The notes beneath the pieces are model-generated. The model was not told the origin of the DNA. It worked only from the letters and a program-made list of their open reading frames with translations, and searched no databases. A stretch of DNA of 64,000 nt from Dimargaris cristalligena (lineage: Eukaryota; Kickxellomycota; Dimargaritomycetes; Dimargaritales; Dimargaritaceae). The position numbers and the translations under genes are program-made. The stretch's first letter is position 1. Each line of letters begins with the position of its first letter. Of the stretch, positions 1-64,000 are shown piece by piece. The DNA is taken from positions 54,826 to 118,825 of the forward strand of contig JANBQC010000018.1 of NCBI GenBank assembly GCA_027576995.1, read 5' to 3'.

Positions 1-269
1 ACAATGTGGCTCAGGTTCAGCAGAGCTATGCCGTTCGAGACAAATTCGCCATGGTGCCAAACGAAGGAAGTGCTAATTATCAGTCCCAAGGCCGTGGTGA
101 TGTCAATCACTCGGCCCATGCACCATCGGTGGATGCGAAAACACTAAAGTTAGCCTTCACCAAAGACGACGCCTCGACCTTTATTGGTTCCGCCCTCACT
201 CGATCGTTTCGTTCCATTCTGGGAAAGATACCCGGAAAGTATTCCGTCCAAAGGAGCGAAGGCAACTAA
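1..269 (+). CDS. 3' end of a secreted-family gene (copy 1, partial)
   Basis: The window opens inside a reading frame that continues from upstream and stops at TAA 267-269. Only about 89 residues are visible. Its C-terminal block LAFTKDDASTFIG matches the ends of the genes at 10041-11295 (LAFTKADATYFFG) and 35981-37314 (LAFTKLDASKYIG), followed in each by a basic tail. This makes it a third paralogue of that family. The signal peptide and the central HPLYAC region seen in the other copies would lie before base 1. Function is unknown. The gene converges on the aquaporin gene with 283 bp between stop codons. The frame and the shared C-terminal motif are seen directly; secretion is inferred from the paralogues. 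Confidence 0.75.
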   Translation, partial: NVAQVQQSYAVRDKFAMVPNEGSANYQSQGRGDVNHSAHAPSVDAKTLKLAFTKDDASTFIGSALTRSFRSILGKIPGKYSVQRSEGN

Positions 270-552
270 GCGTGGTTTTAATCGCTAGTACCTTTAGTTA
301 TATGTTTCATAACCAAGTCTCTCCCACCAGTTGATTCGTGCGTGCAAACACCAATATTTGCAAATATAAGGACATCTACATCGCTCATTATACCCCATTT
401 TTATATAAATAACTCATCTACCCAGGGTTACAATCATGTGTTACTCTTCGGGGCCTATTTTTATTGAATTTCTAGCGAATTAAAAGCAATACCTACAAGG
501 GAAGCAAACAGGTACAATAGGGATATTAAAGGATACATACAGGTGTAGGTTT

Positions 553-1755
553 TCAGTGGTGACGGCGTAGCCGACCGGGCAGAATCTTTCGCCATGGCTT
601 CGGCTTTATAGTTGGATGATGACTGTGCAACTCCACATGCGAGACGATGACGACGTTATAAATCAATCCGCACAACACAGTCCCGCAGAAGGGCGCCACG
701 TAGGGGACCCAGGCGTAGTGGTCATGCAGGGTAAACATCCCGGGACCGTACCCCGCGGCCAAGGTATAAAGCCGGGGCCCTAAATCAATAGCAGGGTTAA
801 GGCCCCCGCCTCCTTGGAAACCCAAGCACAGGACCATGGTGCCCACGATAATGCCCAACGCAAGGGGGGTCCAGTTTTTGGGGGGCATATTGTAGCCATC
901 CGTGGCCGCGAATGCGCCCATGGCGATCATACCGGTACCCAGGGCTTCGGACAGGAAAGCCGTGGCATTGTTGATTTCCTTGAGGGGAACTGAGGTGTAC
1001 AGAGAGGCAGTGGCGGTGGGTCCGTAGATGGTAAGTTGGTGGTGCTCGTAGGCGTTGAGGGACTGCAGGTATAACAAGTTCAGCGTCGCGGCGGCCGCGA
1101 ACGACCCCAGAGTCTGCGAAAAAATGTAGCCCGGCACTTTGCGCCAGGGAAAATGGCGCCAAAAGGCAAAGGCCACAGTGAGGGCCGGGTTCAAGTGTCC
1201 CCCCGATACCCCCTGGGCGACGAAGAGGCCCATCATCAGTCCCGGGATCCAGCCGAAACTGGACAGAAAAAAGGACTGGTGCAAAGCGTCAGGGTTCAGT
1301 TTGGCCGTGAAAATAGCCCCCAGACCAATGATGGTTTGGATATACATACCCACGAATTCGGCTAGGTATTCCCGGTAGCGGTAGCGGAGTCGGTAGAGCC
1401 AGCTGTGACGGGCTAAGACGCGGCTGAGATCGTGCAGGGGGACGTAGTCGATGGGCATATCGCGATCGCTGGCTTTCCATTTGGCCTTCGTCTCACGGCT
1501 GCCCCACGGGTGGTTCACCCATTGGTTGAGGGGAAAAATTCGGCGGTGAAGTCGACTGAGTAGTCCGGTTTGGCCATCGCTGGGACTGGGGCTGGGACTG
1601 GATGCCCGTTCTACCTGGGCTGGGTAGGGTGCGATGGGGTTGTCATACGGGATAGGGGGTGGGTACCGGTAACGAAGTTGGGGGGGAGGGTTTCCACTAT
1701 TAATTGGCTGGTCCATCTCTGGACTTCCGATTGAAAGCGAGGAACCGATGCGCAA
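553..1755 (-). CDS. aquaglyceroporin (MIP family channel)
   Basis: A single uninterrupted frame of 400 codons encoding a major intrinsic protein, a membrane channel for water and/or glycerol. Both half-helix NPA motifs are present: GGHLNPALTVA (NPA at 189-191) and GGGGLNPAIDLGPR (NPA at 320-322). The second is followed by D324 and R328, the Asp/Arg pattern of glycerol-conducting members (GLP type). About six hydrophobic segments lie between residues 130 and 375. The first 125 residues form a Pro/Ser-rich hydrophilic N-terminal extension, as in many fungal Fps1-like and AQY-like channels, and the short tail is basic and His-rich. Met14 is a possible alternative start. No intron is needed. Substrate choice is inferred from motifs only. 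Confidence 0.93.
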   Translation of the reverse strand: MRIGSSLSIGSPEMDQPINSGNPPPQLRYRYPPPIPYDNPIAPYPAQVERASSPSPSPSDGQTGLLSRLHRRIFPLNQWVNHPWGSRETKAKWKASDRDMPIDYVPLHDLSRVLARHSWLYRLRYRYREYLAEFVGMYIQTIIGLGAIFTAKLNPDALHQSFFLSSFGWIPGLMMGLFVAQGVSGGHLNPALTVAFAFWRHFPWRKVPGYIFSQTLGSFAAAATLNLLYLQSLNAYEHHQLTIYGPTATASLYTSVPLKEINNATAFLSEALGTGMIAMGAFAATDGYNMPPKNWTPLALGIIVGTMVLCLGFQGGGGLNPAIDLGPRLYTLAAGYGPGMFTLHDHYAWVPYVAPFCGTVLCGLIYNVVIVSHVELHSHHPTIKPKPWRKILPGRLRRHH

Positions 1756-2407
1756 ACCAGGAAAATAATAGTATCAGGAGCAACGTAATTCTAAATTTTA
1801 AGCGAGACTAAACCGTATCTTATTATTCGGTGAATTATCGAATGTATTAATATAAGCGATCTATAAAATTGTTCATTAGGTTGAAAGCAAGTCAAGTTAG
1901 ATGGTGGATATACTAATGTAAAGGTACGGTTGAATGACAGCGGACTTATAGTACTCATTTGCAGATTCTCTGAAGTGGAACTGTATGCAGTTTCCTAATG
2001 ATCCGGTGGTTTCGGATTAACCCCTATACTCCTGTCTACCACAATCAAGGACAAGGTCAACCTAAGACATTAGTAGTTTTTGGTCATCGGGTTATGAAAC
2101 CTCGGGTCACAGACGAATCGGGGACGTGCTCATTCGAAACTCAGCTTTAATTAGTGCTATTTGAATATATCGGGGTGTCCCCATGGCTCTATTATTAAAC
2201 ACAGTCTTATGTGGGGCTAAAGAAGTATGGAGTGATTGCCGGTTAGATGGAAACAGACTAAGCCATGCTACCAAATGCTTATACGCATGGTGGACAAAGA
2301 CTTAGGCCGATTAGATAATGAGTAGAGGGTATATAATGTCTTTGAAATTCCCTTCAGAGAATTAGTAGTAACGGACTTGTTATATTATAAGGGGGCGATC
2401 GGCTCTC
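1756..2407. other. intergenic, upstream of aquaporin
   Basis: 652 bp of AT-rich sequence between the 5' end of the aquaporin gene and the 3' end of the GRDP gene, both on the minus strand. It should hold the aquaporin promoter. I see no convincing coding frame, RNA gene or repeat. Confidence 0.5.
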
Positions 2408-5234
2408 TTATCCTCCGCCCCCACCCCCGCACCCGCCTCCACCGCATCCTCCACCACCTCCACCGCCTCCACACCCACCGCCGCCCCCACCACCATCTCC
2501 ACCTGATCCACAGCCTCCCACACCACAACCGGCACCGGACCCTCCCGCTCCTCCATCGCCGTATTGACCCCAACCAACGGGGCTGTTGCAGTCGTAAGTC
2601 CCGGCGGACGGATAGCCATAGCCCATACCGCCATCATACCAGATTGGGAAATAAAAGGGAACGGATGCAGTGCACATGGCGTGGTGTGGTCGATTATCCC
2701 TAGATATATAATGCAGTCGGAAGCCGTCCATTGCAAATTTTAAAATGCAGTATGTCAGTGTGGTTAGCCAATAGTGTCTGATGGTGGGAGAGGAGTGTAT
2801 AACCAATCCGATGAATTTTTAGAATCTTGAGGTGATGCAGTAAGAGCATCCTGCTTAAACTAGGCCATGCCAAAACGAATAACAAAGCCCTACTAACTAG
2901 TAATCTACTTACTGTTTGGGAGGCCCGTCGTCATCGCCTGTTTCCCCGCGTTGGTTTGACTGGGATTTGCTATTGGGCACGGTTTTCTGTTTTTGTCGCG
3001 CTTTTGACAACTGCATGTATCTGCGGACAACAAAAAAGGCAAAGACGGGGTTTATAACACTAAACGCCACCTGTAGGTAGGGAGGAGGATACATTGGTAT
3101 ACGGAGAGGGGATTGTGACACAAGGGTATGATTAGGTGAAAATGATATTGGTATGGTGCCACCTATGCGTGAGTCGGCGGATTGTGGCGTTTGGCCGGCT
3201 ACAGACTACACCGAGGCATTTCCACTTGGAGTAACGGGATTAGATACCAACCAAACAGGACTTTGGGCTTACTTACACGTAGTGGCGATAAATAGGTGCG
3301 ATTAAGGCTGTCTACTGTGTAGGGCTGCTTATAGGCTTTGTACCATGCCAGAGCAGTGGTCTCGAACGATCTTTTAAGATCTTTGGGTGAAATGGTATCA
3401 TCGTGGTTAATAAAGTGGCCAATTTTCTCTATGGTGTAATCTCGGTAGCGGGCGGGATGTAGCTGATGGGTATGCCAGGCCAAGTCAATATCGATGGTGG
3501 GGACGCGGATGGAGCTGCCATCCCCGGTCATCAGTTGCAAAAACCGGTGGTACCGTAAAATGGAGCTATTGCAGTGGAAAACAAACAAAGATATATAATC
3601 GAATGATAGAGGGTACACCCAAATACCGGTGATGCTACAGCCCGATTAGATACTGGTTTCGTTGGACAGTGAAGGTAATTGTCCGTAGTATCGTAGGGCA
3701 CGACCCGTATAAACAATCCGATGGGGACCTGGAGAGGTTGTATTGCACAGCTGGATGGAACTTACATGCCAAGAGAAGTTGGGGTATCCCACTGGATGTT
3801 CGCCATGGTATCCGTGAACTTTCTTTGACGCTGAACCGCCAAACAAAGATCGAGGGAGAATGGCGCGGTAAGTTCGCGGTAAGCGCCCCCCATCTTATCG
3901 ACGGTCTGGGGATGGATGGCGCGCCAACGACGACGGGATATGGCCCGAGTTTTGACCTCCTTAAGATCTGCAATGATGTTCTTCCACTGACAGGCTTTCC
4001 AATCCACCAGGCGGGTTTGTATATCTTCGGAAGAAAGCCCGTCGAAAAGGATGACATGGTCTTGGTCAGCCGCGCTAGGGTCGGTAAACCCCATGCCAGG
4101 CGAAAGGATGGCCCCTCTGCGCGTATATCAAAAGGTTAGATAGATTTGCAGATAAATTAGTATTTTAGGAAATTTTGATAAAACGAAATTTAGAATGGAG
4201 AAGTGTGGCACCCTCCGCAAATATTCGGTACAGGGGCGGAGTAATTTGGATACGAGGGGCCAGAGGGGGATATACATATGTTTTCCCCAAATAGTGGGTA
4301 TGTGAGAAAATTACACGGGCCTCTTGGCCCGGATTAGGGGTGGGGAGCGCTTACTTACCTGACCAGGGACTGGGCGGGGTCATCCAAATATCGCTTCACA
4401 TCCGTCCAAAAGAGATGTCCACTGACAGTATCGCGATTCCACTCCGCCTGGCAGCCATCGCAAGTAACGCGGCTTTTGGGGACTTTGGCAGTGCGTAGGT
4501 CAATAATAGTTGGCCAGTCCAACCGCATAGCCTTATCACACCATTTACAGTTGGACTTGTAGTCGGGATGGTCCGCTATATCCAACTTGTAGGGCAAATG
4601 TGTGACTTTTTCCCATTGACGAATAGTGGTATCGCTGGGTTTTTTACCACTCATGTACGTATCGTGGAGCTGGCGTAGGGGGAAGGCAATGTTCATGACC
4701 GTATCGCGGCGTTGGAGATAATAATTGTCCTCATAGTAGCGGTGGGGTGAGAGCATATGGCTATGCCACATGTATGCAATGTCTATGGTCAGCCATTGTG
4801 AGGTATTCCAAAGCAGAAAAATAGAGTGGGTGGTTTAAGTGCGGGAAGGCCAACAGAGGTGAAGACGGTTGAACAGGCGGCGGGTGCTAGGTATTGGCGC
4901 AATCACGGGCGGAGTTTCACAAAAAGGCTGGGAGGGCAATGGAGGGCGCTGCAATACGGGGCAGTAAGGACTTACCAATGGGCGGTACGGGCACATCGTT
5001 CGGGCGGTCAGCGAGGCTCTGGAGAATGCGCGCCCAGGCTTCATACCGCTGCTCAGCGAGAAGAAGAAAGCGTTTGTCGGCCGCAACGTCGCCGGATTCC
5101 AATTCCTTGAACCATTTCAACAGGGTGAGATGGTGTTGCAGTTGCTCCACACTAATCCCGTCTAGAGTCACTTTTTCTGGGCGGAACGTCTCAGGGGCCG
5201 GAAGAGGTCCCACGGCGGGAATGGTGCTGGTCAT
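2408..5234 (-). CDS. GRDP / DUF1399 glycine-rich domain protein, six exons
   Basis: Six exons can be joined in frame: 5234-4976, 4782-4359, 4116-3766, 3565-3277, 3070-2913 and 2699-2408, giving 1,773 nt or 590 residues. All five donors read GTAAGT. The protein carries the paired His motifs of the GRDP/DUF1399 family: DIAYMWHSHMLSP (residues 87-99), interrupted by intron 1, and IDIDLAWHTHQLHP (369-382), preceded by RYHRFLQLM. A CKWC and a CDGC pair lie between them. The C-terminus, after MCTASVPFYFPIWYDGG, becomes an almost pure Gly/Cys tail encoded by a GGN-like simple repeat at 2411-2560. Plant GRDPs act in stress and growth responses; the fungal role is not established. Exon 5 (residues 442-493) is the least conserved part, so its boundaries are the least certain. 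Confidence 0.82.
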
Positions 5235-6758
5235 GGGGGAGTGTTATAGTGAAGGCGGAGTTATAGTCAAAATAATGCACGCCTGGGTAAATTGGATAAA
5301 TATCAGTTTACAAATAAGGATACTTATAATTATAATTATAATTATATAGCGCAGCCCTAAATACTAGAACGAATGATTAACCTCGCAAGCAGTAATATAT
5401 ACTGGGCGCTGTATTAAACGAATGGGGAAGTATATAAAAAAATGACTTGGCTGTATGGTTTGATAATGGCCAATGGCAAATCCAATACGCGACCAATACA
5501 AAAGACCTGGTACCGAAGATGCTAATCGAGAGGAAAATCGCTACGGGTCGAGGATTCCAGTTAGAGGAATGGCCCTAGAAATAAAAAAGCAGCAATACGA
5601 AATGTAAATGTCGGGCGACAGAAGGTAAGTTTGAAAATAATGAGAGTATATATCTTGGAGCGTAGAGGCAGTTGCGCCGGTCCAGGGTATTTAAATGCCC
5701 ATTGGCAAATACCTGATTGGTATATAATCCCAATTCCACCAGCATTGCTTGGTCTGACATGCCCTATTCAATCAGGCATATGGGAAATCCTCGACGCACT
5801 TGGATAGCCAGTCAGTCGTTCTACTTATATCCTACTCATCCCCAGTTGGTGTGAACGTCCACTTGGTCACATGGTGGGCCGCAGCTTAACGACTCAAATC
5901 TCTACTGTAAGGTTTAGCAGTGAGACCTTCGTATATAAAGGGGATTCCCGGGTGTGGATTAATTCTAGATAAATCCACCATGGTGATCAGCGAGTCTTCC
6001 GCCAACTCAATAGGATTACCCCCCAGTTCCGCTATACTATGGCATATCAACATAATAGCCCCCTGATGCCATTTTCAACTGCTTCCCATGACGCAAAGCA
6101 GTAGGTGTGCACAAAGTATAGCGTGCAGATCTCCGGCAGGCGGCGTTGGGCTGCAACTTTCGCTGGTTCAATACAATGTTTTTGGTTGTGTTTGGCAACC
6201 CCGATGCTTTCCTGGGTTCGAGAGCGGTCTTCCCGCCTGTTTCGTACATTCGGCCATACTATTCTCCATTAGTTATTGGTATTCCAGAAACTCCACCGCG
6301 TGGGCGGTGATTTCCATGTAACAATAATAGTTCGATTATTCAACAATACCCGCCTCCTTCAGTTTATAAGTTTCCCAGTCATTCAATTTCTAGACCCCTG
6401 CATGAAAAGATCGGTCTTATTAAGACTCCTTTAAATCAGCATAGTCACTCAGACGGGGATAATGTGTTATCGTCTAAATCTACTCCGAGCAATTGACCCG
6501 GACTTAAAATATAAGGGGTGGTTTAGTCGTGGGATATCATAGGCTGCATAATCAAACCGGTTGGAACTAAGAAAAAAACACCAGCACACGGCTCGGTCAT
6601 CGGGTTCAGGCGTGTGCTTCTAGAACCTCGGTGGTGGTTTATTTTACGAATGCCAAGTAATAGTTCTAGAGAGTCTTGAGTATAATGGCGGGGTCTCTGG
6701 GAGGTGGGATGAGGGGAGGGGGTTGTATTGAGAACTTTTCGGGCGAACTATCATGTAA
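5235..6758 (-). other. unresolved gene-like stretch (possible spliced or decayed gene)
   Basis: No complete gene can be built here. Short minus-strand open segments look protein-like: about 5930-6060 (contains AELGGNPIELAEDSLITMV), about 5840-5895, about 5700-5762 (contains DQAMLVELGLYTNQ) and about 6040-6250. A CAG acceptor before the first of these, and a GTATTT donor after DQAMLVELGLYTNQ, suggest introns. Stops and frame changes between the pieces prevent a clean model. It could be a small multi-exon gene of a family I do not recognise, or a decayed one. The interval 5235-5560, just upstream of the GRDP start, shows only AT-rich sequence. Confidence 0.25.
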
Positions 6759-7635
6759 TTAAGCCTGGGGCGCCTTAACCTTGACTTTGAGGGGGAATTT
6801 ACCCAGATGGGGGATTTGAATCTGGCAGGTGTATTGGCCCAGGGCCTTGATACGCTCAATTTCAATCGAATTGGGGTCCAATTCGACCTGGTATTCGCTG
6901 CGTAGTTGGTTGAGGATATCGTCCGCGGACACCGATCCGAAAATAGCGGAATCATTGGGACGAATCCGAGGCCGCACGAACTCAATGGCCGACAACGACT
7001 CAATGCGATCGGCCTTGGCCCGCAGCCGAATGTAGAGGTCCCGGTGGATCGAAGGGTCGAGCTGGCCCGACTTGATCGCCTTTTCACGGGCCTGTTCCGC
7101 CACCTGCTCCGCTTCGGCCTGGCGATTCCGGGGACCGGTATACACAATCACGTATTCGGCCACTCCTTTGGGGTATAGTTCATTGCGCATAAAGCCGGGT
7201 TTGACCTCCACGACATCGCCCGCCTGCCCCATGCCAGGCTTGTCCATAAGGAGCTTGATTCTAATCCGTTTGGCCATTTTAACCCCACGCTGCCAAGCAC
7301 CACGTCATATGATATCGTAATATACAGACATATATACACATATACATAAATATACAAATATTAATTAGTTAATCAAGCAAATTTAATGGTCTTGAACTTG
7401 ACTCAGAGCAGTAATGTCGACCAGTCATAGTACACATGTCAAGTATTGAGCGGGCCTAGAAAGTGACTGACGGCCGAATTCAACATATTTCTGATCTGGT
7501 AAGACAGGGATGTAATCTACTTACCCATTGCGTAAGGGTCGGGGTCAAGAGTCGGCTTCCGATTAGCGTCAACCCGGACACGGGGGAGCCTAACGAGGCG
7601 CCGGTCCTAATAGGGGCGTGTGCGAGAAAATTCAT
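6759..7635 (-). CDS. MRPL50: mitochondrial ribosomal protein bL9m, two exons
   Basis: Exon 1 (7635-7525) and exon 2 (7289-6759) join in phase 0 across a 235-bp GTAAGT intron, giving 213 residues. Exon 1 supplies a Ser/Thr/Arg-bearing N-terminus typical of a mitochondrial presequence, ending at TQW. Exon 2 begins RGVKMAKRIRIKLL. The bL9 N-domain is clear in DVVEVKPGFMRNELYPKGVAEY, followed by a charged helix and the C-domain with AIFGSVSADDI, IEIERIKALG and a final KVKVKAP. It is a component of the mitochondrial large ribosomal subunit. The ATG inside exon 2 would give a product with no presequence, which is why I prefer the upstream start. It lies head to head with frataxin. Confidence 0.9.
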
Positions 7636-8244
7636 GGGCTAAGACAATAAAAATAAAATGACCAACTGTGGAGACCCCAGTAAAGTCGATAAATCCAACA
7701 AAACTATATAGTAAAAGAGCTATGCAAACACAAGTTAACTAAAGTGGTTGTTGAATCGTTGAAAGAGTTACTCTGGGATCGATTCTAAATGCCACAGTGT
7801 TCTTTCGATCACCACTCCCCTTTGAATCATGGGCCGTGGTCTCTCCCCACCCTCAATGTGGGATGTGATGGTTTACGCAGGGATTTCTTATACCAAGTCG
7901 TAGTAGTGTCCACTGGACTAGCTTTGGTTCTGCGAACCTTAGTCCAGTTTCGAATGGATTGCCCCCGAAATTTGGTAAGGCCCGATGCAAAGGTCACGTG
8001 ATAATATATAGGCTCTGGGTGGCAGTGGGGAGGGTAGTAGCGCTGTGCTATTAAGGGGTTACTTAAAGTGTGCTTAGTATTAGGGGGCACACTCGTCATA
8101 TATATTCGCCATACTGTATTAACGGGCTTACCAAGGGAGAGTGACTTTGAAGCCCACTCTGCCTTTTTCCAGTCAACTGTTTCTTCTACCCTTACCTTGT
8201 TTTAAATTCGTTTTTTTAGTGGTTCTACATCTGTCAACCTCACC
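7636..8244. promoter_or_regulatory. bidirectional promoter region between bL9m and frataxin
   Basis: 609 bp separate the divergent start codons of two genes for mitochondrial proteins. The segment contains no convincing coding frame and ends in a pyrimidine-rich leader before the frataxin ATG. Shared regulation is inferred from orientation only; no specific binding site is identified. Confidence 0.45.
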
Positions 8245-9160
8245 ATGAACCCTGGCTGCTTACGGAGCGTTCGGCAAGTCGGTATCGCACGCCGGCTCCA
8301 GCGACCTACCCAGGTCTTTTCCCGTCAGTTTGTCTCCTACCAACCGCACATTAGTAAAAGCAAGCGGACGCATGGGCCACCCGTCGATTCCCAATGGTCC
8401 TGCCGCTCATGCGACCCCATTTTCATTTCCGCCGCCCGATGGTATTCAACGCCCTCATACAGCGCTAGGTACAGTGCCCTTTATCTACTATTACTCGCTC
8501 CAAAACAAATTGTTTGATCGTTCTCTTGACTACCTGTTTAATCACACCTCCCATAGGTGTATCGAAGGGTCACCAAAGGAACTATTCCTCACATGACCAG
8601 CCCCTCATTTTCCTGATTTTAATTGATTCCTCTACCCCCCTCCATCATGTTTGATTACCCTATTTTAGTGCACTGACCGAGTCCGACTACCATGATGTTT
8701 CGACTCATACTATGGAATCGCTTTTGGATTATCTGGAGGAATTCGGTGAAAGTACCAGCCTTCCGGGATTTGACGTGGAATATTCGGTAAGTTTTGCGTT
8801 TCTACTGAACTCATAGAGGATCCCCTAACCAAACGACACATGTTTTCTAACCCTTCCCCTCTCGAATCACTTCACCTTTTTTACACCCCCATCGCTCCGG
8901 TTGATCCCCCACAATCCCTCGGTGCACTATTTTAGAGCGGCGTTTTAACCCTCGAACTAGGTGAGCATGGCACCTACGTTATTAACAAGCAGCCCCCTAA
9001 CAAGCAAATCTGGCTTTCATCGCCCTTGAGTGGCCCTAAACGCTTTGACTACGATACCACGGAAGGCAAGTGGTTTTACAGCCGGGATCAGACCACTCTT
9101 GACGGTTTACTGAACCAAGAGCTCAGTGCAGTTTTTAACCAAGCAATCACTATTCTATAA
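8245..9160 (+). CDS. YFH1: frataxin, three exons
   Basis: Exons 8245-8468, 8669-8786 and 8936-9160 join in frame (567 nt, 188 residues) across introns of 200 and 149 bp. The first splice rebuilds a Ser codon just before [10 protein letters not shown]. The Arg-rich first 70 residues look like a mitochondrial presequence. The frataxin fold follows: an acidic first helix ([12 protein letters not shown]), then [47 protein letters not shown] and a C-terminal helix. These match the family's most conserved strands and its acidic iron-binding ridge. Frataxin works in the mitochondrial matrix as the iron-dependent activator of Fe-S cluster assembly on the Nfs1-Isu complex. Length is usual for the fungal precursor. 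Confidence 0.95.
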
Positions 9161-10040
9161 AGGGTATTTCTCGAATATTCCGGCCCATCAGCCTTGCGGG
9201 GCCTGATGAAATAAAAATGTAATATGAATTAAAATATCACTTTCGCCTTATGCTATTTAACGCCAAGGCTTGGGATACAATTATTCGGCAAAATCGGAGC
9301 CACCTATGTCCCTAAGTGAACGTACTATAGGCTGTGTAGTAGGAAGCACATATCGTGCAGCATGTTACTGTAGCATTCTACTGAACCATGTCCAGCACTA
9401 GAAGCGCCTGTTTACCACCTCTGTTCTAACATTTAATGATCTTCTGTTAATATCCGATGTCAATGGAAAAGCATCGCATGTATCGACCATTACTAGGAAG
9501 CCCTTATATTTGGGGTAATATAATTCCTGGGCACTATCGTTGCATTATTGATGTGCTCATTCATATACATTCCAAGTACAGTCATTGTTTCCACCCGAGG
9601 CCCATTTTCCGTATAGCAGGGGTGCCGGTCAATTTTTGCTGTTCCATATTTTACCCCCTAATTCATATGGGTGGAATTTAACCCAGCTGAATAAGGTTTT
9701 AAATAATGTGTGTATGGGAAAATAGGTGGGGGATTCATTCTCAACTAGTAGCAATTGCCTCATCCAACGGACATTTCGTTATACGATTGAATTGGACCAC
9801 CCAAACGATGCATATTCGGGCACCAGTGTTAAATTTGACAGGTAATTATGCGATGTGAGCACCTTTGCTGAGTATATTAAGGGGCCATCGCTGTATTGTC
9901 ATCACTTATACACGCTATTTATTTGCAAATATAAAACTAATACTCGACGTCGGATATCGTTCAAAAAATAGTCAGTGCGGTGCTCGTTGAAAAGAAAAGA
10001 AGTTGGTTTAGGTGTTATTCATAATCGACTGGCTTCATTG
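9161..10040. other. intergenic with a repeat copy
   Basis: 880 bp between the 3' ends of frataxin and the second secreted-family gene. Apart from the repeat at 9661-9796 I see no supported feature. The 74-codon frame at 9457-9681 overlaps the repeat and does not look like a protein. Confidence 0.5.
9661..9796 (+). repeat. dispersed copy of the foldback-element arm
   Basis: This segment aligns along its length with the right arm of the palindromic element at 27207-27528. Shared blocks include CATATGGGTGGAATT, ATAAGGTTTT, GTATGGGAAAATA, CTAGTAG and CGTTATAC, in the same order and spacing. A much-diverged left arm may lie at about 9550-9655. It is probably a remnant of a non-autonomous transposon. 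Confidence 0.65.
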
Positions 10041-11295
10041 CTATGCAGTCGACTCTCTGCGTTTAGCTCCAATCTTTACCTTCCGCGCCCACCGCTTCAA
10101 GGTTGGGCCAAAGAAATAGGTGGCATCCGCTTTAGTAAAGGCCAACATCAGACGTTTTGTGCGTCCAGTCGATTGATGCTTGGCCATAGGGTCGGGGAAA
10201 TAGGAGGTATTATCATCATCAATATCCTCATCATCAGAGCTGGCATAGTAGCCGTAGAGTCCGCCCTGCCATTGATGTTGCATGTCCATGGCTAGCTCCC
10301 TTGCCTTTGAGTTACCCTGGGCCTGGGCCACGGCCTGCACTTCCGTCAGAACAACACTAAAATACCATAAGGCTCTTTCCACTAAGTTATCTGCGGGAAA
10401 ATCCGGGTAGACATAGGCCATCTGGGAATCATTCACCAGGTCCACCTCTTCATTCTGACTACCCGATTTCCTCATAAGGCGTTTCGCACGCGTCAGGGCC
10501 CGACTCCAGCGGCTCTGGGATTGCGCCAGCTGGACCCGCTGCAAAATCTGGGCAAGGTGAGCGTCGGTGCCAATCAACGACACCAAGGAAGCCCCCTGCT
10601 TGAGCACATCGATGGCTAACTCGGGTTCTTCCTGCATACAGGCGTAGAGTGGGTGGGATTCGGCCAAGTCGGGCAAGGCGGCCTGATAAGGGTACTGGAT
10701 GATCTCGGAAGAATGGCCGGACTCGACCATCAAATAGGCCCTAAAGCTGGACCCAAGAATTCTAAAGTAGCTCTCGTAGATGAGTTCCTTGTCGCCGTCA
10801 TCCATGTTGGATTCGTATCCACTACGGAAAGACTCACAAAGCTGCTTAACCAACGGAAGGATTCGGCGCAAGTCAAGACAAGGCGAGATGGAAGAGTCGG
10901 GCTATGTTACGGTATTTATAAAATGTCAGTTATCCACAGGTAGGTCGGTGCCAATGGGGTTAGGAACAAACAATTAATTGTTAATGAATGTAACGCCGGG
11001 GTTGGTCAAGCCACGCCCCGTATGGGTTGCCGTCTGAAACTAGGCCGTATTCGTCGATAGTATTCCTGGCGTGATGGAGCTCTACAATAAGGCACCTCTT
11101 AAAATTAAACATGACTAATATAATACTTACCTCCAGCGTCTCGGTGTTATCGTAGGCATTGGAGTGAAATTGGGTCGCACCGTCGGAATACGACCTTTGG
11201 ACATTCAGTGGGTTATGAACAACTGTACTTTGGCCTAAACTGACCATAGCAATCACCACTATCAGTGACTTGAACGGTGAATAGCGAGGCTGCAT
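10041..11295 (-). CDS. predicted secreted protein, lineage-specific family (copy 2), two exons
   Basis: Exon 1 (11295-11131, 55 codons) and exon 2 (10901-10041) join in phase 0 over a 229-bp intron with a GTAAGT donor and a TAG acceptor, giving 341 residues. Exon 1 encodes a short basic start and a hydrophobic run (LIVVIAMVSLG), a probable signal peptide. Exon 2 aligns with the gene at 35981-37314 from its first residues: SPCLDLRRILPLV against SPCAEVRRIHPLV. Alignment continues through YPYQAALPDLAESHPLYAC, AVAQAQGN and LAFTKADATYFFGP. The C-terminal half contains an acidic SSDDEDIDDD stretch. Intron position, phase and length match copy 3. I recognise no known domain; function is unknown, and export is inferred from the signal peptide. 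Confidence 0.82.
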
Positions 11296-13001
11296 ATTTT
11301 AACGTCGTGACGAAAAGGTGTGGAGTGTTATGGTGAAATAGTAAGTGGGCAGTTAAATATAAACAGTGGGCAACACTAATTAAAATAAAGTTAAAATCCA
11401 CCGAAATAATAGGATACAATTACTGACAGTCAATGGGGTACATTGAAGTAGCACCCACTTGCTTTATATATATATCATGGTGCTTTTATTTATCTAAGAA
11501 AACCCAGGGATGTCCTTTTTTTTCGGAGTGGGGGGGGATGGAAACTCTCCCCAACTGCATCAAAATCATTTGAGTAAGGTAAGGCTAAGCACCACAAGGT
11601 ATGGTTTTACATTTTCCATCAATGCTACGGTAGGACGAGGGGTCTCGCACATGCACCTTTTCCAATGAGGACTCGAAATTCTTCAGCCTGACCATTTGGT
11701 GTGCCATTTCGAGCCTGTGAAGGTGGTACCCGAATTATAGCCACAGACTTATTCCAGTAATTTGAAACCAGCCGACCCGTCTCCCCCTTTCCCCCCTGCT
11801 CTGTCTTTTCATTTTCTATTCACGGGTCGACTAAAGTATAAGCATGCCTAAATTGGGAATTCACGAATAGAGCAGGAGAGAGAGAGAAAGAGAAAGAGAG
11901 AGTTGAGGTGTGTGTAGGGGAAAAGGTGAGAGTGGGGGGGGGGGGTTCAAAGAAATCTGGTAATAGGGAAACAGAGTCCTATATAAAGGTGTACTCTAGT
12001 TAGTAGGTATAGGGTGTAGGAAACACATCATAAGGAACGTAGAAAATAGACATAAAGCCAACCCCGTGAATTGCCTATGGGAAACAGACCGTAGGCTCCA
12101 AACCTATCGCTTGATCTATCAGGGCTAAAGGGGTGCTCCGTCAACCACTTTGCCCAATTTTTCTGGGTAACACAAACATCCTGGTTAACGATTTCGTAGT
12201 GGTGGGATCGAATGGCAACTTACGGCTACCGCATGTTTTGAAATTATTATTTCTTTAAAGTTTAACGTATTAGTTTCCTTATATGGGTCAAAAATTACGG
12301 GATGTACCACAGGAGTGATGGTCGTGAAAGCTATCATAAAGAGCGCCCGCCATTATTATGGTTCCATGTTCCGGAAACACGATGGTTTGGTTCAAATATA
12401 AAAGATGGGTCTATGAACAGCAAAGTAAGGGCTCAAATACACGTATATACCATTTGAGAATACGGCCCGGTCGTTTATTTACTCTATGAACTAGACCATT
12501 AAAGTGGGGTATAAGTATTGTGGAAGTATAGCCCATCGTATTTAAAGGGCATTTTGTGGAACTTATCGTTGACTTTGTAAGTATATATTAGGGGAATGAG
12601 GAGGTATTCTAGCTAGTTATCCACAATCGGTCTAAATTTTTACCCAACGGCGATAAGGTCTGGCCTGAGTCAGACCTAATAATCAAATATAATCTTGAGT
12701 AATCTCAAATCGAGATTACCAACTTGGTCTGCTACCTGGTAGAAAAATTAAAATGTCCCTTATTCACTACATCAGTGTTAAATATGGATAAGCCTCAAAT
12801 ATTAAATTTAGAAATTGTCATGGAGAGGTAACTAAAGGAGGGGTGCTACATATTATGATGAGCTGCCAAGTATGGTAAAAAAAACTACACAATTCTAGCT
12901 TTTAGGTATGAACTATAGAATAGTGGTATCATTTTATATATATAATTATAATTGGATATTAACCAATGGGCTTCAGTTGTATTTAAGGTTATATGAAGTA
13001 C
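11296..13001. other. intergenic, simple-sequence rich
   Basis: 1.7 kb without a supported gene. It contains a GA-rich tract at about 11876-11905, a run of G at about 11935-11946 and short TA runs. Long frames are absent on both strands. Confidence 0.55.
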
Positions 13002-13045
13002 CTCAGAGTGGAGGTAGTTCTAAAAACCTGGAACTAACTATTGGA
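13002..13045 (-). pseudogene. relic 3' end of an NRPS (reductase C-terminus)
   Basis: Read on the minus strand this gives IVSSRFLELPPL followed by a stop. The live NRPS gene at 49550-61246 ends MVSSGFLEQPPS and stops at the same codon. In the best block (13010-13041) about 28 of 32 bases agree. The match ends where an LTR-like repeat begins at about 13055, so the rest of the copy has been lost or moved. The motif and shared stop are seen directly; descent from a second NRPS gene is inferred. Confidence 0.6.
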
Positions 13046-13054
13046 CTATCTAAT

Positions 13055-13615
13055 CCACCCTAATCCAGCTGGCTTAGTATCTGACCATATTAGGCCTTAT
13101 AGTATTATATTAGCCTTCCCATAGTTACACCCAGTATCATGGGATCATCCTTTATTATATAACCTTCCCCCAGCCTAACTCCATCTATTTACACTAATCA
13201 CTTAGGTGCTAATCTGAAGACTCTTATAGTTGCCATTAGAGTCTTCTAGATACTCATAGTCATCTAGTTGGCCTATTTACCTATACCTTAGTCTTAGTAG
13301 TATCCTTGCCTTGGGACCTCCCTCTGGAGTTTTTCCTATGTATATATAATTGGGCCCTATTAGGACTGGTTAGATTTCTTAGCTTACTTTTACCCCTCAG
13401 TTTACCCCTAATATATACTATATATACTCACTCCCCTTATACTGACTAGTATATATACCTACTACACATCCCTTACATATACCCACCATAGCCTTTATTA
13501 GTTAGTGCCATGCCCCATACCTAACACTAGTAGCCAGCCTGGCTAAACCTAAGCCCTACCTGCCATTAGAAGCCTATCCTCAGGGCTCTTGATGGACTAA
13601 GAGTAGTTAACCCAG
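13055..13615 (+). mobile_element. LTR-like repeat, copy C
   Basis: About 560 bp whose reverse complement matches the repeats at 39425-39985 and 37945-39320 from end to end. Shared blocks include ATTAGGCCTTATAG near the start, the region around TTGGGACCTCCCTCTGGAG in the middle, and CTCTTGATGGACTAAGAGTA at the end. It has no coding capacity. The length, the paired direct copies elsewhere and the dispersion suggest a solo LTR, but no primer-binding site or polymerase gene was found beside it. Confidence 0.65.
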
Positions 13616-15607
13616 GTAACATAATCCAAACTCAGTTTTAAAGTTAAGCACCAAAGTGTCCCCCACTACTTAGAGGAAAGTAAGCTGGTGCTGGTGTAGT
13701 TCTGAATTTGAGTGAGGCCGACAAGTGAGCATATAATAGTCAGTATATGTAGTGCCATCTGGAGGTTGGCACTTATCCCCAGACTATGGACAGCCAGTCC
13801 TCATTGTCAGAGGGCAGAATATGCTGTGGCATGCAATGGCAGTATCACTCCTACCATTTAACCACAAATATATATATATATATATACCACCTACACTGTG
13901 GCACACACCAAAAGCCAATAAAATATTATTCATTTCTTTATACTTGTGGTTTGCATTAAAAAGCCCACTGTTTTTTCCTTACATCTAAAAGTCTGACTTA
14001 TTTTTCAGCAGATTCCCTATCATTCCATCTTGTTCCATTTCTTGACCTTTTCTCTACATCCTTTTTCTTGCACCTATTGGCCCCTAAGGCCCATGGGATG
14101 GCTAAATAAATAACCAGTGAATTCCCACTTATTTGGACCATCAATCATCACTCATTTTATTTGAAACTCAAATTCCACTATCCCTTAAACTCAGTCCTGA
14201 TTTTTTTATTGATTATTTCTTATCATTTAACATCACCACTTTTTATATTTACTTTTAATAAAACTTTCACATCATTCATTATACCCTCCCCCCATCCTCT
14301 GTCCAATCCACTGACTACCCACCCCCTCTGAAAACCCACCATTTCAATATCCAATTCTGCCCTGGTCTCATCCCACTCCACAAACCTCCCATCTTCTGCC
14401 ACCAGGGAGCTGGCCACCGTGACTTCAGGCCATGTTGGTAAGGAGGCCACTGCCTCCTCACAAATCCTGAAGGCTACTAACAATAGGCCAGATGTCCCAG
14501 GTAGTACATATATGGTGTACCTAGTTTAGCATTTCCCTGGCCCATAGTAGGTATAATTCCCCTGATGTGGTCTGAAATGTGCATGTTATTGCATGCACAT
14601 GTGGTATTTATAGTGAGAATTATAGTAGTATAGAGGTGGGACTCATGGACCACTAAGTATTCCCTGGTTCCCAAAATGATGCCTGTATTACAGGTGACTT
14701 AAATGAAAGCAAGGGTGGGGAGACAGGAGGCTTGGCCATGATGTAGGGAGCAAGTTATTCCAACCCTTCACTCCATTATTGCATTTACCCCAGACCATTA
14801 ATGTGCCATGGACTATGGAGAATAGGAAAAATACCCCTCAAAAATTGTTCCAATAATTTAGAATACACTACCATAAGTACCATTATATATATATATCCTA
14901 ATAGGCCCCTACACCTGGTGCAGCTTTTCAATTTAACTCAGCATAAGTAGATAACCCCATTTCCTGGCATTTATTAAATACCTATTGAAATTTGCCTATT
15001 GATCTCTGTTTGATTACTGGGTATCTTTTGCAGGTATCCTCATGAAAACCACACCTCTTAACTTGCTGAGCATTGCTCTCTATGGTGCTTGGTTTAGTCC
15101 ATACACTCCAGTTTATGGGTTACTAACCCAGCCTGCCAGGAAACATCAGTCAATTATTGCTTAGTCTCCAATTGACAATGCTACCAGGTTATGGAGGTCA
15201 ACATGGGGCATATTTCCATATGAACTGTTCAATCAAGCCCTGGAGTTTACTGACCATGTTACTCTATTAAAATTGCTGAAAGTTTCTGAATATTATTTGC
15301 AGGTTTGGGAAATCTGTTTAAAGGGGGTAAGTGTTCCATTTAAGCACATATGTTAGAATGAATTGGCAGTGTATTATATTGGAATTGATAGGTGAGAGCA
15401 GACAACAACACCCTTGGTTAGCCTATTGCTATAGGGCATGTGCATATATGAGGGGATATCCCTCCAATATATCTGCACTTATTTGTCCCCAAATAAGTCA
15501 GCCAGGCAGGCTATTTGCCAAGTCTAATCCATATATCTATTACTCTATATTTATTAAGTCCCCTGCATATCCCCCCTACTCAATTCTAATGTTAAACTTC
15601 CTATAAT
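13616..15607. other. intergenic, AT-rich
   Basis: About 2 kb without a supported gene. It holds a TA microsatellite at about 13868-13887. The minus-strand frame at 14223-14483 (86 codons) has no recognisable domain and I do not call it. The composition and the adjoining LTR-like repeat suggest decayed repeat DNA. Confidence 0.45.
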
Positions 15608-16910
15608 TTGCCTTGTTTGTCAATAGAGGCTTACTTACATGACAAACATTATCACCAGCCAAAGGTGCTGGGACCAGTTTGGATTCCTTTGTTTTCAGCT
15701 GTATCAGTTGAAATGTGGGGCACTCTATTGCCTGAAAGGTCACCTCGGCCTCCAGTGTATCCATCAGGCTATAATTCCAGTCAACAGACCAATTCTGGAA
15801 TTCCAACAAGTGAAACTAATGGAGTAGATGATGGGTGGTTTTGAAGCCTTAATATCCACCATCCATTTATTCAATCCAGAGGTCAATGGTGTGTGATGAA
15901 CCTGGCAGCCTTGAGTACCAAGGAATGGAATGTGTACTTTCCTCTAGTTATGTGGTGTGGTCAGATGATTCACCAAACCCCAACAGACCTGTTCTCCATG
16001 ATAGAACTTTTCTGTCTGTGGGTAAAGACCAGTGATGTGAGCTATAATCCAAGTAGCTTCAACTATTGTGCAAGCATGAGCATGGTGAAGCTGCAATTGG
16101 CTGATCCCATAGTATCAAAGCTCAAGGATATCAATTGGGGCACTGGCTTAGATGAGAAAGGGGGAGACACAGGTCTAAAAGCCACTCTGGATTGGCTAGG
16201 CTACACTCCCCTACAACTTAGCTGACAGGCTGGGGAACTATCCCAGTTGGGTTATCAGTTCCCGACTGCCTTCATTTTTTTTTTCAATGTTGAAGCAAGT
16301 CCTGACAACCCTGATCTGGGAACTTTACTGCAAACACCAGCATCCCACATCCTTGTTGGCTTTCCTGGACACAATTCTCAATGAAGTCTGGACCTACACC
16401 TCCCTTACCAGCATTCTGACATCCCTCTATGATGAGTACACTCAGGGGGATATTCTGTTTGCCATTTGATCACATGTCCGATTTATCATGACCCTAGCGG
16501 CATTGTGTCAAGACACCAGTATGTTGAGTGCTGTAATGGAGTGCATGGATGGCCTCAATGGGAAATTAACTATCCTGCCTCATATTTGTCTATTTGATAG
16601 CCCAGATCAACAGGTCCCCGAGAATTTATCTATTGAAGGTGAACAAGAGCTGCCCTTTGGGATTTTATTGCAGTATCATTTGACCTGTCTTGACCAGGTC
16701 GGCCTAATTGAGGCGGCCCAATTTATGGAAACAATCTGGTGGGCCCCTGGTCCCCCTCCCCTGCAAGTAGTGCCTGATGTGATATTTCTGGACTGTGGTG
16801 CTATTCTTCTGGACACCGTCCATTTCCAGTTGGGCAGTGATGGATCACTTAATCAAAGCGTTCCTACTTTTTTAGTAGAACAGCTTGCGGAATCCTACAT
16901 TTGCCAATGA
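15608..16910 (+). pseudogene. broken gene of unknown function
   Basis: Consecutive open segments give one protein-like sequence, rich in Leu and Cys and probably helical, only if several breaks are ignored. The segment at about 15627-15805 (contains SQRCWDQFGFLCFQLYQL) meets an in-frame TAG near 15821. The frame then shifts near 15890 into 15893-16205 and again near 16205. An in-frame TGA at about 16467-16469 interrupts the next segment before it continues to 16910. No GT-AG intron removes these stops. I do not recognise the family. A multi-exon gene with sequencing errors is the alternative. Confidence 0.5.
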
Positions 16911-17923
16911 AGTAAATACGCCCCGACAGTGTTCCCTATCTGACACCTGTCAACATTTCCTTGGCTGGGGAATAACAGGAAATCATGTTTTTAACATGAG
17001 CTAGCGCTCCATGGTTTACCACTGCACAATTCAATATTTTATTTTTTTTGTTTTCCTTTTTACAGTCGCTTATCCGGATCCTTGTGGCAGAACTACTAAT
17101 TATTTTTATTGATCTTAGCTTTGTTCTATTGATTCGTGTCGTTCTAGTAATATGTTTCTTGCACTCATTCGTTTAGCCGAATTATCTTCCACGTTTTCAC
17201 CCATGACCAATAACGTTTTATAATAGCCTACCCATTTCGCAAGTGGCAGTGATTTTGGATTGTCGTAACAGACTGCCTTTTAGGACCTGGGCTATTCTTC
17301 CTTGTTTTATTAGTGGTTATGTGTATTTTCCATATTGGAAGGTGCTTCAACTCGGTCAGCAATTTATATAATTAATATCATACGCGGCTCAGAAGATCCC
17401 GTCGCCAGTTTATCATGGCATTGTGGCATTGTATGTAGTAGGTATTTACCCAATTATTTAGCCAATGCCCCCCCAGTGGTAATACTGTTAAGTGGTCTTA
17501 AATTTTGGATAAATGGTAAAGGTCCCCCGAGTGAGTGCATCGTGGCCCACCGCCGACCTACTGCTACTATTGCGGCTCTTCAATTTATTAATCCGTTTTG
17601 TCATATAGTTTTGGTGTGATTCAATTGAAACGAAGTATCTAAGGTATTTTTCACCCCCATTTACACACTATACCCCCATGTCAGGCGATATATCGCGTTA
17701 AATAACAAATAATTTTGTAGAGCACCTAATTTTACGTTGTCCACATGGGTCTTTCTTTGCATTAGAACTTACAGGTTTATGGCGCATTTCCACTTTTCTT
17801 GCATTTCATTCACACTTTCTCCAACTCCTGTATTCATTCAATCCCTGTACATCTTCTTTCGCCTAACCACTTAATATACCATTCCCGCCTTTTTCTATTT
17901 TACAAATAGAGCATTTATATAGC
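16911..17923. other. intergenic
   Basis: 1.0 kb between the broken gene and the FHA-protein gene. A pyrimidine tract ending TTTTTACAG near 17064 resembles a splice acceptor and could belong to the broken gene upstream, but the frame after it is short. The last 150 bp are pyrimidine-rich and form the likely leader of the FHA gene. Confidence 0.4.
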
Positions 17924-18781
17924 ATGCCATATTCATCGAGAGAACGCCGAAGCCGCTGGGATAGGTCTCCTCCTCCTCATAGCTCCTTTAGGCGGAGGCG
18001 CCATTCTCGGTCCCAGTCCCGGTCCCGCTCACCCGACCGTCGTCGCGATCGGAACGGGAGACATTCCCAACGTTCGTCTGATGCCCACAGTTCCAACTCA
18101 AGGCCAGCACGGGTCCCTTCACAGGCCACCCACCCGCCCTCATTGCCCTCACAGCCAGCCCCACAACCCACACACCTTAAAGAACCCCTTGCTGAAACGG
18201 CCGGATCCACTAGATCCCACCCGTCTACGGTGTCGGCACCAACAGCCACACCCATCGACGAACCATCAGTCCAACCTTCGTCGCCAAAGGTAAAACCAAA
18301 TTTCGGATTGTCGGGGAAGTTGGCCGCCGAAACCAACACAGTCAACGGTACCATTGTCGATTACAATGAACCACCCGAAGCGCGGGTGCCCACTGCCAAA
18401 TGGCGCCTCTATGTGTTTAAAGGAGACCAGCAGCTTGAGGTGATACCCGTGGCCCGGCAGTCCGCCTATCTCGTCGGAAGGGATCGTAAAGTGGCTGATT
18501 TGCCCGTTGACCACCCGTCCTGTTCAAAACAGCACGCCGCGTTACAGTACCGCCAAGTGGCTTTGCCCCGAAAACCGGCCGATACCGCCGCTTTCGATGC
18601 GGACACCTCCAACACACCTCCTCCGTTCGTGGTCAAACCCTATCTTATTGACTTGGCATCCAGTAATGGTACATATGTGAACGGTGAGCGACTACCGGCC
18701 ACCCGCTACTACGAGCTACGCGCCCAAGATGTGATTAAATTCGGGTTCAGCACCCGTGAGTACGTTTTGATTCAGGAATAA
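17924..18781 (+). CDS. PML1: Pml1/SNIP1-type FHA protein (RES splicing complex)
   Basis: A single-exon gene of 285 residues. Residues 1-60 are an Arg/Ser-rich nuclear and splicing-type segment, and 60-120 are Pro-rich and disordered. From 125 the conserved SNIP1/Pml1 block begins: PNFGLSGKLAAETNT, YNEPPEARVP, KWRLYVFKG. The FHA domain spans about 180-283, with phosphopeptide-binding signature residues GR (186-187), S199, SKQH (201-204) and SNGTYVNG (247-254). It ends FGFSTREYVLIQE, as in the family. Residues 211-235 form an insertion loop. In yeast, Pml1 with Snu17 and Bud13 forms the RES complex, which retains and helps splice pre-mRNAs. Identification is strong; complex membership is inferred from homology. 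Confidence 0.93.
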   Translation: MPYSSRERRSRWDRSPPPHSSFRRRRHSRSQSRSRSPDRRRDRNGRHSQRSSDAHSSNSRPARVPSQATHPPSLPSQPAPQPTHLKEPLAETAGSTRSHPSTVSAPTATPIDEPSVQPSSPKVKPNFGLSGKLAAETNTVNGTIVDYNEPPEARVPTAKWRLYVFKGDQQLEVIPVARQSAYLVGRDRKVADLPVDHPSCSKQHAALQYRQVALPRKPADTAAFDADTSNTPPPFVVKPYLIDLASSNGTYVNGERLPATRYYELRAQDVIKFGFSTREYVLIQE

Positions 18782-19525
18782 ACTGGCTTGGCTATAAATC
18801 TGACTTTTGATACTGATTGATTTGGTACGGGCCTTAGAGTGCTCCGTATCCATTGTAATATTTAATCGGATGCTATACCGGAGTGCAGTTCACTGGATCC
18901 CTAGGTCATTTGCGTGGACAGTATTACACTTTGCCATGTCTGGATCAGTGGTATAGCGTCTTTTGGCCCATGTTTTATGGTTTTCCTTTTCAATAGGAGC
19001 GCAAATAAATAAAGAGGGCATTTACACCATGTTGGAAGCTGTGACCTGAACTAGTTGGTTTAATGAGATAAAATGTGTGTAATGGCGCCACCAGCATAGT
19101 ATAAAAACATAGCTGGGCCAACCAGTGGAAGTTGCCAGTAAGGGAAGTTCAATCAGTTTCCAGCATTTCAGCTCCACTGGCTGCCTTTTACCCCAAGTCG
19201 GACTTAACTTGCACGTCGACTCATTCCTGTTTAGCATTATTTTTTGGTTGTTTAGGTTAGTTGATCGTCGTAGCCCACTAAACTCCGCAACACGGTTCTC
19301 GATGAGTTCTTAGGCCCGATTAACCCAACTTGCTTTTAGCCTCATTCCCATACCCCATTTACCTTTTTATTAGCATTATCTCTCCGTCTTTTTTTGTGGC
19401 ATTTGTTCCGATTCCCGTGTTCCTAGTCATCCCTTATTATTCTCCTCACCGTTTAACCCATTCCGGTCGCGCTCGAATCCAACTTTCCTATTCTAATCAC
19501 CGTCCCTACTCTCCAACAACCCACC
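18782..19525. other. intergenic, Nup192 promoter region
   Basis: 744 bp with no supported coding frame. The last 150 bp are pyrimidine-rich and lead into a CCACCATGG start context for the NUP192 gene. Confidence 0.45.
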
Positions 19526-22500
19526 ATGGGCAACAATTCCGATCCCCTTACCAGGTAGATGGCTCCCCTAGTAATAGTTAAAGGAACCTTTGAGGTTGTA
19601 AATGTCGGGGAAAGCGGGTTGGTGAATCTCCAGCGCTTGTTTTCAGTCCAGACCGATTGTAGGCTTTACTAGACCCCTCCGCTCGGAATCAGAAGTTCCA
19701 AGGGCGTGGAGTGGCGCCACACCCAAGCCCTCCGGGCCGCAGTTAATTTGTATCCGATGAAATATTAACCTCTCCCCCCCAATGTTGTTATAACCCTGAT
19801 TCTCCACCCCTGATATCCTAGGTCCTGGCGGCAGCTCTTCATTGCGCTCGAGGAGGCGTCGTCTGAGCTGATAACACCAGTTCGCATCGAAGCCGCCGTC
19901 ACCCAACTTACCGAAAGCCTTATACTCGCCTTGGACGGTTTCCAACCCCCGTCGGCCAGTGGAACGACCCAGTTCCAAAATCAGATCAAAGCTAAGCTGG
20001 GCGAATTCGCACCCCAGGAGCCCACGGTGACACCGTTTGTCCTCCAATTAAGTCCGATACTAGATTTGGACCCGACCCAGACTGTTACGCTACTCCTGAG
20101 TTATGCGCAGGAGGTCGCCGACTTGGCGGACCGAAGCACCGTTTCTACTTCAAGTGAAACAACCCTCTCTTCCGCCACAACCGCCTCGTCAGCCGCTCAT
20201 TTAGAGGCCTGCTGCACTTTGGCCCACATTCCGGATCTCGTACGCTACTATTACGCCGAACGCACTTTTAAACTCAAGACCCTCCAGTCCCTGCTACGGA
20301 TCGGTCAGGACAACGACCATTGTTACTATGCAACCGCGCGTAAATTTTTCGACGCGTGGCTTAACAAATTCCCGCAGCCACAGGCTAAAGTGTTCTATCA
20401 ATATGTAGCCACCCGTAACTACACCCGACCGGCTAAATTGCCGGCCAAATTGGGGCCCATATGGGCGCTCCAGCTCTGGGAGGAACAGGAAAATCTGCTG
20501 GAAGTGTTTTTCCTTCTCCTAGTGGCCCGACCCATTTGTTCCCCGCCCCAGACGCGGGAGTTTCTGGGGGAGCTAGTGCAGGCTGGAACCGTCCCGGTTG
20601 CCCTACGCGCCCACGTTCCCGGCCCCGCCGAGAATGCCGCCCAACAGCGCGTCTTCGTACTCGTCAATATTGTGGTGGTTCAGGTACTCCAACTGCCCAT
20701 TCCGCGGTCCGGGATTGATAAAATCCAGGACCAAGTCCCCGGGGCGCGCACTCTCCTCCAGTCCCCGGAGGTGTTTATGGATATCGAACAGTGTCTGCGC
20801 CGGCAACCCGCTCTGCCTTTCCTCTCCGTCGCATGGGGATTAACCTGGGCCCGCCTTATTCAGCTTCTCCAATTGGTAGGCCACTCTGATAAGTACCAGA
20901 CCGTCCGGGAGGCCCTTTGGCTGGAGGATGAGCCCGGCTCGAACTCTGATCCGCACAGCACCACCGCACCGGCGGGGCGGGATAATGACCGCCGCATGCA
21001 GTGGATTGCAGCGGGTTTCCAAAATGGCATGTTGGAACTTTTGGAAGCGGCCCTATTGTCCGATTGTCTGGCCCCGGCCCATCCCAACGCGCCTGGTTAC
21101 CGGCAAGTCCTTAAAGAAATGTTAATGCAGGTATTCTGTCAGATTGAAATTAACCACCTCCCCGACTTCGAGCGGATGGTCGAATGTACGGCCCTGTTAT
21201 TCCACCAGCAGCCCGAGCTGTGCGTTCAGTTTTGGACTGAGGATATCCATGTTCCGGGGCGGGGCTCGCTGTTGGAATACGCCCGGGGTAGATTCCCATA
21301 TGCCTTCCGGCCCTTTACCCACTTGATCACGGCCCTATTCACACCCGAATCGGCCGAATACGTGAGTCAGTATATGCAGCAGCTCCCGACGCTCACCCAC
21401 GCCGTCTTACCCAGCGACCAGTCCAGCCTGGCCTTGACGGTTGGGTCCATGGATATCATTCATCGCGAAGCCCTGCGCCCCATTCCCATCTTCCCCGGTT
21501 CGCGGAGCGTGCTTATTCCCGCGGGGACCGTCGGTTCCCAAATGTCAGCATCCGGTCAACTCACGATCGTCCGGTGGCCGCACCCCTACGTGGCGTGGGA
21601 CTTTTTCCACCACCTACTTGACTATCTGCTCCGCGGTGAGGCGGACGACGAAACGGTCGAAACCCTTTTTGGGGCTAGTCGGTACGCCATTGCCGAGGAT
21701 ACTCTGCGGCTCTACCAGAAGGTGTTCGCCCACTTCTTTAGCTCCCCCAGTGAGCCAGTGGACCCAAACGGCAGTTCCGTGTGGGGATCATTTCATCAGG
21801 AATCCCCCTCGCATGCCCAGGATATCCTCATTCATCAACTAACGGGGCTGTTGTGTCAGGCGACCGACGCCCTCCCCGGCGCCCGGGCCTCCTCCACTTA
21901 CACTTCTACTCAGTTGACGGCAGCATCTAAGGGGTCGCCTTTGGCTGCTGCGGATACCGAGGGTTCCTTACTTAGCATTATCCGTTTGTGTTTGGAATGT
22001 CTGATGCAACTCAGCCCCAGCTACCTGCCGTCCGTCGTGGAGGCTTTAGACCGTTACGGGGTCTTGCCCTCCTCCATGGCCCAGGCCGAGTTGGCTGCCA
22101 CTCCGGATGCCCTGAGCCGCTCCATGGCCACTCCCTTGACCAACTCGGCGTGGGTCGGCACCATTGTCCAGGTCGAAGCTCGCCGCCAGACCTACGAGAC
22201 GACCTTGACGTTCATGCGTTTGGTAACTCTCCTCGTGTACCAGCACTGGCCATCGACACCCGATTCTGGACCAGATGCACATCGGGCAGCCGTCTCCCGA
22301 CCTGTGCATCCTTGGGGGGCGGTGGTAGTAGAGGATCGCCCGACCGACCCCAGCGAGTCGCTGTCCTGCGCTATCTGGGCCATTCACCACCACGTCTACC
22401 GCCAACTGCAAGCCTTGGAGTTCCGCGACCCCTGCGAGTGGGCCGAATTCACGGGCTATCTGCTGGAACTCTACCGCGGCTTGTTTAAGTTCCACCTCGG

Positions 22501-25500
22501 ATGTTCGCTAGTCCACCCCTACGCTGCGGCTGAGCAAGGACTCCTGGCTGATTTGGTCCAAACTCCGACCCTGGCCACCTGGGAGCCCATTCGGGCTACA
22601 CTGGCCCGGGCCGTGCCTACTTTGCACCATCTACGGTTCACCGCCCAGCTGGAGACTTTGGCCGCCCTAGAGGGGTTAGTGCGCGTCCTACTGGCCTTTT
22701 TGAAAATACTGGTCCTGACCATGTACCGGCCCGACTTACCCGGCGCATCTGGCCTCCTCATCCAGTGGCGGGACCTCAATCGGGCCGCGGACCCCCGTGA
22801 TGTGCTTCGTGCATTATACCCCTGCCTGCTTTACACCGAATGCCCAGCCGTTCCGGAGGCAGCCCTCGCCGTCCTTAATTTACTCCTCCCCCTGGCCCGA
22901 CGGAACCAACTGGAACTTACAATTCCCGATACCGTGGTGGACTCAGACCTTTATGCGGCAGAAATTCACCGCCTCCTGGCGTCCGAACCGGTGGAGGCCG
23001 ACCTAGCCCTCAAAGAGACCCTCGTGCAATACCTATGGGTTCAACAACAGACTAGCCCCACCCACGCCTTTTTACTGCTTACCGATCTACCCACCTATAG
23101 CTCGGGTGCTACGCAATGGGGTGCCCGCGCGCTCGTGCCCCTCTTGGTGGGCTGGCTGAAACGGCAGGCCGCTTTGCGCGACTCGGTACCGTCGCTGCTG
23201 CTGCACGTCCTAGCCCTAATTCAGCGGGCGTTAAACCCGAGTACTGGTATCCCAGTGATCCAGCGCTTGTTGCAGGCCGACACCGAGTTTTGGAAGGCCG
23301 TCCTTGACCTGGCCTTGTTTCGACCGACTCAGCCGGATAGTGCTTCCGATGCTGATATCGTGGCCGCCGAACAAAATGGCCCCCAGGAAGTGTACTACCA
23401 CCAGGTCTTAGCCCAAAAGTACGCACTAGCCCTTGTCACCTACATGATGCACGCGGGTCCGCTCCCCACCGCGGGGTCCGAGGGTGAGTCTATTACCGAC
23501 GGTCCCCTTACTCCCGTTCAAAAAACGATATTCGATCGGTTGGCCACTGGCCCGGCGGTTCTATCGGAAACCCAGGAACTCACCCGCGGAACTCCAACGG
23601 ATCCGGCGCTGGCCCAAAACCTGGCCCAATTGCCCGGCGAACTGTACGAACATTTCCAAATGGACCTATCGCGCTACCTGTCTCCGATTCGCCAGCGTCT
23701 GCCGGCCCTGTTCTGGTATAGTTCGCTGGGAGCCCAGCACGGCTATAACGTAGCCCTCGTCGCTGATAGCCTCGGCAAAGTCCACGCGGACCCCGCGGAC
23801 ATTGAGAAGGTGGCTGCCTTATTACAACGCGCGAATCACCAACGCTCCCGCTGTTTGGTGGAACAGGAGCGGGAAGTGGCATGGGGTACTCTATTGGTCT
23901 CGCCCCGCCTGTGGCAACAACTTCGGCGCTCGTCCGGTACTTCTGCGTCGTGCACGTCGTGTCAAATCACCGCCCTCCTGGTGGATCGCCTACTACACTT
24001 GGGTCCCTTGACCAATGACGAAATGGTGGTCAAGGCCTGCAACCTAAGTAAAATTATCATGACTGTATGTGCCCTGTGCCGGCTCCAGGCCGAACACCGG
24101 CCGGAATCCTGCGATTCGCCCGTACCGCTCTTGCAAAAATTGGCACCATTACTCAACGACCACCTGTCGGCCGCCCCGGAACCCATCGATACCCCCTATT
24201 TCTCCCCCGCCCTCTTGGTCCACCGTGCCTATTTGGCGGGCATATACGCCTGTCTGCTGACCCGCCAGGGCTGTCAGACCCTATCCGAGGAAGACCAGGA
24301 TATCGTAGCTAAGCAAGTTAGCCTGCTCCAGCCCTCTACCTGCGAATGGCTCAAGCGGATTTGCAGCGTCTATGAAGACGTCTTGGCCGGGTCTGAGATG
24401 AACGGCGCCATGTCCATTCCGACCACCACCGGCCCTGTTGTTGGGCTAGACGACTCCGCCGGCGCCCATGGGGTAGAATCCAGCTTTGGTAGCACACCCA
24501 GCGGAGTGGTGGATTTCGTCCTGACGACCTCATGCCTGCTGTTCCATGAGCTATTCCGCTCGCAGAACCATGCGCCCACCATCAGTTCCGTGGTGATTCT
24601 CCAGCAGCACCATATGTTCGCCTTCTTCGCCTACCAACTCACCCGCCCGCGTACCACGGGGGTCGTGCAGAATCTGATCGTTACCCTGTGGTCCCTCACC
24701 AACACCCGACATGCCGTCGAGCAACTGGTATCGCAACAGATTCTCCCTGCGCTGGAAAAATGCCCCCTGTGGTCGACCATGACCCCGCTGGACCGACCCG
24801 GTGAGTCGATTCCCCGGGTGGTCCACACCTTGGTCCTGTTGGTACTGTCCATCCTGACTAATGTGGTTCGCACGCTGGGTCAACATAGCATGGTACAGAT
24901 GCAAGTACTCGCAGTGCTCGAAAGCTTGTCACCCTATTTGGACCGGGTAATGGTTCAGCTCCAACAGGTGGAAACCATCCGTGGACCACCCCAGCCCTGG
25001 GATATCCACCAACTGGCCACCATCGAGAGTCTCGTTAAATTGGCCAATGCCGTAGCGGCCCATGGTCAGCAGTGGTCCCGGACCCTGTTGCCAACGATCG
25101 TGACCCCCATTCTGCTGCGGTACGTGTATTGGTTTTGCCGGCCCTCGCAATTGCGTATGGCCGACCCGTGGAATACCGGTGAGGTTGGCTTAACCGCCCC
25201 CGCAGCAGAACCCACCGAAGAGAATTCGGTCCAACCAGCGACCCAGACCCCGGCGGCGACTCCTCTGATGTCAAATCTCGCACCAACCATCTACTGCGAC
25301 CCCTCCCGCACACCTGTTTCCCTGGTTACCCTGTGCCTAACGGGGAGCGGCGACCCGGCTGCGGCCGTCGTCCTGGAACCGTACATGTCAGCAAGTGCTA
25401 CCTCCCCCCTCCATACCCCCGGCCCCGCGCAGCTTCAAACCTGCCTGGTTGGGCACGTACTCGATGTCATCCGGGGCACTTTATTCGCCCTGTTCGGGTT

Positions 25501-26182
25501 TACCCCCACCCTTCCCGACGTCGCCAATTTGCTAGCTGGGCGTGACCCTAATATCGGTCTGGAGGATACGTTCGGGCACCAGCTGCCGTGGTTGGAGCTC
25601 TCCATGAGCGTATCTAATACACACCTAACGCTGGGTACCCTCTTGGACCTGGTGTCGGAAATCCTCGCCACCCTAGAAAATACGACGGGTAGCAATAGTA
25701 ACGCCCCGCCGAACCCCGCCCTAAGTACGGTAGGGGTTGCCAATCTCTTTGGCAAACTTAAGTCGAACGCCTCGACGGGTGGTCCAGGTGCCTCCGCTTC
25801 GTCCGACTCTAAATCTGGCCAATCGCTACCCGCCCTTATGACGGATGTGCTGCAGCATGAACTCCTCTACATTTTGGCCCAAGTGACCCTCCAGGCCAAA
25901 CTGCCAAGTTCGGTCCGGTCCGCCCTCGCCAACGGAAACTACCACCATGCCGCGCCGTCCCATTTCCGCGATAACATCCTACCGTCCATCTCCCGCGAAA
26001 TCAGTCACTCGATCCGGCGTCTCGAAAAGGCCCTCGAACCCCAAGTGCAAGTTTTACCCAAAGCTACCGACAACTCATCGGCGGGTGTCCAGGCCCGTTC
26101 CCGTGCCGAATCATCCCTAGCGGGTTTGGCTAAACTATGTCAGCTATACCCCGATTTACTGCAAACTATAATTCGGAGTTAA
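19526..26182 (+). CDS. NUP192: Nup192/Nup205 inner-ring nucleoporin, two exons
   Basis: A 29-nt first exon (19526-19554, ATG in a CCACCATGG context) splices over a 267-bp intron to exon 2 (19822-26182). The junction rebuilds an Arg codon and gives 2,129 residues. The second exon opens SWRQLFIALEEASSEL, which resembles the Nup192/Nup205 N-terminus and would be lost if translation began inside exon 2. The protein is an all-helical solenoid. Conserved-looking stretches include HPYVAWDFFHHLLDYLL near residue 600 and the leucine-rich C-terminal third. Nup192 is a scaffold of the inner ring of the nuclear pore and binds Nic96/Nup93 and Nup53. A length just above 2,000 residues fits the animal Nup205 and exceeds the yeast protein. 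A Nup188-type paralogue is less likely but not excluded. Confidence 0.85.
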
Positions 26183-29100
26183 TACGGAGAGGGGTGGGGG
26201 AGATGCCTTTCTTAGACCATGTACTCTGTAGCGGCGGAATTCCAGTGGCTTGCTAGTAGGACAATGTTAAAGTGCTACCGAAACAAGACTTTAGCCATTG
26301 TATGACCGTCCACACTATTCACCCGTTTTTTTCAAGCAAACTACTCTAAGTATTCATTATTACACCCCATCAAATAACTAGGTATATTTTGCATCTACTT
26401 GGTTTACATATTTATTTACCTTTGCTATTATATTACACACTCGATCTTCCAGGGTTTCCCAGAATATTTTCAAATATATTATAATCGAGAAATCTATTTT
26501 CCGTTTAATGAAAGCACAATGCTTGTGGAGGAAAATGGTGTGAGTGGGATGGTATGATTGCGAAACAGGGCCTGTGTCCGGCGTCTTGATCCGATCTTTC
26601 CGTAAATCGGTCTCGTAAATGGATACATTCGGCCATCGGTGTTCTAGTAATCACCACAGAAAGCAGGTTGTAGTTGGATATTACTGCAAAGTGTGGAAAG
26701 GCGAAACACTCACCAATACTACTGACCTACTCCTCCCCATTTCCCAAGTGATAAAAACCGACAATCCTTATTTTGCCAACCATTCAGTTACGTTACAGAC
26801 TATGTCAGCTAATATTTTGGCCGACTGAAGGCCGAGTGTCCCCTAACCTCTTCACAAATCATTTAATATCATTACCTGAGTTCGAATCATCCTGCAGTCT
26901 ACTTATTAACATTTATCCGCGGATTGTCTTGCTGCATTTTCTATGTTCATTTTGATAAAGCAATGTCCATTAATAACATAATGGCTGGTTCTTCCCGCCT
27001 ATCGCCCGACTCGCCTTTCAGAGCCCGCCTTGCCCCATCAGTCCCCGAAAACGCAGCAATTGGGCCAGATCCCCCGTTGGGACTTGCGTTACCTCGGCTT
27101 GGGGGCGTATTATACAAGGGCAATGTATCACCAGGGCTTGATAGTACACATGTGGTGAAAGGACGACAATAGTTATGACAACCTCTTAGTGAACTAAATT
27201 CTATTAATATGGGAGAAGTTCATTCAGGCTGTATAACGAAAAATCCATTGGATGCGGCCAATATTACTGGTTAAAAGGTATTCTCACATATTCACCAATA
27301 CACGAATTATGTAAAACCTTATACAGCTGGTTTGAATTTATTCCATATAAACGGTCATGTGAGGGACCATAAAAAAACGTATACATATGGGTGGAATTCA
27401 GTGCAGCTGTATAAGGTTTTGGATGATACGCGTATGGGAAAATATATGAGAGACCCATTATTAGCTAGTAGTTTTTGCCTCGTCCAACTGATTTATCGTT
27501 ATACAGCCTGGTTGAACCTTTCCCATATGAAAGTAGTGCAAACTATAAATTGAAAAAGAAAGCACATCTGGCGTGGGTTGTAACCAGATTTCACAAGATA
27601 AACGAAAAATTGAGCAATAAAAGGAAAGGTAGCAAGGGGAGCGGGAGGCTCTTCTGCCTTGCTTTATTAGAATTATATCCAGTTCTAGGTTTGAGAGTAC
27701 TCCTGGTCCTGTACCCGATAGAAGACCGGCTGTGTAGCTGCTTGGAGAGTTGCCAATGGAGAAATGGGGAATAATATTGCAGAGCTACTTTACAATGTTT
27801 TATTATGATGGATATAAAAAGTCGACTGAATGATTTGGTAATGGAAAAAGCTGAAGTATGACGGAATCTCCGCAGTCTGGTTTATTGAAATAATTTACTA
27901 ATCATATGAATGTAATTAATTTTATAGAACAATGTTGAAAATAGGTGTCGAAAGGGTACTCCCCTTAACGTGCGGTAAGACTGGGTATATGTGTAAAAAA
28001 ATGGCGTGCGATAGTCACTCATACGTATGGTATTCCACACTAGAGCATTTGAAGGCAAAGTAATTTTGCGTCCTTTTAGTATAGTCAAGCTTCAAAGAGG
28101 CGGCAGAAAGCCCCCGAAATCGCCCCATAGCTATTGATACAAGGCATTGTGGACTTCCCCATTATATGTACGGCATATTTCAGCCCATTTTGGGCCACTA
28201 GTTGAATAAAATGCAGTTAAAGGGTCCGCCATTATAAAAATGGGGGAGCATCCCTCACACTTAGTAGGTGTACAATTCAGAATATAGAAAGCTATCTAAG
28301 ATGTACTACATCCCCGGCTCACTGAAGAATAGTCAGAGCCAGGAATGAATGACCGCCCTACTAAACTGCGGGAAAGTCTCCAAGAGCTACCAGGCCGAAT
28401 TCGTCATAAATTCGGCCTCCCTCTGAAGGGTGTAATGGCGCCCTTGGGTCGGTTGGGTTATAATCCCTCGCTATCATATGCATGGGATTACAAATAATGC
28501 CTTGTTGAAGGCGAATACTGTTCTTTGATGTCCACATTTCTGCAGAGAATAGCCCGTGTAATTTGGTACAGGCAGCCGGGGCGGGGTAGGGTTGGAAATA
28601 GAGTATGGAGAAAGAGAGATGTGCAAAATATGGTGCTTGAAAGAAATTAGTGTCTGGCTGATAGAAGGGTTAGAAATTTTGACAGAAAAGTTGGATAATA
28701 AATTAGCAGGGGAGTTCCCTTGCATATTTATACCTGGTTTTGTTGGTGATGATATTAATACGACTCTTCATAATATGTTATTTCACACCGTTTAGACACT
28801 GGTATCTGGGGTAAGGCAAAGTCATTGTTCCGTATTCATTGATATCCCTCATTCTATCCAATACATTGTGCGGGTTGTATAATATTCCATTGTTTTTATA
28901 TATATATAAGAAAAACAGTAATGAATTTGTACAACACGCTTCCGATTTCCTACCTTTTTTTCCAAGGAGTAGATTTCATACCTGTATTAGTGACTAAGTT
29001 ACTACATGCCCCCCCCAATGCCTATCGGGACATATAATGAATTTAGCACTAACAATAAACCACCAACTGGCCTAGTGAACAATGCCTGTGCCGGTGTGAT

Positions 29101-31067
29101 CGCAGACCGAGTGACCGGCTTTCACCAATATGATTTCCAGCTTCAATGACCGCCGCCCATCTTCGAAGGGTGAAGCCTACCAAGTTCAGGATCTTTTCCG
29201 CAAGTACACAGGCCGGAAGGTTCTGATAGCCACCAATGCACAGTGGTACTAGACCATGCAGTGCACTGAACACTTAGAAGCCTGATACCATTGGCAAGAC
29301 ACATAAACACCATTGGTTGGTAGTGAAGATGGTCGAAATGCCCCGGCCTGGTGGTGTCTACCAGCACCCCCTTCCCAGATATCTGAATGTTTATGTAAGC
29401 AGTGTTCAACTAGCGGGAGGATAGTGGCAAGATGACAGTGAAATTGTGGGCTGACATGGGTATGCTTATCTGACTATAAAGATTATATGGGAACTGTCAA
29501 TACCATTATTCTTGATGGAGAGCTTCCAATATCTTAAATCTGAAGGTGATTTTCCTGGCATGGCTGTGCTAAACAGTCATATTTTCCTTTGTCCAGTATG
29601 TGGTTTTCCCTGCCGCCCAATACTATAGCATCCTAGTACCTTTAAAACAATAAAATCAAGTGATAACTGCGCTCGTATTAAACCATACTGTAGGACCGGT
29701 CGGTTGATCCGTTAAATGTCTTTCTTGGCTGTCAGTATAATAAGTATACCGTTATATAAGTATATATTCCAAAACTAATGGAGGTACCACCTTTCAGGCC
29801 ATCAATATCTGTCAGTTGGAAAACTTCTTAGCTATAAGCAGTGCTGTCATTCAAGTCCCTTGTTATTAACTAATTGCATCCAGATTACAAGTTATCCCAC
29901 GGTATAGCTCCTTTGTTGAGGTTAGGGCAAACCAAGCCTGCTCCCACTGATCAAAATTTAGACCTCATTCAGTTTCCACCTGGGCGGTTAAATCGGTAGA
30001 AGGACCACCACCATACTCCCAAAGCCAAGATTTTTTTTATGATCTTTGTTTAACGCCGTTTCCCCAATTCTCACCTAATTTGCTGCTTTTCCTTTGAAGC
30101 CCTCATATTTGAAACCAATGACCGCTCATTTCATATTTTTTCCGGTACAAAGTTCTTGGCCTTTAGATGGATTAAAGACCTTAGAAATGGTCTCTCGACT
30201 AATGACCCCATTCTCTAGAATATCTAACCACGCTACACCTGGTTTTATATCCCTATTCTTGAAGATGGCGAGTTAGTGTTGAAAGCCCGCTCCCTGTCTG
30301 ATAACCCCCTCCCGGAATCGGATAACTAGAGCTGTAGCAAACCCAATCACTTCTTATACGTGGCCCATAATATATGGCTTCCACGAGACTGTCACATAAT
30401 TGATGTATGAGTATTGTAATCTTGCATGGATCGCTTGTGGTTGGGGCCGGGTATTTTGGTCATGGTGATTACTTGGTGACAGAGAGTCATATGTATCGAG
30501 TAAATACCTAGCTACCTAACTTTTCGTTTAAAACCTCAATGAAAATAATGTTTTAATACTTAAAATGGCTTATTGGGACAGGTGTGGAGGTGCTTCAATT
30601 CCAACCAGTGGCCTACCTAGTGCCAGTGCCTCAAAATCCACACCAGCCCGGACAGTAGATATGGCTCTGGTTTAGATGGTCTAGGTGGAGGCGCTACTGG
30701 TATCTGTTCACCATCGTCCTATGTTGCGCAGAGTGTGAAGAGGAACAGTCGCTCGATCGATACTATAGCAAAAGTCCTAGATGGTTTGTCAGCACACTAG
30801 GTCATGAACATATATATATATATATATGCCCAGGCTGAATCTGCATCTAGTCGACTACCCTATCCATTGCAGTCAATCTACCCCTTCCCCCATATTCCTA
30901 CTGCATGACGTTCCGTCTCCTTCTGGAACGGGTTCTCCATAGCCTTAGTCTTTCCTACCTTCACCCAGCCGGAAACCCCTAAACTGCTTCTCCCTTTACC
31001 CTTCCTTATTCCTACCCCATTCTGTATACTTTCTATTTCTTTACTATCCCCCCTCCCGCCAGTCCCC
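26183..31067. other. 4.9-kb gene-poor intergenic region
   Basis: Between NUP192 and the PLAA gene no complete gene can be supported. It contains the palindromic element at 27207-27528 and a TA run at about 30811-30827. Protein-like scraps occur at about 29050-29400 (minus, two frames that together read continuously) and about 30091-30216 (plus, contains FEALIFETNDRSFHIFSG). Neither has a start, splice sites or a known domain, so they may be remnants of decayed genes. Confidence 0.45.
27207..27528. repeat. imperfect palindrome (foldback/MITE-like element)
   Basis: The two halves are inverted copies of about 145 nt separated by about 24 nt (27354-27377). The left arm begins ATATGGGAGAAGTTCA. 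The reverse complement of the right arm begins ATATGGGAAAGGTTCA, and both continue through GGCTGTATAACGA, ACTGG/ACTAG, TATTCTC, AAAACCTTATACAGCTG and TTCCATAT/TTCCACCCATAT. Identity is roughly 70 percent by eye. A third copy of one arm lies at 9661-9796. There is no coding capacity. The structure fits a non-autonomous foldback transposon or a region encoding a long RNA hairpin. Confidence 0.75.
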
Positions 31068-34000
31068 ATGTCAGTGAAGCCCTACCAGTTGTCCGCCACC
31101 CTAGTGGGCCATGACTCCGATGTAAGTGTCCATGGTCACCTCCATGATGGCTACTCCTAAACTGCAGGGAATAGTATAGACAGGCCACCCTCGCAATGGG
31201 TCGCCCGATGCCTCGACCCGACCCGCCAATATATCTAAACCATTTACCCACATTGCCCTATTCCCTCCATCTCATAATGGCGTCCTTTTCCATTGGCACA
31301 TGCCCGTTACCAGGTGCGTGCCGTCCTGAGCCCCCACCCCGAGGAGCTATACACAGCGTCGCGGGACCTCACCACCCGACGTTGGAACAAAACCAACTCC
31401 AACCCTTCGCCGAACTCGCCTACCTTTGGCTATGAGACCACTGCTGTGTACTTGGGCCATACCCGCTATGTTAACTCTCTGGCCTATATTGGCCCCAGTG
31501 CCCAATACCCCAAGGGGCTTATATTGACTGGGGGGAGTGATAAAACCATCCTGGTGTTCGACGCAACTGGTATTGAGCATGGTATTTCCGACCCGCTGTT
31601 CACCCTCAAGGGCCACTCCGATAATGTATGCTGCATGACTGTGGCCCCCAATGGCGATCTGATTTCCGGGTCCTGGGACAGCACCGCCAAGGTCTGGCGC
31701 AATTGGCAATGTGTCTACGATCTGGTGGGTCACCAGTATGCCGTCTGGGCTGTTCAGGGCCTCTCCGACGGCACCATCCTAACGGGTAAGTATTTCGTTA
31801 ATTAATTTTCACCCTCATCTGTGCTACCCTCGCTGGAGCATCACTGCGTGTCTTTATGCCATTGGCAATTTCGGATGGCTTGCTAACTACCGCCGGTTCT
31901 TTCATTATGACACACGGTACCACGGCATCATTTTTGTCGGAACAGGTGCCGCCGATACCCTCATCAAACGGTGGCAGAATGATCGCTGTATCGGTGTTTT
32001 CCGTGGCCATACCGAGAGTGTTCGGGGTTTGGTCGTACTCCCCACTACCGGTACGGACCCAACTGATACCCGGTTTGCCTCTTGTTCCAATGACGGTACC
32101 TTGCGGGTATGGGGTCTTGACGGGAGCTGTCTACAGGTACTTTCCGATCATACCTCCTTTGTGTACACCATGTGCCTTCTGCCCACTGGTGAGCTGGTAT
32201 CAGGCGGGGAAGACCGCAGTATCAAGATCTGGTCAGATGGCCAATGCGTCCAAACATTCGTATTGCCCGCGCAGTCAATCTGGTCCGTGGCCGCCTCACC
32301 CAATGGCGATATTGTTGTGGGGACCAGCAATAAAGAGGCCCACGTCTTTACCCGCTCCGCCGAGCGCGTTGCCCCCGCCGCCGTAATGACCCAGTACGAG
32401 GAGCAGCTCGCCCAGTTTACAGTGGCTGCCCCCGCCGGAAATGTCTCGGACCAAAAATTGGCTAGCCCCGAAGCACTTCAACAGCCTGGCGCCAAAGACC
32501 AGCAAGTGATTATGGTCAAGAACCCGACGAGCGGGGCCGTAATGGCCCACCAATGGGATCAAGCTAGTCAAAAATGGTCCACTGTTGGTACTGTGGTGGA
32601 TGCCATTGAAGAGAACCGTCGGCAGCTCCACGAGGGCAAAGAGTACGACTACGTGTTCACCGTCGACGTCCAGGAGGGTAGGCCGCCCCTCAAGCTGCCC
32701 TACAATCGCGGCGAGAATGTATATACCGTGGCTCAGCAGTTTTTGACTCGCAACATGCTTCCCCAGGACTACCTGGACCAGGTGGCCCAGTTCATCACTA
32801 CCAATGCCGGAGAAGCAAATACCACCCAGTCGGCGGGGGCTAGCGATGCCCAGACTTATGTGGACCCATTCACGGGCGCATCTCGGTATATGCCCGGGGG
32901 CAGCACCCCAACAGGAACATCGTCGCTGAGACACGATCCATTTACTGGGGGTTCCCGCTACCAACCTGGAGACGCCACCTCTACCACTTCACCTGGGTTC
33001 CCGGTCCAGTCGGCCTTTGTGCTGATGAAGCAATGTAATCTACCTGCAGTGGTAAACAAACTGAAGGAATTTAACGCCGAGTTAGCCAAGGTTAGTATGG
33101 TCTATGTAACTATATCACGTAGATAACTGGCTGCATTTAATTTTATAATCTAGCAACGGGAACAAATAATAGGTGTACCGACGGTTTTCGTGTATATCCA
33201 TAGTCCTTGACGTTTCCTGCTAAGTTACCAGCATGTACACTGTCCACCCGCTATAACAATATCTTCCTAACCCAATGTGTACTGTTTCTTCCTTTTGTAC
33301 TATACAGATAAGCCATCCCTATGCCCTGTCGGATTTGCAATTGGCCTCGATTGATGAATTGCAACGCTCTTTGGAAACCCCGTCCTCCATGGCCGACCCT
33401 ATCACCGCGCAATACTTTACCCTATTGGCTTCCATCGCCACCCAATGGCCGTTTGAGAAACGCTTCCCAGCCCTGGATCTTCTTCGGATGCTTGCATGCT
33501 GCACCTCTCTGGACACCATCCGCTATACCGGGCCCGATCCCCACCCTAATGCTAATGCGGTTGATGTAGCCCTCTTTTCGGCCGGCTTGATACCACCCAA
33601 TACCACAGCGAATCCCTTTACGCGGGCCCACCTTAACCAATTTATGCTGGCGTTGCGACTCCTGGTTAACCTCTTTGCCCATCCTAAAACCGACGCACTC
33701 CACCTGGTCTGGAACCGCAAAGACCAACTCCTGGACCAAATTATTAACTGGTGGGTCCAAGCCACTGCGTCTGACGTGGTGGGTCTCGGAGTCAATGGAG
33801 GGAGTGCCCTCCACCCGTGTCGACTGGCCCTAGCCACCCTCTTACTTAATCTCACCGTCTACCAAACTACGCTCTCGCCTTCCTCCGCTGACGATGAGGA
33901 AGAGTACCCCACCCAGTTAATGGCATGGACCATCGAACTACTTACGGGTGGTACTACGGAAGCGGGGTCGCTAATCAAACTTCGTGCTAGTGCTGGTGGC

Positions 34001-34198
34001 ACGCAGGCCGGGCCCCTGGTGGAAACGATCCGCCGTGGTCTGACCACTCTAGGCACCCTTCTAAGCCGCTACCCTAAGTCCCTTCAACCTGTTGCTAAGC
34101 TGTTCAACCTCAAGGATATTTGTAATCAACTCGCCAATCATCCAGTGGATAGCGTGGCCCAGACCGCGCGGGATTTGCAACGCTCGTTTGAGTTGTGA
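31068..34198 (+). CDS. DOA1: Doa1/Ufd3/PLAA-type WD40-PFU-PUL protein, four exons
   Basis: Exons 31068-31121, 31314-31785, 31946-33090 and 33308-34198 join in frame (2,562 nt, 853 residues). Donors are GTAAGT or GTTAGT. The N-terminal WD40 propeller begins MSVKPYQLSATLVGH and shows repeats such as LVGHQYAVWAV, SWDSTAKVW and GHTESVRGL. The third exon junction rebuilds LTGAADTLIKRW. A PFU ubiquitin-binding domain follows at about residues 405-475 (VFTVDVQEGRPPLKLPYN, then AQQFLTRNMLPQDYLDQVAQFI). Next are two copies of a DPFTGxSRY-type motif and a helical PUL domain from about 535 to the end. The family recruits Cdc48/p97 to ubiquitinated proteins and maintains ubiquitin levels in the cytosol and nucleus. 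Confidence 0.95.
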
Positions 34199-35980
34199 TT
34201 TTTTAAAAACACTACAAATCGGGCTAGCTAAGTGGGTTTGCTTCAAACGATGCTTAGGCAAGAAACACGCATTTATATTTTTACTATTTGACATGAGAAC
34301 TACAATGAACCCCATTATAATTGATAAGGAGTATGCGGGTGAGAGTGGTACTTAACCAAAGCATAGTAAAAATATACTAAGATAGGCCTGAAATGCGATG
34401 GAGGGTGTGCCTGGCCATTACAGACTGTAAATACCCCGAAGTGCAGGAACTGAGGTCTAAATTATACAGTAGTTCATATAAGTTATCTAGCGGATGTAAC
34501 TGGGGACAAGGCGCACTAACTTTACAACAATTGCGACCGTTTTTGGAGACTAGGCCGGGCTGGATTACCATTATCCGAAATAATGGACCTTGGCACATCC
34601 CTAGAATATAAAAAGCTTCTTCCAGAACTATCGGGCTTCGGTTTGAAACGGCTTGTAACACCGTTGGATCATTCATTTCTTAGCATTTTCCACCCAGCTA
34701 TGGCACCGTAAATTCCACCAGCACGCCGGTCATAAGATGCATATCAGCAGGCTCATCCGCAAGACTCGCCAGGAGCCGACGACCACTTTTCTATGAACCG
34801 CCAGGTTTATGGTTTCATTGAAGCCCCCTTCCAGCCTCAACGCCGTGCCTCTTTAGCGCCTTCCTTAGTTCAGGCACGCGCCCAGTGTCACTCCGAAAAT
34901 TTGACTATTGGTATGAAATAGGCGGACCTACCTCCTCCCTCCCGCCCGTCAGCAAGGGGCAATTGGCCAGTTGGTGTTACATACCAGAGAATAAGAAAGG
35001 TCCATTGAGCAACCTCATCCCTAGTAATTACTCTATAGAGAAAGGTAACACCATGCCTGACCAGTGGTAAGTGGTTCAAGAATAGCCCTTTTGAGCATTG
35101 CTACCTCATTCTCCCCCCTCGCCTCCGACCATCTCCCCAGTTCATATCAGCCTTGCTGAAAAAGAGTGGGTTTCGCAAGGGTTTAGGTGCCCCCTCCCCG
35201 TCCAAGCGGCTTTGATGAGTATTATTATTGTATAGTTAGATCTGTCGATGATGAGGTGAGGTGTGGCACCGGGCAGGTAGATCGGGCTGCCGGGGAGTGG
35301 NNNNNNNNNNGCCGCCCCCTCCCCGTCCACCCGGCACTCAAGCGTATTCCTAATAGATATATATATATATATATAAAGAATGAAATATAGGCACCAAGCA
35401 GTAAAAACGGGATAACCCAAATTGGGGGAAGGAGGTAAGCTCCACCAAAAGAACTGGTGGGGATAGGGGGGGCAATCCATCTGGAATATAGACAATGTTC
35501 GTGTGACGGGCGCAGCTCCACTAAACCACCAAACGGATCAAATCGATGACTATATTGACCATGGTGGGAATGGTGACTTGAGGATGGCGGAAATAGGGTA
35601 ACCCACCTGGGCTGTAAGCCGTTGGGCATTGGGCAATGAATAGTCGTCAATCTAGAAACTCGACATGGAAGTGCCATTTTAATTATACCCTTGACGAAAC
35701 TTAATGTTGGGATAGTTAACGGGTAGTATACTGTAAGCTATGGGGGAGGGGAAAGGTGTTAATATTCGAGCAGAGTACTCGATGGACTGGACCCGCCCAT
35801 TCAAACTACCAAGTATTGAACGTATTTAAGCGGATGAGTGTCCGCATACTCGTACATTAAGCCATCATTATATTTCATCTACTAACATTTATATCACCAC
35901 TGTATTGACCCGGGGAGATTTATTGTCTGTCCTTTTTAACCACTCCCTACCCCACCGCCCCTAAGCAAGAGCTATTCACC
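34199..35980. other. intergenic with assembly gap
   Basis: 1.8 kb between PLAA and the third secreted-family gene. No coding frame is supported. It contains the N run at 35301-35310, a TA microsatellite at about 35356-35375 and a 16-bp direct repeat (GCCCCCTCCCCGTCCA) at 35189-35204 and 35314-35329 that brackets the gap. The 40 bp before the next ATG are C-rich and may be leader. Confidence 0.5.
35301..35310. other. assembly gap (10 N)
   Basis: Ten undetermined bases. Ten is a placeholder length used by some assemblers, so the true gap size may differ. No gene model crosses it. Confidence 0.95.
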
Positions 35981-37314
35981 ATGTTGGTTCGCCAGTCGCC
36001 GATCACCTCGCTTCTTTTGGCAGCTTGTCTCCTAGGCCTGCATCAGTTCGGTCAGGGCGCGGCAATTCAAGATAGCGCCGTGACTTCAGAAAAGGTGACA
36101 GCCGAAGGAGTAAATTCAGCTTCCCAAGCTGGATCCAATACCAATGCTGAATTATTAACGGTAAATAGTGATTACATAAATTCCTAAATTCATAGTTTCT
36201 TTATTTATGTGGAATTCGCCATTAACCACCACCTTATACTAGTAAATGCAGTGCAGCTACTGTGGACGGAGTGATCCAAACCATTGCTTTAGTCCAATTT
36301 CCTCCCAGCATTGAAAACGCACGACTTATCCTGATGTTAACACTCCCGATAATTACAATCCAAAATAAATTCTATACAATTAATCTGTAGATGGGATCGA
36401 CCACCTCGCCCTGCGCCGAAGTTCGCCGGATTCACCCGTTGGTCCAGCAGTTTGTCATTGCTTCGCGTGATAAACGTGACTTAGATCTGGACTCCCCGGA
36501 AACTAATGATCTCTACAAGTCCTATTTCAAGCTGCTCGGGACCGGTTATATGGCCTACCTCTATGCCCTTACCGGACACCGCAACGAGGTAGTTTTGTAC
36601 CCCTACTCGACCGTGGAACCGGTCTTGGCCAAAACCAACCCGCTGTACGCGTGCCTTAAAGAAGAACCCCAGCTCGTGGTGGATCTGTACCAATGGGGAA
36701 ATACCCTGGTCCAAAATATCCGCACCGATGTCCGTCTAGCCGGCTATCTAGAGGACCCCCAGTTGGCCCTCGTCCTGGGCCGCCGCAGTAAGGCGCCTGC
36801 CCCGAAGTCCCGACCCTGGAAAGCCCCCACGGACCCCGATACCATTGCTGAGCAAGATGCCAACCTAACTTCGGCCGACTCGGTGTTTTTTACGGACCTG
36901 TCCGATATTACCGAATTTCCGGAGGATACTTTGACCGTGCTGACCCACTTTTACTTCTCCAACCGGTGGGCGGAGATTCATGCGGTGGCCCGGGCCCAGG
37001 GTAATGCCGAAGCCGAGCAACTCTTGGATGCCATCCGTCCCCCCCAAATACCCCTAGCTTCGGTGGGTCACTTCAGTGAAAGTGTGGCCCTGTGGACCTC
37101 CCAGGCCGACCACGGCGACAGAGATGACGCCAAGCGCAATAGCATCTACGATCATTTCGAGACTCTGTCCGCCCAGTTCCTCGGCGAAACGCATGATTCG
37201 TCCGACAAGCCACTTCAGCTGGCCTTCACGAAACTCGACGCTTCGAAATACATTGGGCCGGTGTGGAAACAATGGGGTCGTTGGGTCAGTCGCCGGGTTA
37301 GCCACCGAGGGTAG
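35981..37314 (+). CDS. predicted secreted protein, lineage-specific family (copy 3), two exons
   Basis: Exon 1 (35981-36160, 60 codons) and exon 2 (36391-37314) join in phase 0 over a 230-bp intron, giving 367 residues. The N-terminus has a textbook signal peptide: MLVRQ, then the hydrophobic SLLLAACLLGL, with likely cleavage near GQGAA. After a Ser/Thr/Asn-rich spacer the conserved domain runs from SPCAEVRRIHPLV through GTGYMAYLYALTGH, NPLYACLKEEPQLV and HAVARAQGNAEAEQLL to LAFTKLDASKYIGPVWKQWG and a basic tail. Only Cys residues near SPC and YAC recur in copy 2, so one disulfide is possible. Copies 1 and 2 lie at 1-269 and 10041-11295. I recognise no known family; an effector role is only a hypothesis. 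Confidence 0.87.
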
Positions 37315-37944
37315 TGCAATGTCGTCTGCACTCCCGGGCCTACCTCTGAATGCCATGGGCTTCTTTTCTAGTACATTTTGGGTTGCTGAATGAGGTTATC
37401 GAATTACTGCACCATATATTCCAATACTCCGATTAATATTATAATAATACTTAACCCTCATTCTTACAGGCCTTTGGGCAATACGGATTGCTTAACATAC
37501 TAAATAGGATAAGTTTTTATTATTCGGATGATGCGAAATGACATTGTTATACCATTCTCAAGACAATGTGAGGAATGTGATACTAATAGTGCGTTGGCAG
37601 TTTGTAATTATATTTGAGAAAGCTGTGGGGTAAAATACTAGTCAATACAATAATTCTTGCGTCCATGAAAAATACACTCAGAGGATTCTCAAAATAAGGT
37701 TGAGATTAGCCCTTTATGGATAAATATCATGACGTACATTAAATATAGGGTGGTCAATTTAATAAAATGGGATATTGGGGTATGCCAAATTAATGAAAGG
37801 ACACCTGTAGGATTTTACTTAGCTTTGTATGACTTAGAAGGCTAGTAAAATATGTATATATCTAATAAAGGGGGTATTGAGGGATACTACTACTATATAT
37901 AACTCAAATATAATCAATAATGAAAGTTATATAATGTTATGTGG
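37315..37944. other. intergenic, AT-rich
   Basis: 630 bp downstream of the secreted-family gene. No supported feature; composition becomes steadily more AT-rich towards the LTR-like repeat. Confidence 0.5.
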
Positions 37945-39320
37945 GTTTACTACCCTTAGTCCATCAAGAGTCCCTAGGATAGGCTTCTAACAGTAGGGCT
38001 AGCTTAGGCTCAGCTAAGCAGTCACAAGTATTAGGTACAGGAATATAGTACTAATTAATAAAGACTAAAGATAATATATATATAAAGATATACAGTAATA
38101 CATACTCACTAGCTAGTGTAAGGGAGTAAGTGAATATAAGGTTTATTAGATAAATAAGGGGTAAGAATAAGTTAAAGTATTAATGGAGCCCTACTATATA
38201 TGTATAGGTATAGCTCCAGAGAGAGGTCCCAAGGGAGATACTAATAAGATAATAGGGTAGGTAAATAGACAAGCTAGATAGCTACTGATATCTGGAAAAC
38301 TCTGGTGGTAACCACAAGAGACTTTGGATTAGTATATGAGTAATTATTGCAAAAGACAGAGTCCAGGTGGGGAAAAATTATATATAATATATAATAATTC
38401 TATGGTACTGTATGTGTAGTGCTGAGACCCGGTGGACCAGTTAGGTCGGGGATTATGTCATAGGGGGAAAAAGCTGGGAAAATCGGTGGGAGGTTTGAAC
38501 TACTATCAGGGATCTTGTTATTGGCAGATTGTAGTGGAGCCAACAGTGGGGTTGTAGAAGCACTTTGTGGTGAGAAAGACATTGTGGTTTTTTACAAATT
38601 TATTTACTAAAAAGAAATAGAGCAATATGAAAATAATAGACTAAGTGAAATATAAGAGAATTGAAAATAATGTGTAAGGAAAATTGGCTAATTTGGGGTT
38701 TATAAGAAATGAGAAATATATATATAACTATGAACAACTGGCTGGAGTATAACTTGCTTCATTACACTTTACTTGGACTTGGCTTCCCTCAGTTCGGCAG
38801 AACTGTGGGGTTTTTATAGGTGAAGGAAAAGTAGGGATGCTGAGTTAGGTTGGAACTCTGCTATGGCTAACTGTACTTAGTGGAACAATGTTGAATAGAA
38901 TTGATAGATGCAACAAGTATTGGTATTTGATAAAAGACAAGTAAAATGATAGAATACTTTGATTGATAAGTAAAAATAGGCACTTGAACTTCAAAATAAT
39001 AATCTTCAGATATAATAATCAAATGGTTGATGTTTTTTTGTTATTTTCTGGTAAAGAAATGAATAGGACTGATAAAATATAGGATATTGTTTGATGAATA
39101 ATTGGTTTTACAGGATGAATTGATAGAGTATGATTCAAGGAGCTGTGCTTTATGTTAATAAATGTGTTCTAATTAATAAAGGAATCAGGTAATTAAATAT
39201 GCTTTCAGTTACCTGCACTCTGCAGCATCACATATGTTGCTATGGGAAAGCTAATATAATATAATAAGGCCTAATATAGTTGCAAGCCTAAACTAGTCAG
39301 ATTAAGGTTAGTTAGGTAGT
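37945..39320 (-). mobile_element. LTR-like repeat, copy B (split by an insertion)
   Basis: Two segments, 37945-38414 and about 39233-39320, together match one full copy of the repeat at 39425-39985 and the inverted copy at 13055-13615. The first half begins near CTTAGTCCATCAAGAGTCCC and includes GCTCCAGAGAGAGGTCCCAAGG. The second contains ATAAGGCCTAATATAG and CAGATTAAGG. The 818-bp element between them interrupts the repeat. Copy A follows in the same orientation about 100 bp further on. The order of events (repeat first, insertion later) follows directly from the nesting. Confidence 0.65.
38415..39232 (-). mobile_element. nested 818-bp insertion with TG...CA ends, flanked by TATG
   Basis: The element starts TGTAGTGCTG and ends CAGCATCACA. 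These are imperfect inverted termini (8 of 10) of the TG...CA type. TATG occurs immediately outside both ends (38411-38414 and 39233-39236), consistent with a 4-bp target duplication. On the minus strand it contains a CTATAAAAACC promoter-like motif and then a 60-codon frame (38582-38400) starting MSFSPQSASTTPLL, Pro/Ser-rich like the start of some Gag proteins. That frame runs 15 bases past the element's end. It is probably a solo LTR or a truncated retroelement of a second family. Confidence 0.55.
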
Positions 39321-39424
39321 ATTATAACTAATTTATTTATACTATAAGATTAACTAACTATATAGGCAAAATCCATACCAACAGATGGGTAATTTAGTAA
39401 CTCATAATAAGAAAATATATCCTT

Positions 39425-39985
39425 TGTCACCCAGGTTAACCACTCTTAGTCCATCAAGAGTCCCAAGGATAGGCTTCTAATGGTAGGTAGGGCTTAGACT
39501 TGGCTAAGTAAGCTACTAGTATTAGGATAGGGACATGGTACTAACTAATAAAGGACAGATGCAGGTATAGGTAAGGGATATGCAGTGTGCACACTTACTA
39601 GTTAGTATGAGGGGGTAAGCATATGTAGAGTTTATTGAGGTAAACAGGGGGTATGAATAAGCTAAGGAATCGAACTAGTCCATGATGGGGCCAAGTTATA
39701 TATATGCAGGGATAGCTCCAGAGGGAGGTCCCAAGGGGAGATCCTACTAAACTATAGTATAGACCGACTGGATGGCTTTGTATCAGGAAGACTCTCATGG
39801 GAACTGAAAGAGTCATTAGATCAGCAGGTTGAGTGTTTTGTGTGAAGTGCAGGGGCCAGAAGGAGAAGGGTTATATGATAACTGATGAGCCCATAGTACC
39901 AGGGGTGACTATGGGGGGGTTAATATGGCACTATAAGGCCTAATAAGGGCAGATGGTTGTTAGGTCCAGATTTAGGTCAGATTAG
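39425..39985 (-). mobile_element. LTR-like repeat, copy A (uninterrupted)
   Basis: About 560 bp, the intact counterpart of copy B and the inverse of copy C. It starts near GGTTAACCACTCTTAGTCC and ends near TCAGATTAGGAGGG. The 72-codon frame inside it (39598-39816, minus) is not conserved in the other copies and is not called as a gene. Confidence 0.65.
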
Positions 39986-41228
39986 GAGGGCTGATATCCC
40001 TATTATTTTACTATATTTTTATTATTATTACTATACTCTCCCTCTTTTCTAGTTACTAATATATATTAGTTAATCGTTACCTTTCTTTCCCCTACCCCCT
40101 ATGTTTAAATATAATCCTACCCTTCCCCAATAGCTTGCTCTTCAGCTAACAACTTTCCTTTTATTTTATCTATTATGATTATTTATTTAAGGATCTTATT
40201 ATTTCTCACTTTGATCTTAGCAGTCCTACAGTTCCTAGCCTCACTACCAGCCTGTCATAACAATATTATATACTGTAATATATGTGAGGAATTTTTGGGT
40301 AGGGCTATATAATTTGGGAAGTTGAACTAAAATGTGTATATATACCCTCCCTCCCTTGCCTAGTTTAGAGAGAAATTAACAGTGTTTGGGCCATTGTATT
40401 ATGGTAACATCTGGTTGTTCCACCAAAGGGGTAACATGGGTAGGGCAGAGGTTAGTTTGTCAGCAAGCCACTGCTTAGACTATAATATTGAAGCAAAACC
40501 CCATTTTTTCAATTAATGGCAACAGGACAAATATAGGAATTGAGTTGGCTAGCAAACCTGCCAGACTCAATCAGTAAATTTGGCAACCATTAAAACTAGG
40601 GAAATTATGAGGTTTGTTATCAAGAACCTCATTCCAGTGCTTTTAATGTGGACCTCAACATTTATTGGCATCAATAGTTTGACAGCAAGTATTAAAGGAG
40701 GTAGACCTGGAGGTTTAAACTGGACTTGCTACTATTTCTAAAATTATTCTTGTATTAATTCTAAAGGGAGCCAGGTGTATATGGAATATTAACTGAGTAA
40801 CCATACACTGTTTAATCCTGGGAAAGTAGCCTAAATGATCGCCAATAGTTAATGTTTTTAATGTTTTAAAAACTTTATAGGGTCCACAAAGTTGTAATCA
40901 AGGACAATGGGAGTTGGTTTACATTACTGAGGGATACAATTATAATAAGTCACGAAAGGACATGGTGGAATAAAGTAGGAATGTGGTGAATATAAGAGAA
41001 AGAAAAAACACATACAGCAACATACGAATGAGCAAAATATTTATAGAGAAATTTTATAGGGGGGATACCACAAGTGAATAAGTAAAATAAAAAATACGTC
41101 AAGATGAACAAGTGAGGAGAGTATATCGTTACTCTATAGATGAGAAGCTTAGGTTACGGCTGGATTGATGTTCGAGCAACTTTGATGAAAATTCAGGGAC
41201 AGGGATATATATACGTCTAATATGGTGC
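39986..41228. other. intergenic, AT-rich, possible retroelement debris
   Basis: 1.2 kb without an open frame of any length. Blocks near 40600-40930 look like eroded coding sequence, but stops occur in all frames and I cannot assign them. Confidence 0.4.
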
Positions 41229-42055
41229 TTAAACTCGACGGTAGTTCTTCTTGCCCAGGTCGAAGGGCAGATACTTATGGCGAATCATGTGCTCAATCTG
41301 GCGGCGCATGGTTAGAACGAATAGGATGATGAAGTAGATCACCAGGATGGGCCAGAAGACGGGAATGTCGAGGAACTTGAAGAAGGTACAGCCGATGGAG
41401 ATGAGTACGGCCCGGGTGGCCGACAACCAGAACTTGAATTCGGGGAGGCGACGAATGAAGGGACGGAACTCCTCGTTGTTGGACGTGGGGAGCAGTCCGG
41501 GGCCATTGGAGCTTTCGCCTTCGTCCTCAGCATCATCTTCGAGGCCGGGCATGGACGAAGTATCCCATTTGGGGGTCAGAAAGGCCAGGAACAAGTTCAA
41601 CATGTAAATGCCTAGGGCGTAGGTCACAATGTACCAGCCGTGGGTACTGAAAATCCGGGCCAAGAAGCCTACGAGGGCGACCACAGTAAAGATCCATCGG
41701 TAAGTAGTATACGAAATGGTCGAGTCAAGGAAATATTGGATTCTCTGGATTGGGGGAAACAGGATAGCATATAGATGTATGTGATATAATAGAGAGATTC
41801 ATTCGAACAGGCAGGGGTTAGATAAATGGGGAAATACGTATGAAAAACTAGGTAGTATGAGATTGGAGATTGTCGAGGGCAGATCAGGAACCGACATTGG
41901 CCTGCGACGGCATCGTGGGTGGAGCGGGGTGCTTAGTTATAGGGAGCGGAACTTACCCGCTCAAAGAAGAGGCGCTGATTACTGATATTGGTGGCGACGG
42001 ATGCCTCATTATTGTGTAGGCTGGAGGAGCCGGTGGGGGGCTTAGGCATAGACAT
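41229..42055 (-). CDS. RER1: Rer1 Golgi retrieval receptor, two exons
   Basis: Exon 1 (42055-41957, 33 codons) and exon 2 (41744-41229) join in phase 0 over a 212-bp GTAAGT intron, giving 204 residues. Exon 2 begins RIQYFLDSTISYTTYRW, the characteristic Rer1 opening. Four hydrophobic segments follow. Two lie close together after the first loop (VVALVGFLARIF and YIVTYALGIYMLNLFLAF), then an acidic loop, then EFRPFIRRLPEFKFW, the last two segments, and a basic C-terminus (MIRHKYLPFDLGKKNYRRV). Rer1 cycles between the ER and early Golgi and returns membrane proteins and unassembled subunits to the ER through COPI. Length matches the family's usual 190-210 residues. Confidence 0.95.
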
Positions 42056-43272
42056 TCTAGTGAAGGGAGCGGAGTTTAAAAACGAGGGAGGGGGTCTTCT
42101 AATGGGGAGAGGTGAGATGGAACAGCTTCCAGATGGAAAAGGGAAATGGGGTTGAAACGAAATGAAGTGAATTGGTCAGGGAGGGTTGGAGTTGGAGGTG
42201 GTGTGAATGTATTGAGGGGTCTACGAAAGGAAATGCTAAACGCGAGCGACGTAGCAAGGATAAAATGAACAATGCAGCTGGCCAAACGAAAAGAGAACAA
42301 TTCAGGGAATATAAAAGAATACAACACAAAACGAAGTCAATTGTAGAGCAGGGCAAGGTTGTAGTTCATATGGGAAGGGGAGGTGGGGCTCTCTCTTCAA
42401 CAGCTGCACAGAAGTTTCGAATAATAACAGCCGCGCTTTCTTCCATTGGCAGTGGGTTGTAATACACCTGGCGTATGGGGGGGGAAGCCACCCCTCTCCA
42501 CTAATTGCCAAGAGGGAACTGCTTTTGAGCAAGAGTGTGTGTACGCTCTCCATCTGAATACAACAACTATAATGGCTAAGTTGCCTGTGGTTTCAGCTGA
42601 GATAGAGGGCTTCCCCAATTACCAAAGTAGCCTGTTGTTGTACGGGGAGGAGACGGAAAGGGGTGTTTCTACTATAGGTATCACAGCGAATCAAACCTCC
42701 TCCTCATTGAACACTGGCCATAAGAATAGTCACGTGCATTTAAAAGGGGCTCAGCTGATTCGCCCAGTCGCATTTCTGAAGTCAAGGTGGCGAATAGCAG
42801 CAGCCACAGGTCAACAGCATAGGTTCCCCCCAGCCTTTCTGCCACGTCAGGATGGGAACAGGCGACTATAAATTGCAATAGAACGTCGCCGAATATCTGT
42901 CCCACCCCCTTCGTTGGTCGATGGGTTGCCTATAGATCCAGAAAATCAGTAACCGAAAATCCCCTTCAAACCAATCTAGATTCATTCTTATCCAGCCTAC
43001 GATAAATGATGGATAAGCCCATCCGTATCCCCAAGTCCAGTGGATACTACATGGCATGAAGCGATTCCGCCTGAATACACCGGCTCTTTGGGGGCATTAT
43101 TATATCATTTTATTAAGGCCGATCATCAGCCGGTAGATCGACGGATATCCCCGCCCACATAAGAAATAAATACGGGAAATTGAGCGGAATGGCTGTCCTT
43201 GGGGTTTAAAGAGATAGAGGGGAGAGGGAGGATCATTTCACTTCATTTGATTTGATTGTTCTACAACGAGGC
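42056..43272. other. intergenic between RER1 and MDH
   Basis: 1.2 kb. The 141-codon plus-strand frame at 42446-42871 and the shorter frames around 42870-43060 have no recognisable domain, splice pattern or start context. A small unknown gene remains possible but is not supported. Confidence 0.4.
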
Positions 43273-44268
43273 CTATTTGCTAGCAGCCACGAAATCCACA
43301 CCCTTTTGGATGTTACCCTTGAGATCCTGGATGGCAATGGCCAGGAGCTCCTTCTCAAAGGCGTTGATGGATCCGATGGGGTGGATACGCTCCACACCGT
43401 GGGGGCCCAGTTCGACGGGCAGGGCAAAGTGATCCAGGCCGTCCACGGAAGCCTGGAGGGCAGCGGCATTGGCGGAGTCGGCTTCGAGGGCAACGAAGGT
43501 GGGTTCGACGACCCCCTTTTCGCCACGAAGGGTGGCGGCGATAACGGCCTGGGCGAAGCGGGCGCCGGCGTGGGCCATGCTCAGAGTGGCCGAGCCGGCG
43601 CCGTTCTTGGCCTGGACGACCTCGTCACCACCGTACTGGATGCGCTTGGTCAGGGCCTCGGCCTCTTCACGGGTGAAGTCCTGGGCGGGTTCGATTTGGG
43701 AGAGCAGCGGCACGATAGTGGGGCCGCTGTGGCCTCCCACAATGGGGATACGGACGGCCACGGGGTCGATCCAGTTCTTGATATCGCTCACGAACCGGGA
43801 GGAGCGAACGACGTCCAGGGTGGTGACGCCAAAAATGCGCTTCGGGTTGTAAACGCCCTTGGACTTGAAGACTTCGGCCACGATGGGCACGGTGGAGTTG
43901 ACGGGGTTGGAAATGATGAGCATAAAGGCGTTGGGGCAGTAGGTGGCAGCGGCGGTGGCCAGGTCGCGGATGATGCCGGCGTTGATTTTGAACAGGTCGT
44001 CACGGGTCATGCCGGGCTTGCGGGGCACCCCCGCGGGAATAATGACCAGCTGGGCGTCGGCCAGGGCGTTCTTCAGGCCATGGTTGTCGGGCAAAAAGGC
44101 GGTGACCTTGGCGGGGGTGTTGATGTGGGACAGGTCCGCGGCCACGCCGGGTACGTTGACGATATCGTAGAGGGCCAGGTCGGTGATGTCGGTGTTGAGC
44201 TTAAGCAGTAGCGACAAGGGCTGGCCGATACCACCGGCAGCACCGCAGACGGTCACTTTGTAAGGCAT
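43273..44268 (-). CDS. malate dehydrogenase (NAD-dependent)
   Basis: An intronless frame. I prefer the ATG at 44268 (331 residues, [19 protein letters not shown]) because it follows a pyrimidine-rich leader and starts just before the Rossmann fold. An in-frame ATG at 44310 would add 14 residues without the Arg-rich character of a mitochondrial presequence. Signatures include GAAGGIG (NAD binding), [15 protein letters not shown] with substrate-binding arginines, [11 protein letters not shown], the catalytic Asp in [11 protein letters not shown] and the catalytic His in VGGHSG. It interconverts malate and oxaloacetate. The C-terminus (VAASK) is not a peroxisomal SKL signal, so the protein is cytosolic, or mitochondrial if the longer start is used. 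The long antisense frame is a GC-driven shadow. Confidence 0.94.
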
Positions 44269-45293
44269 GTTGGAAAGAATGGGAGGTGAGAGAAGCGAAG
44301 AGTAGTACAAAGGAGAAGGAAGAGTTGGTGGGCTGACCAGAAAGGCAGAGGGGCAGAAGATATAGCAGGTAAGGTAAGGGTATAGAGGTTGGGGGAAGGA
44401 GGTGGTGTATATGGAAGAATCCCCCCTCCCAAGTTGCGTGGTATGGAGTGCCTCCTAGTTGTGTTTCAGCTATCTACCGCAGAACATATAATAAGCTCCC
44501 TCTGATTCGCCGATAAGGGAGCAGCGGCGCGTGAAGGGAGATGATACTAGCCATTTCCATATGTGGCGATATTCACAGTCCTACTAAACCCTCCTGCTGA
44601 AAAAGAACTGTAGAGCCCCGCTAATGAAATACGTGTGCATGGGAATAAATTGGATCCAATCAGCTGACCCATGTGCCTTCCCGTAACCTCCCGCCCAGAC
44701 CCCGCCAGCTCTCCTCCCGACCCGGCGTGCACATTTTAGATAGCTCCCCTATTTCTCGGCCAGCAAAACGAAGTCACGGCCGGGGTTCTATTTACCAATG
44801 GAATGGCACCAATACACCACCGCCCATATCCCTTACTTTCCCTGTCCAATAAACACGCGAATGAATGGGCACACACACATGCCACTAACCCCCCCCCCCA
44901 AACTCAGAAGATATCGCCGTTGAGTGCCTCGTGATTTTGTTAGCCTAATCATTCCGCAAAATATCCGCCATACCATACCATGCCATACCATTTCCGTTCC
45001 TCTTGTTTAACTACAACGAACAGCCCCTTGCGTGCTCCCATTTATCCACAGTTATCTATTTTCTAAATGACGTGCTAATCCCAAGATCCTCTCTCACTCC
45101 CGCTACTACTTCAGATACCAATTACAGTAGTCCTGAGCGGCAGAGAGGTATGCCCCAATTAAATAGTTTATTTTATATATATATATATATATATATACGT
45201 AATTCATTCTAGAAAACCGTAGTGAGGATGCTATTACTTATAGCGATGGCTCAACAACCACCCTCATAAAACCACCCCACCCGCCCTGCATGC
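44269..45293. other. intergenic, MDH promoter region
   Basis: 1.0 kb between the MDH start and the PET127 stop. It includes a pyrimidine-rich (minus strand) MDH leader, a C run near 44890 and a TA microsatellite at about 45174-45198. No coding frame is supported. Confidence 0.5.
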
Positions 45294-48200
45294 TTATTTA
45301 TCGGCCCTGAAGGATTTCCACACTTGCGGCTGCTTCGGCTCTGGGGCTTGGTTCTGAGTCTCGCGCTGGTGGCGACTGCAGATACGGCGCAGGTAGTCCA
45401 TGAACGCATCCCCGCTGGACTCCCGGGCGGCCCCTCCCTCCCCTGTACTACTGGCCTCCCCCGTAGTGATACTGGCCCCCTTGAGATCCTCAAAGTACAA
45501 AATCTGGTTTTGCCGGAAACTCCGGTACTTCTCGGCGATTCGGGCCTGGGAGTCCTGGTCTTCTTGCATCCTAAATTCCGTAGGGGGTTGTGAATTAGAG
45601 CTCTGAGCAGTCGGGCCCGAAGTTGCGGTGTCAGCGGAGGGTTCTCCGTCGGTGCCTTGGTCATCTCCGCCAAGGGCCGCCTCCAGCACAAACCGACTCA
45701 CCTGAATATCATCAGGGAGGGTGATTTTCCGGCTTCCATCAATGGTTATGGCGCTCTCCGTCTGGTCGTTGGGAATGGCTTCCACGTATACCACCAGCCT
45801 GTTTAGGTTCCGGATACACTCAAAGGACACCACCAGTGTCTGAGAATGACGTGGCCGGTTGGTACAATAACAAATCATTGCAGTATAGGTGGATGTGGTT
45901 AAAGTCTACTCTAGAAATACGAAAAGGCGCGCATCGCCGGAGTTGGCTCTGGGTCCATGACGCTGTCCTTCCCGAATAACCCCCCAGTCCACCATATATC
46001 ACCTCATCATAATACCCCTACCCATTGGGGGAAAAACAACAATAAATTCATAATTTTACCTGAGCGGGGTACTTGGCAGTAACGGTATCGAACACCTTTT
46101 CCAGCAATTGTAGGGTCAAGAAGAAGTACTTGTCCCCGCGCCGGGTCGATCCAAATAGTACCTTATCCATCTCCTCGCGAGGGATGTACTGGAACCCAAA
46201 CAGCGATTTGGTATTATGGAAGGCCACGAATACCCCATCCATATTTCCGATGCGGGCCTGGAAGTTATACTTGAGGAATGCTGATCGCATCATGTCAAAG
46301 TATTCCCGCTCGAAGGATTCAATCAGCCCCGATGGGTATTTGATTCGGTATTCGGTGGCCGACTGGTGTGTCAAGGGAAGTTGGTATAATCGCGGGTTTG
46401 ATAATTATGAAAACCCCATCAAGGTCAAAAATAAATTAATCGCAATCCCTTGCGCTAATATTCATGATACCAGATAAAGACAATGATTTTACTATACTGA
46501 GCACATAGTCGGAATCCCAAATAAATACTGGTGGCTTACATCAAACTCATCACGGAGCAGCCGAATGGCGATGGTGGCCCGTGATTTAAGATCAAATGAT
46601 TTGAGTGGCAGGCGCTTGTCGTAACAATCTAACTGGGACCGCAGCAAGAAACGATTGTACTAGATACATCCAAGGGATTACCGCCGGCAGTCGCATTAAA
46701 ACAAGCCCCACAACTGCCATATGGTTAGTCTCGATGGAAATCAACGAATAGTATTTGGCCCTGAAATGAAAGTGTACCTGGGGTGCTACAGCCTCACCTG
46801 AATATCGCCTCTTAAGGCAGGGGACCGCTTCATACACCGACGAAATGGGTTCGATAATTATACAGTGGGTAACCTACCGATGCGTAGCTGTACTGCTCCT
46901 CAGCCATATTGACTTTACTACTGTCCTTACTCTTCTTCAGAAGACGCTCGAAATGTGGCTGCCGGAGGGTCAGGAACCGTTCCATCGATTTACCCTATTT
47001 AAACATATACAACAACCCCCGCGCCCCCATGTATCCATGTTACACCATAAGTTCAAACCATCAACATCGTAATACGGATTAGAATGGGCGAATAGGCCCC
47101 GTGTTCCCCTATCCTGTTTTTTCCTGCAAAACACAACAACTAAAACGGGGGTTTGGGGATTTTCGAATGATATCCATAGGTTATCCAAATCAAATGTCAA
47201 CGGGGTCCAAAGAATAAACTGGCGTAGGTCAGAGTAGGCAACTTACCAGAATCATCAGGATACTATCCTCCACATCGAAGCTTTTATCAGCGTCAATCGC
47301 ATAGACGCCCTTATTATATCGTAAGTAAACCGATGCAGGTACCCGCATTCCGCGAGTGTGACTGTCAGGCTATTCCCGTATATAAGCAAAGCGTGGCCAA
47401 CCAATTAATGGGGGGAGGCAGATGATGGCCATAAAGAAATTGGGTTAATGACATGGTTTATCAAGCCCCTGCATGTACACCCCACAGACAGTCTACCGGT
47501 GTCCTATTATATGCCCTATAGCAATCGCAAGTATCAGTTAACGACAGCCCACAAGGGCAGATTGTACTAAAAATATATACGGGGTCTACGTATATAATGG
47601 CCACTTACCAGTTTCATGAACCTTTGGGAGAGTGGGGTTATATCCAAAGGACGCCACATGGACACTAGGAAAAAAATGTGTGACAGAATGTGGGTCATGG
47701 ATGAGGTTGAACCCACGTATTTACTATTGTTCTTCTTAGCCTTCAAATGAAGGGTCTATACAGGAAGTGCGATCAATTAGTTCATAGCGGGATAAGCATA
47801 TATATCATCCATGGGCAGTTAGGAATCCGGCGCTTATCCAGTATAAGCAAAATTGGGCCAAACCATTCGTGCCCCATAACCAACACAATAGTATCCGTAT
47901 AAACCACCTAAGCTTACCTTGTCTTTGGAAGGCTTGATAAAGGGCTGTAGCTTGTCGAAGTCAAATGCGTCGTTAGGTGGAACCTTTTGAAGCCATGGAT
48001 CGAAGTTGAACACCTTCGAGCGCGAATCCTGTAGATAATGGACCCCCGGACTAAAAAGTACGCGGTCGAGATCGTGGGCTAACCGGGGCAGTTTACGGAA
48101 GTCCGGTTTCTCGAACTGCATGGTCATTGCCATCGGGTCAAGCTGAAACGTCACCGGTTCACCCAGGTTGCCGCCGCTTCGCTTTTGGATCTGCGCACCC

Positions 48201-48630
48201 AGATCATCTTCAAGCTCTTCGATGGCTGATAATCGAAACCAGTACAAATTACATTTCATAGTAGTTAACAATACAAATGCCATATTCTAAGTTAGTATCA
48301 TTCTAAACCGTCAGGTGGGGAAGAGGGGTTAACAACCCTAGCACTGTAGGGAGGCCATCAATTCGATTACCCACGAAAGTAACCCCCCTGTTAGCGACCC
48401 GACAGGCCCTATTATCCGTACAACTTACCGGTGGTCTCGTTGGCGAATTTGAATTCGACCTCATTCCCAATGGGCTCGATCGGGCTCTCAAACTCCACGG
48501 TTTTAGCCTTGTCCGAACTCCAGCGAAGGGAGCATGCGAGGTTGTAACCAATGGGGATCCGCCGACCGGCCAGACGTGGTGTGGTGCCAAAGTAAAAGCG
48601 AGTGGACCGACCGCTGAGTAGTGCCGCCAT
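45294..48630 (-). CDS. PET127: Pet127-type mitochondrial RNA-processing protein, eight exons
   Basis: Eight exons join in frame: 48630-48429, 48225-47918, 47734-47609, 47369-47247, 46994-46878, 46659-46540, 46362-46060 and 45839-45294, giving 1,845 nt or 614 residues. The exon 3 acceptor could be 3 nt later. The first 35 residues are Arg/Ser-rich, a likely mitochondrial presequence. Pet127 landmarks appear in order: VFNFDPWLQKVPPNDAFDFD, KYVGSTSSM, WRPLDITPLSQRF, GVYAIDADKSFD, RSQLDCYDKRLP, FDLKSRA, SFEREYFDMMRSAFLKYNFQ, RIGNMDGVFVAFHNT and FGFQYI. The DxK in FDLKSRA fits the PD-(D/E)XK-like fold proposed for this family. Pet127 is needed for 5' processing and turnover of mitochondrial RNAs in yeasts. 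The last 100 residues are variable and acidic. Confidence 0.92.
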
Positions 48631-49549
48631 GGTAGAGAGGTGGGGAATGACACAGGTTCCCTCGATCGGGGTAAGAAATGTGAAAGGGAATGGGTAATGG
48701 ACTAGCAAGCAATCCACGATTTCTAAAAATAAGGTTCGAATTTTATGGAGGCACTGCCGGAGGTGATCAATGCATGCACAATAGCCAGGTTCTAGTATTT
48801 TTTTTTAAAAAAAGTTACCCAATCGGAATTTGCTGTTTAGGTAGATCGGGTGAACTTGCTACATATTGGTGTCGCTTAAAGCCTAAAAAATGGGTATATT
48901 GGCTAGCCGACCATGCGGGTAAACCCGGAAGACTTATGAGTGTACTTAATAGGTTTTGATCAGTGATAGACAAGCTAGTTCCGATCGTGTGGAATAGGTG
49001 TCTGTGCTAAATGCAACCGCTTAATTGAAGAGTCGGACTGATAGCAAAATTAGTTGGGTGCCCATCCCCATATCGAGTTGTACCCCACGGACCAAGCAGC
49101 AAGGTCCCAATATCCTGTTGAATACCCAACCTTTTCAACACTCCAGCCTTCCTTGTCCCTTTGTAATTATCTATAAGCCCTTTCAATCATATAATTTTTA
49201 GTAAGGTCATTAGATATAGTATCTCACTGGTGTATAAATCGAAATCATAAATCAGTTGGACTGGATAACGTTGACCTCGAAATTTCCCATTACCTAATTA
49301 ATTGCCCGCTAACACTAGCTCGTCAATATTGGCAAACCAAACCCTTTATTCTATTACAGCCATTCTGATACTCTTATATTAAAGTGTGGGGATACCCTTG
49401 TATTTGGAAACCTTTGAATGGGATACTCTTAGGTGGCATATAGATCGAACCGCTACCTTAAATTTCATAGAATAAAATAGATAAATTAAGTAGAGGTGCA
49501 CTTATATTTAAACTGATGGGTTGGAGTCATAGGAGTTATGCAAAGTGCC
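48631..49549. other. intergenic between PET127 and the NRPS gene
   Basis: 919 bp that should hold the PET127 promoter (48631 onwards) and the NRPS 3' flank. A 14-18 base A/T homopolymer pair lies near 48799-48816. No coding frame is supported. Confidence 0.5.
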
Positions 49550-52500
49550 TTAAGATGGAGGTTGTTCTAAAAACCCGGAGCTAACCATGTAACTCAAATA
49601 ACGATTCATCAAATGAGACATTGGCAGTCGATGTAGCCCATTGGGCCGACAGAGAACCTGAGTATGGCTTGCATTGATGGTGGGGAAATTCATCATCTCA
49701 GGTAAGTTATCCAAGACAAACATTAGTAATGAATACAGGGCGTTATCATCTGGCTTCTGAGCAGCGGCCTTTAAGTGTTTACACCAAATGGGGTAGTCAA
49801 TGATTTCAAGGGTAAACCCATATACACGGAGCTGGTCAAAAACATCATTGTAGCTGAAAGGGGCCGGTGCATTCACATGAAAGGTACCAGTTGTAAGGGC
49901 CTTTGGTTCAGATACAATCCTGACTAGTATTTCAGCCACATAGTCCACCGGACACATGTTTACTGTACAATCCATAATGGGGGCCTTGCCTAGCTGGATA
50001 GAGCCCTTGACGAGGCGCCATAGGAAATCATCAGTGTTGACTACTCCAGACTCACTAGCCCCCACAATGAATCCAGGCCGAATAATAGTGCAGGGATATC
50101 CTCGGATATGGGCTTCTTGTATGAGTTTATCAGCCACCCATTTACTTTGATCATACCCAGCGGAAATATTGAACCGACTTCTTTCTAGATCATCTGACTC
50201 CGGGATTCCAGTATCCAATATGGATTGGGTTAGGTTGTCCTTGGTAAATACAGATAGAGTTGATATATAATGTAATGACTTAATATGATGGGTAGTGGCA
50301 AGTTCAAGGGCTGCTAAGGTTCCCAAGACGTTGGGCCCCCGGAATTTCTCATAAGGGTACATCCAGTGGACTAAGGCCCCATTATGGATGATCACATCTA
50401 CTACTCGGGTTAGGGACACCCATTCCGCCTCTGCAATGCCTAAATGGGGTTGAGCTAAGTCACCCACAATAGCTCGGACTTGCTGGCTACCATAGCCAAT
50501 AGCCTGGTTTCGATTAGGTTCAGTATTGATGCTATCAGTGGTCTCAGATTCTATAATGTCCCACTTGCTTTGCCAAACTAGGCGGCCCATACAACTTATC
50601 TTGATCCTCTCAAATGCCTGCTTCGAGGACTGGGCCCTAACTAGACAATGTACAGTGGCTGATGGGTAGTGGCTTAACAAAGTTGCCAGAATAAAGGTCC
50701 CTAGGAAGCCGGTAGCCCCAGTCAGAAAGAATACAGGAGCATCTCCTGGCCATGCTTCATCAGGGAATATGGTTAACCAATTATCTGAGTGGTCCTTTAG
50801 CAAAGGTGGGAGCTGATGAACAAGGTCATCAAAATCCATTGAGTATGTAGTTGGGTGATTATCAAAGTTCAAGTCAAGGGTACTACTGGTATTAGGGTTA
50901 TTCTGGAACGACTCTTGTGCAATAGCTAATTGCTCTGGCATCACCAGAGTAGGGGTACTTGGAATAGTTTGCATGTTTGTTTGGATTAACTGGTCGATTT
51001 CCAAGGCCATACCATAGATTGTTGGTTGGCGGAAAACCAGATTATGGGGGATACTGGCCCCAAAAATATTTTGAACTTGAATGGTCATTCGTGTGGCTAG
51101 AATGGAATGACCACCTAGGTTGAAGAAATTGCTATGTAGTGGGATCACTGAGTCTTCACCCAGTACCTGTTGCCAAATTTTGCAAAGGGAGGCCTGGGTA
51201 GGACTGTAGTTTGCTATAAGATTAGGCTCATCAGTGGCAGTGCCATTATCTCCAGTAACTAAGCCATCAGGTCCAAGTTTTTTAGTAATTAGAACTTCTT
51301 GATGCCACGGGAGGGCCGACTTATCCACTTTTTGATTAGAGTTCATTGGTAGGTGGGTCAGAAGGATGAAAATACTGGGGACACTGTATCTAGGCAGTAC
51401 TTGCTTCAGATGTTCTTTGATTTTGGATCCAAGTCCAACGAAATCACCTCCAAGACACATGTCATCACTTATGATTACAGGTATACCAGAGACCATATTG
51501 CCTGGAACCTGGAATGGACCAATAAACTCTGGTACAATATATGATACTAAAATATCATCACTACTGTTATTTTTCTGTAGTACTGTTACACAGGCCCGAA
51601 TCTGGGGATAGTGTAAGATATTACTATCAATTTCATCCAGTTCAACCCGGAACCCTCGGATTTTGATTTGGTTGTCTATACGGCCCAGGCAATCAACTTG
51701 GCCAGTAGGTAGCCACCGACCAAGATCACCTGTATAGTATAGCTTGCCCTGGCCGGTAAAGGGGTTATCAAAAAACTTTTCAGCATTGAGATTTGGTTGG
51801 GTAATGTAGCCCCGACTGACACCAATACCACCAATGTAGATCTTACCAACTGCCCCAATTGGTACTAGGTGGAGGTGGCTATCCAAAATATAGCATTCAT
51901 AATTAGCAATTGGGCGGCCAATAGTAACTGGACCAGTGGAAAGTACCAGAGAACAGAGACTGATAATGGTAGTCTCAGTAGGTCCATAGACATTATAGAG
52001 TGAAACAAAGGGGGTCCACTTTGCTGCAAGTTCTGAGGAAAGGCGCTCAGCACCACACACTATTGCTTTTAGCCGAGGACAGTGATGGGGTTCAATAAGT
52101 GAAAGGGTAGATGCAGTAAAGACAGCACACTCGACTACTGGTAAGACTGATAAAAACGTATCCTCATAAAAAACCAGTATTGCACCGTTGACAATAGTAG
52201 AAAGTGCAGCAAAGAAATAGGCATCAAACCCAGAAGGCACACCACTTAAAACTCTTTGACCTGGCTTCCAAAGTTCTTTAAAAGAATTGTTGCTAATGTT
52301 ATTGGCCAAGCTATTGTGCTGGACCATAACTCCCTTTGGCAAACCCGTGGTCCCAGATGTGAAAATAATATAGGCTAAGTCAATTGGTTGAATAGGATAT
52401 ACTGAACTATAGTTGATAGGTTGGTGAGTGCCAATAGCAGAGTCAGTTAGAGATATTGCACTTGGCCATTCTGTAGTAGATTTCGTTGCATTCACAATAT

Positions 52501-52849
52501 GTGAGCATTGGGCAGTTTCCATAATGTATTTCTGTCGACTATAGGGGAGTTTACTGTCTACTGGGACATAAGTAGCCCCAACTGACCAAATAGCTAGCAT
52601 AGCCAGGATTGTATGTGGGTGGTCAGCCACAATGACTGCCACTCGATCTCCCGGATTTATAGGAAGCTGTTGTAGGTAACTAGCTAATCCCTGGATATTG
52701 TGGGCTATTTCTGTGTAAGTCTGTGTTTGGCCAGCAAACTCTGTTGCAATATGGTTGGGATATTGCTGAACAGCATTGAAAAACATGTCTACAACATTCA
52801 AATTAGGGTTTTTTAGGATTGTAGAGTTGACTGGGCCACGTGAGAATTC
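49550..52849 (-). other. NRPS: terminal module A3-T3-R
   Basis: A3 has all core motifs (TSGTTGLPKG, YGPTETT, YYTGDLGRW, NQKVDKSALP). T3 has GGHS with Ser3381. The reductase shows an NAD(P)-binding TGATGFLG (3509-3516), IHNGALVHW and a YDQSKW catalytic Tyr/Lys pair (3698/3702). It is predicted to release the chain by hydride reduction. Confidence 0.9.
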
Positions 52850-55800
52850 CTTTAGGATGAATTGGGCCTCAGCTGGACACACTAGTGGTGCAGTCAGGAT
52901 TGACTGCCCTAAAGCTAATACTGACTTTATGTAAGAGTAGAAATTATGTAGTAGACGTTCAGCAGTTTGGTATTTGAAAATATCAGGATTATACCAGAGT
53001 TGTAGTTGGGCTACGGGATATTGGTAATTAATAACTAGCTGTAAATCATATGGGAAAAGAGTTTGGGGTTGTTTGGGATGAACAGCCTGGACACCAGGGG
53101 GATAGGAATAGGAAATTGAGGATATTAATAGCACTCCAACTCGGGCTATACTGGTAAATCTAGAAAGAGGGCGAAGTCCTAATTTAGCACCCAGAACGCC
53201 ATTAGCTGGGGTAATATGAGTTGCTGATACCTGACATTGTTGGAAAAGAACATTGACTAACTCTAAAATATTATCTGGTAAGTTACCAGTAAATCGGACT
53301 GGGTATGAGGTATTTGTCAAATTGGTAGATGAGGTTAGTGACTTATTAAGGTCATCTATGTGAGCTTCAAAATTGACTACAAGGTCCTCTTGGCCTGTAA
53401 GACGGAGAAGGAAAGCCACAAAAGTAGACAACCAAATAATGCTTTTACAAACTGATTTATGAGTAGCTAAATCAGATACCATCATATCCAGTTTACTTTC
53501 AAGCTTGGTTTCCACCACAGAGCATTGGAAAGCAGTAGTATTTGGTTGGGAATCATCTGTTGGAAGAGCTAACTTAGTTGTGGCATTGCATAAAAGTGAG
53601 CACCAATAATTGGTATCAGTCTTAGAGGGTAGATTCTTGTGGATATAAGGTTTGACTGGCAGTGGGTCAACAGTATCTAATTTATGGCCTTGAATACCCT
53701 GTAAGAATAGTTGAGTAAGATACTTGAAAAACCCACTATCTCCTGCAATTTCATGGACACAGAAATTGATAGCTGACTTAATTTCCCCTTCAGATGTTTG
53801 AGATACCTGGTAGAGGGTAACTTGAAGAAGGATACCTTGTTGTAGGTTAAGGTGGATTTGCTCTGAGTTGAAATCCAAGTCAATATTCTCCAGAGGCCCA
53901 GGGATTACTTGTTCAATAACTTTGAGTTGCACTTCAGGGAGAATGTGGCAGGCAAGGATACCATTGTGGGAAGTATAAGAGCAATGCAGTGCCTCAAATT
54001 GGGATACTAGTTGATCAACAGCCATTTGGACCTTTGAAATGGAAATTGGTTCTACTAATGTGAGTGTACAGTGGTGATAGAAGTCTCTTTCAGCATCTGT
54101 GAATCTGCTGAGAGACCATATATATTGCTGATAGTTGGTTACAGGAGGGCTTGAAATGTGAGGTAAAAATGTATACTGGTTATTTATAATGATATGTTCC
54201 TGTATTTGGTTAATCTTGCTATTATCCACTAATTTAGTGATAACCAGAGCTAGGGTTTTAAGGTTGTTGTGGCTAACTAAATCACATATGGCTACCTCAA
54301 TGCCATATTTCTGATATATACAAAACTTGAGCTTTTCAAACTGGCCTAGGGTGAGCCCTGAGATTGACTCATGAATCTGGGTTATTGAAGGATTATTTAG
54401 ATTTTGGGATAGGTACATCTCATTAACTAAGACAATTAACCACCATTCAGTTTCTGATAGTACCTTTGGGTATTGAAGGGAAAGGCAAGTGAGGTAGGCC
54501 TGGACAAATTTACAGATATTATATCCAGCCTGGTCAGAATAATTAGCCACATGAGGGAAACTCTTGGTAGATATAAGAGCATTTGGAATAAGCACTTGGG
54601 GAACAATGGGTGGAACTACTGTGGCCTGTAGCTTGGCTAATTCTTCCTTAGATGTATAGTCAACTACTACTACTAATTTTTCATTGGATAATACCAGAGC
54701 CTGGGGATGGATAGCCCCAACTTGAAGGAGTACTTGTTCCAGTATGCCAAGATGCACTTGCTGGCCTTGGAAATTCACCCGCTGTGATTCAGAGCCCAAA
54801 ATGTGAATCTGGTTGTCCGAATTATAGTATCCAAGTCCAAGGCCTCCAACCTTTTGAGGCAGACTAAAATTACAAGTATTGGTAAATACTAGGTATCCAA
54901 GAACCCCAGGAGGGCAGGGATGGCCCTGGTAATCTAAAACTACTAATGGAATTCCCCCTAAAGAAGAGTCTGCAGTAGGAAAAGTAAAAGTTGCTAGTTG
55001 ACTACTAGTTACAGAGCAGAACCCATCAAATACAGATCCATTATAAACTAGGTAGAGGCAGGATGTATTAATTTGAGGGCTGATACTAGATGTCAATAGT
55101 TTGGCTAAATTGACTAGTAATAGCTGGTCATTGTGTTGGGGTTCTTGTGTGAGCAAATTTGATGATGTGGCATAGCAGTTTACTGGATTGGCATTAGGTA
55201 GAGTATACTCCCCTGCTGGCTTGATAGTCACATTATATAGTAGACATGAGAGAATAAGCCAGCTAACCTCTGGGCTTCCAATGTCTAATAATGGATCAAA
55301 GGAACACTCATGTCTACTATTGAAATATGACTTGGCTTGAATAACAGCATGTGTGATTTGAGTACAGGTAATTGCAGTTATAGTTGGACCAGTTAAGCTC
55401 CAGTCAGAAATAAATTGTAGGCTGATATTAGGGTTGTTATACTGTGAATTGTAAGGTTGAATAGGTTCTAAATTAGTGCTAGGGCTATTGGTATTCCAGG
55501 ATGGTATCTTAATTATATTGGTATTATGTGGGAGGTATGCCAAGTAAGTATTTGAAAAGAAAGCTGGGAGCCACACAGTCTGGGGTTCAATAGTCTCTAA
55601 AGATGTGTTAATTTGTTTCAGAGATCTAGTGTATGGGTGGATTGTTAACAGGACATCTAGTTTGATGGCAGCTACTAAGCAGACAGAAAGCTGACTAATA
55701 TCATTAACAAAGGCTAATATAGTAAGAGGGCAAGCTATTGTGGAATTAGCAGTGGAATACACAAGGGAATCAACTAGGTGGTTGAGTTGTCCAACTGATA

Positions 55801-58800
55801 GTACATGTTCATCAGACTGGAGGACAGGGTGGCCTGGATGCTTATTAGTAATACATTCCCAAATTTGATATAGTGGAAGAGAAGCCAAGGTAGATGTTGG
55901 ATTGCAGATAGTTTGCCTGGGATTCATAGTTGGTGGATAAACTGCTGGGATAGTAAGTGTGAGCTGATCAATAGTTGTTTGAGGATCACATATAAGTATT
56001 TGCTCAAGAATAACTTGGACCATATCCACTAGTTGGGCTATTGAGGTCTCTGAATATACAGCAGTACTGTAAGATACCCTAACTTGGATAGATGAGGGCT
56101 GGTCTACAAAATTGATAGCCAGTGGATACTGTGTAAGCTCATGAATATATATATCTGATAGGGTTAAGTCAGAAAATCGGTTAGAAGTAAGGTCAGGAAA
56201 GTTTTCAAAGCCTAGGAGTGTATGGAATAGGGGTCCTGACTGGGCTAACCCATTCCATTGGATTATATCAGTGAGTTGAGAGTGCTCAAAAGGAATCATA
56301 TTCACTTGGTCCTTATGAAGAGACTGTAGCCATATCCTAATATGTGATTTATCTAGGTGAACTTGGCATGGCACTGTATTGGTACAAGGTCCAATCACTT
56401 GGTCCATAGCTAGGATATTCAAATTACGACCTGATAGAATCACACCAAAAGTCACATCATCTTGGCTGAGTAGACGGCCTAAGACTAAGGCATAAGCAGC
56501 CCGGAATAGGGTTGCTATTGATATACCTAGGGTTTGAGTTGTTTGGAGTAGTTGGGCTTTGGAAATATTGAGTGGTGTTGAATATGATGCATGACCTGGT
56601 GAACCAATATAATCTGGGTACAGTAAGGGGGCTGGTGTAGCTTTAGCATTGTGTAGATAGTCAGTCCAAAATGCCTGAGCTAATGTGGGATCTGATTGGC
56701 ATATATATCTAACAACTGCTGTAAAGCTGGTAGGGGGTGGGGATACAGCCAATTTGGGATTGTGGTAGGCTACCATCCACTGCTGGAGGAGTAGGGGCAA
56801 TGACCAGCCATCCATTAATGAGTGGTGGATAGTAATAATAATATCATAAACCTGGCTATCAGCAGTGGGGAACACAAAATTGCGGACCATATGTTCTTGG
56901 AGGGTGAATCCCTGCTGTCGATTCTCAATAAAAAATGCTTCAAGGGAATCAAGAGGCTGAACAGCAATAGTCCAGGAAGTGGGTAAAGAGGATAGCACCA
57001 CTTGGAGGAACCCCTGGGATAGAGTACTGGGTGATTCAATGAATACTGTGCGCAGGGGAGAGTGCTGGTTGGCTACAGAAGCCCAGGCCTGAATCAGTTG
57101 ATCACAGTCAAGTTGGCCAGTTAGCTTCATGGCCATTTGGACAAGGTACATTGATGGGTCTGAAGATAAGTTCATGAGAAGGCCGCCCTGGACTGCAATA
57201 CAGGGAAATATATCTTCAACCTGGGCTAGGGGAATGTCTCTTTGGTGTATTTGGGCCAAGACAGTCTGGAACCCAGTATCAGAGAGAGATAAGTGTGGGA
57301 AGTCATACTTAGTAAGCAAAGGCTCAGATATTATATTTCCAGACTGTACACCCAGGCTAGTAAGTTCACCCAAATTCTGGTGCCATCTGGCCATAATCCT
57401 AGAAATAATATCCTGGTGGTATACCCGGGGGTTATACTCTGTAATTAACCGGAGAGAGTCACCAACTATTGCAGACATGGGGTTAAGATCAAAAATAATG
57501 TAATCCTGAGGTGAAAAATCATGCAGCCCAAAGGAATCAGACCATTCAATGGAAAGAGGATCACTACCCTGGTGAGTACTTGAGTTACTAAACTGGCCAA
57601 AGTAGTTGAATTGGACATCCATTTTTGAAGATGTCTTGGCCATTAATTTATGTTTCTCATCAGCTTGGACACCTGGCATATATTTGATTATTGAGTAGGG
57701 AAAGCCTTTACCGGGGATTTTCTGCAAGGCCTCCTTAGTATATTGTAATAGTTCTAAGAATGATTGACCTGATTGGATCTGGAGTACTAATGGATAGAGG
57801 GAAGTAAACCAACCTACAGTGCGTGTAATATTTTGATCAGCAGCCCAAGGTTCCCGTCCATGGCCCTCCATACAAAAGGATATCTGATCAATCCCAATGG
57901 TAGTAGAAAAGGCCTGGGCAAATGTGGCCAGTAGTAAATCTTGAGGGGTAACTCGCCATTGGGGAGCTAATTGGAAAAACAAAATACTGGTAGACTTTGA
58001 ATCAAAATCCAAAGACACAGAGAGGCGGGCTACAGGGTAATCCTCAATACTGATCTCTGGTGGAGGTAGTAGAGAGTAGATATCGGGGATTGGGTGGTTG
58101 GGATCCATCTGTGTAGGCCAAATGTCTGCGGAGAGAGTACTAGAATAATCAGCCAGTTGGGTAGCCCAGGTTTGAAAAGACATTGTCTTTGGTGGAAGGG
58201 GTTTACCAAGCAATAGTGAATTTAAATCCTCAATGAGTATCCGCCAGGAAACCAAGTCCACCAGAATATGGTGAATAGTGAAGAAGAGTTGGGTATTGAG
58301 TGGTTCAGCTGGGTTGTGGATAAGTGCCGTAGCGACGACTGGGCCAGTAGTAAGGTTGAGGCTTGATTGGATCTGTAAAATAAAGGCTGAATAGTCATCA
58401 GGGTCCACAGTTTTCTCTAGTACCAGAAGGTCAGCACTTGTAGCCACCTCCGTAGGAATTGTTTGAGTCCAACTCTGCCCAGTTTCACTGAGTTGGAACC
58501 TTGCTCGTAGAATATCATGATGGTTAAGCAAGGCAACAAGAGCATCAGTGAGAGTGAAATGTGATAGTTGAAAGCGGTGGCTAACATTGAATAAAAATGA
58601 CTGATTGAAGTGGCTAGGATTTTTAAAAGGAAGACCGGCAAACCAATGCTGAATGGGAGTGAGGCTCACATCCCCTTTGGCTTGGACTTGAGAATCTAAG
58701 CTATTATCAAGCATTGTGTTAGTTTCTTGCTGAAGGTACTGGGCTTGTTGACGTAGTCTAGGATATTGGTAGACTAGAGGGACCGTAAACTGGTAGCCCA

Positions 58801-61246
58801 GCTGTTGGAACCTGGACACAAGTAGAATAGCTGAGATTGAATCACCGCCGATTTTGAAGAAATGGGCAGTAGCTGTAATTTGACTTGCGTCCTTCTGCAA
58901 GACTTGGGCCCAGGCCTGCCGCAGGCCTCGCTCAATACCTGAGAGCGGTTGTTCCTCAAAATCTCTTGAGATCGGCTGGTTTAAAAGGTGGTCGATGGAT
59001 GGGAGAGCCTTGCGGTCTAACTTGCCATTGGTAGTTAACTGAAATTCTGCCACTGGGATAATTATTTGAGGGACCATTTTCTTAGACAGGCGACTGGAAA
59101 AATGTTTTAAAAGAGCGGCTTGGTCTAGCTCCGCTGGACTGGTATATAGAACAAGGGTTTCCTGGACTATCTTTGCCACAGAGTTGTTCAGTCCAGTGAA
59201 ACTACCTGCCACATGCTCAATTTCCTCGAGCTCAATGCGATACCCGTGCAACTTAACTTGATTGTCAATGCGACCTAGGAATTCAATTGTACCATTAGGA
59301 AGCCACCGAACACTATCACCGGACCGGTATATTTTTCCGGGGCCATAGGGATTGTCGATAAATTTGGCTTGCGTTAGTTTGGGTAGGTTTTGGTATCCAC
59401 GGGCAAGCCCAATTCCCCCAATGAGCAACTCGCCCGGAACACCCACCGGCACCAACCGAAGCTTGTCGTTAACTACTAAATTGGTCACATTTGTAAGAGG
59501 GAGGCCGGTTGAAATATCGGCATCGGGGGTAATAACAGCCATGTTACTTGAGACAGTGGCTTCGGTTGGGCCATATCCATTGATTAGGGTACAATGCCTT
59601 GCCCATTGCGTACATAATTCGGCTGAGATGGGCTCTCCTGCAACCATTATAGTCTTCAGATTTAGATAATCAGCAGGGTTCAGCCGAGACAGGAATGATG
59701 GGATTATTATTGCCGTATCAACACTCTGTAAGGACTCAACCAAATTTTCGGTGGGAACTACCACAGTGCCCCCAGTACAAAGGCCATGCAGCAGTTCCAG
59801 TACCAATCCATCAAATGCTACTGACATCATTAATAACGACCGGTGGCTGTTACGATACACTTCTTCAATCGTTGGATTCGTGATAAGGTTGGTTACGCTT
59901 TGTTGCTCAATCATTACACCCTTGGGGCGACCGGTGGTGCCGGAAGTGTAAACAATATAGGCAAGATCGTGGTGGGCCGATGGGTGTGGTTGGAAATCAG
60001 ATGGGTCCGAATCGGGTGGTGATAGAGTGAAAGGGTCTGTCACCAACACGGGAAAATGTGACTGGTGAGGTATATTACTACGGGTCGATTCAGTGGCAAG
60101 TAGTAATGACGCGCCACTATCGTCTAGGATGAACTGGATTCGGCCACTTGGATATTCCGGGTCTATAGGTACATACGCTGCGCCGGATTTAAGTACCCCA
60201 AGTAAGGCTACGATGTAAGTGAATGACTTGGGAATGAATAGGGCAAACCGGGTCTCGGGCTGGGCACCGTATTGCGTAACAAGGACTCGAGCAAGCTCGG
60301 AACTACAATTGTCCAGCTGGCGGTAGGTCCACTCATTGGGACCATGAGTGACGGCGATATTATGGGGCACTATTTTAGCCCGGCCACTGAAAATACAGTG
60401 CACAGGCTGATTCACGCACTGGATTGGGACATTCATGCGGGAAAAGGTCATTAGACGGCCTCGCTCCTGTTCGCTGACCCAGGGGACATCACGGATCAAC
60501 ATTGGCAGTCGACTGAGATCCTTCGTGGCCCACGCCCGAACCACCGCACTGAGAATCGTGTCAAATTGGCTCGCAAACTCCTCTACGGCAGAGGCCCGAT
60601 ACGCACTGCGGGAATATGCAATATCCAGTTTAGCAAAGCCACCCACCACATTAAAGTCAATCAGCAGTCTAACCCCTACCGTGGTCAAAAGGGTAGGTAA
60701 AAACCACCCGGTGTTGTTGACGGTGGAATGGATAAAATTGCCAGGTACATTGCCAGATGACTCATTGGGTACAGTGGATTCATCACAGCGCAGAATTACC
60801 TCGGGAGGCGGCGGTGTTTCGGCGATGGTACCGGTAGGGTTAACACCAATTCCATTGAAGTCAATTGTTGGCCCGTAACACCCATCGCAGGAGCTAATCA
60901 ACGAAGTGACCTGCACCTCAGGATCCACATTCAACACCGCCCAGGCCAACGGGGCATTAACGAGGGAAGTATCGCCGAGGGGTCCAGCGGTATAGCCAAA
61001 TGCCACCTCCGATTGGTTGTAATACCGGCTTAGTAAAATGGCCAGAGTGGCCACGGCCAAATTGTTAAGGCCATATTCTGAACCAGGTTGAATTTCTTCC
61101 GATGAAAGCCGGTGACGATGGATTTCAATGCCCTGTTGGACTCGGTTGGGCTTGCCTAAAGGCAACTTCACCTTGGGATAGCTCCCAGCGGGCACATAAG
61201 AGATTGGAGCCACGTCATTGGAGGTGAGGGTGGAATACGGTGCCAT
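49550..61246 (-). CDS. nonribosomal peptide synthetase with terminal thioester reductase
   Basis: One open frame of 3,898 codons without any intron. Domain order by motif: a half C domain (about residues 30-270); A1 (TSGTTGRPKG from 434, YGPTE 558, YRSGD 640, NGKLDR 740); T1 (GGDS, Ser803); E (HHILVD 992, EGHGRE 1127, RTVGWFT, FNYFGQ); C (HHSLMDGW 1474). A degenerate A2-T2-C follows (about 1775-2790). The last module is A3 (TSGTTGLPKG 2963, YGPTE 3087), T3 (GGHS, Ser3381) and a reductase, R (TGATGFLG 3509, YDQSK 3698). There is no thioesterase. The reductase resembles that of Lys2-type enzymes and releases an aldehyde or alcohol. The epimerase predicts a D-residue at the first position. No tailoring genes adjoin it. 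By eye the first 2.3 kb (A1) is richer in G+C than the rest. The product is unknown. Confidence 0.95.
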   Translation of the reverse strand: MAPYSTLTSNDVAPISYVPAGSYPKVKLPLGKPNRVQQGIEIHRHRLSSEEIQPGSEYGLNNLAVATLAILLSRYYNQSEVAFGYTAGPLGDTSLVNAPLAWAVLNVDPEVQVTSLISSCDGCYGPTIDFNGIGVNPTGTIAETPPPPEVILRCDESTVPNESSGNVPGNFIHSTVNNTGWFLPTLLTTVGVRLLIDFNVVGGFAKLDIAYSRSAYRASAVEEFASQFDTILSAVVRAWATKDLSRLPMLIRDVPWVSEQERGRLMTFSRMNVPIQCVNQPVHCIFSGRAKIVPHNIAVTHGPNEWTYRQLDNCSSELARVLVTQYGAQPETRFALFIPKSFTYIVALLGVLKSGAAYVPIDPEYPSGRIQFILDDSGASLLLATESTRSNIPHQSHFPVLVTDPFTLSPPDSDPSDFQPHPSAHHDLAYIVYTSGTTGRPKGVMIEQQSVTNLITNPTIEEVYRNSHRSLLMMSVAFDGLVLELLHGLCTGGTVVVPTENLVESLQSVDTAIIIPSFLSRLNPADYLNLKTIMVAGEPISAELCTQWARHCTLINGYGPTEATVSSNMAVITPDADISTGLPLTNVTNLVVNDKLRLVPVGVPGELLIGGIGLARGYQNLPKLTQAKFIDNPYGPGKIYRSGDSVRWLPNGTIEFLGRIDNQVKLHGYRIELEEIEHVAGSFTGLNNSVAKIVQETLVLYTSPAELDQAALLKHFSSRLSKKMVPQIIIPVAEFQLTTNGKLDRKALPSIDHLLNQPISRDFEEQPLSGIERGLRQAWAQVLQKDASQITATAHFFKIGGDSISAILLVSRFQQLGYQFTVPLVYQYPRLRQQAQYLQQETNTMLDNSLDSQVQAKGDVSLTPIQHWFAGLPFKNPSHFNQSFLFNVSHRFQLSHFTLTDALVALLNHHDILRARFQLSETGQSWTQTIPTEVATSADLLVLEKTVDPDDYSAFILQIQSSLNLTTGPVVATALIHNPAEPLNTQLFFTIHHILVDLVSWRILIEDLNSLLLGKPLPPKTMSFQTWATQLADYSSTLSADIWPTQMDPNHPIPDIYSLLPPPEISIEDYPVARLSVSLDFDSKSTSILFFQLAPQWRVTPQDLLLATFAQAFSTTIGIDQISFCMEGHGREPWAADQNITRTVGWFTSLYPLVLQIQSGQSFLELLQYTKEALQKIPGKGFPYSIIKYMPGVQADEKHKLMAKTSSKMDVQFNYFGQFSNSSTHQGSDPLSIEWSDSFGLHDFSPQDYIIFDLNPMSAIVGDSLRLITEYNPRVYHQDIISRIMARWHQNLGELTSLGVQSGNIISEPLLTKYDFPHLSLSDTGFQTVLAQIHQRDIPLAQVEDIFPCIAVQGGLLMNLSSDPSMYLVQMAMKLTGQLDCDQLIQAWASVANQHSPLRTVFIESPSTLSQGFLQVVLSSLPTSWTIAVQPLDSLEAFFIENRQQGFTLQEHMVRNFVFPTADSQVYDIIITIHHSLMDGWSLPLLLQQWMVAYHNPKLAVSPPPTSFTAVVRYICQSDPTLAQAFWTDYLHNAKATPAPLLYPDYIGSPGHASYSTPLNISKAQLLQTTQTLGISIATLFRAAYALVLGRLLSQDDVTFGVILSGRNLNILAMDQVIGPCTNTVPCQVHLDKSHIRIWLQSLHKDQVNMIPFEHSQLTDIIQWNGLAQSGPLFHTLLGFENFPDLTSNRFSDLTLSDIYIHELTQYPLAINFVDQPSSIQVRVSYSTAVYSETSIAQLVDMVQVILEQILICDPQTTIDQLTLTIPAVYPPTMNPRQTICNPTSTLASLPLYQIWECITNKHPGHPVLQSDEHVLSVGQLNHLVDSLVYSTANSTIACPLTILAFVNDISQLSVCLVAAIKLDVLLTIHPYTRSLKQINTSLETIEPQTVWLPAFFSNTYLAYLPHNTNIIKIPSWNTNSPSTNLEPIQPYNSQYNNPNISLQFISDWSLTGPTITAITCTQITHAVIQAKSYFNSRHECSFDPLLDIGSPEVSWLILSCLLYNVTIKPAGEYTLPNANPVNCYATSSNLLTQEPQHNDQLLLVNLAKLLTSSISPQINTSCLYLVYNGSVFDGFCSVTSSQLATFTFPTADSSLGGIPLVVLDYQGHPCPPGVLGYLVFTNTCNFSLPQKVGGLGLGYYNSDNQIHILGSESQRVNFQGQQVHLGILEQVLLQVGAIHPQALVLSNEKLVVVVDYTSKEELAKLQATVVPPIVPQVLIPNALISTKSFPHVANYSDQAGYNICKFVQAYLTCLSLQYPKVLSETEWWLIVLVNEMYLSQNLNNPSITQIHESISGLTLGQFEKLKFCIYQKYGIEVAICDLVSHNNLKTLALVITKLVDNSKINQIQEHIIINNQYTFLPHISSPPVTNYQQYIWSLSRFTDAERDFYHHCTLTLVEPISISKVQMAVDQLVSQFEALHCSYTSHNGILACHILPEVQLKVIEQVIPGPLENIDLDFNSEQIHLNLQQGILLQVTLYQVSQTSEGEIKSAINFCVHEIAGDSGFFKYLTQLFLQGIQGHKLDTVDPLPVKPYIHKNLPSKTDTNYWCSLLCNATTKLALPTDDSQPNTTAFQCSVVETKLESKLDMMVSDLATHKSVCKSIIWLSTFVAFLLRLTGQEDLVVNFEAHIDDLNKSLTSSTNLTNTSYPVRFTGNLPDNILELVNVLFQQCQVSATHITPANGVLGAKLGLRPLSRFTSIARVGVLLISSISYSYPPGVQAVHPKQPQTLFPYDLQLVINYQYPVAQLQLWYNPDIFKYQTAERLLHNFYSYIKSVLALGQSILTAPLVCPAEAQFILKEFSRGPVNSTILKNPNLNVVDMFFNAVQQYPNHIATEFAGQTQTYTEIAHNIQGLASYLQQLPINPGDRVAVIVADHPHTILAMLAIWSVGATYVPVDSKLPYSRQKYIMETAQCSHIVNATKSTTEWPSAISLTDSAIGTHQPINYSSVYPIQPIDLAYIIFTSGTTGLPKGVMVQHNSLANNISNNSFKELWKPGQRVLSGVPSGFDAYFFAALSTIVNGAILVFYEDTFLSVLPVVECAVFTASTLSLIEPHHCPRLKAIVCGAERLSSELAAKWTPFVSLYNVYGPTETTIISLCSLVLSTGPVTIGRPIANYECYILDSHLHLVPIGAVGKIYIGGIGVSRGYITQPNLNAEKFFDNPFTGQGKLYYTGDLGRWLPTGQVDCLGRIDNQIKIRGFRVELDEIDSNILHYPQIRACVTVLQKNNSSDDILVSYIVPEFIGPFQVPGNMVSGIPVIISDDMCLGGDFVGLGSKIKEHLKQVLPRYSVPSIFILLTHLPMNSNQKVDKSALPWHQEVLITKKLGPDGLVTGDNGTATDEPNLIANYSPTQASLCKIWQQVLGEDSVIPLHSNFFNLGGHSILATRMTIQVQNIFGASIPHNLVFRQPTIYGMALEIDQLIQTNMQTIPSTPTLVMPEQLAIAQESFQNNPNTSSTLDLNFDNHPTTYSMDFDDLVHQLPPLLKDHSDNWLTIFPDEAWPGDAPVFFLTGATGFLGTFILATLLSHYPSATVHCLVRAQSSKQAFERIKISCMGRLVWQSKWDIIESETTDSINTEPNRNQAIGYGSQQVRAIVGDLAQPHLGIAEAEWVSLTRVVDVIIHNGALVHWMYPYEKFRGPNVLGTLAALELATTHHIKSLHYISTLSVFTKDNLTQSILDTGIPESDDLERSRFNISAGYDQSKWVADKLIQEAHIRGYPCTIIRPGFIVGASESGVVNTDDFLWRLVKGSIQLGKAPIMDCTVNMCPVDYVAEILVRIVSEPKALTTGTFHVNAPAPFSYNDVFDQLRVYGFTLEIIDYPIWCKHLKAAAQKPDDNALYSLLMFVLDNLPEMMNFPTINASHTQVLCRPNGLHRLPMSHLMNRYLSYMVSSGFLEQPPS
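52877..55924 (-). other. NRPS: degenerate A2-T2-C block
   Basis: Residues about 1775-2790 keep the overall layout of an extension module, but key residues are gone. A2 has no TSGTTG loop, no YGPTE and no YxTGD (GYYNSDN stands where it would be). T2 reads ISGLTLGQF near 2290, without the GGxS serine. The C domain has VHEIAGD at 2497-2503 in place of HHxxxDG. Despite this about 3 kb stays open without a stop. Confidence 0.75.
55937..57244 (-). other. NRPS: condensation domain with intact HHxxxDG
   Basis: Residues about 1335-1770. It opens VEDIFPCIAVQGGLL and keeps HHSLMDGWS (1474-1482), GVILSGRN and VIGPCTNTVP. Its position right after an E domain predicts a C that accepts a D-configured donor. 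Confidence 0.85.
57257..60394 (-). other. NRPS: module 1, A1-T1-E (intact motifs)
   Basis: A1 keeps the ATP-binding loop, YGPTE, YRSGD and the NGKxDR lysine (742), so it should activate an amino acid. Its specificity is not assigned; the position-235 Asp appears conserved (VAFDGL). T1 has the phosphopantetheine serine (803). E is assigned rather than C because of PIQHWF, HHILVDLVSWRILIEDL, EGHGRE, RTVGWFT and FNYFGQ. The usual Gly after the catalytic Asp is Leu here. Confidence 0.85.
60437..61159 (-). other. NRPS: N-terminal half condensation domain
   Basis: Residues about 30-270 resemble the C-terminal half of a condensation domain (LAVATLAILLSRYYNQSEV, then AFGYTAGPLG). The N-terminal lobe with HHxxxDG is absent. 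Similar headless segments stand before A domains in Lys2-type reductases and some NRPSs. It should not condense anything by itself. Confidence 0.6.
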
Positions 61247-62616
61247 GGCTGATTAAGGGAATACGATAAATCGGCTTTTTAATTGGTACTCGTACTGAGG
61301 TTGGACAGGGTGCGTATGGATTTAGCCGTTTTGGAATACTGGTAAAAATGAGGGGTTTGATTAGTTTGATTAACTATGCCCCGACGGTAGAAGATGTTCG
61401 TGGTTTTTATACTGAAGGTGCTAATTATTAGACCGTGGTGGTGATAAAAATGACATCTGATCAGACCCATTAGTCAATAAAGGTCGCTTGAGTATTGTCT
61501 ATAGGTTTCCATTGACGGATGTATATAACCGGTTTTTAAGGTATGCGGGCCAGGGAACCTGTTTTGTCCGGTTTTATTTGCATACGAGAAACAGGCGCGG
61601 TATTTTTTTTTTTCAACTATCAATCACGCTATTTCGCCCCATATCTAATAGAAACGCGTATTACATCCAAGGCAATACGCAAATACTTACAACTATTAAT
61701 ATCATAGGCAGTTTATCCCCGAACCGACTCAATAAACCCCGCCTTACTTATAACCGGTCATTTCGTGTTTTTATCGCACACATGACAATTACGTATCAAC
61801 TGGATCCGCCTCAATATCTATATTTTTCTCAGTGTTCAAAAGCATACCCCATATGGTTCACATGCAGCACTATATACCCGATTATGAACCCACCCAAATG
61901 AAACATTACGCTTTTGCCGAACGCCTTGGTATTTTATTTTTTTCATTTTTCATTATATAGCGGATTAATCTTCCGTGAAATAATGTGTATACTAAACTTA
62001 CCTATTGACGAGGGGCTCTCGTAGAGATTGGCCATGTGGGCTCCATCTAGTAGTTAACCTACTATCTATTTGATATGATATGATCCGTAATATTACGATT
62101 TCCCTCGGATATTACTAAATCGATAATTACAAGGATATAAGTAAAGATTACCCAATCTAATTATCATGATTAGACCATCAAGAACAGCGTCTTGGCACTA
62201 ATCCTGCTTCTGTAGTGCCACATTATAATTTTTTTTCTCTGTTTCACATTGCTTTACGTATATTCAAGATTTTTGATGTGAGGGTATTTAGACAGGAAGT
62301 ATTTTTGCTTTCTCGGTCGTGCGCATTATTGGATTTTTTAATACAAGGCTATCCATGCATATATTTTCTTCAATTGCCGATAGCAGTAATTTATGCACGC
62401 AGTGTAGAGAATATTCAGTAATGCCGCTGAAAAAGCCGATATAGCCTTCTGCATACGACCCGTTGGTAACGAATACCAAGCCGACCCTCACCACAACGTA
62501 ATGCAATGTTAATCTGACTGTGTCGGCGGTCGTATGGTACACAACGTAATGTACTTCCTCTACGCATGGGAAATAATCATGGGGCTTTCAGCACCCGTGT
62601 TGGTATCGAGATTGGG
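61247..62616. other. intergenic, NRPS promoter region
   Basis: 1.4 kb upstream of the NRPS start. AT-rich, with T runs near 61602 and 61937. The frames at 61488-61901 (plus) and 62288-62542 (minus) have no recognisable domain and are not called. Confidence 0.45.
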
Positions 62617-63040
62617 TTAAACCCTGCTTCCGCCGAATAGTGCTGCCTTGCCATAGCTACTTGAGGTCACAATGCCCCTACTCCACCAGATCCCCAAGTG
62701 CGCTCCAGATGGTGGATTCTTCTTTCGAAATACATATGCAGCTAATAGACGCCTCTTTTCCTATACAATAGATGCCTAATTATTCAATTAGCCCGACTTA
62801 TCACCGACCTATTTCACTAAGGGTTCCGTCCGGTCTTTCTGAGCAACAATAGCCGAGGGTTTCTATCTGTCCACCTGGGCTGTATTCCTTTGAGGTCCTG
62901 GGCGGACATATCTTCTTTTCAGCCAGTTCAGCTTCGCCAGTTGCTTTGTCGATCAGTACTGGATGCCATCTATGCTTGTCAGCGTGGCCGCCTCTGGGAT
63001 ACTCTATTCTAATGGGAGCTACTTTAATAATATATCGGAT
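62617..63040 (-). CDS. unknown protein fragment, two 3' exons (5' end not found)
   Basis: An exon at 63040-62809 follows a TTTCAG acceptor and reads protein-like (contains YPRGGHADKHRWHPVLIDKA, then KKICPPR and YCCSERPDGTL). It can splice over a 67-bp GT-AG intron, with a weak GTCGGT donor, to 62741-62617. That exon contains SGAHLGIWWSRGIVTSSSYG and ends at TAA. The junction keeps the frame and together they give about 118 residues with three cysteines. I could not find an upstream exon in phase, so the gene may be partial, wrongly modelled or decayed. No family is recognised. It lies about 1.4 kb upstream of the NRPS on the same strand. Confidence 0.35.
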
Positions 63041-64000
63041 CTGAAAGTTGGCTTTATAGTTCAAATTATATCGAGGGGATTAGATCTCCTGAATATACAG
63101 CACTCTGATTTATATTTACCTGGAGTCGTCAATACATAGGTATCTAACACATAGATTTAAATCGGTAACAAGTGTTGAAAAACATGTCCCGACGGGGCTT
63201 TGATTCTATCCTGTTTCCACCAATTACGTTAGTTTATTTAGTCAATTTTTGACCACTCGTTTTAACCACTTATATTTTGCCCTACTGATTATACTGTTCA
63301 ATAAAACTAACCACCTAGAGGTACCCACATTGTCCTCTAACTGTTTTCTCCCTTTACTACCAGTTTTATTACTTCATCTTTGAATTTCAACAACCGGGTC
63401 TTAACAATACTACAGGGCATAAGTTATTTATGGTATATATAAGATAAAACTACTTCAATCAACGCCAACACGAAAAAAGCATGGTTTGGCTGGTTTTCGC
63501 TAAATTAGTCACCGCCAAGAAGTATCCACTGCTGGCATTCTTGATAAACTAGCTCATTATCCAAAGGATTTCTACCATTCGGTTGATTTATTCCATAGCA
63601 GAGCCTCAACACCACCTTTCGGTTCGTTGATTTTATTAAATATATATTGCTGGGCTTTATTTTATCGATATCAGTGTTATTTCACCAAGGGAACCTGCAA
63701 TTAATTGTAACAAGCCCACTATTATATTGTAACGTTTATAAAAGCCTTATTAGTATACCAAATAATATGTATCGAATAGAACAGAAAGGGAATCTCCCAG
63801 ATCCATGGAGGGGAGCGGGGGGCGAGGTATAAGTACCCCGCCAGCCCTAGGCCAAGTACTATAGTTATACTCTGGGTTATTCCTATTGGCCGATATAGTG
63901 TATTCCCTATATGGAAGGTGTGGTGAACTTACCACATTTTTTACCTACTTTTATTTTTTATCTATTTTTCGCACTTATCGGAAGTATGCCCCTGACGAGT
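63041..64000. other. intergenic, end of window
   Basis: 960 bp of AT-rich sequence. A minus-strand GTAAGT at 63932 could be a splice donor of a gene beyond the window end, but the sequence before it has stops nearby. Nothing else is supported. Confidence 0.4.

Follow-up and report, generated by a model that had tools for sequence, protein, structure and literature searches.

A nonribosomal peptide synthetase of Dimargaris cristalligena with a Lys2-like reductive end

Closest described systems and the locus in comparison

The aureusimine synthetase AusA, a dimodular reductive nonribosomal peptide synthetase (NRPS), has the layout A-T-C-A-T-R, and the alpha-aminoadipate reductase Lys2 catalyzes a two-electron reduction to a semialdehyde. 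Lys2 has been related to NRPSs via the A domains in a paper that also mentions terminal R domains, the available part of which describes no capture of Lys2 domains (PMC2823734). A report of Lys2-derived NRPS release domains was not found among the titles and abstract openings of the open-licence papers listed, one listing giving 15 of 69 matching papers; the literature base also included the available part of PMC10478498. According to the accessible parts of the sources, Dimargaris cristalligena is a mycoparasite of the Kickxellomycotina (PMC6784888, PMC10386755) that is already known for its NRPS richness, with counts of 27 NRPS genes (PMC6784888) or of 21 plus 7 NRPS-like genes (PMC7466969), and ETP-type synthetases have been suggested for it (PMC6784888).

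The gene of the current study is located in a window of 64 kb, i.e., the whole stretch of DNA that was analyzed (C18:54826-118825), from an assembly of 27.09 Mb in 779 contigs. Its product resembles AusA in the two working modules, the reductive release and the dipeptide aldehyde logic, but differs by an E domain, a dead block, and an R domain of apparent Lys2 origin; the AusA profile NF047350 scored 845.6 bits, below its cut-off of 2500, which places the protein outside this family. The linear gramicidin synthetase LgrD (P0075) is likewise an NRPS with a terminal R domain, which, unlike that of the query, falls into the bacterial clade of both trees. With the Lys2 protein of D. cristalligena itself (P0122; A-T-R; contig C57:56288-61120) the query shares the A sub-domain, T, and R as well as the TGATGFLG and Y-x-Q-S-K-W motifs, whereas the pocket half of its A domain is of the NRPS type and is preceded by four NRPS domains and the dead block. 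A starter C remnant comparable to that of the query, truncated and inactive, is described in the available part of a report on Mortierella CalA, which ends in a thioesterase instead of R (PMC9893682). The long NRPSs of the same genome (C23, C65, C184, C584, and P0002) have the order A-T-E-C-(dead A-T-C)-A in common with the query, but continue with E, C, A, and T, and no R domain was seen in them.

Domain layout, dead block, and junction

The gene represents a single open reading frame on the minus strand that encodes 3,898 amino acids from its ATG with zero internal stops (open reading frame listing and translation). An earlier note on this DNA had proposed an NRPS of exactly this length without giving a strand, and the reality of the frame and of its domain content is confirmed (Table 1). 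The assigned start codon is plausible, because the alignments with the paralogues of C65, C584, and C23 start at residues 1-18. Pfam and motifs give the order C remnant, A1, T1, E, C2, dead A, dead T, dead C, A3, T3, and R, with two AMP-binding, three Condensation, two PP-binding, and one NAD_binding_4 stretches above cut-off; A, T, and C domains above the Pfam cut-offs, with core motifs present, characterize the protein as a modular NRPS. The order (half C)-A-T-E-C-(A-T-C degenerate)-A-T-R, as read previously from the letters, is reproduced by Pfam, motifs, and piecewise profiles, and motif reading agrees that the cores of A1, T1, E, the first full C, A3, T3, and R are intact. Chance matching is not an issue for the scores of A1, T1, E, C2, A3, T3, and R.

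Table 1. Features of the NRPS gene and its neighborhood (positions refer to the 64-kb window)
Feature	Residues	Position	Strand	Basis
Whole NRPS gene		49550..61246	-	Single open frame, Pfam
Starter C remnant	1-275	60422..61246	-	PF00668 on residues 203-237; alignment of paralogue N termini
A1	280-760	58967..60409	-	Pfam, motifs, pocket letters
T1, GGDS intact	770-842	58721..58939	-	Pfam, motif
E domain	850-1310	57317..58699	-	Motifs, relative TIGR01720 score
C2, HHSLMDG (1474) intact	1330-1775	55922..57259	-	Motifs, Pfam
Dead A, degenerate adenylation, no core motifs	1776-2230	54557..55921	-	No Pfam, alignment
Dead T, GG(D/H)S lost	2231-2330	54257..54556	-	12-row alignment
Dead C, HHxxxDG changed to VHEIAGD, second His kept	2331-2770	52937..54256	-	Profile, alignment
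A3 core with substrate pocket, of NRPS-family origin	2806-3187	51686..52831	-	Profiles, windows
A8 hinge motif, likeliest NRPS/LYS2 junction	3188-3206	51629..51685	-	Windows, alignment, site count
A3 C-terminal sub-domain, LYS2-like, longer LYS2-type loop	3207-3333	51248..51628	-	Profiles, alignment
T3, LYS2-like, GGHS intact	3334-3440	50927..51247	-	Motif, profiles
R, thioester reductase, apparently LYS2-derived	3480-3898	49553..50809	-	TIGR01746, trees, motifs
Housekeeping-type neighbors, together		41229-41798, 43273-44454, 31278-34198, 17867-18781, 553-1773	-, -, +, +, -	Pfam

The recognizable part of the half C domain comprises 35 residues near its C-terminal end (17.2 bits, cut-off 30.6). 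The core motifs A3, A5, A7, and A8 are present in both adenylation domains, A1 and A3, whose pocket letters in an anchor alignment are DGLIMAGVSK and DAFTVGVIIK, respectively; they are read here without substrate assignment, no substrate call being trusted, at what we take to be the GrsA pocket positions. E domains are characterized by the motifs HHxxxDxxSW, EGHGRE, RTVGWF, and FNYxG, and the query displays HHILVDLVSW (HHILVD at residue 992), EGHGRE(PW) (E5 at 1142), RTVGWFTSLYP, and FNYFG. The domain is an E domain by these motifs and not by profile membership, since TIGR01720 scored 58.6 bits (cut-off 74.2), compared with 14.2 bits for C2, and the suspicion that it is a plain C domain finds no support in the motifs or in this relative, sub-cut-off score. 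C2 is probably of the D-donor type, judging from its position after E. The R domain retains GATGFLG (3510) and YDQSK (3698), and with 316.7 bits it exceeds the TIGR01746 cut-off of 213.35, so that the thioester reductase assignment, questioned as a precaution in the earlier note, stands. A D-residue start and reductive release are hence supported as domain logic, while we infer the corresponding biochemistry.

The neighborhood of the gene comprises housekeeping-type genes for Rer1, a lactate/malate dehydrogenase, a WD40-PFU-PUL (Doa1/PLAA-like) protein, the latter in pieces, an FHA protein, and a major intrinsic protein. A Pfam scan of 18 out of 84 stop-to-stop frames in the window revealed no biosynthetic-cluster tailoring gene, and a tRNA scan (bacterial settings) and an Rfam scan gave zero matches in the 64 kb. 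A leucine- and alanine-rich open frame of 2,122 residues (19814-26182, plus strand) had no Pfam match, and the G+C content is about 0.58-0.61 across positions 20001-26000 versus 0.41-0.43 directly downstream.

At least 79 Condensation matches are distributed over 23 contigs of the genome, of which the query contig, seven others at length, and pieces of C304 were covered. The query, up to about residue 3400, aligns with the N-terminal parts of the NRPSs on C23 (44.9% identity, from residue 18), C65 (44.1%, from 1), C584 (44.0%, from 6), and C184 (42.9%, from 192), and P0002 on C304 is 46.1% identical over query residues 18-2668. Residues 1 to about 3190 thus match the N terminus of paralogues that are about 8,000 residues long, which had been overlooked in the earlier note, and only the end of the protein is new. 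The NRPSs of C23, C65, C184, C90, and C10 (L013-L028) end in an E-like domain and have no thioesterase, P0002 ends after T, and the C584 protein runs off the contig end. Two thioesterase matches were found in the genome (C50 and C30), neither of them on a contig with a Condensation match. A second NRPS end of 1,569 residues with an E-like terminus (L011/L012; C684:8138-12844, minus strand) converges, from the opposite strand, on the R-ended NRPS copy of C684 that is described below.

The degenerate block in the middle of the protein was compared in a 12-row alignment of the query, eight relatives from the same genome (C684, C23, C65, C584, C184, C90, C10, and C304, the last being P0002), P0005 and P0009 from the other sequenced D. 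cristalligena strain (BJ085DRAFT tags, presumably strain RSA 468), and P0066 from Tieghemiomyces parasiticus; P0009 is identical to C584 in the stretches compared. The carrier motif GG(D/H)S is missing from the dead T in all 12 rows, and in the HHxxxDG motif of the dead C the first His is replaced by V, I, or M in 12/12 rows while the second is retained in 12/12. The dead A piece matched no Pfam family at E<=1, the dead C piece still gave 60.5 bits with Condensation, and an AlphaFold model of the dead A (six rows) had a mean pLDDT of 48.8. Since dead T and C are found in 11/11 aligned relatives and the dead A is kept in nine of them (at least 410 of 434 positions; short versions with 124 and 96 positions in C10 and the P0009 gene model, respectively), a local decay of the middle block in the query gene was set aside. 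The comparison rather indicates an old, retained feature, which would have a spacer or scaffold role at most. The non-intact cores had been recognized before, but not that the paralogues share them. Relative to the C684 copy, dN/dS is 0.31 for the dead A, 0.10 for the dead T, and 0.36 for the dead C, compared with 0.21 for the A3 core and 0.14 for R.

At the other end, profile comparisons indicate that an NRPS pocket half is joined, from about the A8 hinge onwards, to a Lys2-like sub-domain, T3, and R. The A3 core scored 476.0 bits with the NRPS profile and 65.8 bits with the LYS2 profile and does not qualify as a Lys2 adenylation core, whereas the LYS2 profile is ahead in the sub-domain (70.7 versus 47.0 bits) and in T3 (98.5 versus 41.8 bits). 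The NRPS/Lys2 scores of the C684 copy are 483.4/71.5 bits for the core, 45.9/79.1 for the sub-domain, and 37.0/95.6 for T. Controls kept out of the profiles, namely 20 NRPS modules and 14 proteins of the Lys2 type, were fully separated in all three parts; the query core lies inside the NRPS control range, and its sub-domain and T fall on the side of Lys2. For the sub-domain, the control differences (Lys2 minus NRPS) were -63.9 to -36.3 for NRPSs and +82.2 to +129.5 for Lys2, with the query (+23.7) and the C684 copy (+33.2) on the Lys2 side within the gap between the two classes. The corresponding ranges for T were -75.8 to -36.3 and +58.4 to +88.3, with the query (+56.7) just below the Lys2 range and the C684 copy (+58.6) at its lower limit.

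Sequence windows of 30 residues locate the transition. Identity to the Lys2 of the same genome is 10-27% in ten of 12 windows of residues 2811-3170 (47% and 37% in the other two), rises to 67% in the window 3171-3200, and amounts to 57-60% across the T core, residues 3351-3410, and to 37-87% from residue 3501 onwards. The NRPS paralogues have a mean identity of 75% at 3171-3200 and of 34% in the window that follows, with means of at most 36% thereafter; the two thus swap near residues 3190-3210. Longer loops from about residue 3225 are present in the query, the C684 copy, and Lys2, and missing in 7/7 NRPS rows. A site count placed the best split at 3187-3275 in the query versus 3339-3349 in the C684 copy, but proved too lenient, with wide or differing splits, and profiles with controls were used afterwards. 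Since the two splits differ, the junction is certain only within about 3187-3350, the A8 hinge being its most likely position. The A7-A8 stretch is the peak of likeness between NRPS A domains and Lys2 (mean of 0.72 in the best window versus 0.27 in all windows), so that a crossover there would require no special mechanism. The chimeric A3 domain is predicted to fold well, with an AlphaFold pLDDT of 83.8 (16 rows); segments below 50 are confined to the tail and the additional loop.

A second copy of the fusion was detected on C684:3-7199 (plus strand), with 56.6% identity across residues 1559-3897 and a 5' end that is lost at the contig edge. All eight parts measured between the two copies have dN/dS values of 0.10-0.36, which are rough because dS is 0.84-4.06 and thus near or beyond saturation.

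Lys2 as probable donor of release domains

The phylogenetic placement of R points to the Lys2 of the same order of fungi. The best five matches of the C684 R domain were Dimargaritales Lys2 proteins (582-434 bits, 46-53% identity), followed by a match with 390 bits and 41%; the T-R piece of the query likewise found the D. cristalligena Lys2 first (534 bits and 53%, versus 330 bits and 42%), in a search whose length limit shut out normal-sized Lys2. In a 37-row tree of A sub-domain, T, and R, from which a duplicate D. cristalligena Lys2 row had been removed beforehand, both NRPS R domains are sister to the D. cristalligena Lys2 (100/99), and this group is located within the Dimargaritales Lys2 (100/100), itself inside fungal Lys2. 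An R-only tree of 46 rows, hand-picked from proteins returned by searches, also unites the query R with the D. cristalligena Lys2 (100/94). A FastTree analysis of 238 sequences, each with 200 or more aligned residues of R, revealed a Lys2 clade (support 1.0) of 115 single-A Lys2-like proteins and ten others, with 113 sequences outside. The ten comprise both Dimargaris NRPSs, five further fungal NRPSs, and three gene models of Lys2 that seem to be merged with neighbors (P0122, P0123, and P0129). R accordingly belongs to the Lys2 clade in three trees, whereas the whole protein, with 757.3 bits, is below the cut-off of 1030.1 of the Lys2 model TIGR03443. This Lys2 origin of the protein's end, visible in windows, profiles, and R trees, had also escaped the earlier note.

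A genome search for R domains returned Lys2, the query gene, and the C684 copy at 228-242 bits; C48 gave a partial match with 46 bits. Constraining the Dimargaritales Lys2 proteins together without the NRPS R domains gave p-AU values of 0.0449 and 0.0797, and a capture after the split of Dimargaris from its relatives is thus not firmly shown. The best 120 of 1495, 454, and 1391 matches from a set of 5.8 billion proteins include neither of the two fusion proteins; as other proteins of the same assembly do appear in those matches, no absence from other Dimargaritales is claimed.

Comparable swaps seem to have occurred independently in other old fungal lineages, where the R domains of five NRPSs, like that of the query, group with Lys2 proteins from the respective lineage. 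The R domains of P0125 and P0131 group with Mortierellaceae Lys2 (100/100), those of P0128 from Piromyces, which we take to belong to the Neocallimastigomycetes, and of the metagenomic P0126 with Piromyces Lys2 (100/100), and that of P0130 from Polyrhizophydium falls among chytrid Lys2 (99/93; its exact place is weak, 81/29). The starred branches of the 46-row tree force at least four changes, and the Mortierellaceae and Piromyces R domains are left either inside or beside the respective Lys2. In AU tests of groups that were defined with the first tree already known, forcing the R domains of all seven fungal NRPSs into one group was rejected (lnL difference of 373, p-AU of 0.000294), as were groupings of the Dimargaris R with that of Mortierellaceae (8.6e-11) and of Neocallimastigomycetes (5.5e-5). 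With a single origin rejected, Lys2 probably donated release domains four times. Windows for four of the five NRPSs (P0126 was left out) place the beginning of the Lys2 part just before T in P0125 and P0131 and after T in P0128 and P0130, compared with the approximate A8 hinge in the query. In most windows the last A core of these four is nearer to the NRPS modules of its own protein than to Lys2, which argues against merged neighboring genes.

Taken together, it is very probable that Lys2 has been a recurrent donor of release domains to NRPSs in early-diverging fungi, giving peptide aldehydes, with at least four captures (Dimargaris, Mortierellaceae, Neocallimastigomycetes, and the chytrid Polyrhizophydium) and three kinds of junction (A8 hinge, A/T linker, and T/R linker). 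The Dimargaris case would represent a natural swap within an A domain, in which the pocket was kept and sub-domain, T, and R entered as a unit.

Proposed product and alternative explanations

We regard the gene, with a probability of roughly 0.7, as encoding a two-residue NRPS of D. cristalligena in which the N terminus of the long family was fused to a Lys2 end, the dead block is bypassed, and a dipeptide aldehyde is released. The N-terminal stretch of a long NRPS would have been joined to the C terminus of a copy of Lys2, a housekeeping enzyme of the lysine pathway, which contributed A sub-domain, T, and R; the seam would be at or near the A8 hinge of the second functional adenylation domain. 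A1 would load residue 1 on T1, E would convert it to the D form, C2 would couple it to the second residue, which A3 would have placed on T3, with the dead block skipped, and the Lys2-type R domain would reduce the dipeptidyl thioester with NADPH to a free aldehyde. The earlier note had left open an aldehyde or an alcohol end; the apparent Lys2 origin of R, together with the two-electron chemistry of Lys2, makes the aldehyde likelier, and a dipeptide with a D first residue may still be the simplest product. Since a dipeptide aldehyde has a free N-terminal amine, closure to a cyclic imine and oxidation to a pyrazinone would perhaps be favored, by analogy with the same logic in aureusimines. The domain order, the dead block in common with the relatives, the chimera of NRPS and Lys2, its second copy, the placement of R with Dimargaritales Lys2, and the separate captures in other lineages are visible in the sequences, whereas chain length, stereochemistry, bypass, aldehyde, and cyclization are what we infer from the domain content.

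A transfer of R together with the NRPS from bacteria, as thought for other early-diverging fungal NRPSs, might be suspected because the closest PDB matches of the first modules are bacterial linear gramicidin and tyrocidine synthetases, because bacterial-like NRPSs are described for Mortierella in the available part of PMC8070225, and because transfer is the title claim for Basidiobolus (PMC7466969). Such an origin of R is nevertheless very improbable and was set aside, since two trees place R with strong support among the fungal Lys2 proteins, the 238-row tree separates it from the 113 other proteins, and its grouping with five bacterial R domains was rejected, although at a p-AU of only 0.0118, the weakest of the four AU tests. 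Even less credible, and equally set aside, is an artefact of assembly or gene modelling that joined an NRPS to an adjacent Lys2 gene: the fragmentation of the assembly and the lack of both fusion proteins among the protein-set matches listed would fit, but the gene is one open frame of 3,900 codons without a Lys2 adenylation core, its captured part shares no more than 46% identity with the Lys2 of this genome, and the same kind of junction occurs on C684.

More weight, though still as a doubtful alternative, is given to a dead block that remains in use, be it by a condensing or modifying dead C or by iterative use or loading in trans, in which case the product would not be a plain dipeptide. 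The invariant second His of the dead C and the constraint on all three pieces are compatible with this; the loss of the carrier motif and the broken HHxxxDG in every row, dN/dS values of the dead A and C that are looser than those of A3 core and R, and the mostly missing dead A of the C10 paralogue speak against it. That the gene is a non-functional relic appears improbable. The later modules of the paralogues are absent and the Pfam-bearing neighbors found among the 18 scanned frames are of the housekeeping type, but a frame of 3,898 codons is intact, the motifs of A1, T1, E, C2, A3, T3, and R are retained, and dN/dS is well below 1 throughout the comparison with the second copy. The two-residue NRPS with a Lys2-type end is therefore the preferred reading.

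For this NRPS-rich mycoparasite lineage, for which the parts of the literature that were available contained no product description, the analysis provides a chemical prediction, i.e., a peptide aldehyde or a pyrazinone. The seams at the A8 hinge, the A/T linker, and the T/R linker are debated among NRPS engineers, and natural fusions at all three represent ready tests of which cuts leave the enzyme working. The comparisons indicate how a functional catalytic unit of primary metabolism can pass into secondary metabolism, with repeated transfers at seams that can be defined.
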